Shown: piece after piece, positions 1-64,000 of the stretch
How positions within the stretch are numbered: the first letter of the stretch is position 1
Layout: each line of letters starts with the position of its first letter
Program-made: the position numbers and the translations under genes
The notes under the pieces: generated by a model
The model's input: only the letters and a program-made list of their open reading frames with translations
What the model was told of the DNA's origin: nothing
The model's database searches: none
Assembly (NCBI RefSeq): GCF_000372065.1
Contig: NZ_AQVB01000012.1
Location: 1 to 64,000 of the forward strand
Direction: 5' to 3'
DNA: 64,000 nt
Source of the DNA: Oligella urethralis DSM 7531
GTDB lineage: Bacteria; Pseudomonadota; Gammaproteobacteria; Burkholderiales; Burkholderiaceae_B

Positions 1-236
1 CCTCAATCACATGTTAGGGCTGACTAAGTATTGGGCTTTGCGAGATTATGCACGCTTACCCCCCTAACCTGCCGAATCAGGTTCACTAACGCTATGGACA
101 TCTTACTTCCTATGGCTTCCTTCAGACCCTGCCGTTAGCCGGCAACGCCCTTGCCATTCGGATTATCTTCCCCTTAGTCAGGGTGATACAGGTCTCTTGC
201 AACCTGTCGGGTTTGCCAACCTCGCTGGGCAAACAC
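1..236 (-). mobile_element. Group IIC-type intron RNA, 5' part only
   Basis: On the minus strand the segment starts at 236 with GTGTTTGCCC, close to the GUGYG 5' consensus of group II introns. It then carries landmarks of group IIC domain I: a GGCAAGGGCG segment (minus strand, about 140-150), the block TCTGAAGGAAGCC (about 111-125), a GGTTAGG box, and TGCATAA followed by CAAAGCCC nearer the left edge. These occur in the same order as in the Oceanobacillus iheyensis group IIC intron as I remember it. The intron begins immediately after a hairpin terminator, the usual IIC target. Domains II-VI and any reverse transcriptase gene would lie left of position 1, so it is unknown whether the element is complete or active. 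Confidence 0.75.
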
Positions 237-238
237 AT

Positions 239-272
239 AAAAAAGGGCGAACTCACAATGAATCCGCCCTTT
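239..272 (-). terminator. Hairpin terminator, intron target site
   Basis: An 8-bp perfect stem (242-249 with 265-272) is followed on the minus strand by six T (244-239). It has the form of a Rho-independent terminator. No minus-strand gene was recognised upstream of it. It directly borders the group IIC-like intron. Confidence 0.7.
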
Positions 273-586
273 GCGCTGTTTTTATTGTACCGTGCTACTT
301 GCTGTATTGAAGCTGTCTCGTACTTCGTGTCATTAATATCTAGTAGCACAGACCCAAAATACTTCGATTGGGATTTCTGCTCATGCAGAGCGCGTCTCCT
401 CACCTGCATGTGATTACTATACGTTATTTTTTATTACATTTCATTTAGGGATATCACTAGTTTCTATCCCCTAATGCTGACATAGCTTTTGTTAATTTAA
501 TTGATAGTGATTACTATTCTCTATTAGCAGTGTACACTAGTAGGATTGATAATTTTTCTTAAACCTTGAATGTAGGGAGATAGCGT
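273..586. other. Non-coding gap before fumC
   Basis: I recognise no gene here. The right half (about 415-580) is AT-rich and must hold the fumC promoter, but no convincing -35/-10 pair stands out. A minus-strand open frame crosses this gap, the terminator and the intron; that makes it an unlikely gene. Confidence 0.5.
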
Positions 587-1975
587 ATGAGAATTGAAAG
601 CGATTCAATGGGCACGATTGAGGTGCCTGAGGATAAGTATTGGGGCGCCCAGACACAGCGCTCCATTCAAAACTTCCCGATTGGTGTAGCGCGCTTTAAA
701 TGGGGTCGCAGCATGATCCGCGCCTTAGGCATTCTAAAAAAATCCGCTGCAGAGGCCAATGACGAATTAGGCGAGATTGGGGCTGAGGTGGCTAAGCTCA
801 TTATCCAAGCCGCCGATGAGGTGATTGAGGGTAAATTAGATGCACACTTCCCGCTCGTTGTGTTTCAAACCGGATCCGGCACCCAGTCCAATATGAATTC
901 CAATGAGGTCATCTCTAATCGTGCGATTGAACTAGCTGGCGGCAGCATGGGCTCCAAAATACCGGTTCACCCTAATGATCACGTAAACCGCGGTCAGTCT
1001 TCAAATGACACTTTCCCCACCGCCATGTATATTGCCACCGTTTTGGAGCTGAAGGAAACACTTTTCCCAGCCATTAAGGTTTTGCGTGATACCCTCGCCG
1101 CTAAAGCCGAGGCTTACAAAGAGATTGTCAAAACCGGTCGCACACATTTACAAGACGCCACACCGATTACCTTAGGTCAGGAGATTTCCAGCTGGGTCGC
1201 ACAAATTGACTACGGCATGGAGTCTATTGAGCTCAATATGCAAGGCTTATACGATTTAGCCATTGGCGGCACGGCCGTCGGTACAGGCCTCAATGCACAC
1301 CCGCAATTTGGTGAACTATGCGCAGCGAATATTGCTAAAGCGACTGGCTACCCTTTCCGTAGTGCGAAAAATAAATTCTTTGCCCTTTCCGCACATGATG
1401 CCCTAAGCGCAACCTCAGCCGCCTTACGCACACTGGCCATGGCTCTGATGAAAATGGCGAATGATGTGCGTTGGCTAGCGAGTGGCCCTCGCTGCGGTAT
1501 CGGTGAAATTACGATTCCCGAAAATGAACCGGGCTCATCTATTATGCCAGGTAAAGTGAATCCCACGCAGGCGGAAGCGCTGACCATGGTGTGCGTGCAG
1601 GTCTTTGGTAATGACGCCGCTGTCGCCTTTGCCAATAGTCAAGGCAATTTCCAGTTAAATGTGTATAAGCCCGTGATGGTTCATAATGTACTTGAAAGCA
1701 TTCAGCTCCTAGCGGATGCGGCATTGGCCTTTAATGATCATTGCGCTGTCGGTATTGAGCCCGAACTTGAAAAAATCAAGCAGAATCTAGAGAAAAATCT
1801 GATGCTTGTCACGGCCTTAAATAAGCATATTGGTTATGATAAAGCGGCTGAAATTGCCAAAAAAGCGCATCATGAAAAGCTGAGTCTACGCGAGTCGGCA
1901 CTCGCACTTGGCTATTTAAGCGCTGAAGACTTTGATAAATATATTGTGCCACTTGATATGACGCATAATAACTAA
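587..1975 (+). CDS. fumC: Class II fumarate hydratase
   Basis: Interconverts fumarate and L-malate in the cytosolic TCA cycle without an iron-sulfur cluster. The 462-residue length is normal for FumC. The superfamily signature [11 protein letters not shown] is at about residues 316-326 and contains the catalytic-loop serine. Further conserved segments are SSNDTFPTA and [11 protein letters not shown]. The ATG at 587 follows a purine-rich AGGGAGAT ribosome site. The gene stands alone on the plus strand and converges with the tkt-gap-pgk operon, sharing the hairpin at 1992-2027. The class I enzyme is a different family and is excluded by these motifs. Confidence 0.97.
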
Positions 1976-1991
1976 CGCGCTTTATCAAAAA

Positions 1992-2027
1992 AGCCTGATG
2001 GTATGTAAAGCATCATACCATCAGGCT
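1992..2027. terminator. Bidirectional terminator fumC/pgk
   Basis: A 14-bp perfect stem (1992-2005 with 2014-2027) and an 8-base loop lie between the converging fumC and pgk genes. The minus-strand product ends in a run of T (positions 1992 and below), so it is a strong terminator for the pgk transcript. The plus-strand tail is weaker (AGTTTAGTTT). Confidence 0.88.
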
Positions 2028-2076
2028 AGTTTAGTTTAGCCACACGTTGCTAGCACGGCGCAAAAACTTACATGAC

Positions 2077-3276
2077 TTAGCTTTCGTAGCGTTGCTCTAA
2101 AATTTCTAAAGCGGGTAACTTCTTACCTTCCAAAAACTCCAAGAAGGCACCACCACCCGTGGAGATATAACTCACCTTATCAGCGATACCGAATTTAGCT
2201 ATTGCGGCTAGGGTGTCACCGCCCCCTGCAATAGAAAAGGCCTCACTCTCAGCAATGGCTTTTGCAATCACTTCCGTACCACCAGCAAAGGCATCAAATT
2301 CAAACACACCGACCGGACCATTCCAAACAATGGTGCCAGCTTTGCTTAACATACCAGCTAAGCTAGCCGCAGTTTTAGGACCAATATCAAAAATCATATC
2401 GTCTTCAGCCACTTCGGTAGCAGACTTTGTCTCAGCAGGCGTATCGGCGGCAAAGGCTTTGCCCACCACCACATCTTCGGGAATGGGCAGGTGTGCGTTG
2501 CGGCTAAGGATTTTCTTAATCACCGCCTCACTTTGTCCTAACTGTTCAGGCTCAGCTAAGGATTTTCCGATATTCAGACCCTCAGCCAACATAAAGGTAT
2601 TGGCAATACCACCGCCCACAATCAGCTGATCGACTTTATCAGCTAAGCTTTCTAGAATCGACAATTTAGTGGACACCTTAGAACCACCCACAATAGCGAC
2701 AAGCGGACGTTTAGGCTTTTCTAAGGCCACGCTTAAAGCGACTAATTCTGCCTCTAATAAGGGACCAGCGCAAGCAACGGGGGCAAATTTAGCGATACCA
2801 TGGGTAGAGGCTTGGGCCCGGTGCGCTGTACCAAATGCGTCATTTACATAAACATCGCAGAGCTTAGCCATTTGTTGAGATAGCTCATCAGCGTTAGCCT
2901 TCTCACCAACATTGAGACGACAGTTTTCTAACACCACCACCTGACCGGGACTAACATCAACGCCATTAACCCAGTTCTGCACTAAGGGTACTGCTTGACC
3001 TAAAAGCTCAGCCATATGCGCTGCCACAGGTGCCAAACTATCCTCAGGACGAGCTTCTGTTCCTTCGACAGGGCGGCCTAAATGAGAGCAAACCATCACG
3101 GCTGCACCACTTTGCAAAGCCAGTTTAATCCCGGGGATTGAGGCTCGGATGCGTGTATCCTCGGTAATTTCGCCTTGACTATTAAAAGGCACGTTTAAGT
3201 CAGCGCGAATAAAGACACGCTTATTTTTTAATTCGCCCCGCTCAGCTAATGAAGCGAGTGTTTTAATTTTAAACAT
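2077..3276 (-). CDS. pgk: Phosphoglycerate kinase
   Basis: Transfers phosphate between 1,3-bisphosphoglycerate and ADP to give 3-phosphoglycerate and ATP in glycolysis, and the reverse in gluconeogenesis. The 399-residue length is typical. Visible family motifs are RADLNVPF near residue 25, the SHLGRP segment, [10 protein letters not shown] in the nucleotide-binding half and the C-terminal GGGDTLAAI. The start ATG is preceded by GGGAGCTC on the minus strand. It is the last gene of the operon tkt-gap-pgk. A 136-base gap to gap contains a stable hairpin that may set the relative mRNA levels. Confidence 0.97.
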
Positions 3277-3325
3277 GAAGAGCTCCCAAAGACTCTGCTA
3301 TATTTTAAATAGCGTTTAGCAGTAA

Positions 3326-3364
3326 CAAAGCGGCATTCAATCCGTAGTTGAAATGCCGCCTTTG
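3326..3364 (-). terminator. Hairpin between gap and pgk
   Basis: Imperfect stem-loop: CAAAGCGGCATT at 3326-3337 pairs with a matching segment at 3351-3364. In the transcribed (minus) direction it lacks a long T run. An mRNA-stabilising element or partial terminator between gap and pgk is as likely as a full terminator. Confidence 0.45.
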
Positions 3365-3412
3365 TCTTTTACTTAATTACTGATTTTCATTGTGAAATGA
3401 GTCGCCAGCTAA

Positions 3413-4423
3413 TTACTTAGCATTCATCAAAGCCACTGTATTGTCCAGCATACGCTGAGAGAAGCCCCACTCGTTATCGTACCAAGAAGATACCTTGACC
3501 AGACGACCGCTAACCTTGGTTAGGGTGGCATCGTAAATACTGGATTCATTACTGTGATTAAAGTCGGTCGAAACTAGGGGCAGATCATTAAAGCCTAAGA
3601 CACCCTTTAACTCACCCTCAGAGGCTGCTTTAAGAATGCGATTAACCTCATCAACCGTGGTTTCACGCTTAGCGATAAAGGATAAATCCACCATCGATAC
3701 GTTAATGGTTGGTACCCGAACTGCATAACCGTCTAATTTACCATTTAACTCAGGTAATACCAAACCTAGCGCCTTGGCAGCACCGGTTTTGGTCGGAATC
3801 ATATTCATTGAGGCTGAACGCGCACGACGCAAGTCCTTATGACGCACATCTAATAGCACCTGGTCATTGGTATAGGCGTGGATAGTCGTCATTAAACCAT
3901 TTTCCACCCCAATAGCCTCATGCAAAGGCTTCACCAACGGGGCTAAGCAGTTAGTTGTACAAGAAGCAGCAGAGATCACCGTGTGTTCAGCTTTTAAAAC
4001 ATCCTGGTTAACACCGTACACCACCGTTGCATCGACATCATCACCGCCAGGCGCTGAAATAATGACCTTTTTAGCGCCAGACTCTAAATGCACTTCCGCC
4101 TTGGCTTTACTAGTAAAAGCACCCGTACACTCCAACACCACGTCCACATCTAATTCACCCCAAGGCAATTCCTTAGGATCGCGGGTGGCAAACAAACGGA
4201 TACGATCGCCATTTATCACAAAATGATCGCCGTCTAACTGCACATCCGCATCAAAACGACCATGCGTGGTATCGTATTTTAATAAATGGGCATTAGTTTC
4301 AAAATCGCCGGACATATTAATCGCCACGATTTCGATATCATGCTTTTTATTGTTTTCGTAATGGGCACGTAAAACGTTACGACCAATACGACCAAAACCT
4401 GTAATAGCAACACGAATCGTCAT
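3413..4423 (-). CDS. gap: Type I glyceraldehyde-3-phosphate dehydrogenase
   Basis: Oxidises glyceraldehyde 3-phosphate to 1,3-bisphosphoglycerate with NAD(P). The protein has 336 residues with an N-terminal Rossmann fold (GFGRIGRN at about 9-16). The catalytic site SAASCTTNC has its nucleophile at C155, and the partner histidine is H182 (IHAYTND). The ribosome site overlaps the stop codon of tkt (TAAGGAG), indicating translational coupling. Unusual: the acidic residue that normally follows VAIN in NAD-specific enzymes is M37 here. Cofactor preference may therefore be relaxed toward NADP; this is inference. Confidence 0.96.
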
Positions 4424-4434
4424 TTTTCGACTCC

Positions 4435-6483
4435 TTATAAAAGATTCTTCACCGCTGCAACGACTTTCTCAGCCGTCAAGCCAAAATAGTTAAATAACTG
4501 ACCGGCCGGCGCTGATGCACCGTAACTATCGATACCAACAACCGCACCATCACGGCCTACATACTTATACCAAAGGTCGGTACTACCCGCCTCTACCGCC
4601 ACCGTGGGTAAAGCCGGTGGCAACACTGCCTCACGATAGGCTTTGCTCTGACGATCAAAGACATTAGTTGAAGGCATGGACACCACACGTACAGCAATAC
4701 CCTCAGCAGCTAATTGCTGTTGGGCTTTAATGGCAATTTCCACCTCAGAACCAGTGGCTACAATCACCGCTTGCGCATTATCCGCATCACTTAATACATA
4801 AGCACCCATGGCGATTTGTGCCAAGGCAGTCTCAGTTCTCGGCATAAATGGCAGATTTTGTCGGGAAAGTAGTAAAGCGCTAGGCCCGCCATCTTTAACC
4901 TGAGCCCCTACTGTTACTGGTCGCTCAACAGCAGAGCGCCAAGCAACCGCGGTCTCTACCGTATCGCATGGGCGCCAGACATCTAGATTAGGAATCAGTC
5001 TTAAGCTACTTGCATGCTCAATCGACTGGTGTGTCGGACCATCCTCACCCAAACCAATAGAGTCATGGGTAAAGATATGAATCACGCGCTGCTTCATCAA
5101 GGCCGCCATACGAATGGCATTACGCGAATAATCGGAAAAGGTCAGGAAGGTGCCGCCAAAAGGCAAATAACCACCATGTAAAGCCATACCGTTCATCATC
5201 GCTGCCATCGCAAATTCACGTACACCATAATTAATATGACGTCCGGCTGGCGTATCCTGACCGGCTCGGACGGCTACCGCACCCGACCAATCAGTAAAAT
5301 TAGAACCAGTTAAGTCAGCGGAACCACCAATCAACTCAGGCAGCATCGCTTGCAAGGCCTCAATCACAAACTGCGAGGCCTTACGTGTTGCAACGGTTTC
5401 AGCTCGCTGCACGGTTTCATCTAAGAAAGCTTGAAAACGTACTGCGAAATCGGCTGGTAAATCACCCTGCATACGGCGCTCAAACTCTCGTGCCAACTCA
5501 GGATGAGCGGCACTGTAGGCAGCAAATTTATCCGCCCAAAGCGCTTCTTTTTGTGTACCCTGTTCGCGTAAATCCCATGCCGATTTAATGGCTTCCGGAA
5601 TCTCAAAGGGCTCAGCATCCCAACCAATGGCTTGACGCGTGGCTTGAATTTCATCAGCTCCCAAAGGCGCACCATGCACCTTGGCCGTACCAGCCAATTT
5701 AGGCGAACCCTGACCGATAACAGTGCGACAGCAAATTAAGGTAGGACCACGATCAGCTTCAGCAGCCCAGGTTTTGGCTTGTTCAATCGCCGCACTCACC
5801 GCCTCAACATCATGCCCATCCACCTGCGGAATCACCTGCCAGCCGTAGCTTTCAAAACGCTTAGCGGTATCATCACTAAACCAAGGCTGCACCTCACCGT
5901 CAATCGAAATGCCATTATCATCGTACAGTACAATCAGCTTATTAAGCTTAAGCGTACCGGCTAATGAACATGCCTCATGCGAGATACCCTCCATCAAACA
6001 ACCGTCACCCACAAATACATAGGTATTGTGATCAACAATCTCATGACCAGGACGATTAAACTCCTTGGCTAAAAGTTGCTCAGCCAAGGCAAAGCCAACC
6101 GAATTCGCTAAACCCTGCCCCAAAGGACCGGTGGTGGTCTCGACCCCAGCAGTAACAAAGTTTTCTGGATGACCAGGTGTTTTGGAATGTAATTGACGGA
6201 AGTTTTTAATCTCTTCTATCGGTAAATCATAACCACTCAAATGCAGCAATGAATAAAGTAGCATTGAGCCGTGACCGTTAGATAGTACAAAACGATCCCG
6301 ATTAGGCCAAAGTGGATTATTTGGGTTGTGATTTAGATGACGCGTCCAAAGTGCAACAGCAATTTCAGCCATGCCCATGGGGGCGCCGGGATGCCCGGAA
6401 TTGGCTTGTTGAACAGCGTCCATCGAAAGGGCGCGAATCGCATTTGCTAAATCCGTCGGTTGAATACCTGAGGAAGAGTTCAT
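4435..6483 (-). CDS. tkt: Transketolase
   Basis: Thiamine-diphosphate enzyme moving two-carbon ketol units between sugar phosphates in the pentose phosphate pathway. The 682-residue length is normal. The N-terminal domain carries the GHPGAPMG segment and the ThDP motif GDGCLMEG (around residue 160). The central pyrimidine-binding domain contains the [10 protein letters not shown] segment, and a C-terminal domain follows. It is the first gene of the tkt-gap-pgk operon, with AGGACGG before the ATG. The 100-base gap to the divergent rsmE gene must hold both promoters and is AT-rich, including a TATAAT. Confidence 0.97.
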
Positions 6484-6583
6484 ATCCGTCCTATATCAGA
6501 AATTTTGTGATAAGTGGCTTATAATTTAAGCAAATTATTGTGGTTTAACATTCTATCATTTATCCTTTGTTCCATGGAGCTTT

Positions 6584-7360
6584 ATGTCCCTACCCCGCTT
6601 TTTCTATCCCGCCCCCTTAGCCACTAACGAGACTGTGGTGTTGTCGCAGGAGATTGCTAATCATGCAGGGCGTAGTTTACGTTTACGTGATGGTGATGGG
6701 ATAGTTTTATTTAATGGTCAAGGCGGGGAGTTTGCGGCACAGCTATTTTTTGACAATGGCGTAGCCAAAGCTCGTATCGGCACTTTCACTGCAGACAACC
6801 GTTTACCAGGTGGACACCTTGCCATTGCCCAAGCCCTACCAAGCGGCGATAAAATGGACTGGATTATAGAAAAAAATAGCGAGCTGGGGGTCCTTGCGAT
6901 TCATCCACTAAAGGCAGAACGTTCGATATTACAGCTAAGCGGCAGTCGCCTACAAAAGCGCCTACAGCGCTGGCAAAGCATCGCCAATAGCTCAGCTGAG
7001 CAATGCGGTCGCAATCTCCCCTTGGCTGTGAGTGATGTAAGCTCAATAAAGCAGTTTTTAGAGCAGCAATCCTATGATTTACTGCTACTCTGTCATCATG
7101 AAAATGGCAGCAAACTCAGCGATTATTTAATACAGTACCGAGACCACTTAGCGCCAGATACACTGGCGTCGATTTGTCTTTTGATCGGGCCTGAAGGTGG
7201 CTGGTCAGATAATGAACTGGTTCTCTTTGCTTCTTATGGCCAAGACCACAGCAGTCGCTCCACCTTGCAAAAAGTGATTTGGGGCGAGCGCATATTCAGA
7301 ACTGAAACCGCCGGACTTGCCCTGGCCTCTGCCTGCCTAGCCCTATTAGACTGGAACTGA
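6584..7360 (+). CDS. rsmE: 16S rRNA m3U1498 methyltransferase
   Basis: Methylates N3 of U1498 in helix 44 of 16S rRNA using S-adenosylmethionine. The protein has 258 residues: an N-terminal PUA-like RNA-binding part (HAGRSLRLRDGD) and a C-terminal SPOUT trefoil-knot domain. The knot motif LLIGPEGGWSDNE is at about residues 198-210, with ERIFRTETAGLAL at the end. GGAG precedes the ATG. It is divergent from tkt. Confidence 0.95.
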   Translation: MSLPRFFYPAPLATNETVVLSQEIANHAGRSLRLRDGDGIVLFNGQGGEFAAQLFFDNGVAKARIGTFTADNRLPGGHLAIAQALPSGDKMDWIIEKNSELGVLAIHPLKAERSILQLSGSRLQKRLQRWQSIANSSAEQCGRNLPLAVSDVSSIKQFLEQQSYDLLLLCHHENGSKLSDYLIQYRDHLAPDTLASICLLIGPEGGWSDNELVLFASYGQDHSSRSTLQKVIWGERIFRTETAGLALASACLALLDWN

Positions 7361-7387
7361 TCGCACTTCCACCCTAGCTCTTACAAT

Positions 7388-7419
7388 TCAGGCTTCGGAA
7401 GCAACGTCCCGAAGCCTGA
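7388..7419. terminator. Hairpin between rsmE and barstar-like gene
   Basis: An 11-bp perfect stem (7388-7398 with 7409-7419) lies between converging genes. Neither strand has a clear T run after the stem. It is probably a shared transcription end, but its terminator strength is uncertain. Confidence 0.5.
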
Positions 7420-7445
7420 CAGCAACTAAAGCAAGCTTAACTTAA

Positions 7446-7916
7446 TTACTCGTCAATCTCACCATAACGTGTGGGTGCCTTACCAGGCTCAGGCGCCTCA
7501 TGCGGACCAACATGCTCAACAAAATAAGCAAAGCGGCGCCCCTTGCTCTCAGCAAATTTAGTCACATCCTGCAAGATGCCGTCTAACTGCCCAGCAAACT
7601 CTCGCAACGCATCATCCTCTGAATGCAGACTCTGGAGCCAGAGCACCATGCCCTTTTTCTGATCCGTATTGGTTTCATTAAGACAGTCCAATAAGGCGTC
7701 TGTATCCGAACCGAAAAAAGATGGATAATCGACCGCCTTGGATACTGCGCGTAATACAGCTGAAACATTACGCGCTTTATCACAATTAACATTAAAAAAG
7801 GTCAAACCTTGGGAAGCAGCCAATTCACTGACCGCTTCAAGCTGGGCAAGCTCCTCTGGAATCGCGCCACCTACTGCAAAGACTTGCTCTAAGCTTGTCG
7901 CTGTTTTTTTGACCAT
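7446..7916 (-). CDS. Barstar-family protein, orphan
   Basis: A 156-residue cytosolic protein. The middle segment DYPSFFGSDTDALLDCLNE (about residues 83-101) matches the barstar core in which aromatic residues and an acidic helix plug the active site of a barnase-type RNase. The family is known as an intracellular inhibitor of secreted guanyl-specific ribonucleases. Here the core sits inside N- and C-terminal extensions, and no ribonuclease gene is adjacent. It could be an immunity protein for an RNase encoded elsewhere or by neighbouring cells, or a repurposed housekeeping member. Family assignment is good; function is open. Confidence 0.75.
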   Translation of the reverse strand: MVKKTATSLEQVFAVGGAIPEELAQLEAVSELAASQGLTFFNVNCDKARNVSAVLRAVSKAVDYPSFFGSDTDALLDCLNETNTDQKKGMVLWLQSLHSEDDALREFAGQLDGILQDVTKFAESKGRRFAYFVEHVGPHEAPEPGKAPTRYGEIDE

Positions 7917-7976
7917 CCCATCTCCTCAAACAAGCAATAACTGAGATACTAATTTCAATTTTAAAATAATTTGACC

Positions 7977-10271
7977 CTAGGATGCACGGGTATTTGCATC
8001 AACCACAGCCAAGACTGTCATATTAATAATTCGTCTCACCGTCGCACTAGAAGTCAAAATATGCACTGGTTTTTTACATCCTAAAAGGAAAGGACCGATG
8101 GATACATTACTGCCGACAGAAGACTTTAATAAGTTATACGCAATATTACCACTTTGCATATCAGGGCAAATCACTAAATTAGCACTCCCAGTCAATGGCG
8201 AATCCGGCATACGCTTCTTGCGTAAAGCCTCATTCAGCGCCATATCGCCGTGCATTTCCCCATCAATTTCAAGCGCTGGATCACGCTCACGGATGATTTC
8301 TAATGCTTTACGCATTTTTTCACCAGAAATCGGAAAATCCGTACCATAGTCTGAAGACGATAACAGTGCGACCTTAGGGTTGATTTTAATATGTCTCAAC
8401 TCGGCAGCAGCCATTAAGGTGATCTCAGCAATTTCTTCAGGCGTGGGATCTGGATTAACATGTGTATCGGCTATGGCAATCACTCGCTCAGGTAGGATTA
8501 ATAAGCTTAGCGCACCGTAGGTACTAACATTTTCATCCATCCCTAAGACCTGATCAATCCACTGCAAATGACCAGTATAGGTGCCGACCGTACCACAAAT
8601 CATGCCATCAGCCTCACCAAGGTGCATCAACATCGCACCAATCAAGGTCATGCGTCGACGCATTTCGACACGTGCAAGCTCTTGGCTCACACCGGCACGC
8701 TTACGCATCTCCCAATAAGACTGCCAATACACCTTGTAGCGATCATCCATCTCAGGATTTACCACTTCTACTTGCGTCTCTAAATCAATGCGTAATCCGT
8801 ACTGCTTAATACGCTTAGCTAAGACCTCAGGTCGACCCACTAAGATCGGTGCGCAAATTTTTTCGTCTAACAATACTTGCACCGCACGTAACACACGCTC
8901 ATCCTCACCCTCGGTAAAGACGATACGAGATTTCTTATCCTGTTCGATATTAAATTGACGCGCCATCGTAAATAGAGGGCGCATAAAGGCACCTGAGTGA
9001 TAAACAAACTCTTTTAAGTTACCGATATACTCATCAAAATCCGCAATCGGACGTGTGGCCACCCCATCTTCCATCGCGGCTTTCGCAACGGCTGGCGCAA
9101 TGCGGGTAATTAAGCGCGGATCTAAGGGCTTCGGAATCAAGTATTCGGGACCAAAGGATACCTCCGTCACCTCATAAGCTGCCGCCACACGCTCATTTTG
9201 TTCCTCTTGAGCCAAATTACAAATCGCATGCACGCAAGCAATTTCCATATTACGCGTAATGCTGATAGCACCGACATCGAGTGCACCACGGAAAATATAG
9301 GGGAAACAAAGTACGTTATTAACCTGATTCGGGTAATCAGAACGACCAGTTGCAATCACCGCATCCGGACGCACCTCTTTGGCTAACTCTGGCAGAATTT
9401 CAGGATTCGGATTTGCTAAGGCTAAGATTAAGGGTTGCGCAGCCATTTTTTTAACCATATCCTGCTTTAACACACCCCCTGCAGATAGTCCCAAGAAAAC
9501 ATCAGCGCCATCAATAATCTGATCAAGGGTACGCAGCGAGGTTTCTTGAGCGTAACGCGCCTTTTTCTCATCCATCAACAAGGTACGACCCTTGTAAACA
9601 ACGCCCTCAATATCGCTCACCCAGATATTCTCAAGCGGCACACCTAAATCCACTAACAAATCCAGACAAGCTAAGGCTGCAGCGCCGGCGCCGGACACCA
9701 CCAACTTCACCTCATCGATAGCTTTATCAACCACCTTAAGCCCATTAATAAAGGCAGCAGCTACACATATCGCGGTACCATGCTGATCATCATGGAACAC
9801 TGGGATACGCATACGCTCACGTAATTTTTGCTCGACTATAAAACACTCTGGCGCTTTAATATCCTCTAAGTTAATACCACCGAAGGTAGGCTCTAATCCA
9901 GCGATAATTTCAACTAATTTCTCCGGATCCTTTTCATTAATTTCAATATCAAAGCAATCAATCCCGGCGAACTTCTTAAATAGTACAGCCTTACCCTCCA
10001 TCACAGGCTTAGAGGCTAAGGCACCGATCTCGCCCAAGCCTAAGACAGCCGTACCGTTAGTAATAACGCCCACCAGGTTACCGCGCGCTGTATACAGGCT
10101 AGCGTTTGCGGCGTCCTTAACAATTTCGTCACAAGCCGCAGCCACACCCGGGGAATAAGCTAAGGCCAAGTCTCGCTGGTTAGCCAGCTTTTTAGTCGGT
10201 TCTACCGAAATCTTACCCGGCTTACCCTGTCGGTGATAAAACAAGGCGGCTTCGCGCAACGTATCGTCCAT
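7977..10271 (-). CDS. maeB: NADP-type malic enzyme with phosphotransacetylase-like domain
   Basis: Decarboxylates malate to pyruvate, producing NADPH. The 764-residue protein joins an N-terminal malic enzyme half (YSPGVAAAC, the metal/NAD regions HDDQHGTA and VSGAGAAA) to a C-terminal half resembling phosphate acetyltransferase ([21 protein letters not shown]). The latter acts as a regulatory domain in MaeB-type enzymes. I place the start at the internal ATG 10271, because AAGGATTTT lies just upstream and the family begins MDDxL. The longer frame up to 10349 lacks these features. It is probably monocistronic. Confidence 0.93.
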
Positions 10272-10404
10272 TGATAAAATCCTTAATTCTTGAGAGTGAT
10301 GATGAAATAATGACAGCGGACGCGCTATCAACACAGGGGATGACAGCAATTCAGCGTACTCGCTAATTTATACTCAATACTAACGTATTATTTAATGAAT
10401 TACA

Positions 10405-11313
10405 TTAAAAAGTCTTGAATAGCTCGTCAAAGTAGGGATACATGCCTGTTGGGTCGAATAATTGCTTAATTTCTAAATCCGCTTCACCCCCGCAAAGCCC
10501 CTCAGCATAGCCCTGTTGCCACTCTGCAGCTGTCCGCAAAAGGCGCTGGAGCGGAGGTATTTTGCGTATTACCAAAGATTGTACCCATAACAAACTACCA
10601 CGATGCCCTAAAAATACCCGAGCGATATTCGGATCGACATGCTTATTGTGTAAGGCATCGAAGCGATATGCATAAGGCCAAATCGGTGCTTCAAGTGCCT
10701 CCCGAATCTGAGTTTGCTGCAACATCTCAAATAACCGTGGAATGGCTTTATGTAAAATGGCAATGTTTAAAGGTGCGGTATCATTTACGCCAAAGCCACC
10801 CACCACCGCCTTATCGCCATTGGCAAAAACCACCTGCATACGCTCTACCCCAGATAAAAAACTAAGTCCAGGACGCATATCATGATAATGAGGATCAGCA
10901 AACCATTGCGCCAAATTAAGCAGTGGCGGCACCCCTCTGAACTGCTCATAACCCTGCTCAAGTAATGTACCCACCAAGGTGGTCGCGGGGGCAAGACAAG
11001 CCTCTTCACTGAAAAAATCAGGCTCCTCCATGGTCTGCGGCAGCTTTAACCACAAGCCGGGGCGACCAATTAAGGCATCAAAGGGTAGCGTGCCATCTAG
11101 CACCAAGGCAATATCATACTGCTCAGCCAAGGCGCGCACATGGTCAAAATCAAGTGCCCGCTCTAATTGCAAACGTGCCTGCGGATAACCATCGCTACTC
11201 TCAGCTAGACTCTCCCATGCCCCATGCACAAAACGTCGGAGCCGATTGCAAAACAAAGACCATGCCTCATCGGCAGCGGCGTTGTGTATTTTTAAAAAAG
11301 AACGTCTATCCAT
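10405..11313 (-). CDS. FAD-binding (PCMH-type) domain-like protein, degenerate
   Basis: A 302-residue protein without a signal peptide. Residues about 60-175 follow the layout of an FAD-binding PCMH domain of glycolate/lactate oxidase relatives: a strand ending in GRPGLWLKLP, ATTLVGTLLEQG, then GVERMQVVFANGDKAVVGG, which resembles the 'leading to a voltage of the ADG' strand pair. The glycine-rich phosphate-binding loop of true members is not apparent and the C-terminal substrate cap is missing. It may be a non-catalytic relative. The gene lies upstream of maeB on the same strand but 133 bases away. Assignment is tentative. Confidence 0.45.
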   Translation of the reverse strand: MDRRSFLKIHNAAADEAWSLFCNRLRRFVHGAWESLAESSDGYPQARLQLERALDFDHVRALAEQYDIALVLDGTLPFDALIGRPGLWLKLPQTMEEPDFFSEEACLAPATTLVGTLLEQGYEQFRGVPPLLNLAQWFADPHYHDMRPGLSFLSGVERMQVVFANGDKAVVGGFGVNDTAPLNIAILHKAIPRLFEMLQQTQIREALEAPIWPYAYRFDALHNKHVDPNIARVFLGHRGSLLWVQSLVIRKIPPLQRLLRTAAEWQQGYAEGLCGGEADLEIKQLFDPTGMYPYFDELFKTF

Positions 11314-11448
11314 AAGCTAGCACATGCAAATTTTAAACTGTGTCTCTCCATAGCAAAGCAGGCAATCGAACAAGTATAATGGTAAAACTTTTTGCTATCT
11401 AATCATATTGGCTTAGTCCAGCTATTTTTATATCAGGCATTGATATCT

Positions 11449-12612
11449 ATGTTTAAACCAGCTAATCGTGTTGCAGAATCGGTCACTTTCCATGCTGTTG
11501 AGTTTGCCAAAAAGGCACAAGCATTACGTGAAGCCGGCCGTGATATTATCAGTTTAAGTATCGGCGAGCCCGATTTTACCGCACCACCACTGGTGTGCGA
11601 GACGCTTATCAAGGCCACAGAAAATGGTCTCAGTGGCTACAGCGCAACCCTAGGCTTAGAGCCTCTACGTCTCTGCATTGCCGATTATTATAATGAGCAA
11701 TTCGGCAGCAATATTAGCCACCAACAAGTGATTATCACAACTGGGGCCTCTGGGGCTTTATTACTGGCGGCTCAGACCCTATTAAATCCAGGGGATGAGG
11801 TCTTAATGCCCGATCCCTATTATCCAGCTAATTTTAATTTTATCTTGACCGCTGGTGCCACAACTAAACTCATCCCTTGCACGCCAGAGAATCGCTTTCA
11901 GCTATCGGCTGAGAATATCAAAGCCAATTGGGGACCTAAAACACGTGCAGTCTTAATTGCCTCACCGAGCAACCCGACCGGCACCAGCATCACTGAAGAA
12001 GAGCTAGCTAAAATCTGCGCTACCGTGAAGTCACTCGGTGGTATTGTGATTTTAGATGAGATTTACTTAGGTTTAAGCTATGACCATCAGGCTAAATCAG
12101 GGCTTGCACACGACCCAGAAATTGTGGTGATTAATAGCTTTTCCAAGTTTTTTAACATGACCGGTTGGCGTCTAGGCTGGATTATTGCTCCAGAGCATTT
12201 GGTGCCAGCCTTTGAAAAAATCTCCAGTAGTTTGACGATTTGTGCTCCTACCCTCGCCCAACATGCGGCTATTTCATGCTTTGCTCCAGAGTCCATGGCG
12301 ATTTATGAAAAAAGACGTGCCGCCTTTAAAGAGCGTCGTGATTACTTACTACCTGAATTGGCGCGCTTAGGCATTGAGGTCCCAGTAAAACCAGATGGGG
12401 CGTTTTATATTTATTGCGATATTAGTAAATTTAGTGATAATAGCGTTGATTTTGCCAACCAACTATTAGAAAAAGCGGGTATTGCCACGGTACCGGGACT
12501 AGATTTTGGTCCTGCCCATGCGAAGAAAATGCTCCGTCTTTCTTATGCCACCGGCATTGAGCAATTAAAAATCGCAGTACAACGATTAGAGGATTTTTTA
12601 GGTGAAATATAA
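11449..12612 (+). CDS. Class I/II pyridoxal-phosphate aminotransferase
   Basis: A 387-residue fold-type I aminotransferase. The Schiff-base lysine is K233 in [16 protein letters not shown], and the C-terminal carboxylate-binding arginine is in MLRLSYA. SIGEPDF near the N-terminus and SPSNPTG are also typical. The ATG at 11449 is preferred over an in-frame upstream start, because the family begins shortly before this point. The closest type is aspartate/branched-chain-like aminotransferases of subgroup I, but the substrate cannot be read from sequence. It overlaps ubiD by 11 bases, so the two are co-transcribed. Confidence 0.88.
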
Positions 12613-14155
12613 GGATCTCAGAGATTTTCTCCAACAATTAAAGCAACGCGGACAATTAAAAGCTATCGATATTGCCATTTCCACCGACTTGGAAATGACC
12701 GAGATCAGTGACCGTGTGTTGCGTGCTGAGGGTCCTGCCCTGCTATTTAATTACGCCCAGCACCAGGGACAAAAAGCCTCCATGCCGGTCTTGACCAATC
12801 TGTTCGGCACCCCTGAACGCGTTGCGTGGGGAATGGGGGCCGAAGATATTTCAGCCTTAACAGAAGTCGGTGAGTTGCTAGCTGAATTGCGTGAACCGCA
12901 ACCACCACGCGGCCTTAAGGACGCATTTTCAAAGGTCTCCATGCTAAAGTCGGCGCTGTGGGATATGGCACCTAGGGTTCAACGCTCTGCACCTTGTCAG
13001 GAGATTGTACTAGAGGGCGATGCCGTGGATTTAAACCAGCTGCCGATTCAGACCTGCTGGCCTGGTGATGTCGCACCCTTAATCACATGGGGTTTAGTGA
13101 TTACCAAGGGGCCTCATGCAAAGCGTCAAAATCTCGGTATTTATCGACAGCAATTACTAGGACCTAATAAGCTAATTATGCGTTGGTTGTCGCATCGCGG
13201 CGGTGCCTTGGACTTTCGCGATCATGCGCTTGCCAATCCTGGCAAGCCCTTTCCAATCAGCGTTGCCCTAGGAGCGGATCCAGCCACCATCTTGGGCGCA
13301 GTGACACCCGTGCCAGACAGCTTATCAGAATATCAATTTGCTGGCCTACTCAGAGGCTCACGCACCGAGTTAGTTAAGTCGATCGGCAATGAGCTACAAG
13401 TGCCCGCTAGTGCCGAAATTGTCCTTGAAGGCCATATATTGCCAAGCAACCATCCTGCTGCCATTGCCCCACAACTAAGTGAGGAAATGCCGCCTATGCC
13501 GGGGGGCTTCTTAGCCAATTATGAGCTGGCCTTAGAGGGACCTTATGGCGATCATACCGGCTACTATAATGAGCAGGACTGGTTCCCAGTATTTACCGTG
13601 GAGCGCATTACCATGCGCAAAAACCCCATTTACCACAGTACCTACACAGGCAAACCACCTGATGAACCAGCCGTTTTAGGCGTAGCACTGAATGAGGTAT
13701 TTGTGCCGCTGCTACGTAAGCAATTACCCGAAATCGTGGATTTCTATCTACCACCCGAGGGTTGTAGTTATCGCATGGCAGTGGTGTCCATCCGCAAGCA
13801 ATATGCTGGCCATGCCAAGCGCGTGATGTTTGGTGTGTGGAGTATTTTGCGTCAATTTATGTACACGAAATTTATCGTGGTAGTGGATGAAGATGTCAAT
13901 ACCCGTGACTGGAAAGAGGTCATCTGGGCCATGACCACACGCATGGATCCAGCCCGTGATACGTTGTTAGTAGAAAATACCCCTATTGATTATCTGGACT
14001 TTGCCTCCCCCGTATCCGGTCTTGGGGGTAAAATGGGCATGGACGCCACCAACAAATGGCCCAGTGAAACCGATAGAGAATGGGGTATTCCCATCACCAT
14101 GAAGTCCGAGGTCAAGCAGCGCGTCGATGCTTTGTGGCAGCAGCTAGGTTTTTAA
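12602..14155 (+). CDS. ubiD: 4-hydroxy-3-polyprenylbenzoate decarboxylase
   Basis: Removes the carboxylate from 4-hydroxy-3-polyprenylbenzoate during ubiquinone synthesis, using prenylated FMN made by UbiX. The 517-residue length fits bacterial UbiD. Characteristic segments include [16 protein letters not shown], the [13 protein letters not shown] region and the E-rich [19 protein letters not shown]. The start overlaps the end of the aminotransferase gene, implying translational coupling. No ubiX gene is in the window. Confidence 0.95.
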
Positions 14156-14214
14156 TTTATTTTATTAAAAACAAAGCCTTAGCTCACATAGCGGCGCAGT
14201 ATAAATTAAAATAT

Positions 14215-14248
14215 AGCGCTTAACTCCTGATTTTCAGGCATAAGCGCT
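14215..14248 (+). terminator. Hairpin after ubiD
   Basis: The outer arms AGCGCTTA and TAAGCGCT (14215-14222, 14241-14248) and inner arms CCTGA/TCAGG form a stem with a mismatch. The following bases TTAATACTTT are only weakly T-rich, so this is a likely but not strong terminator. Confidence 0.5.
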
Positions 14249-14320
14249 TTAATACTTTGCGCGCCAAAATACATATTCACTGACATCATCTTCACCTAAG
14301 AAGCGACGATTTTTATATAC

Positions 14321-15721
14321 ATGAAAGCACCTGAATTATTACTACCTGCTGGCGGCTTAGAACGCATGCGTGCTGCCTATGATTACGGCGCAGATGCCGT
14401 CTATGCCGGTAGCCCGCGCTACTCCTTGCGTGTGCGTAATAACGAATTCGCCAAACTAACTGTGTTAGAGCAGGCGATTACTGAGGCCCATCAACGCAAT
14501 AAAAAGTTCTACCTGACGGTTAACACCTTACCGCACAACAACAAACTAAAGACTTTTTTAAGTGATATGGAGCCGCTGATTGCGATGCGGCCTGATGCGC
14601 TGATTATGGCAGATCCTGGCTTAATTATGATGGTGCGTGAGCGTTGGCCAGACATGCCAATTCACTTGTCAGTGCAAGCCAATACCACCAATTACTGGGG
14701 TGTACGCTTCTGGCAAAGCGTCGGTATTGAACGCATTATTTTATCGCGCGAACTTTCAATTAAGGAAATCGCTGAGATCCGCCAGGAAGTACCTGATATG
14801 GAGCTTGAGGTTTTTGTGCATGGCGCCCTCTGCATCGCCTACTCCGGTCGTTGCTTATTGTCAGGTTATTTTAACCATCGCGATCCGAACCAAGGCACCT
14901 GTACCAATGCTTGTCGTTGGAACTACACGGTCTATGATTCAGCTGAGGATCATAGCGGCACGCCTGAACCCGCCCTATTACAAGGCTTTAACTTCGAACA
15001 AGCCAAAGAGGAGGCCGACAGCCTCTTTGAGGGAATTAATGGCCAACAACGTCACCCCTTAGCTGATAAGGTGTATTTCATCGAAGAAACCAATCGTCCC
15101 GGCTCCTATATGCCGATTATGGAGGACGAGCATGGCACCTATATCATGAACTCTAAGGATTTACGAGCGATTGAATCAGTTGCCAAACTGGCGGAAATCG
15201 GTGTCGACTCACTGAAAATTGAGGGACGCACCAAGTCTGTTTACTACGTCGCCAGAGCAGCACAAAGTTATCGCCGTGCGATTGATGATGCAGTTGCGGG
15301 TAGACCGTTTGATTACAGCTTATTAGCTGATCTCGAAGGTCTGGCTAATCGCGGCTACACCAGTGGCTTTCTAGAGCGACACCAAACGCAAGATTATCAA
15401 AACTACCTAAGCGGTCACTCCATCTCAAAACGCAGTCAGTTTGTCGGTCAGGTCACTGACATTGATGAAAATGGCTGGGCCATGATTGATGTCAAAAACC
15501 ACTTCAGAGTGGGTGATGAAATTGAGATTATCCATCCAAGCGGCAATAAAACGGTACGTTTGGAGCAAATGCTACGCAATGGTGAGCCTACTGAGGTGGC
15601 CGCCGGTAGTGGTATTTTTGTGCAAATCCCTAATATGCAAGGCATGGACAATGCCTTAATCGCCCGCATCCTACCGGATGAAGCTCGACGTGAGGCCCAA
15701 GTTGAGACGCTAAGCAATTAA
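14321..15721 (+). CDS. trhP: tRNA 5-hydroxyuridine synthesis protein (U32 family)
   Basis: A 466-residue member of the peptidase U32 family (YegQ/TrhP), which takes part in prephenate-dependent 5-hydroxylation of uridine 34 in tRNAs. The family signature is E.FVHGALCIAYSGRCLLSGY at about residues 166-187, followed by a cysteine-rich CTNACRWNY probably binding an iron-sulfur cluster. The N-terminus LLLPAGGLERMRAAYDYGADAVYAG is a typical barrel start. The gene stands alone and ends at a strong hairpin. Despite its historic name it is probably not a protease. Confidence 0.9.
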   Translation: MKAPELLLPAGGLERMRAAYDYGADAVYAGSPRYSLRVRNNEFAKLTVLEQAITEAHQRNKKFYLTVNTLPHNNKLKTFLSDMEPLIAMRPDALIMADPGLIMMVRERWPDMPIHLSVQANTTNYWGVRFWQSVGIERIILSRELSIKEIAEIRQEVPDMELEVFVHGALCIAYSGRCLLSGYFNHRDPNQGTCTNACRWNYTVYDSAEDHSGTPEPALLQGFNFEQAKEEADSLFEGINGQQRHPLADKVYFIEETNRPGSYMPIMEDEHGTYIMNSKDLRAIESVAKLAEIGVDSLKIEGRTKSVYYVARAAQSYRRAIDDAVAGRPFDYSLLADLEGLANRGYTSGFLERHQTQDYQNYLSGHSISKRSQFVGQVTDIDENGWAMIDVKNHFRVGDEIEIIHPSGNKTVRLEQMLRNGEPTEVAAGSGIFVQIPNMQGMDNALIARILPDEARREAQVETLSN

Positions 15722-15740
15722 GGCACTAAGCGCTATCATA

Positions 15741-15781
15741 AAAAAATGGCAGTGGATTCAATTTTCCAACTGCCATTTTTT
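15741..15781. terminator. Bidirectional terminator trhP/YqjK-like
   Basis: A 13-bp stem (15741-15753 with 15769-15781) has six A at its left and six T at its right end. It gives a U tract in both directions and serves trhP on the plus strand and the 15802-16332 gene on the minus strand. Confidence 0.9.
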
Positions 15782-15801
15782 ATGCCTAACAGCCTTGGTG
15801 T

Positions 15802-16332
15802 TTAGCTACGACGACGCAGCAGTCTGCGTCTAACACGCTGTCTTTGCGCTGGACTGTCTGGGCGAGTGCCTTGGACAGCTCGTTCTGCAGCGTCCAGATA
15901 AAGCGCCTCATCCTCAGCCTTCAACGGCATCGAATGCGCCCGCACACGTGGCCCCGTCAATGGTGTCTTACGCGCAGCCTCACGTCGAATAGCACGCTTG
16001 CGACTGTTGACAAACCAGGCTGCCAAGCCAAACGCTAAAGGACGCCATAAAGACGAGCGCGTACGCTTAACCCCCTGTCTTAATAATTGCGCCACTGCCC
16101 AACTAATCGCCGGATGACGATCAACATAAGCAAACAAACGGCTAGCGCTGCGGCTTTGGTCAAATCGCTCGACGGCGCCTTCAAACAGGTTGTTTTTGAT
16201 TGTGGATGGCTTAACATCATAGATCAAGCGCTGACCCTGTAAACCGATCAACTCACGCTCGGCATAAATTTTAGCCATTAAGAGCGCTTTACGCTTATCC
16301 GGCTGCTGAGATTTTTTTACCTGATTCGTCAT
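15802..16332 (-). CDS. Small basic membrane-associated protein, YqjK position
   Basis: A 176-residue, very basic protein of unknown function. It has no enzyme motif. A short hydrophobic stretch (LWRPLAFGLAAWFV) lies in the middle, and the C-terminus is arginine-rich (RVRRRLLRRRS). The start at 16332 follows GGGAGG and lies one base after the stop of the YqjE-like gene, so the two are coupled. Its place behind yqjE matches yqjK in enterobacteria, but similarity is by position and composition only. Confidence 0.6.
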   Translation of the reverse strand: MTNQVKKSQQPDKRKALLMAKIYAERELIGLQGQRLIYDVKPSTIKNNLFEGAVERFDQSRSASRLFAYVDRHPAISWAVAQLLRQGVKRTRSSLWRPLAFGLAAWFVNSRKRAIRREAARKTPLTGPRVRAHSMPLKAEDEALYLDAAERAVQGTRPDSPAQRQRVRRRLLRRRS

Positions 16333-16333
16333 C

Positions 16334-16765
16334 TTAAACCTCCCTTGACCCTGCACTTGTATCCGAGCGGGATGCCGCAGGACTAAATGGCGGTGCCGTC
16401 AGCATCTCCCCCTTAAGCTTAGCCGCATCATCTTTAAGCACTTGCACACTTGCCGCAAAGGGTTTGCTGTCCGTAAATAACGCTTTTAATTTGGCGATAC
16501 AAGCTAAGGCCAACACTGCATAGAGCACTGTCACACCACCGACGACGGCATAACGATAAGGACTATCCCATAACAGCATCAATGCTAAAAAGGACAACCC
16601 CAAGAGAAAAAACATGCCTAAAATTGCCGCTGCCACACCAAACACCACAGCACTTACAAAACGCTTGCGCTCCTCAACCAGCTCGAGCCCAAATAACTCC
16701 GCTCGATTACTTAGGGTGGCGGCGATCGTATTAACTAAATCTTTTGAATCCTGAGCTAAGGACAT
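16334..16765 (-). CDS. yqjE: YqjE-family inner membrane protein
   Basis: A 143-residue protein with an N-terminal amphipathic helix (LSNRAELFGLELVEERKR) followed by two long hydrophobic segments, about residues 37-70 and 75-95. This is the arrangement of the YqjE family, which databases also label 'phage holin' without evidence of lysis activity. It is translationally coupled to the downstream basic protein and follows the YqjD-like gene. A role in the cell envelope or in membrane-ribosome association is possible; none is established here. Confidence 0.75.
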   Translation of the reverse strand: MSLAQDSKDLVNTIAATLSNRAELFGLELVEERKRFVSAVVFGVAAAILGMFFLLGLSFLALMLLWDSPYRYAVVGGVTVLYAVLALACIAKLKALFTDSKPFAASVQVLKDDAAKLKGEMLTAPPFSPAASRSDTSAGSREV

Positions 16766-16795
16766 AATGACTCACCTTTTATTAAACACTAAAAA

Positions 16796-16839
16796 GGCGC
16801 TAAGGCTATCTAGAAACACCTAGACTTAGCACTAGCGCC
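16796..16839 (-). terminator. Terminator after yqjD-like gene
   Basis: The stem GGCGCTA/TAGCGCC (16796-16802, 16833-16839) has a further inner pairing TCTAG/CTAGA. On the minus strand it is followed by five T (16795-16791). It lies between the yqjD-like and yqjE genes, so some transcripts probably end before yqjE. Confidence 0.7.
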
Positions 16840-16903
16840 AATTTAGCTATCTACGGGAATCTATTTAAATTGCTAAAATAAAAGCTAATAACAACTAAAA
16901 AGA

Positions 16904-17407
16904 TTAGCGACGACCAATAATAACGCCTAATAATAAAGCAGCAACACTGGCAATACCGATGGTAGTCCAAGGGTTTTGGTGTACATAATCATCTGCCTCT
17001 TCGGCAAATTGATGACCACGGTCCACCATATCATCTCTAAACTCAAGCGCGCTGTCGTACATATCGTCGACATAGTCATGACCTTGCTCATATAGTCTGG
17101 CGGCAGTGCGTTTACCCTTGCTATAGTGGCGCTCGGCCCAGTCCTTACCCTGGTCAACCAGCTCTTTACCTTGGTCGACAATGCTATCCTTGGCATCTTC
17201 AAAACTACCGTAAGCTGCTTCTAGTGTTTCACGTGCTTTAGCTCGTAGCTCCTTAGCTTTGGCTTCATTTGCAGATTTGGCTTCACCAAGAATCTTTTCC
17301 GCATCCTTAATCGCAGCTTGTAAGCTTTCTAATAATTCTTCTTCTGTTTGTTGAACCGTGTCTTTGATATTTTCAATATTCTTTTTCGCATTATTTGTAG
17401 TGGCCAT
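16904..17407 (-). CDS. yqjD: DUF883 (YqjD/ElaB-type) membrane-anchored protein
   Basis: A 167-residue protein: a long, charged, helical N-terminal part (about residues 5-130, rich in E, K, A and D) and a single C-terminal membrane segment ending GIASVAALLLGVIIGRR. This is the C-tail-anchored layout of DUF883 proteins. The Escherichia coli members ElaB and YqjD bind the membrane and, for YqjD, ribosomes in stationary phase. The start at 17407 is supported by GGAGAG; an upstream in-frame start is less likely. Repeats such as VDQGKELVDQGKDWAE suggest an extended coiled rod. Confidence 0.85.
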   Translation of the reverse strand: MATTNNAKKNIENIKDTVQQTEEELLESLQAAIKDAEKILGEAKSANEAKAKELRAKARETLEAAYGSFEDAKDSIVDQGKELVDQGKDWAERHYSKGKRTAARLYEQGHDYVDDMYDSALEFRDDMVDRGHQFAEEADDYVHQNPWTTIGIASVAALLLGVIIGRR

Positions 17408-17551
17408 TTTACTCTCCTTCAATCAGTTTAATGTTAAATGACTATAACTATGTTTTAACGCAAAACAGTTGCTATCATCAAGCAAAGAGTTAAATTATTA
17501 CCCTTAGCAATATTTGCTGACAAGAACCGAATATCAATGGTATAGGCTCGT

Positions 17552-18187
17552 TTAATCCTTTTGTCGAGTCCCGAAAATACGATCACCAGCATCACCCAGG
17601 CCTGGCAGAATATAGTTATTCGCATCTAAGCCCTCATCAATGGCAGCGGTATAAATTTGCACATCAGGATGCTTAGAAAGCACGGCATCAATACCTTTGG
17701 GTGCAGCCGTTAGCACCAAGGCACGCACTTCCCTACAACCGGCTTGCTTTAGCATATCGATAGTCGCCACCATGGAGCCACCCGTTGCTAACATCGGATC
17801 AATAATAATTGCCAAACGCTGGTCTAAATCATCAACCAATTTTTTTAAATAAGTCGCTGCTTCAAACGTTTTTTCATCACGGGCAATCCCCACCGCACTC
17901 ACCTTGGCACCGGGAATTAAGGTTAATACGCCCTCTAACATACCAATACCCGCACGTAAAATTGGCACCACCGTGACTTTTTTCCCGCTCAGCTTTTGTA
18001 CCTTAACCGGACCACACCAACCCTGCACCTCATGCTCTTCCAAGGCAAAATCCTTAGTCGCCTCATAGGTTAACAAAGTGGTTACCTCGCCTGCCAACTC
18101 CCTAAAACTCTTAGTACTTAAATTAATCTCGCGCATCAAACCGAGTTTGTGTTGCACTAAAGGATGCTTAACCTCATGAATAGCCAT
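17552..18187 (-). CDS. upp: Uracil phosphoribosyltransferase
   Basis: Converts uracil and PRPP to UMP in pyrimidine salvage. The protein has 211 residues with start ATG at 18187 preceded by GGAGAT; the frame extends upstream but without family similarity. The PRPP-binding motif [12 protein letters not shown] lies near residue 130 and the uracil-binding end is [16 protein letters not shown]. It is divergent from queA and no uraA permease is next to it. Confidence 0.96.
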
Positions 18188-18390
18188 AAAATCTCCGCAA
18201 AATTGGGGGGGTGTGTTAATTTTTTTGTTAAGGCTTAGTCTATCAAAAAAAGACACACTTTCTCATCTCTGTGATAATTTTTTTGCTACGCGGAGAGCGT
18301 TAATAATCACACTAAATCGCTGACATTCGCAGTAGAAACGTTATCAAGCACAGCTAGGCCTTATAATTGCTTTTTAGCTCTCAGAAAGAT

Positions 18391-20636
<2,246 letters not shown>

Positions 20637-20733
20637 GACAAGAAAAGGCTACAATGATCGGTTAAAATCTAGAGCCATTTTATTTTTAACAACCATTTAA
20701 AAATTTCTCAACTAAGGAAATTTGGAGAGTTTT

Positions 20734-21072
20734 ATGAACTTAGTCGATTTACTAAGCGCCAGCCTAGCCCAACAAGAAAGTGCCGGCTTGATGGGCTTTT
20801 TACCCATTATTTTGATGTTTGTGGTGTTGTATTTCTTAATGATCCGCCCACAAATGAAGCGTCAAAAAGAGCACAAAAACATGGTTGACAATCTAACAGT
20901 CGGCACCGAAGTTGTGACTGCCGGTGGTTTGGTAGGTCGCATTAACCGCATCACAGATTCTGGTTACATCGCATTAGAAGTCGCAGACTTAGCTTCAAAG
21001 CCGGTTGAGATCATGGTGCAGCGTCAAGCAGTAACCGCCGTCTTACCTAAAGACACCATTAGAAGTTTATAA
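20734..21072 (+). CDS. yajC: Sec translocon accessory protein YajC
   Basis: A 112-residue inner-membrane partner of SecDF. A single membrane segment (FLPIILMFVVLYFLMIRPQ, about residues 20-38) is followed by the basic cytoplasmic domain beginning MKRQKEHKNMVDNL and GTEVVTAGGLVGRI. The ATG at 20734 has GGAGAG at ideal distance. A small stem-loop (21095-21101 with 21111-21117) lies between yajC and secD and may reduce read-through. Confidence 0.95.
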   Translation: MNLVDLLSASLAQQESAGLMGFLPIILMFVVLYFLMIRPQMKRQKEHKNMVDNLTVGTEVVTAGGLVGRINRITDSGYIALEVADLASKPVEIMVQRQAVTAVLPKDTIRSL

Positions 21073-21153
21073 TTTCTTTTGCTAATTTAGCCTTTACCCG
21101 CCCTTAAAAAGCGGGTAATTGCATTTCTCTCACGCACTCTAAAGACCTTCGGC

Positions 21154-23088
21154 ATGAATCGTTACCCTCTATGGAAATACCTTATCGTTCTGGTGGCATT
21201 ATTACTGGGCATACTGTATACCTTACCTAATTTTTTTGGTGAGTCGCCAGCAGTTCAAGTTACCAGCACCAATGTCACACGCAAAGTCGATGAAAACACC
21301 TTAAGACAAATTGAAAACTTACTAGCTCAGGAGCAAATACCCTACACTGGGGCCTATTATTCCATGAGTAATTCAATTGGTAATGTCCGTGTTCGCTTTG
21401 CCACGCCCGATCTTCAATTAAAAGCCAAGGACGTTATTGAAAAGGCCTTGATCCGCAATCCAGAAGAGCCAGAATACACCGTAGCGCTGAATCTTTTATC
21501 TGATTCTCCCGACTGGCTGACAGCGCTCAATGCACGCCCCATGTTCTTAGGTTTGGATTTGCGTGGTGGTGTACATTTCCTCTTACAAGTGGATATGGAT
21601 GGGGCCTTGGAGTCGCGTTATGACACCCTCAGCAACGATGTACGTAATAACTTACGCACACGCGGTATTGATACTCAGCAAGTTAGCCGCGAAGGCTCTT
21701 CGATTCAGGCCCTCTTTGCTTCTGCCGCAGCGCGCGATCAAGCCTTAGGCCAATTGCGCACGATGATGCCTGAATTAAGCTTTAGTACATCGGATAGAGG
21801 CAGCCAGTATTTACTGATTGGCGAAATTAATGAAAGCGAAATTATCCGCATTCAAGAAACGGCGCTTAGACAAAATATCATCACTCTACACAATCGTATT
21901 AATGAGTTAGGGGTAGCTGAGCCGGTAATTCAACAACAGGGTAATGACCGTATTGTGGTGCAGCTACCGGGTATTCAGGATGTAGCGCGCGCCAAAGAGA
22001 TTCTCGGTCGTACCGCCACGCTACAACTGCGTATGGTAGAGGATTCACCCACGGCGCTAGCAGCCATTGCCGCAGGCACGGTACCTTTTGGGATGGAGGC
22101 CTTTAAAGACACCGACGGTCAGACAATCTTACTCCGTCGTCAAGTGCTCTTAACCGGTGAAAACCTAAAAGACGCTACCGCCGGTCGTAATCCTCAATCT
22201 CAACAGCCGACAGTTAATTTAAGTTTGGATGATAATGGCGCCCGTATTTTCCGCGAAACGACACGCAACAATATTGGTAAGCGCATTGCCATTGTGCTGT
22301 TTGAAAATAACCGCGGACAGGTAGTCACAGCGCCTGTGATTCGTTCCGAAATCCCTAACGGTCAAGTCGAGATCTCTGGCTCCATGAGTTTGACCGAAGC
22401 CGCTGACACCGCCCTACTACTACGTGCTGGTTCATTAGCAGCGCCCATGTCGATTATTGAAGAGCGTACCATTGGTCCAAGTTTAGGTGCCGAAAATATT
22501 GAAAAAGGTTTCAAATCGACACTTTGGGGCTTTGTGGCGATTGCTATTTTCATGATTATTTACTATCACCTATTTGGTCTTTTCTCGACCTTAGGGCTAG
22601 TATTTAACGTGGTTTTATTGCTCGCTTTATTATCACTACTACAAGCCACACTGACCCTCCCAGGGATTGCAGCAATTGCCCTAACCCTCGGTATGGCGAT
22701 TGACGCTAACGTGCTGATTAATGAACGTATCCGCGAGGAGCTGCGTCACGGGGCCACACCGCAACAAGCCATTAATATTGGTTTTGACAGAGCTTGGGGT
22801 ACGATTTTTGACTCCAACTTAACCTCTCTCATTGTGGGTATTGCGCTCTTGGCATTTAGTGGTCCAGGCCCGATCCGCGGCTTTGCTATCGTCCATTGTT
22901 TGGGGATCTTGACGTCAATGTTCTCCTCTGTGGTCGGTGTGCGTGCCTTGGTTAATCTCTGGTACGGCGGTCGTCGTGGTGTGAAAAAACTAGCTATCGG
23001 TACGGTTTGGCGTGATGACAATTACTTAAGCAACAAGCCACACAACAAATCCGCACAAGCTAGTGATAGCAAGCCAAACAAAGCTTAA
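21154..23088 (+). CDS. secD: Protein translocase subunit SecD
   Basis: Proton-driven RND-type subunit that helps pull proteins through SecYEG. The 644 residues comprise one N-terminal membrane segment (LIVLVALLLGILYTLPNFF), a large periplasmic domain with the D1 motif GLDLRGGVHFLLQVD, and five C-terminal membrane segments. The fourth of these carries GMAIDANVLINERIREE, including the conserved acidic residue for proton movement. It is followed by secF after 28 bases. Confidence 0.97.
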   Translation: MNRYPLWKYLIVLVALLLGILYTLPNFFGESPAVQVTSTNVTRKVDENTLRQIENLLAQEQIPYTGAYYSMSNSIGNVRVRFATPDLQLKAKDVIEKALIRNPEEPEYTVALNLLSDSPDWLTALNARPMFLGLDLRGGVHFLLQVDMDGALESRYDTLSNDVRNNLRTRGIDTQQVSREGSSIQALFASAAARDQALGQLRTMMPELSFSTSDRGSQYLLIGEINESEIIRIQETALRQNIITLHNRINELGVAEPVIQQQGNDRIVVQLPGIQDVARAKEILGRTATLQLRMVEDSPTALAAIAAGTVPFGMEAFKDTDGQTILLRRQVLLTGENLKDATAGRNPQSQQPTVNLSLDDNGARIFRETTRNNIGKRIAIVLFENNRGQVVTAPVIRSEIPNGQVEISGSMSLTEAADTALLLRAGSLAAPMSIIEERTIGPSLGAENIEKGFKSTLWGFVAIAIFMIIYYHLFGLFSTLGLVFNVVLLLALLSLLQATLTLPGIAAIALTLGMAIDANVLINERIREELRHGATPQQAINIGFDRAWGTIFDSNLTSLIVGIALLAFSGPGPIRGFAIVHCLGILTSMFSSVVGVRALVNLWYGGRRGVKKLAIGTVWRDDNYLSNKPHNKSAQASDSKPNKA

Positions 23089-23116
23089 TTAAGCGCGCAT
23101 ATAGGATGTATTAATT

Positions 23117-24058
23117 ATGGAATTATTTCGTATCCGTCGAACCATCCCATTCATGAACTATTCTTTGGTTCTGAATTTGATCAGTTTGGTGATGTTCTTA
23201 TTAGCCATCTTTTTTATTGCAACGCGTGGCTTTAATCTCTCCATTGAGTTTACCGGCGGTACCATTATGGAGGTAGCTTATGAGCAACCAGCTAATTTAG
23301 AAGAGGTTCGCTCTAAAATTGCTAGCTTAAATTATCGTGATTATCAGGTGCAAAACTTCGGTACCTCACGCGATGTGATGATCCGCTTACCCGTGGTTGA
23401 AGGCATTAGTAGCGCCGAGCAAAGCCAAGCCATCATGAATGTACTGCAACAATCGGATAATCCAGTGGAAATGCGTCGGGTTGAATTTGTCGGGCCACAA
23501 ATCGGTGATGAGCTGTATATTAATGGTTTAAAGGCGTTTTTCTTTGTGGTGCTAGGTATTATGATTTATCTGGCTTTCCGCTTTGAATGGAAATTTGCCG
23601 TGGCCGGTATTTTTGCCAACCTGCATGACGTGGTGATCATTCTCGGTTTCTTTGCCTTTTTCCAATGGGAGTTCTCGCTACCTGTCTTAGCTGGGGTGCT
23701 CGCCGTATTGGGTTATTCGGTCAACGAATCGGTCGTGATTATGGACCGTATCCGTGAAAACTTCCGCAAGCAGCGCAAGGCTAGTGTACGCGAGGTGATT
23801 AACAGCTCAATTACCCAGACCATTTCGCGTACCGTGATTACGCACGGTTCAACTCAAATGATGGTGTTAGCCATGTTGTTTTTCGGTGGCCCCAGCCTCC
23901 ACTACTTTGCCTTAGCACTTACCATCGGTATTTGGTTCGGTATTTATTCCTCAATGATTGTAGCCTCCTCTATCGCCATGTGGTTAGGTGTAAAACGAGA
24001 GGATATGATCAAGGCACCTAAAGCTGATGAAAACACCACAGAATGGGTTGAGGGTTAA
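23117..24058 (+). CDS. secF: Protein translocase subunit SecF
   Basis: Partner of SecD. The protein has 313 residues: an N-terminal membrane segment, a periplasmic domain with FNLSIEFTGGTIMEV, then five membrane segments. The SecF signature is GYSVNESVVIMDRIREN. The order yajC-secD-secF is conserved in proteobacteria. A strong terminator follows at 24135. Confidence 0.97.
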   Translation: MELFRIRRTIPFMNYSLVLNLISLVMFLLAIFFIATRGFNLSIEFTGGTIMEVAYEQPANLEEVRSKIASLNYRDYQVQNFGTSRDVMIRLPVVEGISSAEQSQAIMNVLQQSDNPVEMRRVEFVGPQIGDELYINGLKAFFFVVLGIMIYLAFRFEWKFAVAGIFANLHDVVIILGFFAFFQWEFSLPVLAGVLAVLGYSVNESVVIMDRIRENFRKQRKASVREVINSSITQTISRTVITHGSTQMMVLAMLFFGGPSLHYFALALTIGIWFGIYSSMIVASSIAMWLGVKREDMIKAPKADENTTEWVEG

Positions 24059-24134
24059 TTAAAAGCCAACAAAAATGCCTTGAATTCATGTATTTAGACT
24101 AAATTTTTAGTAAAATTACTCGATCGTTAATCAA

Positions 24135-24164
24135 ACTCACTAGTAGCGATGCTAGTGAGTTTTT
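24135..24164 (+). terminator. Rho-independent terminator after secF
   Basis: A 9-bp stem ACTCACTAG/CTAGTGAGT (24135-24143, 24152-24160) is followed directly by a T run. It closes the queA-secF unit. Confidence 0.92.
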
Positions 24165-24219
24165 ATATTTACAGTTTTTATCTTTACCCCCGGGATGTAA
24201 ACCCGTTACGGTGATTATC

Positions 24220-25722
24220 ATGCAAGAAATTACGCTTAAACGCAGCGCCACCGATGCGCCCAACCACAGTCCAAAAACCCTAGAAGAAGCAGCTCAAGCC
24301 GCCAAAGCCGCACTTGCCGCTGAACCTTTGCCCAGCGATGCCGCCTTAGATAAAATCGCTAAATTAAGTCAGGGTGAGCGCCCTAAAAAGCTCTATATCA
24401 AAACCTTTGGCTGTCAGATGAATGAGTACGACTCTGACAAGATGGTTGATGTACTGCATGCAAAGCAAGGCATGGAGTTAACGCAAAACCCCGAAGAAGC
24501 AGATGTGATTTTATTTAACACCTGCTCGATTCGTGAAAAGGCCCAAGAAAAGGTATTTTCCGATTTAGGTCGGGCGCGTCTACTCAAAGAAAAAAATCCT
24601 GATTTACTGATTGGCGTCGGTGGCTGTGTTGCCAGCCAAGAGGGTGCCACCATCATTCGTCGCGCACCTTATGTGGATGTAGTATTCGGTCCGCAGACCT
24701 TACACCGCCTACCCGATTTAATCGATATGCGTAAAAGCACCGGTAAATCACAGGTAGATATCAGCTTCCCAGAAATTGAAAAGTTCGATGCCCTACCACC
24801 GGCTAGGGTAGATGGTCCCTCTGCTTTTGTCTCCATTATGGAGGGTTGTAGTAAGTATTGTAGTTATTGCGTGGTGCCCTATACCCGTGGTGAGGAAATT
24901 TCTCGCCCCTTTGAAGATATTTTAGTAGAGATCGCCGACTTAGCCGACCAAGGTGTGAAAGAGGTCAATCTCTTAGGGCAAAATGTGAACGCCTATCGCG
25001 GCCCACTAGGTGACGGCGGTGAATTAGCCGATTTTGCCATGCTGTTAGAGTATGTGCACGAAATCCCAGGTATTGAGCGTATTCGCTACACCACCTCTCA
25101 CCCTAAGGAAATGACCACGCGCTTAATTGAGGCACATGCTAAGCTGCCTAAATTGGTGCCCTTTTTACACCTACCGATTCAGACTGGTTCCGACCGTGTG
25201 TTAGCGGCGATGAAGCGTGGCTACACCACCTTGGAGTTTAAATCCGTGGCACGTCGTTTATACAAAGCACGTCCTGGCCTAACGCTCTCCTCTGACTTTA
25301 TTGTTGGCTTCCCGGGTGAGACGGATGAGGACTTCGAAAACACCATGAAATTAATCGAAGAGTTAAATTTCGATACCTCCTTCTCCTTTATTTATTCACG
25401 TCGTCCCGGTACCCCAGCGGCCGATCTGCCCGACGATACACCGTACGAGGTGAAGTTACGTCGTTTGCAACGTCTGCAAGCGCAGATTAATAAGCAAGCC
25501 AAAGCGATTAGCGAGGCGATGTTAGGTACGGTACAAAAGGTCTTGGTCGACGGTCGCTCACGGCGTGACAAAACAGAACTCACTGGTCGCACTGAAAACA
25601 ATCGCATTGTGAATTTTGTCGGTTCCGACCGCTTGATGGGTCAACTCGTTGATATTCGTATTACTGAGGTCTATACCAATTCCCTTCGAGGTGAGGTGGT
25701 GACCACGGAGACTGTAGCTTAA
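24220..25722 (+). CDS. miaB: tRNA-2-methylthio-N6-dimethylallyladenosine synthase
   Basis: Radical-SAM enzyme adding the methylthio group to i6A37 of tRNA. It has 500 residues from ATG 24220; a GTG three codons earlier is an alternative. An unusual N-terminal extension of about 50 alanine-rich residues precedes the MTTase domain ([17 protein letters not shown]). The radical-SAM cysteines are C210, C214 and C217 (CSKYCSYC), and a C-terminal TRAM domain follows. It overlaps ybeZ at TAATG, so miaB-ybeZ-ybeY-corC-lnt reads as one operon. Confidence 0.95.
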
Positions 25723-26801
25723 TGAGCAACAAGCGTAAACTACCCCAAGTCATTCATTTGGAAGGTGATAATACACAACTCGCTAATTTATGCGGTCCTT
25801 TGGATGAAAATCTTGAGCAGATTGCCCAAGCTTGGGGTGTACAAATCGGCCGTAATGGTGCCAGAATCACGGTAGATGGTGAACATGCCGAAGAAACCAT
25901 CCAAGCGTTACTGCTTTTTCATCGCCGAGCCCGCCATCAGGCCTTAAGCATTGATGATATTCAATTAGGTATCGTGGAGCTCAAAGCACAGCAAGAGGAG
26001 CGCCTGCAAAAAAGTAGCCGCCCGGTGACACCGACTAAAACGTCATCGTCAACAGCGGCCGAGCAATTAGCCTCGTATCGCACCATGGCGGCCCAAGCAA
26101 ATGAAGACGACGGAGAAGTAACGACTAGCCCGCAGCACTTTAATTTACGAGTGCGGCGCAGCGACCTACGCCCCCGTACCCCTAGACAGCAACAATACCT
26201 GGAACAAATTCTCAACCATGATGTGACCTTTGGGGTAGGACCAGCCGGTACCGGTAAAACATGGTTAGCGGTAGCTTGTGCCATTGACGCCCTTGAGCGA
26301 GATAATGTTCAGCGTATTATTCTGACACGTCCCGCAGTTGAGGCTGGTGAACGCTTGGGCTTTTTACCCGGTGACTTAGCTCAAAAAGTCGATCCCTACT
26401 TACGTCCACTGTATGATGCGCTCTACGACTTGCTTGGCTATGACAAAGTCCAAAAATACTTTGAAAAGCAAATGATCGAAATTGCGCCCTTAGCCTATAT
26501 GCGCGGTCGCACCCTGAATCATGCCTTTGTGATATTGGATGAAGCTCAAAACACCACGACTGAGCAAATGAAGATGTTTTTAACCCGTCTCGGTTTCGGT
26601 AGTAAAGCGGTGATTACAGGGGATCCCTCACAGGTCGATTTAGCAAAAGGTCAATTTAGTGGCCTAACCCATGCACTCAATGTGTTAAACGAGGTGGATA
26701 GCATTAAGCGTACCTTTTTCACTAGCAAAGATGTGGTTAGACATCCCTTGGTTGCGCGTATTATTGAGGCCTATGAAAAGGCTGAAAACGCTGGGCATTA
26801 A
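25722..26801 (+). CDS. ybeZ: PhoH-like ATPase YbeZ
   Basis: A 359-residue PhoH-family P-loop NTPase that works with the YbeY endoribonuclease in rRNA maturation. It has an N-terminal KH-like region (residues about 30-80), a variable linker rich in S and T, then the ATPase domain. Walker A is GPAGTGKTW at about 172-180 and Walker B is FVILDEAQN. Start and upstream miaB stop overlap by one base. The neighbouring ybeY supports the assignment over other PhoH paralogues. Confidence 0.94.
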   Translation: MSNKRKLPQVIHLEGDNTQLANLCGPLDENLEQIAQAWGVQIGRNGARITVDGEHAEETIQALLLFHRRARHQALSIDDIQLGIVELKAQQEERLQKSSRPVTPTKTSSSTAAEQLASYRTMAAQANEDDGEVTTSPQHFNLRVRRSDLRPRTPRQQQYLEQILNHDVTFGVGPAGTGKTWLAVACAIDALERDNVQRIILTRPAVEAGERLGFLPGDLAQKVDPYLRPLYDALYDLLGYDKVQKYFEKQMIEIAPLAYMRGRTLNHAFVILDEAQNTTTEQMKMFLTRLGFGSKAVITGDPSQVDLAKGQFSGLTHALNVLNEVDSIKRTFFTSKDVVRHPLVARIIEAYEKAENAGH

Positions 26802-26815
26802 TGCATTAATGATTA

Positions 26816-27337
26816 ATGACGATGACAAATCAGACCGCAAACCATCAACCAAGCTTTGCAGAAAAGCAACTGAGTTTTAACCTACAAAACGCTAGCGCTA
26901 GCTTTGTCCTGCAGGATGACTTAAGCGCAGAAGCCCTAGAGCAAGTGGTGTTAAGTACGATCCAAACCGTGCAGTCGCTATACCACAGTGAGTTTGAGCA
27001 AGCTGAAATTAACTTACGCATTGTCGATCTGGAGGAAGCACGGCAATTAAATCATCAGTATCGCCACAAAGACTACGCAACCAATGTCTTAACCTTTGAA
27101 TATGGCGTGGATAGCGCGCATACCTTGAGCGCTGATATTGTGATTTGCGCTGCGGTAGTGGCACAGGAAGCGCTGGCACAGGGCAAAAGCCTAAGCCATC
27201 ACTTTACGCACTTGTTGGTACACGGTACCCTGCATGCGCTGGGCTTTGACCATTTAGAAGAAACTGAGGCTGAGGAGATGGAGGGTTTAGAAATCGAGAT
27301 TCTCGCTGGCTTTGCGATTAAAAATCCTTATTTATAG
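26816..27337 (+). CDS. ybeY: Endoribonuclease YbeY
   Basis: Metal-dependent RNase needed for 16S rRNA 3'-end maturation and ribosome quality control. The protein has 173 residues. The zinc motif HGTLHALGFDH (HGxxHxxGxDH) lies near residue 140, preceded by the fold marker NVLTFEYG. An N-terminal extension of roughly 25 residues is present compared with the shortest members. No clear ribosome site is seen, and ATG 26822 is equally possible; translation is probably coupled to ybeZ, which ends 14 bases before. Confidence 0.93.
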   Translation: MTMTNQTANHQPSFAEKQLSFNLQNASASFVLQDDLSAEALEQVVLSTIQTVQSLYHSEFEQAEINLRIVDLEEARQLNHQYRHKDYATNVLTFEYGVDSAHTLSADIVICAAVVAQEALAQGKSLSHHFTHLLVHGTLHALGFDHLEETEAEEMEGLEIEILAGFAIKNPYL

Positions 27338-27410
27338 TCTTTACTCTGATATTTCATATAAAGTGGGTAAAATATAGACTATTCTCAACTTTTCAACAAC
27401 GACGTCAGAG

Positions 27411-28325
27411 ATGTCAACAGAATCTTTACCACCCTCGCCTACCGATGATGACAATAGGTCATCCTCCCTTAAGGGGATACTTAAGCGTATCTCACCTTTA
27501 AGACGCTTTTCTAATTATCTAGGCAAAGCCGAACCTGAAGATCGTCAGGATTTACGTGAAGTACTTCAAACAGCGCATGCGCGCGATATTTTGGACGATG
27601 AGTCGTACAGCATTATTGCAGGTACCATGTCATTTGCCGATAAGACCTGCGATGATATTCAGATCTCACGTTCCAAGATGGACCTGATCAATATCGACTG
27701 GTCTATCCAAGAGATCATCGACTTTGTGATTGATACGGCGCATTCCCGCTTCCCGGTGTATGAGGGTGAGCGGGATAATATCATCGGGCTTTTATTAGCC
27801 AAAGATTTACTACGCATTATTATTCAACCAGAGCTTGATATTAAGCAGCTGCTGCGACCAGCGCATTTTGTGCCCGAGTCTAAGCGTTTAAATCAGCTAC
27901 TCAAGGAGTTTAAAGAGACCCGTAGTCATTTGGCCCTCGTCATTGATGAGTACGGCAGTATCACTGGTTTAGTCACGATGGAGGATATTTTAGAGGAGAT
28001 TGTCGGCGATATTGAGGATGAGTATGATGAAGAAAGCGAGCAGACGATTTTCCCAGAATCAGATGTCGCCTGGCGCATTATGGCGCTCACGCCCATTGAG
28101 GATTTTAATGAAATCGTTGGTGCTCATATCCCCGAAGATGAACATGACACCATTGGTGGTTGGTTAGCTTCCGAGCTTGACCATATTCCCAAACGCGGCG
28201 ACAGCTTTACTTTCGAGGACTTAAGATTTTACGTCTTGCGTGCCGATGAAAAGCGTGCCCAATGGATTCATGTGCGTCGCAGTCCGGTCGCTGTGGAAGC
28301 AGCAAAAGACGACGGCGATAAATAG
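27411..28325 (+). CDS. corC: CBS-pair protein CorC (magnesium/cobalt efflux type)
   Basis: A 304-residue cytosolic protein with an acidic N-terminus, two CBS repeats (about residues 80-135 and 145-200, including VIDTAHSRFPVYEG and LALVIDEYGSITGLVTMEDILEEIVG) and a C-terminal CorC/HlyC domain with DTIGGWL. It lacks the membrane domain of larger CorC/CNNM proteins, as usual for the copy next to lnt. The family is linked to divalent cation efflux. The acidic stretch EDEYDEESEQ after the second CBS is typical. Confidence 0.92.
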   Translation: MSTESLPPSPTDDDNRSSSLKGILKRISPLRRFSNYLGKAEPEDRQDLREVLQTAHARDILDDESYSIIAGTMSFADKTCDDIQISRSKMDLINIDWSIQEIIDFVIDTAHSRFPVYEGERDNIIGLLLAKDLLRIIIQPELDIKQLLRPAHFVPESKRLNQLLKEFKETRSHLALVIDEYGSITGLVTMEDILEEIVGDIEDEYDEESEQTIFPESDVAWRIMALTPIEDFNEIVGAHIPEDEHDTIGGWLASELDHIPKRGDSFTFEDLRFYVLRADEKRAQWIHVRRSPVAVEAAKDDGDK

Positions 28326-28335
28326 TAGCCAATCA

Positions 28336-29997
28336 ATGACGCAAATGATTCACTGCTTCGTTGCTGTCGCCTTAGGTCTGATTCATTCCCTAAGTTTTTA
28401 TCAAGGCGCCATCCCCGCCTGGCTACACGCACCCATACAGATGCTGAGTTTTGGCGCCTTATTTTATTTGGTGCTAAGCGCTAACTCACGCAGCAAAGCA
28501 TTTATCACTGCCTATTTATTTGGCATCAGCAGTTTTTGCTCTAGCCTCTACTGGCTCTATATCAGTATGCATGTGTACGGCTATATGCCGTCACTACTTG
28601 CTGCTTTAGCCGTGTTGCTGTTCAGCTTGTACCTAGCACTGTACTACGGCTTAGCGGCACTCACTAGCAGCTGGCTAATGGTCTTATTTAGACAAGATAA
28701 TTACACAGCAGAGGATAGTAATGCTGGCGCAAGTACCGGTAGACTCGCTTCTCAAGCATATAGTTACTGGTTAACGCCTTTAATCTGGGCGGCGGCCATT
28801 ACCCTCGCTGAGCTAGCTCGAGGCTATATTTTTACTGGTTTCCCCTGGAATGCTATCGCTTATAGCTATGTCGATACGGTATATAGCGCATGGGCGCCGA
28901 TAGGCGGGATGTACAGCATCGTCTTTGTCGTGAGTCTTAGTAGTGCCTTATTAATACAAATTATCTACTACCGTTCCTACACGCTTAAGCTGCGTTCTGC
29001 AGTACAGTTTATCGCCCTTTTTTTAATAAGCTGGGGGCTTAGCATGATTCAATGGTGGCAGCCTCATGGCGATGCCATCTCGGTACGTTTAATTCAAAGC
29101 AATACCCCCATGGATCAAAAATTCGATCCACAGCGCGGTTTAGAGCACTTATATGAGCAGTTCTTATTAGCTCAATTACCTGCTTCCGATCCCGCCAGAC
29201 CACCAGCAGTAACTATTTTTCCTGAAACCAGCATCCCTGTGTTTCAACATCAGCTTGACAGTCAGATCTGGGCCGATATTATCGGTATGAGTAGCAAAAG
29301 TAATAGCACCTTTTTAATCGGCACCCCACTTTATCTGCCCGACGGGGGTGATAAGTTTCGCGTCACTAATAGCGTGATTGCGGTGGATTCTTTCACCGAG
29401 CTTCATGAAATTTTCAGCGGTCAGGGATTGAGCATCTACAATAAACGCCATTTAGTACCCTTTGGTGAGTATGTACCTTTTGGTTTTAAATGGTTTGTTA
29501 ATTTAATGCAAATTCCACTGGGTGATTTTGATGCCGGCCTAGAAAATCAGCCATTAATGGCGATTGAGGACCAATATTTTTCACCGAATATTTGCTATGA
29601 GGATTTATTTGGTGAAGAGCTATTAAATCAATTATTTGCCCATGCCGATTCCGCACAGGGCGCCACGATTTTATTTAATATCAGTAATCTCGCCTGGTTC
29701 GGTAATACCATCGCCCTAGGTCAACACTTACAGATATCGCGTATGCGCGCTCTGGAAACGGCTCGACCGATGATTCGTGCCACCAATACAGGTTCGACTG
29801 CAGCGATTGATGCTGATGGCAAGGTACATGCCATTCTCCCAACAGCACAGGCGGGCTTTCTTGATGTTTATGTGCAAGGTACACAAGGGCTAAGCTACTA
29901 CGCTTATGTGGGTAATTTGCCCATCTTAATTGTGTCTTTGTTGATCCTAGGGTTGAGCTGGTTTCGTCGGCCGGGTCCGGTTGAGGCGAGCAATTAA
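28336..29997 (+). CDS. lnt: Apolipoprotein N-acyltransferase
   Basis: Adds the third acyl chain to the N-terminal cysteine of lipoproteins at the outer face of the inner membrane. From ATG 28336 it has 553 residues: about seven hydrophobic segments in the first 230 residues, a nitrilase-type domain, and a final membrane segment near residue 530. The catalytic triad is visible: glutamate in FPETSIP, lysine in YNKRHLVPFGEY and cysteine in NICYEDLFG. The longer upstream frame overlaps corC in another frame and is not likely used. Last gene of the miaB operon. Confidence 0.94.
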   Translation: MTQMIHCFVAVALGLIHSLSFYQGAIPAWLHAPIQMLSFGALFYLVLSANSRSKAFITAYLFGISSFCSSLYWLYISMHVYGYMPSLLAALAVLLFSLYLALYYGLAALTSSWLMVLFRQDNYTAEDSNAGASTGRLASQAYSYWLTPLIWAAAITLAELARGYIFTGFPWNAIAYSYVDTVYSAWAPIGGMYSIVFVVSLSSALLIQIIYYRSYTLKLRSAVQFIALFLISWGLSMIQWWQPHGDAISVRLIQSNTPMDQKFDPQRGLEHLYEQFLLAQLPASDPARPPAVTIFPETSIPVFQHQLDSQIWADIIGMSSKSNSTFLIGTPLYLPDGGDKFRVTNSVIAVDSFTELHEIFSGQGLSIYNKRHLVPFGEYVPFGFKWFVNLMQIPLGDFDAGLENQPLMAIEDQYFSPNICYEDLFGEELLNQLFAHADSAQGATILFNISNLAWFGNTIALGQHLQISRMRALETARPMIRATNTGSTAAIDADGKVHAILPTAQAGFLDVYVQGTQGLSYYAYVGNLPILIVSLLILGLSWFRRPGPVEASN

Positions 29998-30061
29998 GCA
30001 CAATGCTAGTCGTAAAAAACACACAACCATAAAAAATTAATCACAAGCCATTGAAAAAGAC

Positions 30062-30090
30062 TTGACACAAAGCAACTTATCTCCTATGAT
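30062..30090 (+). promoter_or_regulatory. Sigma-70 promoter of the tRNA operon
   Basis: TTGACA (30062-30067) and TATGAT (30085-30090) are separated by 17 bases. This is a near-perfect sigma-70 promoter, with transcription expected near 30097, about 35 bases before the first tRNA. Confidence 0.88.
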
Positions 30091-30131
30091 TATATTCTTT
30101 ATGCAGCAGTCAGTGTGATTGCACTCTATTA

Positions 30132-30207
<76 letters not shown>

Positions 30208-30228
30208 AATAGGCATAAATTTTGTCCG

Positions 30229-30304
30229 GTCCCCATCGTCTAGAGGCCTAGGACATCGCCCTTTCACGGCGGCAACCGGGGTTCGAATCCCCGTGGGGAC
30301 GCCA
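30229..30304 (+). tRNA. tRNA-Glu (TTC), copy 1
   Basis: 76 bases, with CCA encoded. The anticodon loop CTTTCAC gives TTC. The sequence is identical to copy 2 at 30532. Its 3' end is the left arm of an 11-bp inverted repeat (GCCAAGCTTTT at 30301-30311, AAAAGCTTGGC at 30339-30349). Confidence 0.97.
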
Positions 30305-30375
30305 AGCTTTTAAGCTTTATTTTGACTGATTAGAGTTTAAAAGCTTGGCAATTGTTAAAGCATTTATGCCACTGC

Positions 30376-30452
30376 GGAGTGGTAGTTCAGTTGGTTAGAA
30401 TACCGGCCTGTCACGCCGGGGGTCGCGGGTTCGAGTCCCGTCCACTCCGCCA
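30376..30452 (+). tRNA. tRNA-Asp (GTC), copy 1
   Basis: 77 bases, with CCA encoded. The acceptor GGAGTGG pairs with CCACTCC, and the anticodon GTC is in CTGTCAC. The gene is identical to copy 2. Confidence 0.97.
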
Positions 30453-30531
30453 GAGTTTTCAGCGATTGATTTCGAGCAGTTTTTCTTGCTTAAATTTGAA
30501 TTCATCGCTATACTTAATTTTTTAAGTCCTT

Positions 30532-30607
30532 GTCCCCATCGTCTAGAGGCCTAGGACATCGCCCTTTCACGGCGGCAACCGGGGTTCGAATCCCCGTGGG
30601 GACGCCA
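30532..30607 (+). tRNA. tRNA-Glu (TTC), copy 2
   Basis: Identical to copy 1, 303 bases further on. The same inverted repeat is present around the CCA end (30604-30614 with 30637-30647). Confidence 0.97.
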
Positions 30608-30675
30608 AGCTTTTAGATTTTATTTGATTAGAGTTTAAAAGCTTGGCAATCGACTTAAAATTTGATCGCTTATGC

Positions 30676-30752
30676 GGAGTGGTAGTTCAGTTGGTTAGAA
30701 TACCGGCCTGTCACGCCGGGGGTCGCGGGTTCGAGTCCCGTCCACTCCGCCA
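30676..30752 (+). tRNA. tRNA-Asp (GTC), copy 2
   Basis: Identical to copy 1, 300 bases further on. Last tRNA of the operon, directly before the terminator. Confidence 0.97.
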
Positions 30753-30764
30753 AAGATATCCAGA

Positions 30765-30792
30765 AGCCCTTGTCACTTGACAAGGGCTTTTT
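30765..30792 (+). terminator. Terminator of the tRNA operon
   Basis: The 11-bp stem AGCCCTTGTCA/TGACAAGGGCT with a two-base junction (30765-30775, 30778-30788) is followed by TTTTT. Strong Rho-independent terminator. Confidence 0.92.
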
Positions 30793-30976
30793 GTTTGTTA
30801 AACGCTAGCGCTTCTTTATCACCATCAACTTCGACTATTGCATCACGATTTGCATATAAGCAAACGATCTCTTTTTTTACTATTAAACTATCAATTTCTT
30901 ATGGTATAACTACCAATACTAGGCAAAGTAAAAAAAAGCTACATTGCTATATTAAATTTTTCTTGGAGGATAATTC

Positions 30977-32554
30977 ATGCATAAGAAATTATTAGTGGCA
31001 GCGCTATCCGCTGCCCTATTTGTTCCTTTAGCAGCGCAATCCAAAACATTGCGTTGGGCCAGTCAGGGAGATATTCTTACCCTCGACCCCCATGCTCAAA
31101 ATGAAGGCTTAAATATTGCCGCTAGTAGTTATGTCTATGAGACCCTAGTAGCTTATGACAAGGACTTCCAGATCACGCCAACCTTGGCCACTGAGTGGGA
31201 GACACCGTCAGATACACTTTGGCGTTTTAAGCTGCGTGAGGGCGTCAAGTTTCACGACGGTAGTGATTTTACAGCCGAGGATGCTGCCTTCTCCATCAAG
31301 CGAGCCATGGCACCCACCTCCAACTTTAAAGCCTATGTTAACGGCATCAAAGATGCCCGTGCCACTGACTCACATACCTTAGAAATTGAGTTGGACGGCC
31401 CTAACCCAGTGCTTTTACGTCAATTAACTAATGTCTTTATTATGAGTAAAGCGTGGGCTGAGGCCAACAACACCACCTCACCACAAGACTTCACTAAAAA
31501 GGAGGAAACCTACTCAGCGCGTAATGCCATGGGTACCGGTCCTTATAAACTTAGCTCGCGTGAAGTAGATATCCGCACCGAGTTTAGCGAAAATGAAAAC
31601 TGGTGGAACAAAGACAATAAAGTGGGCAACGTGACCCATATTGTTTATACACCAATTGCTCAAAATGCCACCCGTACAGCGGCGCTTCTATCCGGTGAAA
31701 TTGATTTTGTGCTCGATCCCCCAGCGCAGGATTTAGAGCGTATTAAGCGTCAAGCTAAAGTGGTCGAGGGCAATGAATATCGTACGATCTATATCGGCCT
31801 TGATCAAAAAAGTGATGAGTTAAAATACAGTACGCTTAAAGGCAAAAATCCCTTTGCCGATGTACGTGTGCGCGAAGCGCTTTATTTAGCGATTGATGCT
31901 GAAGCGATTAAAAAGTCGGTGATGCGTGGTTCTTCTGCCCCTACCGGCACCATGGTTGCACCACAGGTTAATGGTTGGAGCGAGGATTTAGCCAAGCGCC
32001 CTAAACCTGATTTAGAAAAAGCCAAGGCCTTAATCGCCGAGGCTGGTTATCAAGCAAATGAAATCAACTTTACCCTAGATTGTCCTAATAATCGCTACAT
32101 TAACGATGAGGCGATTTGTCAGGCGATTGTGGCGATGTGGGCTCGTATTGGCGTGAAGGCCAATTTGAACTCCATGCCACGTGCGACCTACTTCCCTAAA
32201 GTACAGTCTTACGATACCAGTGCTTATTTATTCGGTTGGGGTGTACCTACCTTTGATGCGCTGTATACCCTACAAAGCTTATTCCATAGCAAGGGTGAGG
32301 GTGCTGACGGTTCCTTTAACTTCGGCAATTATGAAAATGCCGAGGTGGATAAGTTGATTGACCTTATCAAGGTTGAAACCGATGAAGCCAAGCGTAATGA
32401 CGCCATTCATCAAGTGTTAAAAATTCATGCCGAGGAATTTGGTCATCTACCAATTCATGACCAAGTTATCCCTTGGGCCATGGCTAAAAATGTCGACGTT
32501 ATTCACCGCGCTGATAACCGTTTAACCGCTGAATGGGTAGTTATTAACGACTAA
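30977..32554 (+). CDS. Dipeptide-type ABC transporter substrate-binding protein
   Basis: A 525-residue periplasmic solute-binding protein of family 5 (DppA/OppA/nickel). A cleavable signal peptide covers about residues 1-22 (KKLLVAALSAALFVPLAAQSK); no lipobox is seen. Family marks are LDPHAQNEGLN, the cluster WRFKLREGVKFHDGSDFTAEDAAFS, and GTGPYKL. GGAGGAT precedes the ATG. It leads a five-gene transporter operon. The ligand cannot be deduced: peptides are most likely, but members also carry glutathione, opines or metal chelates. Confidence 0.9.
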   Translation: MHKKLLVAALSAALFVPLAAQSKTLRWASQGDILTLDPHAQNEGLNIAASSYVYETLVAYDKDFQITPTLATEWETPSDTLWRFKLREGVKFHDGSDFTAEDAAFSIKRAMAPTSNFKAYVNGIKDARATDSHTLEIELDGPNPVLLRQLTNVFIMSKAWAEANNTTSPQDFTKKEETYSARNAMGTGPYKLSSREVDIRTEFSENENWWNKDNKVGNVTHIVYTPIAQNATRTAALLSGEIDFVLDPPAQDLERIKRQAKVVEGNEYRTIYIGLDQKSDELKYSTLKGKNPFADVRVREALYLAIDAEAIKKSVMRGSSAPTGTMVAPQVNGWSEDLAKRPKPDLEKAKALIAEAGYQANEINFTLDCPNNRYINDEAICQAIVAMWARIGVKANLNSMPRATYFPKVQSYDTSAYLFGWGVPTFDALYTLQSLFHSKGEGADGSFNFGNYENAEVDKLIDLIKVETDEAKRNDAIHQVLKIHAEEFGHLPIHDQVIPWAMAKNVDVIHRADNRLTAEWVVIND

Positions 32555-32641
32555 TCCAGTCAACTCACTGTCAACCCATTGTGCAAGCCTTAAAGCCTTA
32601 GCTGCGTGCTAGCTTTAGGGCTTGCCCACACGCTACAACTT

Positions 32642-33625
32642 ATGCTTGTCTTTCTTATACGACGCCTCTTTCAGGCAGTGCTAGTAATGTTAGTGGTCAC
32701 ATTACTGGCCTTTGTGCTTTTCCGTTATGTAGGTGACCCGGTCACCATTATGCTAGGCCAAGACGCCACTGAGCTCGACCGCCAAGCCCTACGACAAAGT
32801 CTGGGATTAGATCAATCCTCCATCATACAATTTTGGAACTTTTTATCAAATGCCGCACAAGGTGAATTTGGCTTGTCCCTACGTCAAGGCCAAAGCGTTG
32901 CTGAATTAATTAAAGACCGCCTACCGGCAACGGTTGAACTCTCTGTGATTGCTGCGATCCTAGCCCTTTTTATCGGTTTACCTTTAGGCGTTTATACCGC
33001 ATTAAAACGTAATTCCTGGCTGTCTCAAGCCATTTTGTCTTTTTCCCTCTTAGGCATTTCCTTACCGACTTTTTTGATCGGTATTTTATTAATTTTGGTT
33101 TTTTCTGTGCACCTAGGTTGGCTACCAAGCTATGGTCGTGGCGAGGTATTAAAGCTAGGCTGGTGGAGCACCGGCTTATTTAATTGGGATGGTATTAAGC
33201 ATTTAATACTACCCTCAATTACCCTCTGCTTATTTCAGCTCACCTTAATTTTGCGTTTGGTGCGCTCTGAAATGCTCGAAGTATTGCGTAGCGACTATAT
33301 TAAATTTGCCCGTGCCAGAGGCCTAACACAACGAGCGATTCATTTCGGGCATGCCTTAAAAAATACCATGGTCCCCGTGATTACCATTACCGGCTTACAA
33401 CTAGGTGGGATCATTGCCTTTGCCATTGTCACAGAAACCGTGTTTCAATGGCCTGGTATGGGGCTACTCTTTATGCAAGCAGTGCAATTTGCCGATGTCC
33501 CGGTGATGGCTGCTTATTTATGTTTGATCGCATTGGTCTTTGTGGTGATCAATCTCATTGTTGATTTACTTTACTTTGTGGTTGATCCGCGCCTACGCGT
33601 TAACCTCAACCGCGCAGGAGCATAA
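32642..33625 (+). CDS. Dipeptide-type ABC transporter permease (DppB-like)
   Basis: A 327-residue inner-membrane permease with six membrane segments; the first is FLIRRLFQAVLVMLVVTLLAFVLF. The DppB-type coupling motif with EMLEVLRSDYIKFARARGL is at about residues 210-230, before the last segments. Start ATG 32642 is chosen because the family begins MxxFLIRR; an earlier in-frame start adds 12 residues. It ends two bases before the second permease. Confidence 0.92.
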   Translation: MLVFLIRRLFQAVLVMLVVTLLAFVLFRYVGDPVTIMLGQDATELDRQALRQSLGLDQSSIIQFWNFLSNAAQGEFGLSLRQGQSVAELIKDRLPATVELSVIAAILALFIGLPLGVYTALKRNSWLSQAILSFSLLGISLPTFLIGILLILVFSVHLGWLPSYGRGEVLKLGWWSTGLFNWDGIKHLILPSITLCLFQLTLILRLVRSEMLEVLRSDYIKFARARGLTQRAIHFGHALKNTMVPVITITGLQLGGIIAFAIVTETVFQWPGMGLLFMQAVQFADVPVMAAYLCLIALVFVVINLIVDLLYFVVDPRLRVNLNRAGA

Positions 33626-33627
33626 TC

Positions 33628-34539
33628 ATGAGTGCCCTAAAACGATTTTGGGATAGCGACTTAGCTTGGTCTTGGCGTCATACCCCTACCGCTATTTTCG
33701 GTGCGCTTGTCACTTTCGTGTTGTTTGTAGGTGCCTTTGGTGCCCCGTGGTTAGCGCCACACAACCCCTTTGACTTAGCTGCCATTGATTTATTTGATGC
33801 CCTCCTACCACCGGCTTGGGAAGCCGACGGCAAATTGACGTATCTACTGGGCACTGACAGTCAAGGACGTGATTTATTTTCTTCTCTACTGTACGGCACC
33901 CGTATTTCCCTCTTGATTGGCTTTGCCTCGGTTATCCTGGCGATGGTTATCGGGATTTTGCTGGGGCTAATTGCCGGTTATGCCGGTGGTCGCGTGGAGT
34001 CCTTTATTATGCGCGTGGCCGATGTACAGCTATCATTTCCGGCCATTTTAATTGCCCTCTTAATTGATGGTGTAGCTCGCAGCGTGGTGCCACAGCATAT
34101 GCTAGAGACGATTTCCTTTCCGGTATTGATCGGAGCCATTGCCCTTGCTGGTTGGCCGCAATATGCACGTACCGTACGTGGTTCCACCATTGTGGAAAAA
34201 AACAAAGAGTATGTGCAGGCAGCTAAGGTCATTGGCGTATCCCGACCGCGCATTATGTTGACCCATGTCCTACCGAATGTACTCGGACCGGTCTTAGTCT
34301 TAGCCACAGTGCACTTAGCGACAGCCATTATTACTGAAGCAACCCTATCTTTCTTAGGGGTTGGTGTGCCACCAACTTCGCCCTCCTTGGGTACTTTAAT
34401 TCGTATCGGTAATGACTTTCTTTTCTCCGGCGAATGGTGGATCACGATTTTCCCAGGGCTGATGCTGGTGCTTTTAGTTTTATCAGTTAACTTATTAGGT
34501 GATTGGTTGCGTGATGCGCTCAATCCAAAACTAAACTAG
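33628..34539 (+). CDS. Dipeptide-type ABC transporter permease (DppC-like)
   Basis: A 303-residue permease of the DppC type: a short cytoplasmic start (FWDSDLAWSWRHTPTAIFG), a first membrane segment, the GTDSQGRDLFSSLLYGTRISL region typical of DppC, and the coupling loop IVEKNKEYVQAAKVIGVSRPRI. AGGAG lies before the ATG. It forms the heterodimeric channel with the preceding permease. Confidence 0.92.
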   Translation: MSALKRFWDSDLAWSWRHTPTAIFGALVTFVLFVGAFGAPWLAPHNPFDLAAIDLFDALLPPAWEADGKLTYLLGTDSQGRDLFSSLLYGTRISLLIGFASVILAMVIGILLGLIAGYAGGRVESFIMRVADVQLSFPAILIALLIDGVARSVVPQHMLETISFPVLIGAIALAGWPQYARTVRGSTIVEKNKEYVQAAKVIGVSRPRIMLTHVLPNVLGPVLVLATVHLATAIITEATLSFLGVGVPPTSPSLGTLIRIGNDFLFSGEWWITIFPGLMLVLLVLSVNLLGDWLRDALNPKLN

Positions 34540-34550
34540 GTCTAACCACA

Positions 34551-35522
34551 ATGAGCGCATTATTAGAAGTAAAAAACTTAGAAGTAGAATTTCCTACGCG
34601 ACGCGGCACCTTACGTGCTTTGGACGATGTGTCATTTACCATTAATCGCGGCGAGGTCTTGGGCGTGGTAGGTGAATCGGGTGCAGGTAAATCCCTCACT
34701 GGCGCCTCCATCATCGGTTTATTAGATCCGCCAGGGCGTGTCAGTGGTGGCGAAATCTATCTTGATGGCCGTCGCATTGATCATCTGCCCCTGAAGGAGA
34801 TGCGCAAGATCCGCGGTCGCGAGATCGGTGCCATTTTCCAAGATCCGCTAACCTCACTCAACCCTTTGTATACTGTGGGTCAGCAGCTGACGCAAACCAT
34901 TCAAACGCATTTGGCCTTGACTCATAAGCAAGCCCAAGAGCGTGCCATTGAACTTTTGGAGTCCACCGGCATTCCAGCGGCGCGTGAACGTATTAATCAC
35001 TACCCCCATCAATTCTCTGGCGGTATGCGACAACGCGTGGTCATTGCTTTAGCCTTGGCCGCTGATCCAAAATTAATTATTGCCGATGAACCTACCACGG
35101 CTTTAGATGTGTCCATTCAGGCGCAAATTATTGATTTACTCAAAAAGCTCTGTAAGGAAAATGGCACAGCGGTGATGCTTATCACCCATGATATGGGTGT
35201 GATTGCTGAAACTGCAGACCGTGTTGCGGTGATGTATGCGGGCCGTATTATCGAGATCGGTCCGGTGCAGGATGTGATCCAACATGCTTTACACCCATAC
35301 ACCCATGGCTTAATGCGCTCCATTCCTACGTTGGATCCGACGATTCATGAATTGGAGCAAATACCCGGTAGCATGCCGCGCTTAAACGCCATCCCGCGTG
35401 GCTGCGCATTTAATCCACGTTGTCGCGACGTCTTTGATAAGTGTTTAGCAGAGCGTCCCGATTTAATACCACTGCAAGGACGTGAAGTCGCCTGTTGGTT
35501 ACATGAGGAGGCCAAGGCATGA
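34551..35522 (+). CDS. Dipeptide-type ABC transporter ATPase (DppD-like)
   Basis: A 323-residue ATP-binding subunit. Walker A is GESGAGKSL (about 42-50), the signature is FSGGMRQRV, and Walker B is LIIADEPTTALD. The C-terminal oligopeptide extension contains cysteines in GCAFNPRCRDVFDKC and ACWL, typical of OppD/DppD. It overlaps the next ATPase by four bases (ATGA). Confidence 0.94.
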   Translation: MSALLEVKNLEVEFPTRRGTLRALDDVSFTINRGEVLGVVGESGAGKSLTGASIIGLLDPPGRVSGGEIYLDGRRIDHLPLKEMRKIRGREIGAIFQDPLTSLNPLYTVGQQLTQTIQTHLALTHKQAQERAIELLESTGIPAARERINHYPHQFSGGMRQRVVIALALAADPKLIIADEPTTALDVSIQAQIIDLLKKLCKENGTAVMLITHDMGVIAETADRVAVMYAGRIIEIGPVQDVIQHALHPYTHGLMRSIPTLDPTIHELEQIPGSMPRLNAIPRGCAFNPRCRDVFDKCLAERPDLIPLQGREVACWLHEEAKA

Positions 35523-36511
35523 GTACAGCGCCATTAGTTGAAGTTAAACATATTGCCCGTTATTTTGATGTCTCGCCCCCTTTGCTTGAGCGTCTAATTT
35601 ACCGTCGGCCTAAGGTCTTTTTACGGGCCGTGGATGATGTTAGCTTTAGCCTCAATCGAGGCGAAACCCTCGCCTTAGTGGGGGAGTCAGGCTGTGGTAA
35701 ATCCACGGTAGCCCGTCTACTGACTGGACTCTATGGTCTAAGCAAAGGCAGCATTAAATTTGATGGTCAAGAGCTGTCCACCATGAATGAGCAGCAAATC
35801 AAAACAATGCGTCGCCGGCTACAAATGATTTTCCAAGATCCTTATGCCAGTCTTAATCCGCGCTGGCGTGTCGGCCGCATTATTGCCGAGCCTTTACGCA
35901 CCCATAGTCATTTATCTAAGGCAGAGCAAGAACAGCGAGCCGCAGAGCTGTTGGAGCAGGTTGGGCTAAGTGCCTCTGATATTAATCGCTATCCACATCA
36001 GTTCTCTGGCGGTCAACGACAGCGTATTTCCATTGCTCGTGCCTTAGCCTTAAGACCGGAATTTATTGTCTGTGATGAGCCCACCTCCGCCTTGGATGTG
36101 TCCGTGCAAGCGCAGGTATTGAATCTGATGAAGAAGCTACAACAGGACTTGGGGCTGAGTTATTTATTTATCTCACATAATCTAGCCGTAATTCACCATA
36201 TGGCTGACCGTGTGGGCGTGATGTACTTGGGCAGAATTGTAGAAATTGCGCCGCGCGATGATTTATTTGCCAACCCACGCCATCCCTACACCAAAATGCT
36301 CTTAGGCGCTATTCCTGATATGACAGGTACGGGTAAACGACGGGTACAGGTCGCCGGTGAGGTACCTAATCCCTTAAACCCGCCCACAGGCTGTACCTTT
36401 CATCCGCGCTGCCCCTTAGCTAATGCGCGTTGCAAAGAGGAAGTTCCACGTTTAAGCCAGTTTCAAGGAATAGAAATTGCCTGTCATGCGGTTGAGGAAG
36501 GCAGAGAGTAG
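35519..36511 (+). CDS. Dipeptide-type ABC transporter ATPase (DppF-like)
   Basis: A 330-residue second ATPase. Walker A is GESGCGKST, the signature is FSGGQRQRI, Walker B is [12 protein letters not shown], and the C-terminal cysteine extension is [15 protein letters not shown]. It overlaps the preceding gene at ATGA. The LysR gene begins 11 bases after its stop and may be co-transcribed. Confidence 0.94.
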
Positions 36512-36522
36512 CAAAAAATCTT

Positions 36523-37470
36523 ATGCGATATTCAGTAACAGCACTTGCTAAGCGTTTGAGGATTATCCATCTACAAATTCTGACGGAAGTCTATCAACAA
36601 GGCTCATTACTCGGCGCATCACGAGTTTTACACATGAGCCAACCGGCGATTAGTAAAGTTATTCGTGATTTAGAGGATTACTTTGAGCAGCCTCTATTTA
36701 TCCGTACTCCGCAAGGTGTCACCCCTACAGACTTTACGCTGTTACTGCTTTCGCACGCCCAAGCATTACAAGGCAACTTAAAGCACCTGACGGATGACTT
36801 AAACACATGGCAATCCGGCCTTTCCGGACGCGTGACGATAGGCAATATGCTGACTGCCTCAGCCAGCTTTGTGCCGCGTGCAGTCATGCGTTTAAAGCAG
36901 TTGGCACCCCGGGTTGATGTGGAAATCAGGGTTGGCACAAATGACAGCCTGTTTCCGGAATTACTCGCCGGAAACTTAGACTTGATGCTGGGCATTTTAC
37001 CGACCACACCTAACCCTCAACTGTCAAAAACAATCCTATATCAGGAGACGCTTAGTATTGTCGCCGGTAGACAAAACCCGCTGGCCGCCGATATTAATCA
37101 ACAGAACTGGATGCAGGATGAATCCATTATCTGGGTGATTCCACCACTTAATACAGCAGTAGGCCAAAGAGTAAGAGAGTTTTTTAACAGCATCGACAGA
37201 GAACTGCCCAAACAAAAGATAGAATCCCTGTCTATCCTGACGAATCTAACTATCTTACTTGAGTCGTCCGCCATTTTAGTGGCGCCCTCTTCCGTCGTTG
37301 AGCGTTTTATTCGTTTAGGTTTAATGGTCGAGCTCTACCAAGAAAATTTCTCTTTAGGCAATATCGGCTATTCACTACCTAAAGACAGACCCATCACACC
37401 CACCACGCAACGCTTAATCGAGCTGCTGCAAACCTCCATTGACAGTAAAAACGATGAGCTGATGAGTTAA
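36523..37470 (+). CDS. LysR-type transcriptional regulator
   Basis: A 315-residue regulator with an N-terminal winged helix-turn-helix (LQILTEVYQQGSLLGASRVLHMSQPAISKVIRDLEDYF, about residues 19-56) and a C-terminal periplasmic-binding-protein-like effector domain. The sequence is of the GbpR/PcaQ type, often controlling sugar or aromatic acid catabolism. It sits between the ABC transporter and the 3-hydroxyanthranilate operon on the same strand. A dyad with LysR-site geometry lies 160 bases after its stop codon, so it probably controls nbaE onward, the ABC operon, or both. Confidence 0.9.
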   Translation: MRYSVTALAKRLRIIHLQILTEVYQQGSLLGASRVLHMSQPAISKVIRDLEDYFEQPLFIRTPQGVTPTDFTLLLLSHAQALQGNLKHLTDDLNTWQSGLSGRVTIGNMLTASASFVPRAVMRLKQLAPRVDVEIRVGTNDSLFPELLAGNLDLMLGILPTTPNPQLSKTILYQETLSIVAGRQNPLAADINQQNWMQDESIIWVIPPLNTAVGQRVREFFNSIDRELPKQKIESLSILTNLTILLESSAILVAPSSVVERFIRLGLMVELYQENFSLGNIGYSLPKDRPITPTTQRLIELLQTSIDSKNDELMS

Positions 37471-37539
37471 TTTGCAAATTTCAAAGTCGGCACATCACCC
37501 ATCTCTACTCAACAGCCCCTATAGCAAAACCTTTTAAGT

Positions 37540-37549
37540 AAAGCGCTTT
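37540..37549. repeat. AAAGCGCTTT palindrome, copy 1
   Basis: A perfect 10-base palindrome in the gap between the LysR gene and nbaE. The same word recurs at 37663-37672 and 43217-43226. Its shape resembles LacI-family operators, but no LacI-type gene is in the window. Confidence 0.45.
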
Positions 37550-37628
37550 TTAGGCATCTCCAAAAAAACGCAAAAATTAGCGTTATCCCCTATAAAACAA
37601 TCACTTAATCTATCAACAGGTATTTCAT

Positions 37629-37653
37629 AATGGTTATCACCGATATAACCATT
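37629..37653. promoter_or_regulatory. Probable LysR operator before nbaE
   Basis: A perfect inverted repeat, AATGGTTAT/ATAACCATT (37629-37637, 37645-37653), is separated by 7 bases. Its centre contains T-N11-A (TATCACCGATATA), the LysR-type box. A TATAAT at 37704-37709 could be the -10; the dyad would then be centred near -75, where LysR proteins bind their recognition site. The link to the adjacent LysR gene is inference. Confidence 0.6.
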
Positions 37654-37662
37654 TGATATACA

Positions 37663-37672
37663 AAAGCGCTTT
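37663..37672. repeat. AAAGCGCTTT palindrome, copy 2
   Basis: Second copy of the palindrome, 10 bases after the LysR dyad and upstream of the presumed nbaE promoter -10. A long T run follows directly. Confidence 0.45.
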
Positions 37673-37756
37673 TTTTTGATTATAGCTTTGATAGCAATAT
37701 TCATATAATCAATTTTAATACCTTAATTTTTCCAAGCCTCGCAAAGGAGGATTATC

Positions 37757-39244
37757 TTGAATCGCTTAACTTTACCTGAATCTTTAAAAATTACTAAAAA
37801 CTATAGTAATGGTAGCTTCATCACGACAGATAAACGCTTCGATAATATCAGTCCGGTGGACGGTGAAAAATTATCTGAAGTTTGTGAAGCCGATAGAGCA
37901 TTGGTTGACGCCACTGTAAAGGCAGCTAAAGAGGCTTTAAATGGTCCTTGGGGCAAGACCACCGTTGAAGAACGCGCTGATTATTTATTCAAAGTAGCAA
38001 ATATCATAGAAAGACGTTACGACGAATTTATTGCTGCCGAGGTTTTAGATACCGGACGTCCTGTTCACCAGGCAAAAGCTTTGGATGTGTATCGTGGTAT
38101 GCATAATCTACGCACTTTTGCGGAAATATTTAAACACGAATACACAACGACAGAGTGCTACGAGTCCAATCTGCCGGATGGTTCACGCTTACTTAATATC
38201 ACCAGACGTAATCCTTTAGGTGTTGTTGTCAGTATCTCCCCATGGAATCTGCCCTTACTGTCCGCCACATGGAAAGCTGCGCCGATTCTTATGGCAGGCA
38301 ACACGGTCATTTGTAAACCGTCCGAGGAAAGCCCTTCCTCTGCCACCTTATTGGCTGAGTGTTTTGATGAGGCCGGCGTGCCACCCGGTGTATTTAATGT
38401 TTTACATGGTTTTGGTAAAGACTCTGCCGGTGCTTTCCTCACAGAAAACCCCGCGATTGATGCCATCACCTTTACCGGCGAATCGGGTACCGGTTCAACC
38501 ATTATGAGAACGGCGGCAGCGGGTGTTAAACCGGTGTCCTTTGAACTAGGTGGCAAAAACGCAGCGATTGTTTTTGAAGATGCCGATTTTGATGCGGCTG
38601 TAGACGGTATTATCCGCTCCAGTTTTACCAACTCCGGACAGGTTTGTCTATGTTCCGAAAGAGTGTTTGTGCAGCGTTCAATCTTCGATAAATTTGTGCA
38701 GGCAATCACTGAAAAAACCGAGCAACTCAAAGTCGGTTGGCCTGAAGACGATCAAGTTTATATGGGCCCGCTGGTTTCTAAAGGTCACCGTGAAAAAGTA
38801 CTGTCCTATATGAAACTTGCTGTTGAAGAGGGAGCAACTGTACATACCGGCGGCATTGTACCTGAGTTCGGCGATGGCCGAGACCGTGGCGCTTATGTTA
38901 GACCAACCATCTGGACCGGCTTAAGTGATGATGCACGCTGCATGCAAGAGGAAATTTTCGGACCGGTCACCCATCTTTCACCTTTTGACACCGAAGAGGA
39001 AGTCATTGCTCGTGCCAATAATACGAATTATGGCTTAGCCGGTGTAATTTGGACCACCAATCTTTCCCGTGCACATCGTGTCGCTCCGCAAATCAACGCC
39101 GGTATTGTCTGGGTCAACCACTGGTTTGCCCGCGACTTAAGAACGCCTTTCGGAGGCAATAAACTCTCCGGAGTCGGTCGTGAAGGCGGTCGCCATTCGA
39201 TGGAGTTCTACAGCAACCTAAGCAATATCAGTATCCGCATTTAG
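37757..39244 (+). CDS. nbaE: 2-aminomuconate 6-semialdehyde dehydrogenase
   Basis: Oxidises 2-aminomuconate 6-semialdehyde to 2-aminomuconate with NAD. A 495-residue aldehyde dehydrogenase. Catalytic C297 (GQVCLC), E263 (FELGGK) and N164 (SPWNLP) are present. R119 sits where the family's carboxylate-binding arginine is expected, which favours this enzyme over general aldehyde dehydrogenases. The start codon is TTG at 37757, fixed by a full AAGGAGG seven bases upstream. It heads an eight-gene operon whose order matches the nba cluster of Pseudomonas fluorescens KU-7 as I recall it, without nbaX. Confidence 0.88.
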   Translation: MNRLTLPESLKITKNYSNGSFITTDKRFDNISPVDGEKLSEVCEADRALVDATVKAAKEALNGPWGKTTVEERADYLFKVANIIERRYDEFIAAEVLDTGRPVHQAKALDVYRGMHNLRTFAEIFKHEYTTTECYESNLPDGSRLLNITRRNPLGVVVSISPWNLPLLSATWKAAPILMAGNTVICKPSEESPSSATLLAECFDEAGVPPGVFNVLHGFGKDSAGAFLTENPAIDAITFTGESGTGSTIMRTAAAGVKPVSFELGGKNAAIVFEDADFDAAVDGIIRSSFTNSGQVCLCSERVFVQRSIFDKFVQAITEKTEQLKVGWPEDDQVYMGPLVSKGHREKVLSYMKLAVEEGATVHTGGIVPEFGDGRDRGAYVRPTIWTGLSDDARCMQEEIFGPVTHLSPFDTEEEVIARANNTNYGLAGVIWTTNLSRAHRVAPQINAGIVWVNHWFARDLRTPFGGNKLSGVGREGGRHSMEFYSNLSNISIRI

Positions 39245-39258
39245 AAATAAGGTTAATT

Positions 39259-40050
39259 ATGACTACAGTATTAGAACTTGCTGATCAGTTAGTAACAGCA
39301 GAAAAAAGCAAACAAGCCATTTCTCCAATCGCTGAGCAAATCAAAGCCATCGCCGGCAATGATGATGCCTTAAAGATTGCTTATGAGATTCAACAGCTGA
39401 ATCTACAACGTCGCCTTGACGCAGGTGCTCGCATCGTCGGTAAAAAGATTGGTTTAACCTCTTTAGCCGTGCAGCAGCAGCTCGGTGTAGACCAACCGGA
39501 TTATGGTTCTATTTTCGCTGAAAGCGCCTATGGTACACACGAAGTCGTGGACGGTTCTCAATGGATTCAACCTAAGGCCGAAGCAGAGATCGCCTTTGTA
39601 CTTTCCAAAGACTTAGACAAAGAGCATCACACCTTTGCCGACCTTATTTCATCGATTGACTATGCTTTAGCTGCTATTGAAATCGTTGACAGTCGAATTG
39701 CCGACTGGAAAATTTCCCTACTGGATACCGTAGCCGACAATGCCTCCTACGCTGCTTTCGTTTTAGGTGGTCGACCTGTACCACTACGTAAGTTAGATCT
39801 AAGTCGCTGCGGCATGTATATGGAACGTCAAGGCTTGGAAGTCTCTGTAGGCGCCGGTGTGAATTGTCTCGGCAACCCCCTAAATGCCGCCGTATGGTTA
39901 GCCAACCGTATGGTTGCTATGGGCACACCGCTCAAAGCCGGTGATATTTTACTTAGCGGTGCTTTAGGTCCTATGGTCAATCTGGGTCGTCAAGAATCTT
40001 TAACAGCCCACATCGAAGGCTTAGGCTCAGTCACATTAATTATTGAATAG
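39259..40050 (+). CDS. nbaH: 2-oxopent-4-enoate hydratase
   Basis: Adds water to 2-oxopent-4-enoate to give 4-hydroxy-2-oxovalerate. A 263-residue member of the MhpD-type hydratase/decarboxylase family. Segments [35 protein letters not shown] (metal ligands), [16 protein letters not shown] and [10 protein letters not shown] agree closely with MhpD. This separates it from the paralogous decarboxylase at 42041, which has the [17 protein letters not shown] version. AAGG lies before the ATG. Confidence 0.85.
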
Positions 40051-40058
40051 AGAATATT

Positions 40059-40997
40059 ATGTCTAATCAAAAAATTGCCGTTGCCATTATCGGCTCAGGA
40101 AACATCGGTTCCGATCTGATGTACAAAATCCTTCGTCAATCCAAACATCAAGAAGTCGTTGCGATGGTCGGTATTGATCCTGCTTCTGAAGGCTTAAGTC
40201 GTGCCAAGTCACGTGGTATTGAAGCCATTGATAGCGGTATCGACGGCTTGGTGAATTCTGCGCAGTTTAAAAATATCAAAATCGCTTACGACGCGACCAG
40301 TGCCGGCGCTCATCACAAACACAATGAGATCCTACAAGCACATGGTGTGCGTGTTGTGGATCTGACTCCCGCCGCTATCGGCCCTTATCTGATTCCTCCG
40401 GTAAATAGTGATGCGCATATCGGCGCTCCCAATATCAATATGGTGACTTGCGGCGGTCAAGCAACCATTCCGATGGTACATGCGGTATCACGTGTTACAC
40501 CGGTTAACTATGCCGAGATTGTGGCTTCTATTTCCAGTAAATCCGCCGGTCCGGGTACTCGTGCCAATATTGATGAATTTACCGAAACCACTTCCAAAGC
40601 AATTGTAGAGGTAGGCGGTGCTGAAAACGGTAAGGCCATTATTATTTTAAATCCGGCCGAACCGCCTTTAGTAATGCGCGACACAGTCTACTGTTGTGTT
40701 GCAGCAGATGCCGATGAAGAAGCGATCACGGCCTCTATTCTGGAAATGGAAAAATCAGTGCAGCAATACGTACCGGGTTACTCACTTAAACAAGCACCTC
40801 AATTCGACAATATTAAATTGAATCGTGCGGACGTTATTCCGGGTAACACTGCCACTGAAATTAAAAAAGTATCAATCTTCCTGGAAGTGATCGGCGCCGG
40901 ATTTTACTTACCTGAATACGCCGGTAACTTAGACATTATGACCAGCGCAGCGATGAGTGTCGGTGACCGCATCGCCAGTCATCTATTAGCAAAGTAA
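40059..40997 (+). CDS. nbaJ: Acetaldehyde dehydrogenase (acylating)
   Basis: Converts acetaldehyde, CoA and NAD to acetyl-CoA, channelled from the aldolase partner encoded next. 312 residues; Rossmann start [14 protein letters not shown], catalytic cysteine in [12 protein letters not shown] (about residue 130), and [21 protein letters not shown]. Length and motifs match the MhpF/DmpF/BphJ group. The pair nbaJ-nbaI is 12 bases apart, as usual for this bifunctional complex. Confidence 0.93.
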
Positions 40998-41009
40998 TCG
41001 GAGAAAAAC

Positions 41010-42041
41010 ATGAGTTTTGATAAACAGAAAAAAATCTATATCTCTGATGTAACCCTCAGAGACGGCATGCATGCAATTCGTCACCAGTACAGTATTGAGC
41101 AGGCCAAAGCCATTGCTCAAGCCTTAGATATCGCGGGCGTTGACAGCATTGAAGTAGCTCACGGTGACGGCTTAAAGGGTTCAAGCTTTAACTACGGCTT
41201 TGGTGCCCACACCGATCTTGAATGGATTGAAGCGGTGGCCGGCGTGGTAAAAAATGCCAAAATCGCTACCCTGCTTTTACCCGGTATCGGTACGATTCAT
41301 GACTTAAAAGCGGCCTTTGATGCCGGTGCCACCGTGGTGCGCGTAGCAACTCACTCGACCGAAGCCGATATTTCCAAACAGCATATTGAATATGCCCGTC
41401 ACTTAGGTATGGATACCGTTGGCTTTCTTATGATGAGCCATATGAATACACCTGAAAAACTGGCCCTGGAAGCTAAGAAAATGGAAGACTATGGTGCCGA
41501 AACCGTTTATGTGGTGGATTCCGGCGGTGCCATGAATATGTACGATATTGCCGATCGTGTTAAAGCCTTTAGAGATGTTTTAAAACCGGAAACTCAGATT
41601 GGTATCCATGCACATCATAACTTAGGCTTAGGCGTTGCCAACAGCATTGTCGCTGTTGAGCATGGTTGTGACCGTGTTGACGCCAGTTTAACCGGTATGG
41701 GTGCCGGTGCCGGCAATGCACCGTTAGAGGTCTTTATCGCTGCCGTCGACCGTATGGGATTAAACCACGGTTGTGATGTTAGAGCCTTAATTGACGCAGC
41801 TGAAGATTTAGTACGTCCGCTACAGGAACGTCCGGTCAGAGTGGATCGTGAAACCTTGGCACTGGGTTATGCCGGTGTTTATTCCAGCTTTTTACGTCAC
41901 AGTGAAGCAGCGGCAGAACGTTATGGTTTATCTGCTTTCGATATCTTGGTTGAATTGGGTCGTCGCGGCATGGTCGGCGGTCAGGAAGACATGATTGTAG
42001 ATGTTTGCTTGGATATGTTGAAGAAAAAGGAAGAAGCCTAA
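41010..42041 (+). CDS. nbaI: 4-hydroxy-2-oxovalerate aldolase
   Basis: Cleaves 4-hydroxy-2-oxovalerate to pyruvate and acetaldehyde. A 343-residue metal-dependent aldolase of the HMGL-like family (DmpG/MhpE). The N-terminal [14 protein letters not shown] carries the catalytic arginine-aspartate pair. The metal histidines are in [15 protein letters not shown]. The C-terminal communication domain with [14 protein letters not shown] contacts the dehydrogenase. Its TAA stop overlaps the next ATG (TAATG). Confidence 0.94.
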
Positions 42042-42802
42042 TGGATCACCAAACTATTGCTAAAAAATTAGCTGATGCTGCCGCTCAGGCTCAAGCGGTT
42101 GAACAGTTTCCGGCGAATGCGTTTAATTTAAAAGAAGCCTACGACATTCAACGCTTGGTCATTGCTGAGCGTGTTAAAAACGGACACCCTATCTGCGGCA
42201 TCAAAATGGGCTTTACCAGCCGCGCCAAAATGGATCAAATGGGTGTTCATGATTTGATTTGGGGTCTTTTAACCACAGATATGTTAATTGAAGACGGCAG
42301 TGAAATTGATCTGGATAAATTCGTTCACCCTCGGGTTGAGCCCGAAGTATGTTTTTTAATTAAAAAAGACATTGATCGCCATTTAACTGCCTTGGAACTG
42401 GTTGATTATATTGAGGCTGTTGCACCGGCCCTTGAAATCATCGACTCCAGATTTCAGAACTTTAAATTTGATTTAAATAATGTGGTTGCCGACAACTGCT
42501 CATCGTCCAGCTTTGTGGTCGGCAACTGGTCACGTGACTTCAATGCAATTAATAACGCCTATGTCGGCTTAAGCATTAACGGTCGTGTCAGACAAGGTGG
42601 CTCCACAGCAGGTATTTTAGGCAATCCGTTACGCTCAGTCGTTCAATGCTCACGCTTATTGGCGGAGCGTGAAGAAGTGTTGCCGGCCGGTAGCTTTTTA
42701 ATGGCGGGCGCTGCGACACCGGCTGAAGCGCTAAGTAAGGGTGACTTTGTTGAAATCGATATTAACGGACTCGGCAAAGCCTGTTTTCATGTTGGAGCTT
42801 AA
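42041..42802 (+). CDS. nbaG: 4-oxalocrotonate decarboxylase
   Basis: Decarboxylates 4-oxalocrotonate to 2-oxopent-4-enoate. 253 residues from the ATG overlapping the aldolase stop; the longer frame upstream lies inside the aldolase gene. [44 protein letters not shown] and ILGNPLRSV agree with the DmpH/XylI/AmnE decarboxylases. It forms a complex with the hydratase in related pathways. The swap of names between the two paralogues is the main risk; motifs favour this reading. Confidence 0.83.
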
Positions 42803-43215
42803 TGATGAGTAACGGTTTAATTAAAGAGTTTGCTAAGCCTCGTGGCAGTTTCCCTCATTACAAACGTGCCGGTGATTTTATTTTCGTTTCCGGTACCAGC
42901 TCACGTCGTCCCGACAATAGCTTCGAAGGCGTGGAAGTTGATGAGATGGGGGTAACTAATCTCAATATCCGTGCCCAAACCCGTGCTGTGATTAATAACA
43001 TTCAGAACATTTTAAAAAAAGCCGGTGCCGATTTAAGCGATCTGACTGAAATCAGCGTGTTTTTAGTAAATATGAATGATTTTGGGGGCTTCAATGAGGT
43101 CTGGGCCGAGTATTTCGACTATGAAGGACCAACCCGGACAACCGTTGCAGTACACCAACTGCCACACCCTCACCTCTTAATCGAAATGAAAGCCATTGCT
43201 TATAAACCTGTATAA
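42802..43215 (+). CDS. nbaF: 2-aminomuconate deaminase (RidA-like)
   Basis: Hydrolyses 2-aminomuconate to 4-oxalocrotonate and ammonia. A 137-residue member of the YjgF/RidA fold with the family end [23 protein letters not shown]. The N-terminal part ([24 protein letters not shown]) fits the AmnD/NbaF branch and not the general imine deaminase RidA. The start overlaps the nbaG stop by one base; the second ATG (42805) is equally possible. Pathway context strengthens the call. Confidence 0.85.
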
Positions 43216-43827
<612 letters not shown>

Positions 43828-43846
43828 AACTTATTTACACCACGAC

Positions 43847-44848
43847 ATGAAAATAGATATTCACTCTCATTTTTTTCCTCTAATCAGTCAGGAAACTGCA
43901 GAATCCATTGATGCAGAACGTACGGCTTGGTTAAGAGTAGACGACAACGATCCGAGCAAAGGCATGATTATGCTTAACGGCAAGGAGTTCAGACCGGTAT
44001 ATAACGCACTCTGGGATCCCGACGCTCGTATCAAAGAGTTAGATCAGGAAGGTATTGATACTCAGATTGTATGTATCACACCGGTGCTTTTCGGCTACAG
44101 CTGGGACGAGCATCGTGCCCATGATTGGTGCCAAAAAATGAACGAGGAAGCGGTTAAGTTTTGCCAACAGCATCCGTCACGTCTCAAAGCATTTTCTCAA
44201 GTGCCTTTACAGAATCTGCAAATGGCTTGTGAAGAGGCAAGCCGTGCAAAACAGCTGGGTTGTGTCGGTGTACAAATCGGTAACCACGTTGGTAATAAAG
44301 ATTTAGATCATCCGGATTTAGTTGATTTCCTAATCCATTGTGCTGAAGAAGATATACCTGTCTTTATTCACCCATGGGACATGATGGGCGGTCCTGACCG
44401 TATGCAGCAATGGATGTTGCCTTGGCTGGTTGCAATGCCTGCGGAAACTCAATTAAGCATGCTGAGTTTAATCCTTTCGGGTGCCTTAGAGCGAATTCCA
44501 GAAAAAGCCAAAATTTGTTTTGCCCATGGTGGCGGTAGCTTTGCCTACACCCTTGGTCGCGTCGACAATGCTTGGAAACACCGTGATATCGTTCGCAAAG
44601 ACTGCCCTCGCCCACCCTCAGAGTATGCCAGTCGTCTTTATACCGACGCTGCGGTATTTAACCAAGATGCCTTAGCCTTACTTTGTAAAGTCATGGGTGA
44701 AGACAACATTATGATGGGCTCGGATTATCCATTCCCTCTCGGAGAGCAACCGATTGGCAGCTTAATTGAGCAAAGTCCCTATCTTAATGAACAACAAAAA
44801 CAGAAAATGCTTCATAAAAACGCACTAAGCTTTTTCAACTTAAACTAA
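43847..44848 (+). CDS. nbaD: 2-amino-3-carboxymuconate-6-semialdehyde decarboxylase
   Basis: Removes CO2 from the ring-opened product, diverting it from spontaneous closure to quinolinate. A 333-residue amidohydrolase-fold ACMSD. Zinc ligands H6, H8 (IDIHSHFF), H175 (FIHPWDMMG) and D293 (GSDYPFPLG) are all present, with catalytic H227 (CFAHGGGSF). The ribosome site is weak; the gene follows nbaC after 19 bases. Complete active-site residues argue for function. Confidence 0.94.
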
Positions 44849-44869
44849 TTTCCCTTGGAGGAAGACATC

Positions 44870-45853
44870 ATGAAAATTAAAAAACTAATCACTGCATTAG
44901 CCATTACTATCGGCTCATTAAGCCTTGCGCAAGCGGCTCAAGCTAAAAACTTCCGCTTAGGTTTAATCACCCCTGCCAGCCATATTTGGGCTCAATCGGC
45001 CGAACGCTTTGGTGAGGATTTATCCAAAGCTTCAAATGGTGAGCATAGTGTCAGTATTTTCCCGGCCGGTCAGCTCGGCAATGAAGCCTCCATGCTGCAG
45101 CAACTACAAACAGGTGCTTTAGATATGGCCTTTATTACTGCCGCTGAGCTATCCAACCGACATCAGGAAATGGGCATTTTATTTGCTCCGTTCTTAGTGC
45201 AAAATGTCGATCAAGTCCCTGAGTTGCTCGCTTCCGAACCGGCTCAAAAACTGCTTGATAATTTAGTACAAAAAACCGGTGTGGTTGGTATCGGCTACGG
45301 TACAGGTGGTTTAAGACAGATTTCCAGCGTTAATCCGGTCGAGAACATTAATGATTTACGTGGTAAAAAATTACGCATTACCCCTCAAGCACCGTTACAG
45401 GACTTTTATCGAGCAATCGGTGCAGCGCCGGTTTCTCTACCTTTATCTGCTGTTTATGATGCCATGAGCAATAAACAGGCTGACGGTACCGATATGGATT
45501 TGGAAATTATTGTCGGACTTAAACTTTATGATATCGCTGAGACCACCGTACTTTCCAACCATATGATTTGGCCGGTTGTAGGGGTAGTCTCGGCACGCGT
45601 TTGGAACACACTCAGTGATGAAGACAAGAAAAACATTCAAGAGCTAATGAGCAAACGTCTTCAAGAAACCGGCGCTCTTTATAGTGCAAAAGAACGTGAA
45701 TGGACTGATGCACTTAAGGCCACCGGCAAACCGGTGAAAGAGGTAGGCCCTGAGTTCTTTGAAAAAGTGACTGCTCAGTGGGAGGAAAAATGGTCAAAAC
45801 AAAGCCCATTGTTAAAAGACCTACGAGCTGTTTCTGAGCAAATCAAACAATAA
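44870..45853 (+). CDS. dctP: TRAP transporter substrate-binding protein
   Basis: A 327-residue periplasmic binding protein of the DctP family. A signal peptide covers about residues 1-25 (KKLITALAITIGSLSLAQAAQAK). Typical segments are RLGLITPASHIWAQSAERFGEDLSKASNG, FPAGQLGNEASMLQQLQTGALDMAF and GVVSARVWNTLSDEDKK. ATG 44870 follows GGAGG; an upstream in-frame start adds five residues. It begins 21 bases after nbaD, so it is probably in the same transcript. The ligand may be 3-hydroxyanthranilate or a precursor; that is inference from position. Confidence 0.9.
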   Translation: MKIKKLITALAITIGSLSLAQAAQAKNFRLGLITPASHIWAQSAERFGEDLSKASNGEHSVSIFPAGQLGNEASMLQQLQTGALDMAFITAAELSNRHQEMGILFAPFLVQNVDQVPELLASEPAQKLLDNLVQKTGVVGIGYGTGGLRQISSVNPVENINDLRGKKLRITPQAPLQDFYRAIGAAPVSLPLSAVYDAMSNKQADGTDMDLEIIVGLKLYDIAETTVLSNHMIWPVVGVVSARVWNTLSDEDKKNIQELMSKRLQETGALYSAKEREWTDALKATGKPVKEVGPEFFEKVTAQWEEKWSKQSPLLKDLRAVSEQIKQ

Positions 45854-45875
45854 GATACACCTGAGGAGAGCATCT

Positions 45876-46442
45876 ATGAAATTCCTTAAATGCCTCTCCT
45901 CAATCTTAGCTAAAGCTGAGTTGAGGATAGCCGGAATTCTAGTTGCCATCGTCACTGCCCTCATTGTGATCAATGTATTCACTCGCGCGGCAAACATGGC
46001 AATTTTTTGGATTGACGAAGCCGCTATTTTTTTCATGGTGTGGGCAGTCTTTTTAGGTACTGCCGTACTTATGCAAAAGCGCCAGGCAATAGCTGTCACC
46101 ATCGTCAAGGATTTCACCTCTGACAAGGTTAAGCGATACTTTGAGGTCGCTTATGACTGGAGTATTTTAATTTTCTCATTGTTTTTACTGTATTTTTGTT
46201 GGATTTGGTATAGACCCGATGTACTGATTGAGACAGGCTTTAACTTGCAAGAATTCAGTATGCAAACAATGAATTTTATTTATCAAGACACTACAAACAC
46301 CTTAGGAATTCCTAAATACCTAGTGTGGTTAATTATCCCCTACTTTGGTTTTTCTTGTTTTATACATTCCTTAGCCAATATTTTAACCACACCTTGCGGC
46401 AATTACGCAAAACGTGAAGCTCAAAAGGAGCCTAGATCATGA
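45876..46442 (+). CDS. dctQ: TRAP transporter small membrane subunit
   Basis: A 188-residue inner-membrane protein with four hydrophobic segments (about residues 20-40, 47-65, 90-110 and 145-165). FWIDEAAIFFMVWAVFLGTAVLMQKRQAI has the E-A and WxxFLGxA pattern of DctQ subunits. GAGGAG precedes the ATG. It overlaps dctM at ATGA. Confidence 0.88.
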   Translation: MKFLKCLSSILAKAELRIAGILVAIVTALIVINVFTRAANMAIFWIDEAAIFFMVWAVFLGTAVLMQKRQAIAVTIVKDFTSDKVKRYFEVAYDWSILIFSLFLLYFCWIWYRPDVLIETGFNLQEFSMQTMNFIYQDTTNTLGIPKYLVWLIIPYFGFSCFIHSLANILTTPCGNYAKREAQKEPRS

Positions 46443-47698
46443 TCTTTTTAATTTTTGCTGTACTAATGGCATTAGCCGTACCAATCGGCTTAGTACTGGC
46501 TTTTACAGCTATTTACTATATCTGGAGCTCCGATAACGCAGTACTGTTTGAGTCCTTCGGCTCGCAGCTGTTTAACTCCATAGATAACTACGGTTTATTG
46601 GCAATACCGCTCTTTATTTTTGTCGGTGAACTAATGAATGAGGGTGGTCTCACCAAGCGCTTAATCCAATTTGCCCGGGTATTTTTTGGCGGTGTGCGTG
46701 GAGGACTGGCATATATTAATCTCTTAGCTAATATGATGATGGCTGCAATTTTAGGCTCTGCCGTTGCTCAAATTGCCATCATGGCTCAAGCCATTGTCCC
46801 GGAAATGGAGAAAGACGGTTATAACAAAACCTTTGCTACTTCTTTGACAGCGGTGAGCGGAATTTTAGGAGCGATTATCCCACCTTCAATGATGTTTGTG
46901 ATCTTCGGGGTACTGGCCCAAGTCTCAATCGGTGATATGTTTATTTCCGGTATTATTCCGGGTACTTTATTGGGTACCGGGTTATTACTCGCTATTTTCT
47001 TCTTGGGCTTAAAAAATCCATACCCTAAGGGACAATGGTTAAATAAAGAAGAAGCGCTTAAAGCGATTGTTCGCGCCTTACCGGCCTTAGCTATTCCGGT
47101 GGTTATTATTTTAGGCATTTTATTGGGCTTTACGACACCGACTGAATCTGCCGGTATTGCCTGCCTGATTGCTCTATTGGTAGGGATTTTTGTTTATAAA
47201 GAACTGCGCCTATCTTCGCTGACCAAGCTATTGGAACGAACTGTTATCAGCACGGCAATGGTAGTTTTTTTAGTGGCTGCGGCCGGAGTTTTCGGGTGGA
47301 CAATTACTTTTGAACAGATCCCTGACAAGGTTGCACAATGGATTACCGGCACAACCACTAATCCAATTGTATTTTTATTCCTAGTCACCCTTTTACTCAT
47401 GGCTTTAGGGACGGTTTTAGACGGTATCGCCGCATTAATTCTGGTCGTACCTATTTTGCTGCCGATTGCTACCCAAAACTACGGTATCGACACCTATCAT
47501 TTCGGTGTTATTGTTTGTATCGTTTTGGTGCTTGGACTCTTAACGCCCCCTGTAGGAACGGGTCTATTTGTAGCATCCTCACTGACCGGCATAAAACCGG
47601 GTAAGCTTTTCGGGGCCATGATGCCGTTTTTAATCACCGTTTCAATTATTGTGTGTTTATTAGTCATTTTCCCGGTACTAACAGTCGGTTTGCTGTAA
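46439..47698 (+). CDS. dctM: TRAP transporter large membrane subunit
   Basis: A 419-residue sodium-coupled channel subunit with about 12 hydrophobic segments. Family marks: LLAIPLFIFVGELMNEGGLTKRLI, GGLAYINLLANMMMAAILGSAVAQ, IPPSMMFVIFGV and TPPVGTGLFV near the end. With dctP and dctQ it makes a complete tripartite transporter. A terminator at 47730 closes the unit. Confidence 0.93.
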   Translation: MIFLIFAVLMALAVPIGLVLAFTAIYYIWSSDNAVLFESFGSQLFNSIDNYGLLAIPLFIFVGELMNEGGLTKRLIQFARVFFGGVRGGLAYINLLANMMMAAILGSAVAQIAIMAQAIVPEMEKDGYNKTFATSLTAVSGILGAIIPPSMMFVIFGVLAQVSIGDMFISGIIPGTLLGTGLLLAIFFLGLKNPYPKGQWLNKEEALKAIVRALPALAIPVVIILGILLGFTTPTESAGIACLIALLVGIFVYKELRLSSLTKLLERTVISTAMVVFLVAAAGVFGWTITFEQIPDKVAQWITGTTTNPIVFLFLVTLLLMALGTVLDGIAALILVVPILLPIATQNYGIDTYHFGVIVCIVLVLGLLTPPVGTGLFVASSLTGIKPGKLFGAMMPFLITVSIIVCLLVIFPVLTVGLL

Positions 47699-47726
47699 AC
47701 GCTTAATAATTGACATATCTCCGTAT

Positions 47727-47765
47727 AAACGTATGAGCCGCTCTACAAGAAGCTCATACGTTTTT
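47727..47765 (+). terminator. Terminator after dctM
   Basis: A stem of 12 bp including CGTATGAGC/GCTCATACG (47730-47738, 47752-47760) is followed by TTTTT. It ends the nba-TRAP transcript. Confidence 0.9.
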
Positions 47766-47880
47766 ATTTTAAAGCTATTATTTCATTTACTGAAACAAAC
47801 TATTCGATAAATACCCCTCCTCAGCATCAACAATATTTGCTATAACTAAGCTATCGCATAATATTTTTCAAGGAACAATC

Positions 47881-48831
47881 ATGGGTATTTTAGTTAACGG
47901 CACTTGGCAAGTCGATGATCTGATCAAAAATAAAGAAGACGGTAAGTTTGTACGTCCAGATTCTTTCTTTAGAGATTGGATTACGGCTGATGGCAGCCCG
48001 GGCCCTGATGGTCAAAAGGCCTATCCTGCCGAAAAAGGGCGTTATCATCTCTATGTCAGCTTGGCCTGTCCTTGGGCTCATCGCACCTTGATTGTTCGAG
48101 CGCTTAAAGGTTTAGAGGATATGATTAGCCTATCAGTGGTGCATTGGCATATGGGGGATCAAAGCTGGGGTTTCCAAGAGGGAGAAGGTGTTATTCCCGA
48201 TCCGGTCATAAATGCCGAATATCTACATCAGATCTACAGTTTGGCTAAACCCGATATGACAGGTAAAGTCACCGTACCTGTGCTATTTGATAAAAAAGAA
48301 AAGAAAATCGTCAATAACGAATCCTCTGAAATTATCCGCATATTTAATGAAGCCTTTGATGAGTTGGGCGCTTTACCCGGTGATTTTTATCCGACCCCAC
48401 TGCGCGGCGAAATCGATGAGATTAATGAACGCGTCTATCACACTCTTAATAACGGTGTATATAAATGCGGTTTTGCAACGACTCAAACTGCCTATGAAGA
48501 GGCTTTTGTGCCTTTATTTGAGACCTTGGATTTTTTAAATGAAGAACTGGAAGCGCAGGAATTTTTAATCGGTAATCAATTAACCGAAGCAGATATTCGA
48601 CTCTTTACTACACTTATCCGCTTTGATTCGGTCTACTTCGGTCACTTTAAGTGTAATAAAAAGCGCATCCAAGACTACCCGAATCTGCATCGATTTGTGG
48701 AGCACATGATGCTTAACCCAAAAATTGCCAATACTGTCAATATGCACCATATCAAGCATCACTACTATGGCAGCCATAAACAACTGAATCCCAGCGGTGT
48801 GGTACCACTGGGGCCGGAACTGATTTACTAG
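47881..48831 (+). CDS. yqjG: Glutathionyl-hydroquinone reductase
   Basis: Removes glutathione from glutathionyl-hydroquinones. A 316-residue xi-class glutathione transferase. The catalytic cysteine is in SLACPWAHR (about residue 63), the N-terminal thioredoxin-like domain has VPVLFDKKEKKIVNNESSEI, and the C-terminal helical domain has FVEHMMLNPKIANTVN with the YqjG-type tail IKHHYYG. AAGGA precedes the ATG. It follows the aromatic catabolic operon but behind a terminator; a role in quinone detoxification there is possible, not shown. Confidence 0.92.
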   Translation: MGILVNGTWQVDDLIKNKEDGKFVRPDSFFRDWITADGSPGPDGQKAYPAEKGRYHLYVSLACPWAHRTLIVRALKGLEDMISLSVVHWHMGDQSWGFQEGEGVIPDPVINAEYLHQIYSLAKPDMTGKVTVPVLFDKKEKKIVNNESSEIIRIFNEAFDELGALPGDFYPTPLRGEIDEINERVYHTLNNGVYKCGFATTQTAYEEAFVPLFETLDFLNEELEAQEFLIGNQLTEADIRLFTTLIRFDSVYFGHFKCNKKRIQDYPNLHRFVEHMMLNPKIANTVNMHHIKHHYYGSHKQLNPSGVVPLGPELIY

Positions 48832-48845
48832 TGACTTTTAAACGG

Positions 48846-48876
48846 CAGAGCTTCAATAACAGGGATTGAAGCTCTG
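48846..48876. terminator. Hairpin between yqjG and MBL gene
   Basis: A 12-bp perfect stem (48846-48857, 48865-48876) with a 7-base loop lies between converging genes. T runs are absent on both sides, so it is a probable shared end of transcripts of uncertain strength. Confidence 0.55.
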
Positions 48877-48913
48877 ATGATTTAATCCACTTTACACTTA
48901 AAAATGCTAATCA

Positions 48914-49885
48914 TTATTTATTCGCTATACTGATTGAGATACCCTTGGTACCGATATCAAACTGCATTAAATCTGTACCCACGACTAACGGTCCTTCGTA
49001 AGTACTACGCGTTTCGTTAATAATGTCCTCATCGGTCGGCGCTGAGATTTCTTTGCTGTCGTATCGAGCAATATGGCTATATACCGCAAGCTTAGGCTTA
49101 GCACGTTCAAACACCTCACCTGCCTGTTCCGGAGAGACATGATGGGCAAAAATTCTCTGAAACGCATCAGACTGCTTTAACAGCTCAGGTTTAATAGCCG
49201 CAACCTCATGAATCAACAAATCCACCCCTTTAGATTGAGTGATCACCTCTTCATTAAATCGAGTGTCGCCTGAAATAACCACGCTTCTGCCATCGTAATC
49301 AATGCGATAACCCAAGGACGGTTTAATGACATCACCATGATCGACTTCAAAGCTCGTTACTTTAACGCCGTCTTTCTCATAGACGACGACAGGATTGCCG
49401 GGTGTCGGCGTTTCAAACTCATAAGCTTCAACAGCAATGCCTTCAGGCGGATTTTTCTCGTCTTCAAGTCTGATTTTTATATCATCCTCGTAGGCCATTT
49501 GTAAGCCGTCCATCAATTTTTTTACGCCCTGAGGGCCATAAATTTTAAAGGCTTGTGTTCTTTGACCGTATTGTGGACGTAACCAACCGGTTAACCATAA
49601 ATCCGGAATCCCACTCGTATGATCCGAGTGAAAGTGCGTAATAAAGTGCGCATCAATCTTACCCATAGGAACTTTGGCCTGCCAAAGTCTAACTGCCGTA
49701 CCTCGACCGATATCAAAAATCAATTTTTGTGAACCGGCCTCGATTAAGGTACTTTGACTAAAGCGCTCTATTCTGGGATTCGGCACACCGGTGCCTAATA
49801 AAGTGACTTTGAAGTCTCCGGCAACGGCAGTTGCCGAGCATACAGCAAAAAGCAAAGCGCCTTGATATAGTTTTTTGAATTTCAT
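48914..49885 (-). CDS. Exported metallo-beta-lactamase-fold hydrolase
   Basis: A 323-residue protein with a signal peptide (about residues 1-22, ending in ATAVAG). The metal motif HFHSDHTSG fits the HxHxDH pattern, with later ligands in VVISGDTRFNEE and the histidine of YSHIARYD. The fold resembles RNase Z and arylsulfatase-type members, but export to the periplasm rules out tRNA processing as its main role. The substrate is unknown. AGGA precedes the ATG. It is divergent from cls across a 351-base AT-rich gap. Confidence 0.8.
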   Translation of the reverse strand: MKFKKLYQGALLFAVCSATAVAGDFKVTLLGTGVPNPRIERFSQSTLIEAGSQKLIFDIGRGTAVRLWQAKVPMGKIDAHFITHFHSDHTSGIPDLWLTGWLRPQYGQRTQAFKIYGPQGVKKLMDGLQMAYEDDIKIRLEDEKNPPEGIAVEAYEFETPTPGNPVVVYEKDGVKVTSFEVDHGDVIKPSLGYRIDYDGRSVVISGDTRFNEEVITQSKGVDLLIHEVAAIKPELLKQSDAFQRIFAHHVSPEQAGEVFERAKPKLAVYSHIARYDSKEISAPTDEDIINETRSTYEGPLVVGTDLMQFDIGTKGISISIANK

Positions 49886-50236
49886 TGTCTATCCTCAACT
49901 CTCGAATATTTATTTTAAATTTATAATTAAATATATAGATATGTCATATTTAACTTATACATCCATATATTTTTCAAACATAATCAATGCTTGAAAAAAT
50001 AGATTAAGCCATTATCCGAAGTTGAGCTAATCAATAAATCTGACTTTCTTATAACCAATTGATATATCAAAGTTTTTACTTATGTCGTGAAATTTTGAGT
50101 CAGCTTGATGTCAATTTAATTCGATAGTTTTCGCAGGCAAACATGTTTCTAATTATTTCTTTTACGGGAATCAGCACTAAGTTTTACTAAATGCCTTATC
50201 ATAGCTAAAGCCTCAACCTTCTTCACAATTGGCGTT
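49886..50236. other. AT-rich divergent gap
   Basis: A non-coding region between the MBL gene and cls. It must hold two promoters. The only clear structure is the 12-base palindrome TTGATATATCAA at 50059-50070. No RNA gene or additional coding region was recognised. Confidence 0.5.
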
Positions 50237-51715
50237 ATGATCGAATGGTTTTTTGAACATTGGCAGAGCGTGCTGCTTGCATTTTGGGTCTTGTATCTGG
50301 TGCTTTTAGTCTGCACTATTCTATTACAACAGCGCAATCCCATTTCTTCCATCGCTTGGATTCTATCACTTAGCTTTATCCCCTTTGCCGGCTTATTGAT
50401 CTATCATTTTTTCGGGCCGCGCAAAATCGAAAAGCAAAGAATGAATCGCCACCAAAAACGACTATTTGTCAGACGTCAACAAAAAATATGGGCTGACAAG
50501 CTTGAATTTACTGCACTGGACGATAAATTCGCCCCCATCGTCAATCTGATTCGAGAAACCACCAATATGCCACCCACCTATACCACCGATTATGAAATTT
50601 ATTCCGGTGGTGAGGCAACTTATAAAGCTATTTTCAAAGCCATTGAAGAGGCTAAAGACTATGTACTACTCGAATACTATATTTACAGCCCCGATCAAAC
50701 CGGTACTGCATTACGCAATTTACTTATTAAAAAAATTCAAGAGGGCCTAAAGGTCTTTTTACTGGTTGACGGTATGGGCTCACTGCGCTTAAGTCGCCGC
50801 TTTATGAGGGAATTTGAAAAGCTCGGCGGTCATTTAAACTATTTCCATCGGCTCGGTCTCGGTAGCTCCTCCTCGCTGATTAATTTCAGAAATCACCGGA
50901 AAATCGTCATTTGTGACGGTAGAATTGCTTTTGCCGGTGGCGTTAATATCTCTGATACACAGGATTTACGCATTGATCCCGAGGCCTATCATGATGTGCA
51001 TATGCGCTTTGAGGGGCCCATCGTGGATTGGTTTCAGACCGTTTTTGTAGAGGATTGGTACTACGCTAATCGCGGTGATGAGAATCTGATTCACTTTCTT
51101 AAAGAAAAAAGTGACCAGCGACTGAAAAAAAGTAATGAACAGGTACAAATCATCAGCGATGAGATTAAAGTACCACCACTATCCATGCAACTTATCCCCT
51201 CAGGACCGGACAGTGATTTAGCCCCTATTCTACGTGTGATGGTTGAAGCCATGCACCAAGCTCAGAATCGTATTTATCTCACCACCCCCTATTTGGTACC
51301 GGATCAATCAGCACTTTTTGCACTGACTTCAGCTGCTCTCAGAGGTGTAGACGTGAGGGTTTTAGTACCCAAAAAAACCGATACCTATATTGTCGGTAAA
51401 GCGGCACAATCTTGGTATAAAGATCTGATTAACTGTGGTATTAAGGTATATACTTATATGCCTCGTATGCTGCATACCAAAACATTGATTGTCGATGATG
51501 ATATCAGCTTTATAGGCAGTACCAACTTTGATTACCGAAGCTTTTATTTGAACTTTGAGCTATCTGTGGTCAGCTATGGTGAGCAAATTAATCAGAGTCT
51601 AAGCGAGGAGTTTTATCATTGCTTAGCACACTCCGAAGAGGTTAAGCTCATCAAGCTGCCTTTATACGAACGGTTGATACAGGCTTCAGCACGACTACTT
51701 TCCCCTATTCTTTAA
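50237..51715 (+). CDS. cls: Cardiolipin synthase
   Basis: Condenses phosphatidylglycerol molecules to cardiolipin at the inner membrane. 492 residues: two N-terminal membrane segments with the typical PxSSIAWILSLSFIPFAG region, then two phospholipase-D domains. The HKD motifs are HRKIVICDGRIAFAGGVN (about residue 222) and HTKTLIVDDDISFIGSTN (about residue 414). The ribosome site is weak. It is 12 bases before rarD and may share a transcript. Confidence 0.93.
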   Translation: MIEWFFEHWQSVLLAFWVLYLVLLVCTILLQQRNPISSIAWILSLSFIPFAGLLIYHFFGPRKIEKQRMNRHQKRLFVRRQQKIWADKLEFTALDDKFAPIVNLIRETTNMPPTYTTDYEIYSGGEATYKAIFKAIEEAKDYVLLEYYIYSPDQTGTALRNLLIKKIQEGLKVFLLVDGMGSLRLSRRFMREFEKLGGHLNYFHRLGLGSSSSLINFRNHRKIVICDGRIAFAGGVNISDTQDLRIDPEAYHDVHMRFEGPIVDWFQTVFVEDWYYANRGDENLIHFLKEKSDQRLKKSNEQVQIISDEIKVPPLSMQLIPSGPDSDLAPILRVMVEAMHQAQNRIYLTTPYLVPDQSALFALTSAALRGVDVRVLVPKKTDTYIVGKAAQSWYKDLINCGIKVYTYMPRMLHTKTLIVDDDISFIGSTNFDYRSFYLNFELSVVSYGEQINQSLSEEFYHCLAHSEEVKLIKLPLYERLIQASARLLSPIL

Positions 51716-51727
51716 TATTTATCTAAA

Positions 51728-52660
51728 ATGCATAAAAAATCGAGTCATTCCCTAATTTTAGATACGCAACTAGGGATCACTCTGGCACTGAGCTGCTATC
51801 TTTTCTGGGGTAGCTTCCCGCTCTATTGGGGAGTCATCGGAAGCTTTGGTCTAAGTGCCGATCAAATTCTGGCCCAACGGATCGTATGGTCATCGGTCTT
51901 TGCCATTATTCTGGTATTGCTATTCAGACAAACAAAAACACTACTGAGCGCAGTCACTAATGCTAAAGTCTTGCTACTCTTTGCGCTGTCCTCCTTTATT
52001 TTGTCCTTTAATTGGCTCAGCTATATCTACGGCGTCTCGATTAATCGTGTATTAGATACCAGTTTAGGCTATTTTATGTCGCCCTTATTCAGTATCTTTT
52101 TAGCCCGAGTCTTTATCGGTGAACGTATTAACAGTAGCCAGTTCCTGGCTTTGATACTGGCCGCTCTGGGCGTATTATGGTTGGCGATATTAAGCGGTGA
52201 TATTCCGTGGATTGCTTTGGTATTGAGTAGCACTTGGGGTATTTATAGCCTTTTAAGAAAAAAAGCCAGTCTGCCCGTGGTGCCGGGCTTTGCCCTTGAA
52301 ACACTGCTCATGCTGCCCTTTGCCTTAGTCTATTTGTGGTGGCTGCATGAACAGCAAACGCTCGTTTTCAGCAGCTTATCGCCACTGCAATTAGGCATTA
52401 TAATGACTACCGGTGTGGTCACGGGCTTGCCACTACTGCTTTTTGCCGCTGCGGTGAAACGAAGCAGTTTAGGCACAATCAGCATTTTGCAGTATATATC
52501 ACCAACCATCCAGTTTTTAATCGGCTTATTTATTTTGCATGAAGCCTTTGATATTACTCGCTTTTTCGGCTACCTTTTAGTATGGTTGGCGGTTATTGTG
52601 TTTTGTTTCAGCTCCTATAGACAGTATACCGTTGCCAAAAAAAGCAAAGTTCGCAATTAA
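51728..52660 (+). CDS. rarD: RarD/EamA-family transporter
   Basis: A 310-residue inner-membrane protein with ten hydrophobic segments in two EamA repeats. The start LALSCYLFWGSFPLYWG and the segment FNWLSYIYGVSINRVLDTSLGYFMSPL are diagnostic of RarD (chloramphenicol-sensitive protein family). The substrate is unknown. It lies 12 bases after cls. A second copy, now interrupted, lies behind the NUDIX gene; the two share near-identical DNA around TAGGCTATTTTATGTCGCCC. Confidence 0.9.
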   Translation: MHKKSSHSLILDTQLGITLALSCYLFWGSFPLYWGVIGSFGLSADQILAQRIVWSSVFAIILVLLFRQTKTLLSAVTNAKVLLLFALSSFILSFNWLSYIYGVSINRVLDTSLGYFMSPLFSIFLARVFIGERINSSQFLALILAALGVLWLAILSGDIPWIALVLSSTWGIYSLLRKKASLPVVPGFALETLLMLPFALVYLWWLHEQQTLVFSSLSPLQLGIIMTTGVVTGLPLLLFAAAVKRSSLGTISILQYISPTIQFLIGLFILHEAFDITRFFGYLLVWLAVIVFCFSSYRQYTVAKKSKVRN

Positions 52661-52689
52661 GCTAATTATTTTTTCACCAGGATCCAATA

Positions 52690-53241
52690 ATGTCAGAATT
52701 TGCTCACCTTCAAGAATCTAAAGTCAGCAGTAAGGAAATTTACGATGGTCAAATCATTCAGGTTTATGTTGACACCATCGCCTTAGCAAACGGTCAGCAA
52801 ACGACACGTGAAGTTGTCCGTCATTGCCCCTGTGTGGCGATATTGGCGGTAACGGATGAGGATAAAGTCGTTTTAGTGCGCCAGTTCCGTTATCCGACGG
52901 ATAAGCCTTTGTTGGAAGTACCGGCGGGCAAGATGGACGGCGATGCGTCAGAGACTGCGGAGCAAACAGCTGCGCGTGAACTGGCTGAAGAAACACCTTA
53001 TACGGCCAGCAGACTTGAACTGATTCACAATTTTTACACCGCACCGGGCTTTTGTGATGAATATATGTACTTATATCGCGCCTATGGTCTTAAAATGAAT
53101 AGTGAGCTTAAGCCCGATGAGGGCGAGGTGGTCGATACCGTACTGTACACGCGAGAAGAAGCGTTGCAGGCACTACGCAATAAAGAGATTGAGGATATTA
53201 AAACCATTGCTGCGTTACAACACTGGCTTCTTGAGTGCTAA
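52690..53241 (+). CDS. NUDIX hydrolase, ADP-ribose pyrophosphatase type
   Basis: A 183-residue hydrolase of nucleoside diphosphate derivatives. An N-terminal beta domain (ANGQQTTREVVRHCPCVAILAV) precedes the NUDIX helix, where RELAEE supplies the metal-binding glutamates. The box is atypical: the glycine after EExx is proline (EETPY), and two extra residues follow the first glycine (GKMDGDASE). FYTAPGFCDEYMYLYRA fits the ADP-ribose branch (NudF). AGGA precedes the ATG. The gene sits between the two rarD paralogues. Confidence 0.85.
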   Translation: MSEFAHLQESKVSSKEIYDGQIIQVYVDTIALANGQQTTREVVRHCPCVAILAVTDEDKVVLVRQFRYPTDKPLLEVPAGKMDGDASETAEQTAARELAEETPYTASRLELIHNFYTAPGFCDEYMYLYRAYGLKMNSELKPDEGEVVDTVLYTREEALQALRNKEIEDIKTIAALQHWLLEC

Positions 53242-53252
53242 TCGGTGTCGCT

Positions 53253-54203
53253 ATGTCTAAAGCCTCATTTGCACAGCCCCCGTCCGATCCCTTCACACAG
53301 CGCCGTGAAACACGGCGCGGGGTTCTTTATGCCCTGATGTGCTACTGCACTTGGGGGCTCTTTCCAATTTATTGGTCGCTACTTTCCAATCAAGGCTTAT
53401 CCGCTGCTCAATTAATGGGGCATCGCGTGCTGTGGGCTTCGGTTGTTGCGGTGTTATTGCTTTTTATCAGCAGACAGCAAAAGGACTTGGTAGCGCTATT
53501 TAAGCAGCCCAAAATGGTGGCATTTATCTTTTTGGCCTCAATGGCTTTAGGCCTTAATTGGTTATCCTATATTTACGGAGTATCCATCAATCGCGTGATA
53601 GAGGCGAGTCTAGGCTATTTTATGTCGCCCCTTATGAGTATCGCCTTGGCCAGAATCTTTATCGGTGAAAGAATTAACCGAGCCCAAAGTTTTGCCGTGG
53701 TACTTGCTTTAGCCGGTGTGCTATGGTTATAGATACTGGCCGGACATATCCCATGGATTGCCTTAATTATCAGTGGTTCATGGAGCTTATACAGCTTATT
53801 GCGTAAGCAGGCAGTACTACCTCTGATTCCGGGATTTGCGATCGAAACGCTGTTTTTGCTGCCATTTGCGCTGAGCTATTTAATCTATTTAAATAGCATC
53901 GGGGAATTCCACTTTTCAGATTTACCGATAAATATCATTTTATTAATTATCGGCACCGGCTTTATCACCGGCTTTCCTCTGCTGTTTTTCGGTGCCGCCG
54001 CTAAAAGGATCCGTCTCAATACCTTGGGTATCTTGCTCTACATTAATCCGACCATGCAATTTCTTATCGGTCTGTTAATTTTCAAAGAGCCCTTTGACGG
54101 TATGCGCTTTGTGGCCTATGTACTGGTTTGGATAGCGGTTATTATCTTTACCGGTAGTAGCTACAGAGCCTATAAAAAAGCAACGGCACGCGCAACACAC
54201 TAA
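53253..54203 (+). pseudogene. rarD: Second rarD copy, interrupted by an in-frame TAG
   Basis: A second EamA/RarD transporter. The reading frame holds from 53253 (GTG 53235 is an alternative) to a TAG at 53730-53732, in the sixth membrane segment (GVLWL-stop-ILAGHIPW). It then continues in the same frame to the TAA ending at 54203. The intact paralogue has alanine (GVLWLAILSGDIPW) at this codon. One nonsense change is the only lesion; both halves otherwise keep family motifs. This is a recent pseudogene, a suppressed stop or a sequencing error. Confidence 0.85.
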
Positions 54204-54212
54204 GCGACGCTA

Positions 54213-55349
54213 CTAAGGCGATAGCCCGGAATTACCCTGCTCTACCGGACTGGAAATGCTCATAAGCTTACGCTCCGGTCGGGCAAGTCGCTGACCACTA
54301 TGCGCAAAAACCACCCCATCAGCAGGACTTCTTACGGTGGTTTTAGCCAGACTAATAGGATCAACAATATCCACAATGGCTTGGCCCGCCTCTACCCAAT
54401 CACCGGGCTGCACCAGATAGACGGCAATACCTGAAGTCGGTGCATCGATATAGCAAAGACCGCCGAGCGGATGCGGTTCACGCACCATAGCCGGCAAGTC
54501 GAGACAACGCTCCTCCGGCAAACGTAAATAAGACTGATGATTTAAGTACTGTATAATCGCTTCTGCATCTTTAGAGGCTAAGTCATGAGACAGCTCATAC
54601 TCCCCTCTAAACTCGACAGTACTACCGATACAAGCCAATTCCAACGGCACCTCAGGGAAGTGGTTACGTAAACGCGGCCAGATTGAGTACAACACCTCAT
54701 CAAAAGAATTACTTCCCGAATCCTCAGACAGTAATTGACACTCACTACCCAAATAACGCGCTAAGGGCTCCAGTCGATGCCAAGACTCGGGGCAGCCATA
54801 CATATGTAAAACGGCGTGATTATCACAATGTAAATCCAATACAATATCCGCATCACAAGCCCAAGATAATAAAGTCTTATGCATTGAGTCCGTGGCGGTA
54901 ATCACCGCTATATCGTCAATCATTTGCTTTAAATAACGACGTAGCAGCTTGGTATTATCAGCGGCGCTCTCAGACCAAACAATACCCTCACGCTCAATCA
55001 CATCTATCAGTTTTGGGAAAAGATCAAAATGGGGCTTGATTAAACGATTAAAATTTTGTGCGCCGGCAAAATGAAAACGACCGATATGCTGATAATTCAG
55101 CATCTGCCCTAAACCGATTGGATTACAGAAAGGTACTAAAACAATACGTGCGTCTAAACGATCTTCCTGTTCCAATTTCAGTAAGGCTTGATGTAAATAA
55201 TACGCCACCAAAGAACCGGGTAATTCATCGCCATGGATACTGGCTTGCATATAAACTTTTTTGCCATTATCAGGACCGAAATGCAAGGCTGTCAGCTGAT
55301 AAGAAGTACCGGGTGTAGAGCCGATTAAGGTCACCGTTTCTTTTTGCAT
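54213..55349 (-). CDS. Succinylglutamate desuccinylase/aspartoacylase-family protein
   Basis: A 378-residue zinc carboxypeptidase-fold protein. The zinc motif ASIHGDELPG (HxxE) is near residue 39, and a later DLHCD supplies another ligand. The C-terminal beta domain (about residues 295-365: SGIAVYLVQPGDWVEAGQAIVDIVDP) resembles a lipoyl-like or efflux-adaptor hairpin, common in this M14-like branch. It is not in an arginine succinyltransferase cluster, so the exact AstE reaction is not supported. GGAG precedes the ATG. The substrate is unknown. Confidence 0.8.
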   Translation of the reverse strand: MQKETVTLIGSTPGTSYQLTALHFGPDNGKKVYMQASIHGDELPGSLVAYYLHQALLKLEQEDRLDARIVLVPFCNPIGLGQMLNYQHIGRFHFAGAQNFNRLIKPHFDLFPKLIDVIEREGIVWSESAADNTKLLRRYLKQMIDDIAVITATDSMHKTLLSWACDADIVLDLHCDNHAVLHMYGCPESWHRLEPLARYLGSECQLLSEDSGSNSFDEVLYSIWPRLRNHFPEVPLELACIGSTVEFRGEYELSHDLASKDAEAIIQYLNHQSYLRLPEERCLDLPAMVREPHPLGGLCYIDAPTSGIAVYLVQPGDWVEAGQAIVDIVDPISLAKTTVRSPADGVVFAHSGQRLARPERKLMSISSPVEQGNSGLSP

Positions 55350-55553
55350 AAAAACTCCGATATAAATGCATTTTCATCAAATTACACTGAAAAAAGGGTA
55401 AAAATCAACTGCTAAAACCGCGCTTTTAAAAAAATTTTGAGATCTCGCTATCTTCTGCTAACTTCACTTAACTAACAGCAAAATCACAACAAAAGCATTT
55501 GTAAAGTTTGCTATAAGGTAATAATATCATTAGCAGTTTAATTGGAGACATAC

Positions 55554-56534
55554 ATGGATACTATTACTTTATCGCGCACTGCTACGATTGCCGAGCTGCA
55601 AACTCAAAAATGGACCGTGAATCAGGTCATTGAGCTGTTTGAATTACCTTTTATGGAACTACTGTTCCAAGCCCAAAGCGTACACCGTCAGTTTCATAAA
55701 GTCGGTGAGGTGCAGTTATCGACGCTGCTATCAATTAAAACCGGCGGTTGCCCGGAGGATTGCAGCTATTGCCCTCAATCATCGCGCTACAATACCGATG
55801 TTGAAAAAGAAAAGCTGATGGCCGTTGAGGAGGTGGTTAAAGCCGCTAAAACCGCTAAGGAGCAAGGCGCATCACGTTTTTGTATGGGTGCCGCTTGGCG
55901 CGGCCCTAAGCAATACCAAATCGAAGTAGTGAGCGAAATGGTGCGCCAGGTCAAAGCCCTCGGTATGGAGACCTGCGTGACCCTCGGCATGCTCAAAGAC
56001 GGTCAAGCCGAGCAGCTTAAAGAAGCCGGCCTTGATTACTATAACCATAATATCGATACTGCGCCGGAGTTCTATGGCAGCATCATCACCACCCGTACCT
56101 ATCAGGATCGTCTGGACACGCTTGAACGGGTGCGTAATGCCGGAATTAATGTTTGCTGTGGTGGTATTGTAGGCTTAGGCGAATCACGTCGTGAACGCGC
56201 CGGTTTACTGGCTGAGTTGGCAAATATGAATCCACCACCCCAATCCGTGCCTATCAACCATCTCGTCAAGGTAGCCGGTACGCCATTAGCCGATGAAGAG
56301 GACCTGGATCCCTTTGAGTTTATTCGCACCATTGCCATTGCGCGTATTTTAATGCCACAATCCAAAGTGCGACTCTCCGCAGGGCGTGAGCAAATGGATG
56401 ACGGTACTCAAGCACTTTGCTTTATGGCCGGGGCCAACTCGATTTTCTACGGGGATTGCCTGCTTACCACCGCCAATCCGCAAAGAGAAAAGGATCAGGA
56501 ACTGTTTAAACGCTTAGGTTTATATAGTGCTTAA
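55554..56534 (+). CDS. bioB: Biotin synthase
   Basis: Radical-SAM enzyme inserting sulfur into dethiobiotin. It has 326 residues from ATG 55554, preceded by GGAGA at normal distance; an upstream TTG frame is not favoured. The radical-SAM cluster is [14 protein letters not shown] (CxxxCxxC, about residues 64-71). Cysteines in [10 protein letters not shown] and [14 protein letters not shown] and an arginine in VRLSAGRE bind the second cluster. The other bio genes are not adjacent. Confidence 0.96.
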
Positions 56535-56578
56535 ATAGACTGTAAAACCATGCAATGCACGAATATCGTGCGCATAGA

Positions 56579-56607
56579 AAAACCCATGATACAAAATCAT
56601 GGGTTTT
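56579..56607. terminator. Bidirectional terminator bioB/uspA
   Basis: The 12-bp stem AAAACCCATGAT/ATCATGGGTTTT (56579-56590, 56596-56607) is followed by ATTTT on the plus strand, and by T-rich sequence on the minus strand. It sits between converging genes. Confidence 0.88.
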
Positions 56608-56630
56608 ATTTTGAGATGTTCAAAACGCAA

Positions 56631-57095
56631 TTACTCGTTAGAACCCTCTAAACGGTACACAAGTACAGATACCGGCGCCAACTGAATCACTTTAGTGGTC
56701 ACGCTACCTAAAAGTAAGCGAGATAAGCCGCTACGACCGTGGGTAGCGATGTAAATTAAATCACAACCATGCTCTTTAGCCGCCTCAACCACACCGTCAG
56801 CGACATTGTAGTTAGAAACAATCGCAGAAGTTGCTTTGACACCGGCAGTTGCAGCACGATCCATCACAGGCTGTAAGTACTCCTCAGCTTCCTTACGTGC
56901 AGCCTCTTCATAATCCGCGTCAGAAATAGCATAAGATGCAGCCACACCGTCAAAACCGACTAAAGTGGAAAATGGCTGAGTCACGTTTAATACAACGATT
57001 TCCGCACCGATTTGACGAGCAAATGAAATACCGGAATTTGCTGTTTGAGAAGAAATATCTGAACCGTCAATGGGTAATAAAATCTTTTTATACAT
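56631..57095 (-). CDS. uspA: Universal stress protein, UspA family
   Basis: A 154-residue single-domain protein with the Rossmann-like start MYKKILLPIDGSDISSQTA. The ATP-binding loop ATHGRSGLSRLLLGSVTTKV is near the C-terminus, so it is probably a nucleotide-binding type. AAGGAG precedes the ATG. It lies 14 bases behind the DUF442 gene, forming a two-gene operon; its exact role is unknown. Confidence 0.92.
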   Translation of the reverse strand: MYKKILLPIDGSDISSQTANSGISFARQIGAEIVVLNVTQPFSTLVGFDGVAASYAISDADYEEAARKEAEEYLQPVMDRAATAGVKATSAIVSNYNVADGVVEAAKEHGCDLIYIATHGRSGLSRLLLGSVTTKVIQLAPVSVLVYRLEGSNE

Positions 57096-57109
57096 AAAAT
57101 ATCTCCTTG

Positions 57110-57460
57110 TTAAGATTCTCTAGCTGCTGCCAAGGCATAAGTGGTTGCACTACGGTTGCCGCTACGACAGTAGGCTAACACAGGCTTAGGCAATGTTTCA
57201 ATCACTATTGCAAACTCCTCGATATCAGCCTCGGTCGGTCCGCCGCTGATAATAGGCAAATAAACCGCTGTCATGCCCAAACTCTCTGCCAAGCTAATCA
57301 TCTCCTGCGAGGTAGGCTGCTCGGGCCCACCCTCACCATCAGGGCGATTAATCAATAAGGATTTAAAACCCTGCTGAGCGGCAGCACGCACCTCATCCGG
57401 GGTCAATTGAGGAGCTACAGCATAGTCCTCGTTAAGCTGTGTAAAGGATGTTTGACTCAT
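57110..57460 (-). CDS. DUF442 phosphatase/sulfurtransferase-like protein
   Basis: A 116-residue protein of the TIGR01244/DUF442 family. The signature LAYCRSGNRSATTYALA has the CX5R loop of tyrosine-phosphatase-like folds (about residues 100-106). In the BLH/Blh proteins this domain is joined to a metallo-beta-lactamase-fold sulfur dioxygenase; here it stands alone. The start is ATG 57460, with AAGG about 10 bases upstream. It is co-transcribed with the UspA gene. A role in sulfide or sulfane sulfur handling is inferred from relatives only. Confidence 0.8.
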   Translation of the reverse strand: MSQTSFTQLNEDYAVAPQLTPDEVRAAAQQGFKSLLINRPDGEGGPEQPTSQEMISLAESLGMTAVYLPIISGGPTEADIEEFAIVIETLPKPVLAYCRSGNRSATTYALAAARES

Positions 57461-57657
57461 AAACAATTTGCCTTAAAAAATAAGTTTATACTCTTATTAT
57501 AAACATCTTCATTATGAATTAAAGAAATAATTAAAGTATTTTTTGTGCTAAAAAATTATATTAAGCTCATTTAAATACCGCTACGACTAAATCATGATGA
57601 TGCCCATAAGCTGCATGATTAGCGCAAGCAGATTGAGCAATACCTGCGACGGCTCAG

Positions 57658-58371
57658 CTACTTACAGCGATGCCACAGCGACTCACCATCGACTGCTTTG
57701 TCCAGCACCTCCACATAGGCAGCATGCTCGGCCAGTTCCGCGGCATCGGCGCTAATCACCGGCAGATTGAAAGTGCCGATTAAAGCGCTAGCGGCCACCA
57801 CCTCAGTCGGTGTTGATACTTGCGGGTCGTCCTGCAAGGAATCAAGTAAGCCGAACTGCTCACGTGTCATGGCTAACCAGACATCAGCAAGCAGCTCCGC
57901 ATCCAGTAATGCACCATGCAATACTCGATGCTCATTAGAAACGCCTAAGCGATCACAAAGTGCATCCAAGCTATTACGCTGACCGGGAAACTTAGCGCGC
58001 GCCAAGGCTAAAGTGTCAGTAATTTTGGCAGCAATCTCCTCAAGCGCTGGGATCTGATAGCGAGCAAATTCCGCATTTAAAAAGCCCACGTCAAAGGCTG
58101 CATTATGAATTAATAACTCCGCCCCACTCAGATAGTCTGCAATCTCCTGCGCATGCTGTTCGAATGTATTAAACTGGCTTAAAAACTCAGTGGTTAAACC
58201 ATGCACCGCCAACGCACCCGGATCCGACTCGCGCTCGGGATTGAAGTATAAATGTAGATTATTCCCAGTCGGCTCACGATTAACTAACTCAATACAACCG
58301 ATTTCAATGATACGGTCACCCTGGTGAGCATCCATGCCCGTGGTTTCCGTATCCAAAACGATTTGACGCAT
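57658..58371 (-). CDS. dnaQ: DNA polymerase III epsilon subunit
   Basis: 3'-5' proofreading exonuclease of the replicase. 237 residues from ATG 58371. DEDDh motifs: LDTETTG with D7 and E9, the central NAAFDVGFLN, and HRVLHGALLDAELLADVW. The C-terminus (LWHRCK) is shorter and unlike the E. coli polymerase-binding tail. In E. coli dnaQ neighbours rnhA; here it is about 5 kb away with fabI, mltD and gloB between. Confidence 0.93.
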   Translation of the reverse strand: MRQIVLDTETTGMDAHQGDRIIEIGCIELVNREPTGNNLHLYFNPERESDPGALAVHGLTTEFLSQFNTFEQHAQEIADYLSGAELLIHNAAFDVGFLNAEFARYQIPALEEIAAKITDTLALARAKFPGQRNSLDALCDRLGVSNEHRVLHGALLDAELLADVWLAMTREQFGLLDSLQDDPQVSTPTEVVAASALIGTFNLPVISADAAELAEHAAYVEVLDKAVDGESLWHRCK

Positions 58372-58435
58372 CTCTATACCGCTACAAAATAAAAAGGGTC
58401 TAGGCAAATACGCTAGCTAGACCCTAAACATGCAA

Positions 58436-59218
58436 TTAAAGACCGGACACCACAGCGTTAAAGCCGGCATCCACGTGGAGAATTTCACCAGTGATGCCGG
58501 AGGCTAAATCAGACAAGAGGAAAGCAGCGGACTTGCCCACGTCGTCAATATTGACACCGCGCTTAAGCGGTGCGTGCTGCTCAACAAAATTAAAGATATA
58601 GTTAAAGTCCTTAATCCCGGCAGCGGCTAAGGTTTTAATCGGACCTGCAGAGATACCATTAACACGGATACCCTTTTCACCGACGGCTTTCGCTAAATAG
58701 CGCACACTTGCCTCTAGCGATGCCTTAGCTAAACCCATCATATTGTAATGGGTGATCGCACGCTCAGCACCTAGGTAGGTTAGGGTGAGAAAGTTACCCT
58801 GACGCTTTTCAACTAAAGGTAAAAACTCCTTGGCCAAGGCCGCAAAACTATAAGCGGAAATATCATGTGCGGAACGGAAGTTTTCACGGTTATAGCCATC
58901 TAAAAAATTACCAGCAATTGACTCCCGTGGGGCAAAACCGATAGAGTGCACCACACCATCAATCCCATCAGCCCAATGCTCGCCGATCGCCTTAACACAG
59001 TTCGTAATGCTTTCATCGGAAGAAACATCACAGGGCACCACGATATTGCTGCCAAACTCCTCAGCAAATTCCTTGACCCGACCCTCAAAACGCTCTCCAA
59101 CATAGGTAAATGCTAATTCAGCACCCTGTTCATGACACGCTTTGGCAATACCGTAGGCAATCGAACGATTTGAAATCAAACCGGTCAATACAATTCGTTT
59201 ATTCGCTAAAAAACCCAT
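58436..59218 (-). CDS. fabI: Enoyl-[acyl-carrier-protein] reductase (NADH)
   Basis: Reduces trans-2-enoyl-ACP in fatty acid elongation; the triclosan target. A 260-residue short-chain dehydrogenase from ATG 59218. Cofactor site GLISNRSIAYGIA, catalytic Y-x6-K in ITHYNMMGLAKASLE, and SAGPIKTLAAAGI. An upstream in-frame start would add 12 residues outside the family. It lies 64 bases before dnaQ on the same strand. Confidence 0.96.
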   Translation of the reverse strand: MGFLANKRIVLTGLISNRSIAYGIAKACHEQGAELAFTYVGERFEGRVKEFAEEFGSNIVVPCDVSSDESITNCVKAIGEHWADGIDGVVHSIGFAPRESIAGNFLDGYNRENFRSAHDISAYSFAALAKEFLPLVEKRQGNFLTLTYLGAERAITHYNMMGLAKASLEASVRYLAKAVGEKGIRVNGISAGPIKTLAAAGIKDFNYIFNFVEQHAPLKRGVNIDDVGKSAAFLLSDLASGITGEILHVDAGFNAVVSGL

Positions 59219-59285
59219 GAATTTTCCCGTAATTTTTTCGTTATTTACAATCAATTAATTATAACTGCTTTTTACAAATAAGGAA

Positions 59286-59312
59286 TGCCTAAACCCGACT
59301 AGGGCTTAGGCA
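59286..59312. terminator. Hairpin between mltD and fabI
   Basis: The stem TGCCTAAaCCC/GGGcTTAGGCA (one mismatch; 59286-59296, 59302-59312) lies downstream of mltD on the minus strand. The minus-strand tail has few T, so it is a moderate terminator at best. Confidence 0.45.
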
Positions 59313-59338
59313 AGTAAATTTATTGGCGCTAGCTAAGA

Positions 59339-61192
59339 CTAACCCTCAGCACCCGAGTTTGGTAGTCTTAAGACCATACCCGCTTTTAAACCATCCACGG
59401 TGATGTTATTAAGTGCAGCTAAGTCATTAACCGTGGTGTGGTATTGACGGGCTAATGAATACAGCGTCTCACCCTTAGCCACACGGTGGCTAGCTGGATT
59501 ACGTGCAACCGTAGGCGCCGCTGGCACAGCTGGCGGCTGGTAAGCAGCCGTACGCACTCTTGGTGCACTACTTGTCGGTTCACTACCCCAACTCACACGC
59601 TGAGCCACTGGACCGCTACGCTGAACAGTGGAGGCTGCTCTCGCCGCCAGAGATTGATTAGCACCAACATTAGGCAGCATCGCTGTCGGCTGTTCACTAA
59701 GGGCAGCAGTGGTAGTGACACTCGCTGCACTGCTTGAAGATGTAGCCTGCGGACGATTAGCCGCAAGCGCTGGCACCGCAGTCGCCATAGAACCATCGGC
59801 ACGAATTAAATCGGCTAATGGATCCACCGTGCCACTAGCTGACGCGGGGCTCGAATTGCTAGCCACCAATGCTGCCGAAGTCGCTCGTGGTGTCGTTGAT
59901 GCAGGACGTGCGGCAGGCGCAGGTGCTGGTACGCGCTGTTGCGCTAAAGCAGGCGTCGCTGCTGGCGGAGGATTAACTGCGGAGGCCGGCAATCGAGTGC
60001 GCTCAATTAAAGCTAGCATCATATCAGGACCAGCACTGGCAGCAGGCATAGGCTGTTGCACAGGCGCTGGCGGCGTAGCACGAATACCTGAGGGCGAAGC
60101 GCTAGGTGAAATACCACTACCCCGAGGCACCATCAAGGTGCGGCTATTGATAGCAACGGTTTGCTTAGCCGTGTAACCATTTAATTGCTTTAATAAGGCT
60201 AAATCCACGCCTAAACGCTGTGCAATATCGGCCAAAGCCTCACCCGATCTAGGTGTATAACCTGAATAAGAGGCCAAATTACCCTTGTAATTCGCTAGGT
60301 TCTTTTTATAAGAAGCGACATTGGCCTTGGGAATCAGAATACGTTGACCATGCTCAGCTAAAATCACCGGCCGATGGAATTGTGGATTCATCTCCTTGAA
60401 CTCACTCAAGGACATACCGGCTAGCTTAGCGGCTACTTCAATGTCAATATCAACAGTCTTATTGACCTCTTCAAAGTAAGGCTGATCTGGCACGTGCGGC
60501 AAGGTGATGCCGTACTTCGCAGGCTGACTAATAATACGCTTAAACGCCATCAACTTAGGTACATAGTCACGCGTTTCTTGTGGCATGTTAAGCGAGAGAT
60601 AATCTGTACCTCGACCCTGAGCTGCATTACGATCGCGGGCCCGCTTGACCGAGCCCTGCCCCCAGTTATAAGAAGCTAAGGCTAAATGCCAGTCATTACC
60701 CTGGAAATTATATAAATAAGCCAAGTAATTAATGGCCGCTTGCGTTGAACTCACCGGATCACGGCGATCGTCACGCCACCAATTTTGTGTCAAATTAAAA
60801 TCAGTACCGGTGGCTGGCATAAACTGCCACAAACCGGATGCCTTGACCCGCGACAGTGCCGTGGTGTTATACGCACTCTCGACAAATGGCAAGAGCGCCA
60901 ATTCGGTCGGCATACCACGCTTTTGTAGCTCGGTAGTGACATAGTAAATATACTTCGCCGAGCGATTGGCCATGGTTTGCACCGAGCCAGGGCGCTTTGT
61001 GTAGTAGTTAACCCAATAATCTACCCGACTGTCTCTCAGATCAGGCATTGCGTAACCGGCGCGAATCCTATCCCATACGTTGTTATAGTGTTTGGAAGTA
61101 GCTGCTGTATTACTCTTGAGGTTTCCGCCCGTAGACGAGCAACCACTGATAATCGCAGTCGTTGCTAACAAAGCGTAAACTAATAATCTCAT
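59339..61192 (-). CDS. mltD: Membrane-bound lytic murein transglycosylase D
   Basis: A 617-residue outer-membrane lipoprotein that cleaves the glycan strand of murein. The signal peptide ends in a lipobox (IISGC, cysteine at about residue 18). The SLT domain carries the catalytic glutamate in LPFVESAYNTTALSRVKASGLWQFMP. A degenerate LysM-like segment (GYTPRSGEALADIAQRLGVD, about 315-360) follows. Then comes a low-complexity linker of about 190 residues rich in A, P, S and T. The C-terminus is a clear LysM (HRVAKGETLYSLARQYHTTVNDL). It neighbours gloB, as in E. coli. Confidence 0.92.
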   Translation of the reverse strand: MRLLVYALLATTAIISGCSSTGGNLKSNTAATSKHYNNVWDRIRAGYAMPDLRDSRVDYWVNYYTKRPGSVQTMANRSAKYIYYVTTELQKRGMPTELALLPFVESAYNTTALSRVKASGLWQFMPATGTDFNLTQNWWRDDRRDPVSSTQAAINYLAYLYNFQGNDWHLALASYNWGQGSVKRARDRNAAQGRGTDYLSLNMPQETRDYVPKLMAFKRIISQPAKYGITLPHVPDQPYFEEVNKTVDIDIEVAAKLAGMSLSEFKEMNPQFHRPVILAEHGQRILIPKANVASYKKNLANYKGNLASYSGYTPRSGEALADIAQRLGVDLALLKQLNGYTAKQTVAINSRTLMVPRGSGISPSASPSGIRATPPAPVQQPMPAASAGPDMMLALIERTRLPASAVNPPPAATPALAQQRVPAPAPAARPASTTPRATSAALVASNSSPASASGTVDPLADLIRADGSMATAVPALAANRPQATSSSSAASVTTTAALSEQPTAMLPNVGANQSLAARAASTVQRSGPVAQRVSWGSEPTSSAPRVRTAAYQPPAVPAAPTVARNPASHRVAKGETLYSLARQYHTTVNDLAALNNITVDGLKAGMVLRLPNSGAEG

Positions 61193-61326
61193 AATCAGAA
61201 GACCTTGCTTTTTAAATTTGATCTAAGAGATGAATCAAAAAATTGCTATGCATTATAAAGCAAAAAAACTGCTTTACGAGCGCATCAACTCAAAAAAATC
61301 ATCTATCACTACACGAGCTAAATAAG

Positions 61327-62118
61327 CTATGAATGATTTTTCCACTCACGTAAGGTGCCAAAAACCGCCGCAGGCCCATCTAAGGTCGTGCCGGCATAGG
61401 ACTCGGCCGCCGCAATCACGGACTGCTCACGCACGCGCATAAAGGGATTCGTCGCCCTCTCCTCCGCAATCGTGGTCGGTAAGGTGGGTAAATCCTGTGC
61501 TCTAAGCTCACGAGCCCGCCGCTGCCAAGCCAATAAGGCCTGATTGGCAGGCTCAACCTGTAAGGCCCAATCAATATTACTCAGAGTATATTCATGGGCA
61601 CAATATATACTAGTATTTTGCGGCAAATTGATAAATTTATCAATACTTTGCAGCATTAATCTAGAATCTCCTTCAAATATTCTGCCACAACCACAGGAAA
61701 ATAAAGTGTCGCCACAGAATAGCACCGGCTGCTGTGCATTGATGGTGCCTGTATAAGCAATATGTCCTAGGGTATGGCCCGGCACCTCGAGTACCTGCAG
61801 CTCCGTATCGATGCCCTTTATTTGAACGCGATCGCCCTCCTTTAGCTCATGACTCAGTGCGGGTATGGGCCGACTTTCAAAGGCCGGACCATAAACATCC
61901 GCTCCATATTTATCGACTAATGCTCGCACCCCACCGGTATGGTCATCATGGTGATGGGTAATCAAAATCGCCTTTAGCGTTAAGCCCTTGGACTCCAACT
62001 CACGCAGCACCGGTGCCGCTTGACCTGGGTCCACCACTGCTGCCGTATCCCCTTGGCGCATAATCCATATATAATTATCATTAAATGCGGGTATTGGATA
62101 AATCTCGATGTTATTCAT
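61327..62118 (-). CDS. gloB: Hydroxyacylglutathione hydrolase (glyoxalase II)
   Basis: Hydrolyses S-lactoylglutathione in methylglyoxal detoxification. A 263-residue metallo-beta-lactamase fold. Dinuclear metal motif ITHHHDDHTGG, third histidine in EVPGHTLGHIAY, bridging aspartate in FCGDTLFSCGCGRIFEG and the histidine of YCAHEYTLSN. The C-terminal substrate domain contains FMRVRE. It is divergent from the yafS-like gene with about 36 bases between starts, matching the E. coli layout. Confidence 0.95.
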   Translation of the reverse strand: MNNIEIYPIPAFNDNYIWIMRQGDTAAVVDPGQAAPVLRELESKGLTLKAILITHHHDDHTGGVRALVDKYGADVYGPAFESRPIPALSHELKEGDRVQIKGIDTELQVLEVPGHTLGHIAYTGTINAQQPVLFCGDTLFSCGCGRIFEGDSRLMLQSIDKFINLPQNTSIYCAHEYTLSNIDWALQVEPANQALLAWQRRARELRAQDLPTLPTTIAEERATNPFMRVREQSVIAAAESYAGTTLDGPAAVFGTLREWKNHS

Positions 62119-62154
62119 AGCTCCCCTCCTGATAGCTTAATTTTGAAGACGAAT

Positions 62155-63015
62155 GTGCAGAACCGTAATCTCCACCAAATCTCGCTTGATGAGTGGCTAA
62201 GCACCCCCATGGGTCAATTAGTCGCCGACTGGATGGAAGCCAAGGCTGATGACTTACTAGCCAATGTATTCGGCTATAGTGCCTTGCAACTAGGCTTGCC
62301 GGACTACGACCTGATGCGTAAAAACCGCATTCGAACCAAGGTTATTCTAACCCAAGATGATTTAAACCATCGCAATCCGGCACCGACTGATACAGATGAG
62401 GAGTCTATAAGCACTGAGGATCTGCCCTACCAGAATGAACTTGAGGCTATTTACTACCAACGCAAAGATATTCCACCAAGCGATAGCGCTAACAAAAGCC
62501 CTGAGGATGCTAATCAGCTGCACTTAAACTATGAGAACGAATCGGTGGATCTGGTGATCCTGCCCTTTACCTTAGACTGCTATGCCCAGCCACATCAGCT
62601 GTTACGCGAGGTTGAGCGAATACTGCTACATGAAGGGCGCTTATTAATTTTTGGCTTTAATCCTTACAGTCTTTGGGGGCTACGCAACCGATTCTCGCGT
62701 TTTCCCTACCTGCCTGTGCCTAATAAACAGCAAATTTCACTACAAAAGACCAAGGATTGGCTACAATTACTGTCCTTTGAAATTGATCGGGGCCAATTAG
62801 CTTGCTATGAACCCGCCTTAATGAGTAGCCGTTGGTTAAGCAAGTTTGCTTTTATGAACAAAGCGGGTAACCGTTGGTGGCCCTTAGCCGGTGCAGTATT
62901 CTATGTATCCGCTATTAAGCGTCATGCCAATCCAAACTTAGTGGGCGCAGTCAACTTCAAAAAACCAAAAAAGGCACTCAAGCCAGCGATAGTAGCAACC
63001 AAGAACAAGTTTTAA
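62155..63015 (+). CDS. yafS: YafS-like methyltransferase-fold protein
   Basis: A class I methyltransferase-like protein of about 286 residues, start uncertain: in-frame GTG 62155 and TTG 62143 lie between gloB and the conserved region, while the first ATG is well inside it (62212). GAAGACGA before the GTG may serve as ribosome site. The later half matches the Methyltransf_11 pattern ([42 protein letters not shown]), but the SAM-binding glycine loop is degenerate. The gloB-yafS-rnhA order supports the name. The substrate is unknown. Confidence 0.75.
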
Positions 63016-63026
63016 ACGAGGTCATT

Positions 63027-63497
63027 ATGTCAAAACAAGCCATTGTGCAAATCTGGACCGATGGCGCCTGCAAAGGCAATCCCGGCCCTGGCGGTTGGGG
63101 CATCTATATGAAGTACAAAGACCCCGCACACGCTGGTAGAGAAATGGAGTTATTCGGAGGTGAATTGCAGACGACCAACAATCGCATGGAGATGATGGCG
63201 GTGATTAAAGCCTTGGAGTTCTTCAAACAACCTTGGTCGCTTGAACTTTATGTTGACTCGCAATACGTAAAAAAAGGACTAAATGAATGGCTGCCGGCTT
63301 GGATCAAAAGAGGCTGGAAAACGGCTAATAACAAACCTGTACAAAACAAGGATCTATGGTTGCAGCTCCTGGCGCAGTGTGAACGCCATCAAATACAATG
63401 GCATTGGGTTAAAGGGCACAGCGGTGATATGGGTAATGAACGGGCCGACGCCCTTGCTAACAAAGGGGTTGAGCAAGTACTTGCCGGCACCAAATAG
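63027..63497 (+). CDS. rnhA: Ribonuclease HI
   Basis: Cleaves RNA in RNA-DNA hybrids. 156 residues. The four metal-binding residues are visible: D in [17 protein letters not shown] in [12 protein letters not shown] in LYVDSQYV and D in GNERADALA. Catalytic-loop H is in [12 protein letters not shown]. It follows the yafS-like gene after 11 bases, so both share a transcript. It converges with a small lipoprotein gene with only one base between the two stops. Confidence 0.97.
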
Positions 63498-63498
63498 C

Positions 63499-63738
63499 TT
63501 AATACTGACCGCATTTTAGGCGGCGAGCACGCTCTCGTTCGCGGTCTGCCACGCTATCCTGGCGATGACGATTTAAAAAATTTCCAGGACCGGGACCAAC
63601 CTGCGCATTACTCTGAATAATGCGATGATTAGAAACAGCGCAGTTATCACTTGCTGCACGCTCCTCCTCAGAACTAGCGCAAGCAGATAAGGCCATGGTC
63701 GCCACCAACAAAGCCATCAAGTTAAATTTACTGATCAT
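63499..63738 (-). CDS. Small putative lipoprotein
   Basis: A 79-residue protein with a lipoprotein signal (ISKFNLMALLVATMALSAC, lipid-accepting cysteine at about residue 20). A short hydrophilic rest with many R, D and E follows (SVADRERERARRLKCGQY). ATG 63738 follows AGGAC; the longer upstream frame lacks support. There is no known domain. It lies just behind the other lipoprotein gene at the window edge and may be co-transcribed. Confidence 0.6.
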   Translation of the reverse strand: MISKFNLMALLVATMALSACASSEEERAASDNCAVSNHRIIQSNAQVGPGPGNFLNRHRQDSVADRERERARRLKCGQY

Positions 63739-63760
63739 AAAAGTCCTATCGTATTTAGGT

Positions 63761-64000
63761 CTAACCAAAAGTGCACATCTTTTGTACACTTAATTCACGC
63801 ACTTGATTTAAACGCGTCTGTGCCGCTTCTAACACCTCCGCATCACGCCCCGTCGGCACATCAGCTTGATACTTATAGCGTATATTATTAATTTCACGAT
63901 TAAGTCGTTCGGAATCCTTCCACAAGTCACGGCAAGTGGCGGCCACCATCTCCGACTCCGTCATCGGCGGATAAATCGGGGCCTGTACGCAAGCGCTCAG
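63761..64000 (-). CDS. Putative lipoprotein, 5' end beyond window
   Basis: The frame is open to the right edge. Reading from the edge it gives LSACVQAPIYPPM and then TESEMVAATCRDLW. LSAC is a lipobox, so the signal peptide is cut off and the internal ATG at 63964 is probably not the start. About 77 residues of mature protein are visible, mostly charged helix (SERLNREINNIRYKYQ, AAQTRLNQVRELSVQKMC), with two cysteines besides the lipid one. The function is unknown. Confidence 0.65.
   Translation of the reverse strand: MSACVQAPIYPPMTESEMVAATCRDLWKDSERLNREINNIRYKYQADVPTGRDAEVLEAAQTRLNQVRELSVQKMCTFG

Follow-up and report, generated by a model that had tools for sequence, protein, structure and literature searches.

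A 3-hydroxyanthranilate degradation operon with its own TRAP transporter points to uptake of the substrate from outside the cell

The window, i.e., the whole stretch of 64,000 nucleotides that was analyzed, carries a LysR-type regulator gene, eight genes for enzymes degrading 3-hydroxyanthranilate (3-HAA), a tryptophan breakdown product, and the dctPQM genes of a tripartite ATP-independent (TRAP) transporter, all on the forward strand between positions 36523 and 47698 (Table 1). We infer that these genes probably form one LysR-regulated operon scavenging exogenous 3-HAA, the ligand, its transport, and induction being predictions. The operon itself had been noticed in a first-pass annotation and is confirmed: all twelve genes are intact open reading frames (ORFs), and these, together with identities assigned by family models (NCBIfam, Pfam), bear out the one-strand arrangement. 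From E to M, neighboring genes are never more than 33 bases apart. Only 14 bases separate E from H, and there is therefore no gene in between; the 2-amino-3-carboxymuconate-6-semialdehyde decarboxylase (ACMSD) gene D adjoins the dioxygenase gene C at 19 bases, and gene coordinates place dctP 21 bases behind nbaD, as had been claimed. The terminator previously described at the end of the operon also stood (z of -4.9, with 0 of 200 shuffles as stable), and was not reported by a simple hairpin scan allowing loops of 3 to 8. The host, a member of the family to which Pelistega belongs, has a small genome.

Table 1. Features of the proposed 3-HAA operon (positions in the window)
Feature	Position	Strand	Basis or remark
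R, LysR-type regulator	36523..37470	+	PF00126 + PF03466
Candidate operator	37629..37653		perfect 9-base inverted repeat AATGGTTAT-N7-ATAACCATT
E, 2-aminomuconate-6-semialdehyde dehydrogenase	37757..39244	+	TTG start behind AGGAGG
H, 2-oxopent-4-enoate hydratase	39259..40050	+	NCBIfam, below equivalog cut-offs
J, acetylating acetaldehyde dehydrogenase	40059..40997	+	NCBIfam, above cut-off
I, 4-hydroxy-2-oxovalerate aldolase	41010..42041	+	NCBIfam, above cut-off
G, 2-oxo-3-hexenedioate (4-oxalocrotonate) decarboxylase	42041..42802	+	NCBIfam below cut-off; Pfam
F, Rid-family protein, presumed 2-aminomuconate deaminase	42802..43215	+	PF01042
C, 3-hydroxyanthranilate 3,4-dioxygenase	43249..43827	+	TIGR03037 + NF009763 above cut-off
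D, ACMSD	43847..44848	+	PDB 2hbv, E 7e-142
DctP, substrate-binding protein of the TRAP transporter, proposed receptor for 3-HAA	44870..45853	+	PF03480
DctQ, small membrane subunit	45876..46442	+	PF04290
DctM, large membrane subunit	46439..47698	+	PF06808
Intrinsic terminator	47727..47770	+	stem 47727-47738/47752-47763, 12 pairs, then T run

The dioxygenase C is of the bacterial type, with PDB 6vi5 and 1yfu as its nearest solved structures, and its active site is intact as stated in the first-pass annotation: H53, E59, and H97, R49, R101, and E112, and four cysteines are all present, residues that we take to be functional. This residue-level check covered C; D and E were assessed by near-full-length alignment with solved enzymes. 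For D, an Amidohydro_2 protein in Pfam with no match in NCBIfam, the best PDB match is an ACMSD, aligned over nearly the whole length. The nearest solved chains of E are 2-aminomuconate semialdehyde dehydrogenases (E of 1e-214, nearly whole length), while the NCBIfam equivalog that it cleared is 2-hydroxymuconic semialdehyde dehydrogenase. The assignment of F by NCBIfam and Pfam reaches the level of the Rid family, and its role as 2-aminomuconate deaminase is presumed from gene order and the nba genes.

The reaction steps from C to J are those of the nba pathway. In the proposed scheme, DctP would bind periplasmic 3-HAA and DctQM would bring it into the cell, where C would open the ring to yield ACMS and D would decarboxylate ACMS ahead of its cyclization to quinolinate. 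E would then oxidize the semialdehyde to 2-aminomuconate, from which F would remove ammonia before decarboxylation by G, hydration by H, and cleavage by I into pyruvate and acetaldehyde, the latter being converted by J to acetyl-CoA. Genes A and B of the nba and onb clusters have their roles in the use of 2-nitrobenzoate. The nba cluster of Pseudomonas fluorescens KU-7 holds the same eight enzyme genes, likened by name, presumably in the order of the window operon. Whereas the KU-7 nba and Cupriavidus sp. ST-14 onb clusters serve 2-nitrobenzoate with the further genes A and B, the window operon stands without nbaX. The onb cluster likewise has the same eight enzyme genes by name (E, H, J, I, G, F, C, and D), and the term TRAP occurs 0 times in the paper describing it (PMC5817917).

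The regulator R has TF_pcaQ as its best NCBIfam match, scoring 149.6 bits where the cut-off is 303.8. Relatives with 42 to 43% identity are encoded directly upstream of nba genes in three loci, of which two (L070 and L071) are near-copies of each other and the third (L083) also has the gene order E-H-J-I-G-F-C-D. The candidate operator contains the T-N11-A pattern of a LysR box; its core occurs exactly nowhere else in the window, and there is one further match with 3 mismatches. No operator-like repeat was shared with the corresponding gaps of L083 or L106 among the repeats reported there.

A complete DctPQM-type transporter (binding protein and small and large membrane subunits) is encoded in the operon. 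In DctP, R169 is invariant in 49 of 49 alignment rows; we take it to be the conserved arginine that binds the ligand carboxylate in TRAP binding proteins. The nearest solved proteins are 4paf, 4pai, and 4pbh (E of 2.7e-100, against 2.4e-32 for the next solved relative and 2.4e-19 for 9dsy, a solved protein named as a C4-dicarboxylate-binding DctP), with ligands that we assume to be of the benzoate type. The match to the DctP family model TIGR00787, which is not specific to one ligand, reached 158.7 bits, below the cut-off of 175.05. The 4paf chain, presumably locus tag SPO1773, is almost identical to a Ruegeria pomeroyi DctP (L133) encoded directly behind the 3-HAA dioxygenase (3HAO). The 4paf protein belongs to the same subfamily as the window DctP, and strain SZCCDBG043 encodes it directly behind a 3-HAA dioxygenase gene; unlike the window, the R. 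pomeroyi locus has no ACMSD in the stretch examined. In the records examined, the subfamily is annotated solely as TRAP binding protein. The substrate class of the transporter is very likely ortho-amino or hydroxy benzoates, and the genomic context makes 3-HAA its likely main ligand.

This type of DctP is repeatedly linked with 3-HAA dioxygenase elsewhere. The dioxygenase gene lies directly upstream of dctP in 54 of 80 DctP relatives, mostly from alphaproteobacteria, and the dioxygenase residues checked are kept in all 54; four betaproteobacterial relatives (L103 to L106) have the order C-D-P, C lies at another position of the locus in two, and 20 have no nbaC in the DNA stretch examined. None of 32 other DctP loci, including three at 44 to 48% identity, was linked to the dioxygenase within 1.5-kb flanks. 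The NbaC tree separates the alpha/gamma loci from the beta loci, TRAP-linked or not, by a branch with a support of 100. The pairing therefore does not stem from a single recent copying event; it may have one old origin followed by later losses. On the DctP tree, the nbaC label of the alpha/gamma loci requires 7 changes, and this, with the 20 of 80 relatives without nbaC, indicates that the linkage was gained or lost repeatedly. A Vibrio nigripulchritudo plasmid (NZ_AP027047.1), predicted to be conjugative, carries all eight enzymes, a LysR regulator, and the same TRAP type, these being 31 to 62% identical. Its genes run R D P Q M E H J I G, and C and F are divergent; D-P-Q-M is thus retained in a different overall order. 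Against the proposed reading, Phaeobacter pGal_C110 carries kynU and a TTT carrier as well. ACMSD was found in none of the 54 alpha/gamma dioxygenase-dctP loci; most of them have genes of the aspartate dehydrogenase, DHDPS, and aldehyde dehydrogenase types, which may represent a lower pathway not yet described; many of the alphaproteobacteria concerned are marine, judged by name. The chances appear evenly balanced that the DctPQM subfamily is a widespread scavenger of 3-HAA and related compounds that is connected with two or more different lower pathways, namely, the ACMSD route and an undescribed ACMSD-free route of alphaproteobacteria. In the latter, the ring cleavage product of 3-HAA would be processed by an aspartate dehydrogenase-like enzyme, a lyase of the DHDPS family, and a dehydrogenase of the aldehyde or molybdenum type.

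The earlier remark that kynurenine genes are missing held for the whole genome, in which family searches found no kynureninase (kynU), tryptophan dioxygenase, or kynurenine monooxygenase (KMO)-like enzyme; 3-HAA therefore probably comes from outside. Among genomes with nbaC, kynU exceeded its cut-off in 0 of 5 with the TRAP linkage and in 21 of 33 others (one-sided Fisher test, 0.012, kinship ignored), and tryptophan dioxygenase was found in 0 of 5 and 23 of 33, respectively (0.006, kinship ignored). The five genomes represent three genera, and one (G124) has a weak kynU match under the cut-off. Since 8 of the 33 others lack both tryptophan dioxygenase and an above-cut-off kynU without such a TRAP linkage, that absence alone is no proof of uptake. 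Taken with the linkage of this dctP type to 3-HAA dioxygenase elsewhere, the failure to find enzymes making 3-HAA from tryptophan supports the operon, its pathway, and the suggestion that its substrate is imported.

Import of anthranilate or another benzoate, turned into 3-HAA by an enzyme encoded elsewhere, is an unlikely alternative that draws on two kinds of loci. In Marinobacterium (L158), a closely related TRAP has anthranilate dioxygenase genes (antAB) and AndR-like regulators in its vicinity, so the DctP family is not strictly dedicated to 3-HAA, and in G019 and L070 a gene for a salicylyl-CoA-5-hydroxylase-like flavoprotein follows dctM. However, full-length FAD_binding_3 matches in the genome are limited to two ubiquinone hydroxylases, and neither of its two ring-hydroxylating oxygenases, a BenA-like enzyme from a ben-cat cluster and a second whose type is unclear, reached the cut-off for anthranilate dioxygenase. 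Still less probable, judged by genomic context, is a carrier of C4-dicarboxylates or other organic acids present in the operon by chance: although DctPQM is a generic TRAP layout and a distance of 21 bases suggests cotranscription only, the linkage to 3-HAA dioxygenase recurs in alpha-, beta-, and gammaproteobacteria and is absent from the 32 other DctP loci within 1.5-kb flanks. ACMS cyclizes to quinolinate, and C would produce it in a genome having nadC, but the operon is most improbable as chiefly a supply of quinolinate and NAD rather than of carbon and nitrogen, as nadA is also present, leaving no apparent gap, and D and the full lower pathway would drain ACMS into central metabolites.

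The 4-chlorobenzoate TRAP system is known as FcbT. The expectation that a TRAP carrier for an aminophenol-type acid would be unusual did not survive, given the recurring dioxygenase-TRAP pairing and the aromatic acid carriers described in two papers (PMC5812351 and PMC12442348): the 4-chlorobenzoate system, TarPQM for lignin aromatics, and a roseobacter 4-hydroxybenzoate TRAP. By description, these are likewise DctPQM-type systems beside aromatic catabolic genes, with different substrates; uptake of 3-HAA would therefore assign a new substrate within a kind of carrier already known. Our search found no literature linking 3-HAA with TRAP transport, which is weak evidence of novelty because subscription papers were mostly outside it. 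SPO1773 gave no match, papers naming 4paf, 4pai, or 4pbh were unrelated in subject, and the passages of PMC10041152 examined gave no result for this TRAP.

The operon is missing from the same genomic place in six sibling species, two of which retain intact genes there, H only in one and H with G in the other. Gain by insertion of an 11-kb island into the window species had been suggested by distances alone and is disfavored because of these remnants. The locus presents a catabolic operon taken apart species by species inside one genus, and a TRAP subfamily with crystal structures already available gains a directly testable substrate. If the proposed uptake is true, bacteria of animals and the sea (as their species names imply) would import from their environment a redox-active product of tryptophan.

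The operon consists of twelve plus-strand genes: a LysR regulator gene (R), then E, H, J, I, G, F, C and D, and then dctP, dctQ and dctM, encoding a TRAP binding protein with its small and large membrane subunits. From E to dctM, genes overlap or are spaced by at most 33 bases, the gap between R and E measures 286 bases, and a terminator with a 12-pair stem (z -4.9) lies 3' of dctM. C (NbaC) exceeds two curated cut-offs for 3-hydroxyanthranilate (3-HAA) 3,4-dioxygenase (3HAO), and bacterial 3HAO are its best solved relatives in the PDB comparison; D matches solved 2-amino-3-carboxymuconate-6-semialdehyde decarboxylase (ACMSD) over its whole length. For E, the solved 2-aminomuconate semialdehyde dehydrogenase is a better match than the other aldehyde dehydrogenases listed, yet its score exceeds the NCBIfam equivalog cut-off for the hydroxymuconic enzyme. 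J and I each score above their family cut-offs, H and G match the expected families with scores below the equivalog cut-offs, and F, the presumed 2-aminomuconate deaminase, belongs to the Rid family. The gap between R and E contains a perfect 9-base inverted repeat whose core fits T-N11-A, a plausible candidate LysR site; no comparable repeat was reported in the matching gaps of loci L083 and L106. R starts 11 bases downstream of an ABC operon of the oligopeptide type, so transcriptional read-through into R is possible.

Coordinates of the operon and of other features observed
Feature	Sequence	Position
Five clustered tRNA genes, Glu(TTC) and Asp(GTC) copies repeated	window	30132-30752
Oligopeptide-type ABC operon	window	30977-36511
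R to dctM	window	36523-47698
Inverted repeat	window	37629-37653
Broken second nadC-like gene with in-frame stop	G000 (window genome), contig C14	62565-63249
Salicylyl-CoA 5-hydroxylase-like flavoprotein gene directly after dctM	G019, locus L070	4348-5481
TRAP of the same subfamily near antAB, with AndR-like regulators and E H J I G genes	Marinobacterium stanieri, locus L158	1-13892

The window genome codes ten DctP proteins. Among 151 family genomes, proteins 56-72% identical to the DctP of the operon were found in four others (G085, G019, G055 and G124), in all of which the gene lies directly behind C and D; E, H, J, I and G were not found in the G019 stretch (L070). Of 38 DctP loci seen with flanks of about 1.5 kb, six contain nbaC, two of these being the window itself, and none of the remaining 32 does, including three that are 44-48% identical. 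A dctP relative was likewise found in none of 20 nbaC loci from genomes without the linkage, within the stretch examined. Neighbours were typed for three such loci, revealing ABC-type binding proteins in L084 and L101, and a nitroreductase-family gene and a Rieske-type gene in L083.

The pairing extends well beyond the family. In 54 of 80 loci sampled from 349 confirmed DctP relatives in a named genome collection, nbaC and dctP share a strand and the nbaC match begins 543-808 nt ahead of that to DctP. The C-D-dctP order occurs in four others, all betaproteobacterial (Pelistega suis, Vandammella animalimorsus, Neopusillimonas maritima and an Alcaligenaceae MAG), of which three are G085, G055 and G124 again, leaving Vandammella as the sole addition. 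Two loci carry nbaC elsewhere, and in 20 it was not seen, some of these (L142, L178, L182) containing little upstream DNA. The 54 adjacent dioxygenases are at least 55% (35 proteins) or 43-51% (19 proteins) identical to that of the window, and every one keeps all checked 3HAO residues: the iron ligands, the substrate ligands and the four cysteines. A plasmid search also returned a Vibrio nigripulchritudo cluster, borne by a predicted conjugative plasmid, with the order R-D-P-Q-M-E-H-J-I-G and with C and F divergent. Its parts are each 31-62% identical to their window counterparts, and its DctP is labelled only "TRAP transporter substrate-binding protein". All eight enzymes, the LysR regulator and this type of TRAP are shared with the window; the gene order differs.

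Two quick trees bear on the age of this pairing. In the NbaC tree, a branch with support 100 separates 56 alpha/gamma from 26 beta sequences, 20 of the latter without TRAP. On the DctP tree, the alpha/gamma nbaC label requires 7 changes, and the C-D-linked proteins of betaproteobacteria group together with support 89 (the program's mark being 95), although a long-branch warning applies at L104. The NbaC branch and the changes on the DctP tree indicate that the pairing is not one recent copy; a single old origin followed by later losses could also produce it. Within the genus, D is present in none of seven sibling genomes. In six siblings, the ABC operon still lies close to the GST gene that follows it downstream, and neither orthologue was seen in the seventh (G022). 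The abcD match and GST are 11.4 kb apart in the window, against 198, 173, 152 and 140 bases in G057, G125, G106 and G142, four siblings with none of the operon in between, and 961 and 1895 bases in G151 and G084. The G151 gap (L196) contains an intact H, and that of G084 (L197) an intact H and G. Identity to the window proteins is 81-83% for H and 88% for G, whereas the other operons compared reach at most 66% and 75%. The dN/dS of these sibling genes is 0.04-0.09, with dS saturated, and the other ten operon genes left no significant trace in the six sibling loci (best E 0.11). These comparisons are most simply explained if the operon was ancestral at this place and was lost piecemeal, H and G being retained for another use. 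Less probable is the alternative that the window lineage built the operon up around pre-existing H and G genes, because the order E-H-J-I-G-F-C-D also occurs in L083 and, as far as the contig reaches, in L072.

The first-pass annotation saw no kynurenine genes around the operon, and this holds genome-wide (2.31 Mb, 46 contigs, 99.99% complete): neither kynureninase (kynU) nor tryptophan dioxygenase was found at E 0.001. Full-length FAD_binding_3 matches are limited to two ubiquinone hydroxylases, so kynurenine monooxygenase, a member of that Pfam family, was not seen either. Comparison of 38 of the 39 family genomes having an nbaC match gave kynU over cut-off in 0 of 5 nbaC-TRAP-linked genomes versus 21 of 33 others (one-sided Fisher 0.012), and tryptophan dioxygenase in 0 of 5 versus 23 of 33 (0.006), both tests ignoring shared descent; the five represent three genera, and G124 has a weak kynU match under cut-off. 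These absences are consistent with uptake of 3-HAA. They do not prove it, because eight of the 33 unlinked genomes (G006, G016, G056, G067, G083, G105, G110 and G111) also lack both genes. The window genome has nadA and an intact nadC (contig C26), found in none of six other genomes tested alongside, and a separate ben-cat cluster (L190) with an aromatic-acid-type MFS carrier scoring just under cut-off.

The closest solved structure to the window DctP is 4paf/4pai/4pbh (E 2.7e-100; next, 2.4e-32), entries that presumably contain benzoate and hydroxybenzoates. The 4paf chain is nearly identical to Ruegeria pomeroyi SZCCDBG043 DctP, whose gene lies directly behind a 3HAO gene. Strict 3-HAA specificity is doubtful because of three other gene contexts. 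In Marinobacterium L158, genes that exceed the cut-offs for anthranilate 1,2-dioxygenase stand roughly 2 kb away from a 49% identical DctP, and AndR-like regulators, which score under their cut-off, occur on both sides. This setting suggests anthranilate uptake; L117 has ORFs from the same clusters, and in Phaeobacter, kynU and a TTT carrier share the cluster with the TRAP. The DctP family is predicted to take up ortho-amino and hydroxy benzoates; 3-HAA would be the most probable ligand of the window protein.

Around the 54 adjacent alpha/gamma pairs (within L107-L180; flanks of at most 10 kb each; identity threshold 40%, or 35% for LysR), we found LysR in 43 loci, the DHDPS family in 41, the aspartate dehydrogenase (AspDH) family in 36, aldehyde dehydrogenase in 27, a xanthine-dehydrogenase-type large subunit in 15 and ACMSD in none. 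Ten loci have none of these genes, R. pomeroyi L133 apparently being one by its gene map. Phaeobacter gallaeciensis pGal_C110 (L198) carries 3HAO, ALDH, kynU, TTT, TRAP, LysR, AspDH and DHDPS together. In such loci, ring opening would be followed by removal of the amino group by an AspDH-like enzyme, cleavage of the 2-oxo acid by a DHDPS-type lyase and oxidation of the aldehyde by a dehydrogenase. The ACMSD-free clusters could thus represent an undescribed lower pathway for 3-HAA, although ACMSD may be located elsewhere in these genomes. Nothing relevant was recognised in the available excerpts of literature on 3-HAA with aspartate dehydrogenase or Roseobacter.

The 3-HAA pathway itself is already known, as is TRAP uptake of aromatic acids (PMC5812351, PMC12442348). 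Three points are new as far as the literature searched reaches: the repeated association of one DctP subfamily with 3-HAA dioxygenase, which makes the TRAP substrate directly testable; the two genomic contexts of its lower pathway; and the stepwise loss within one genus.
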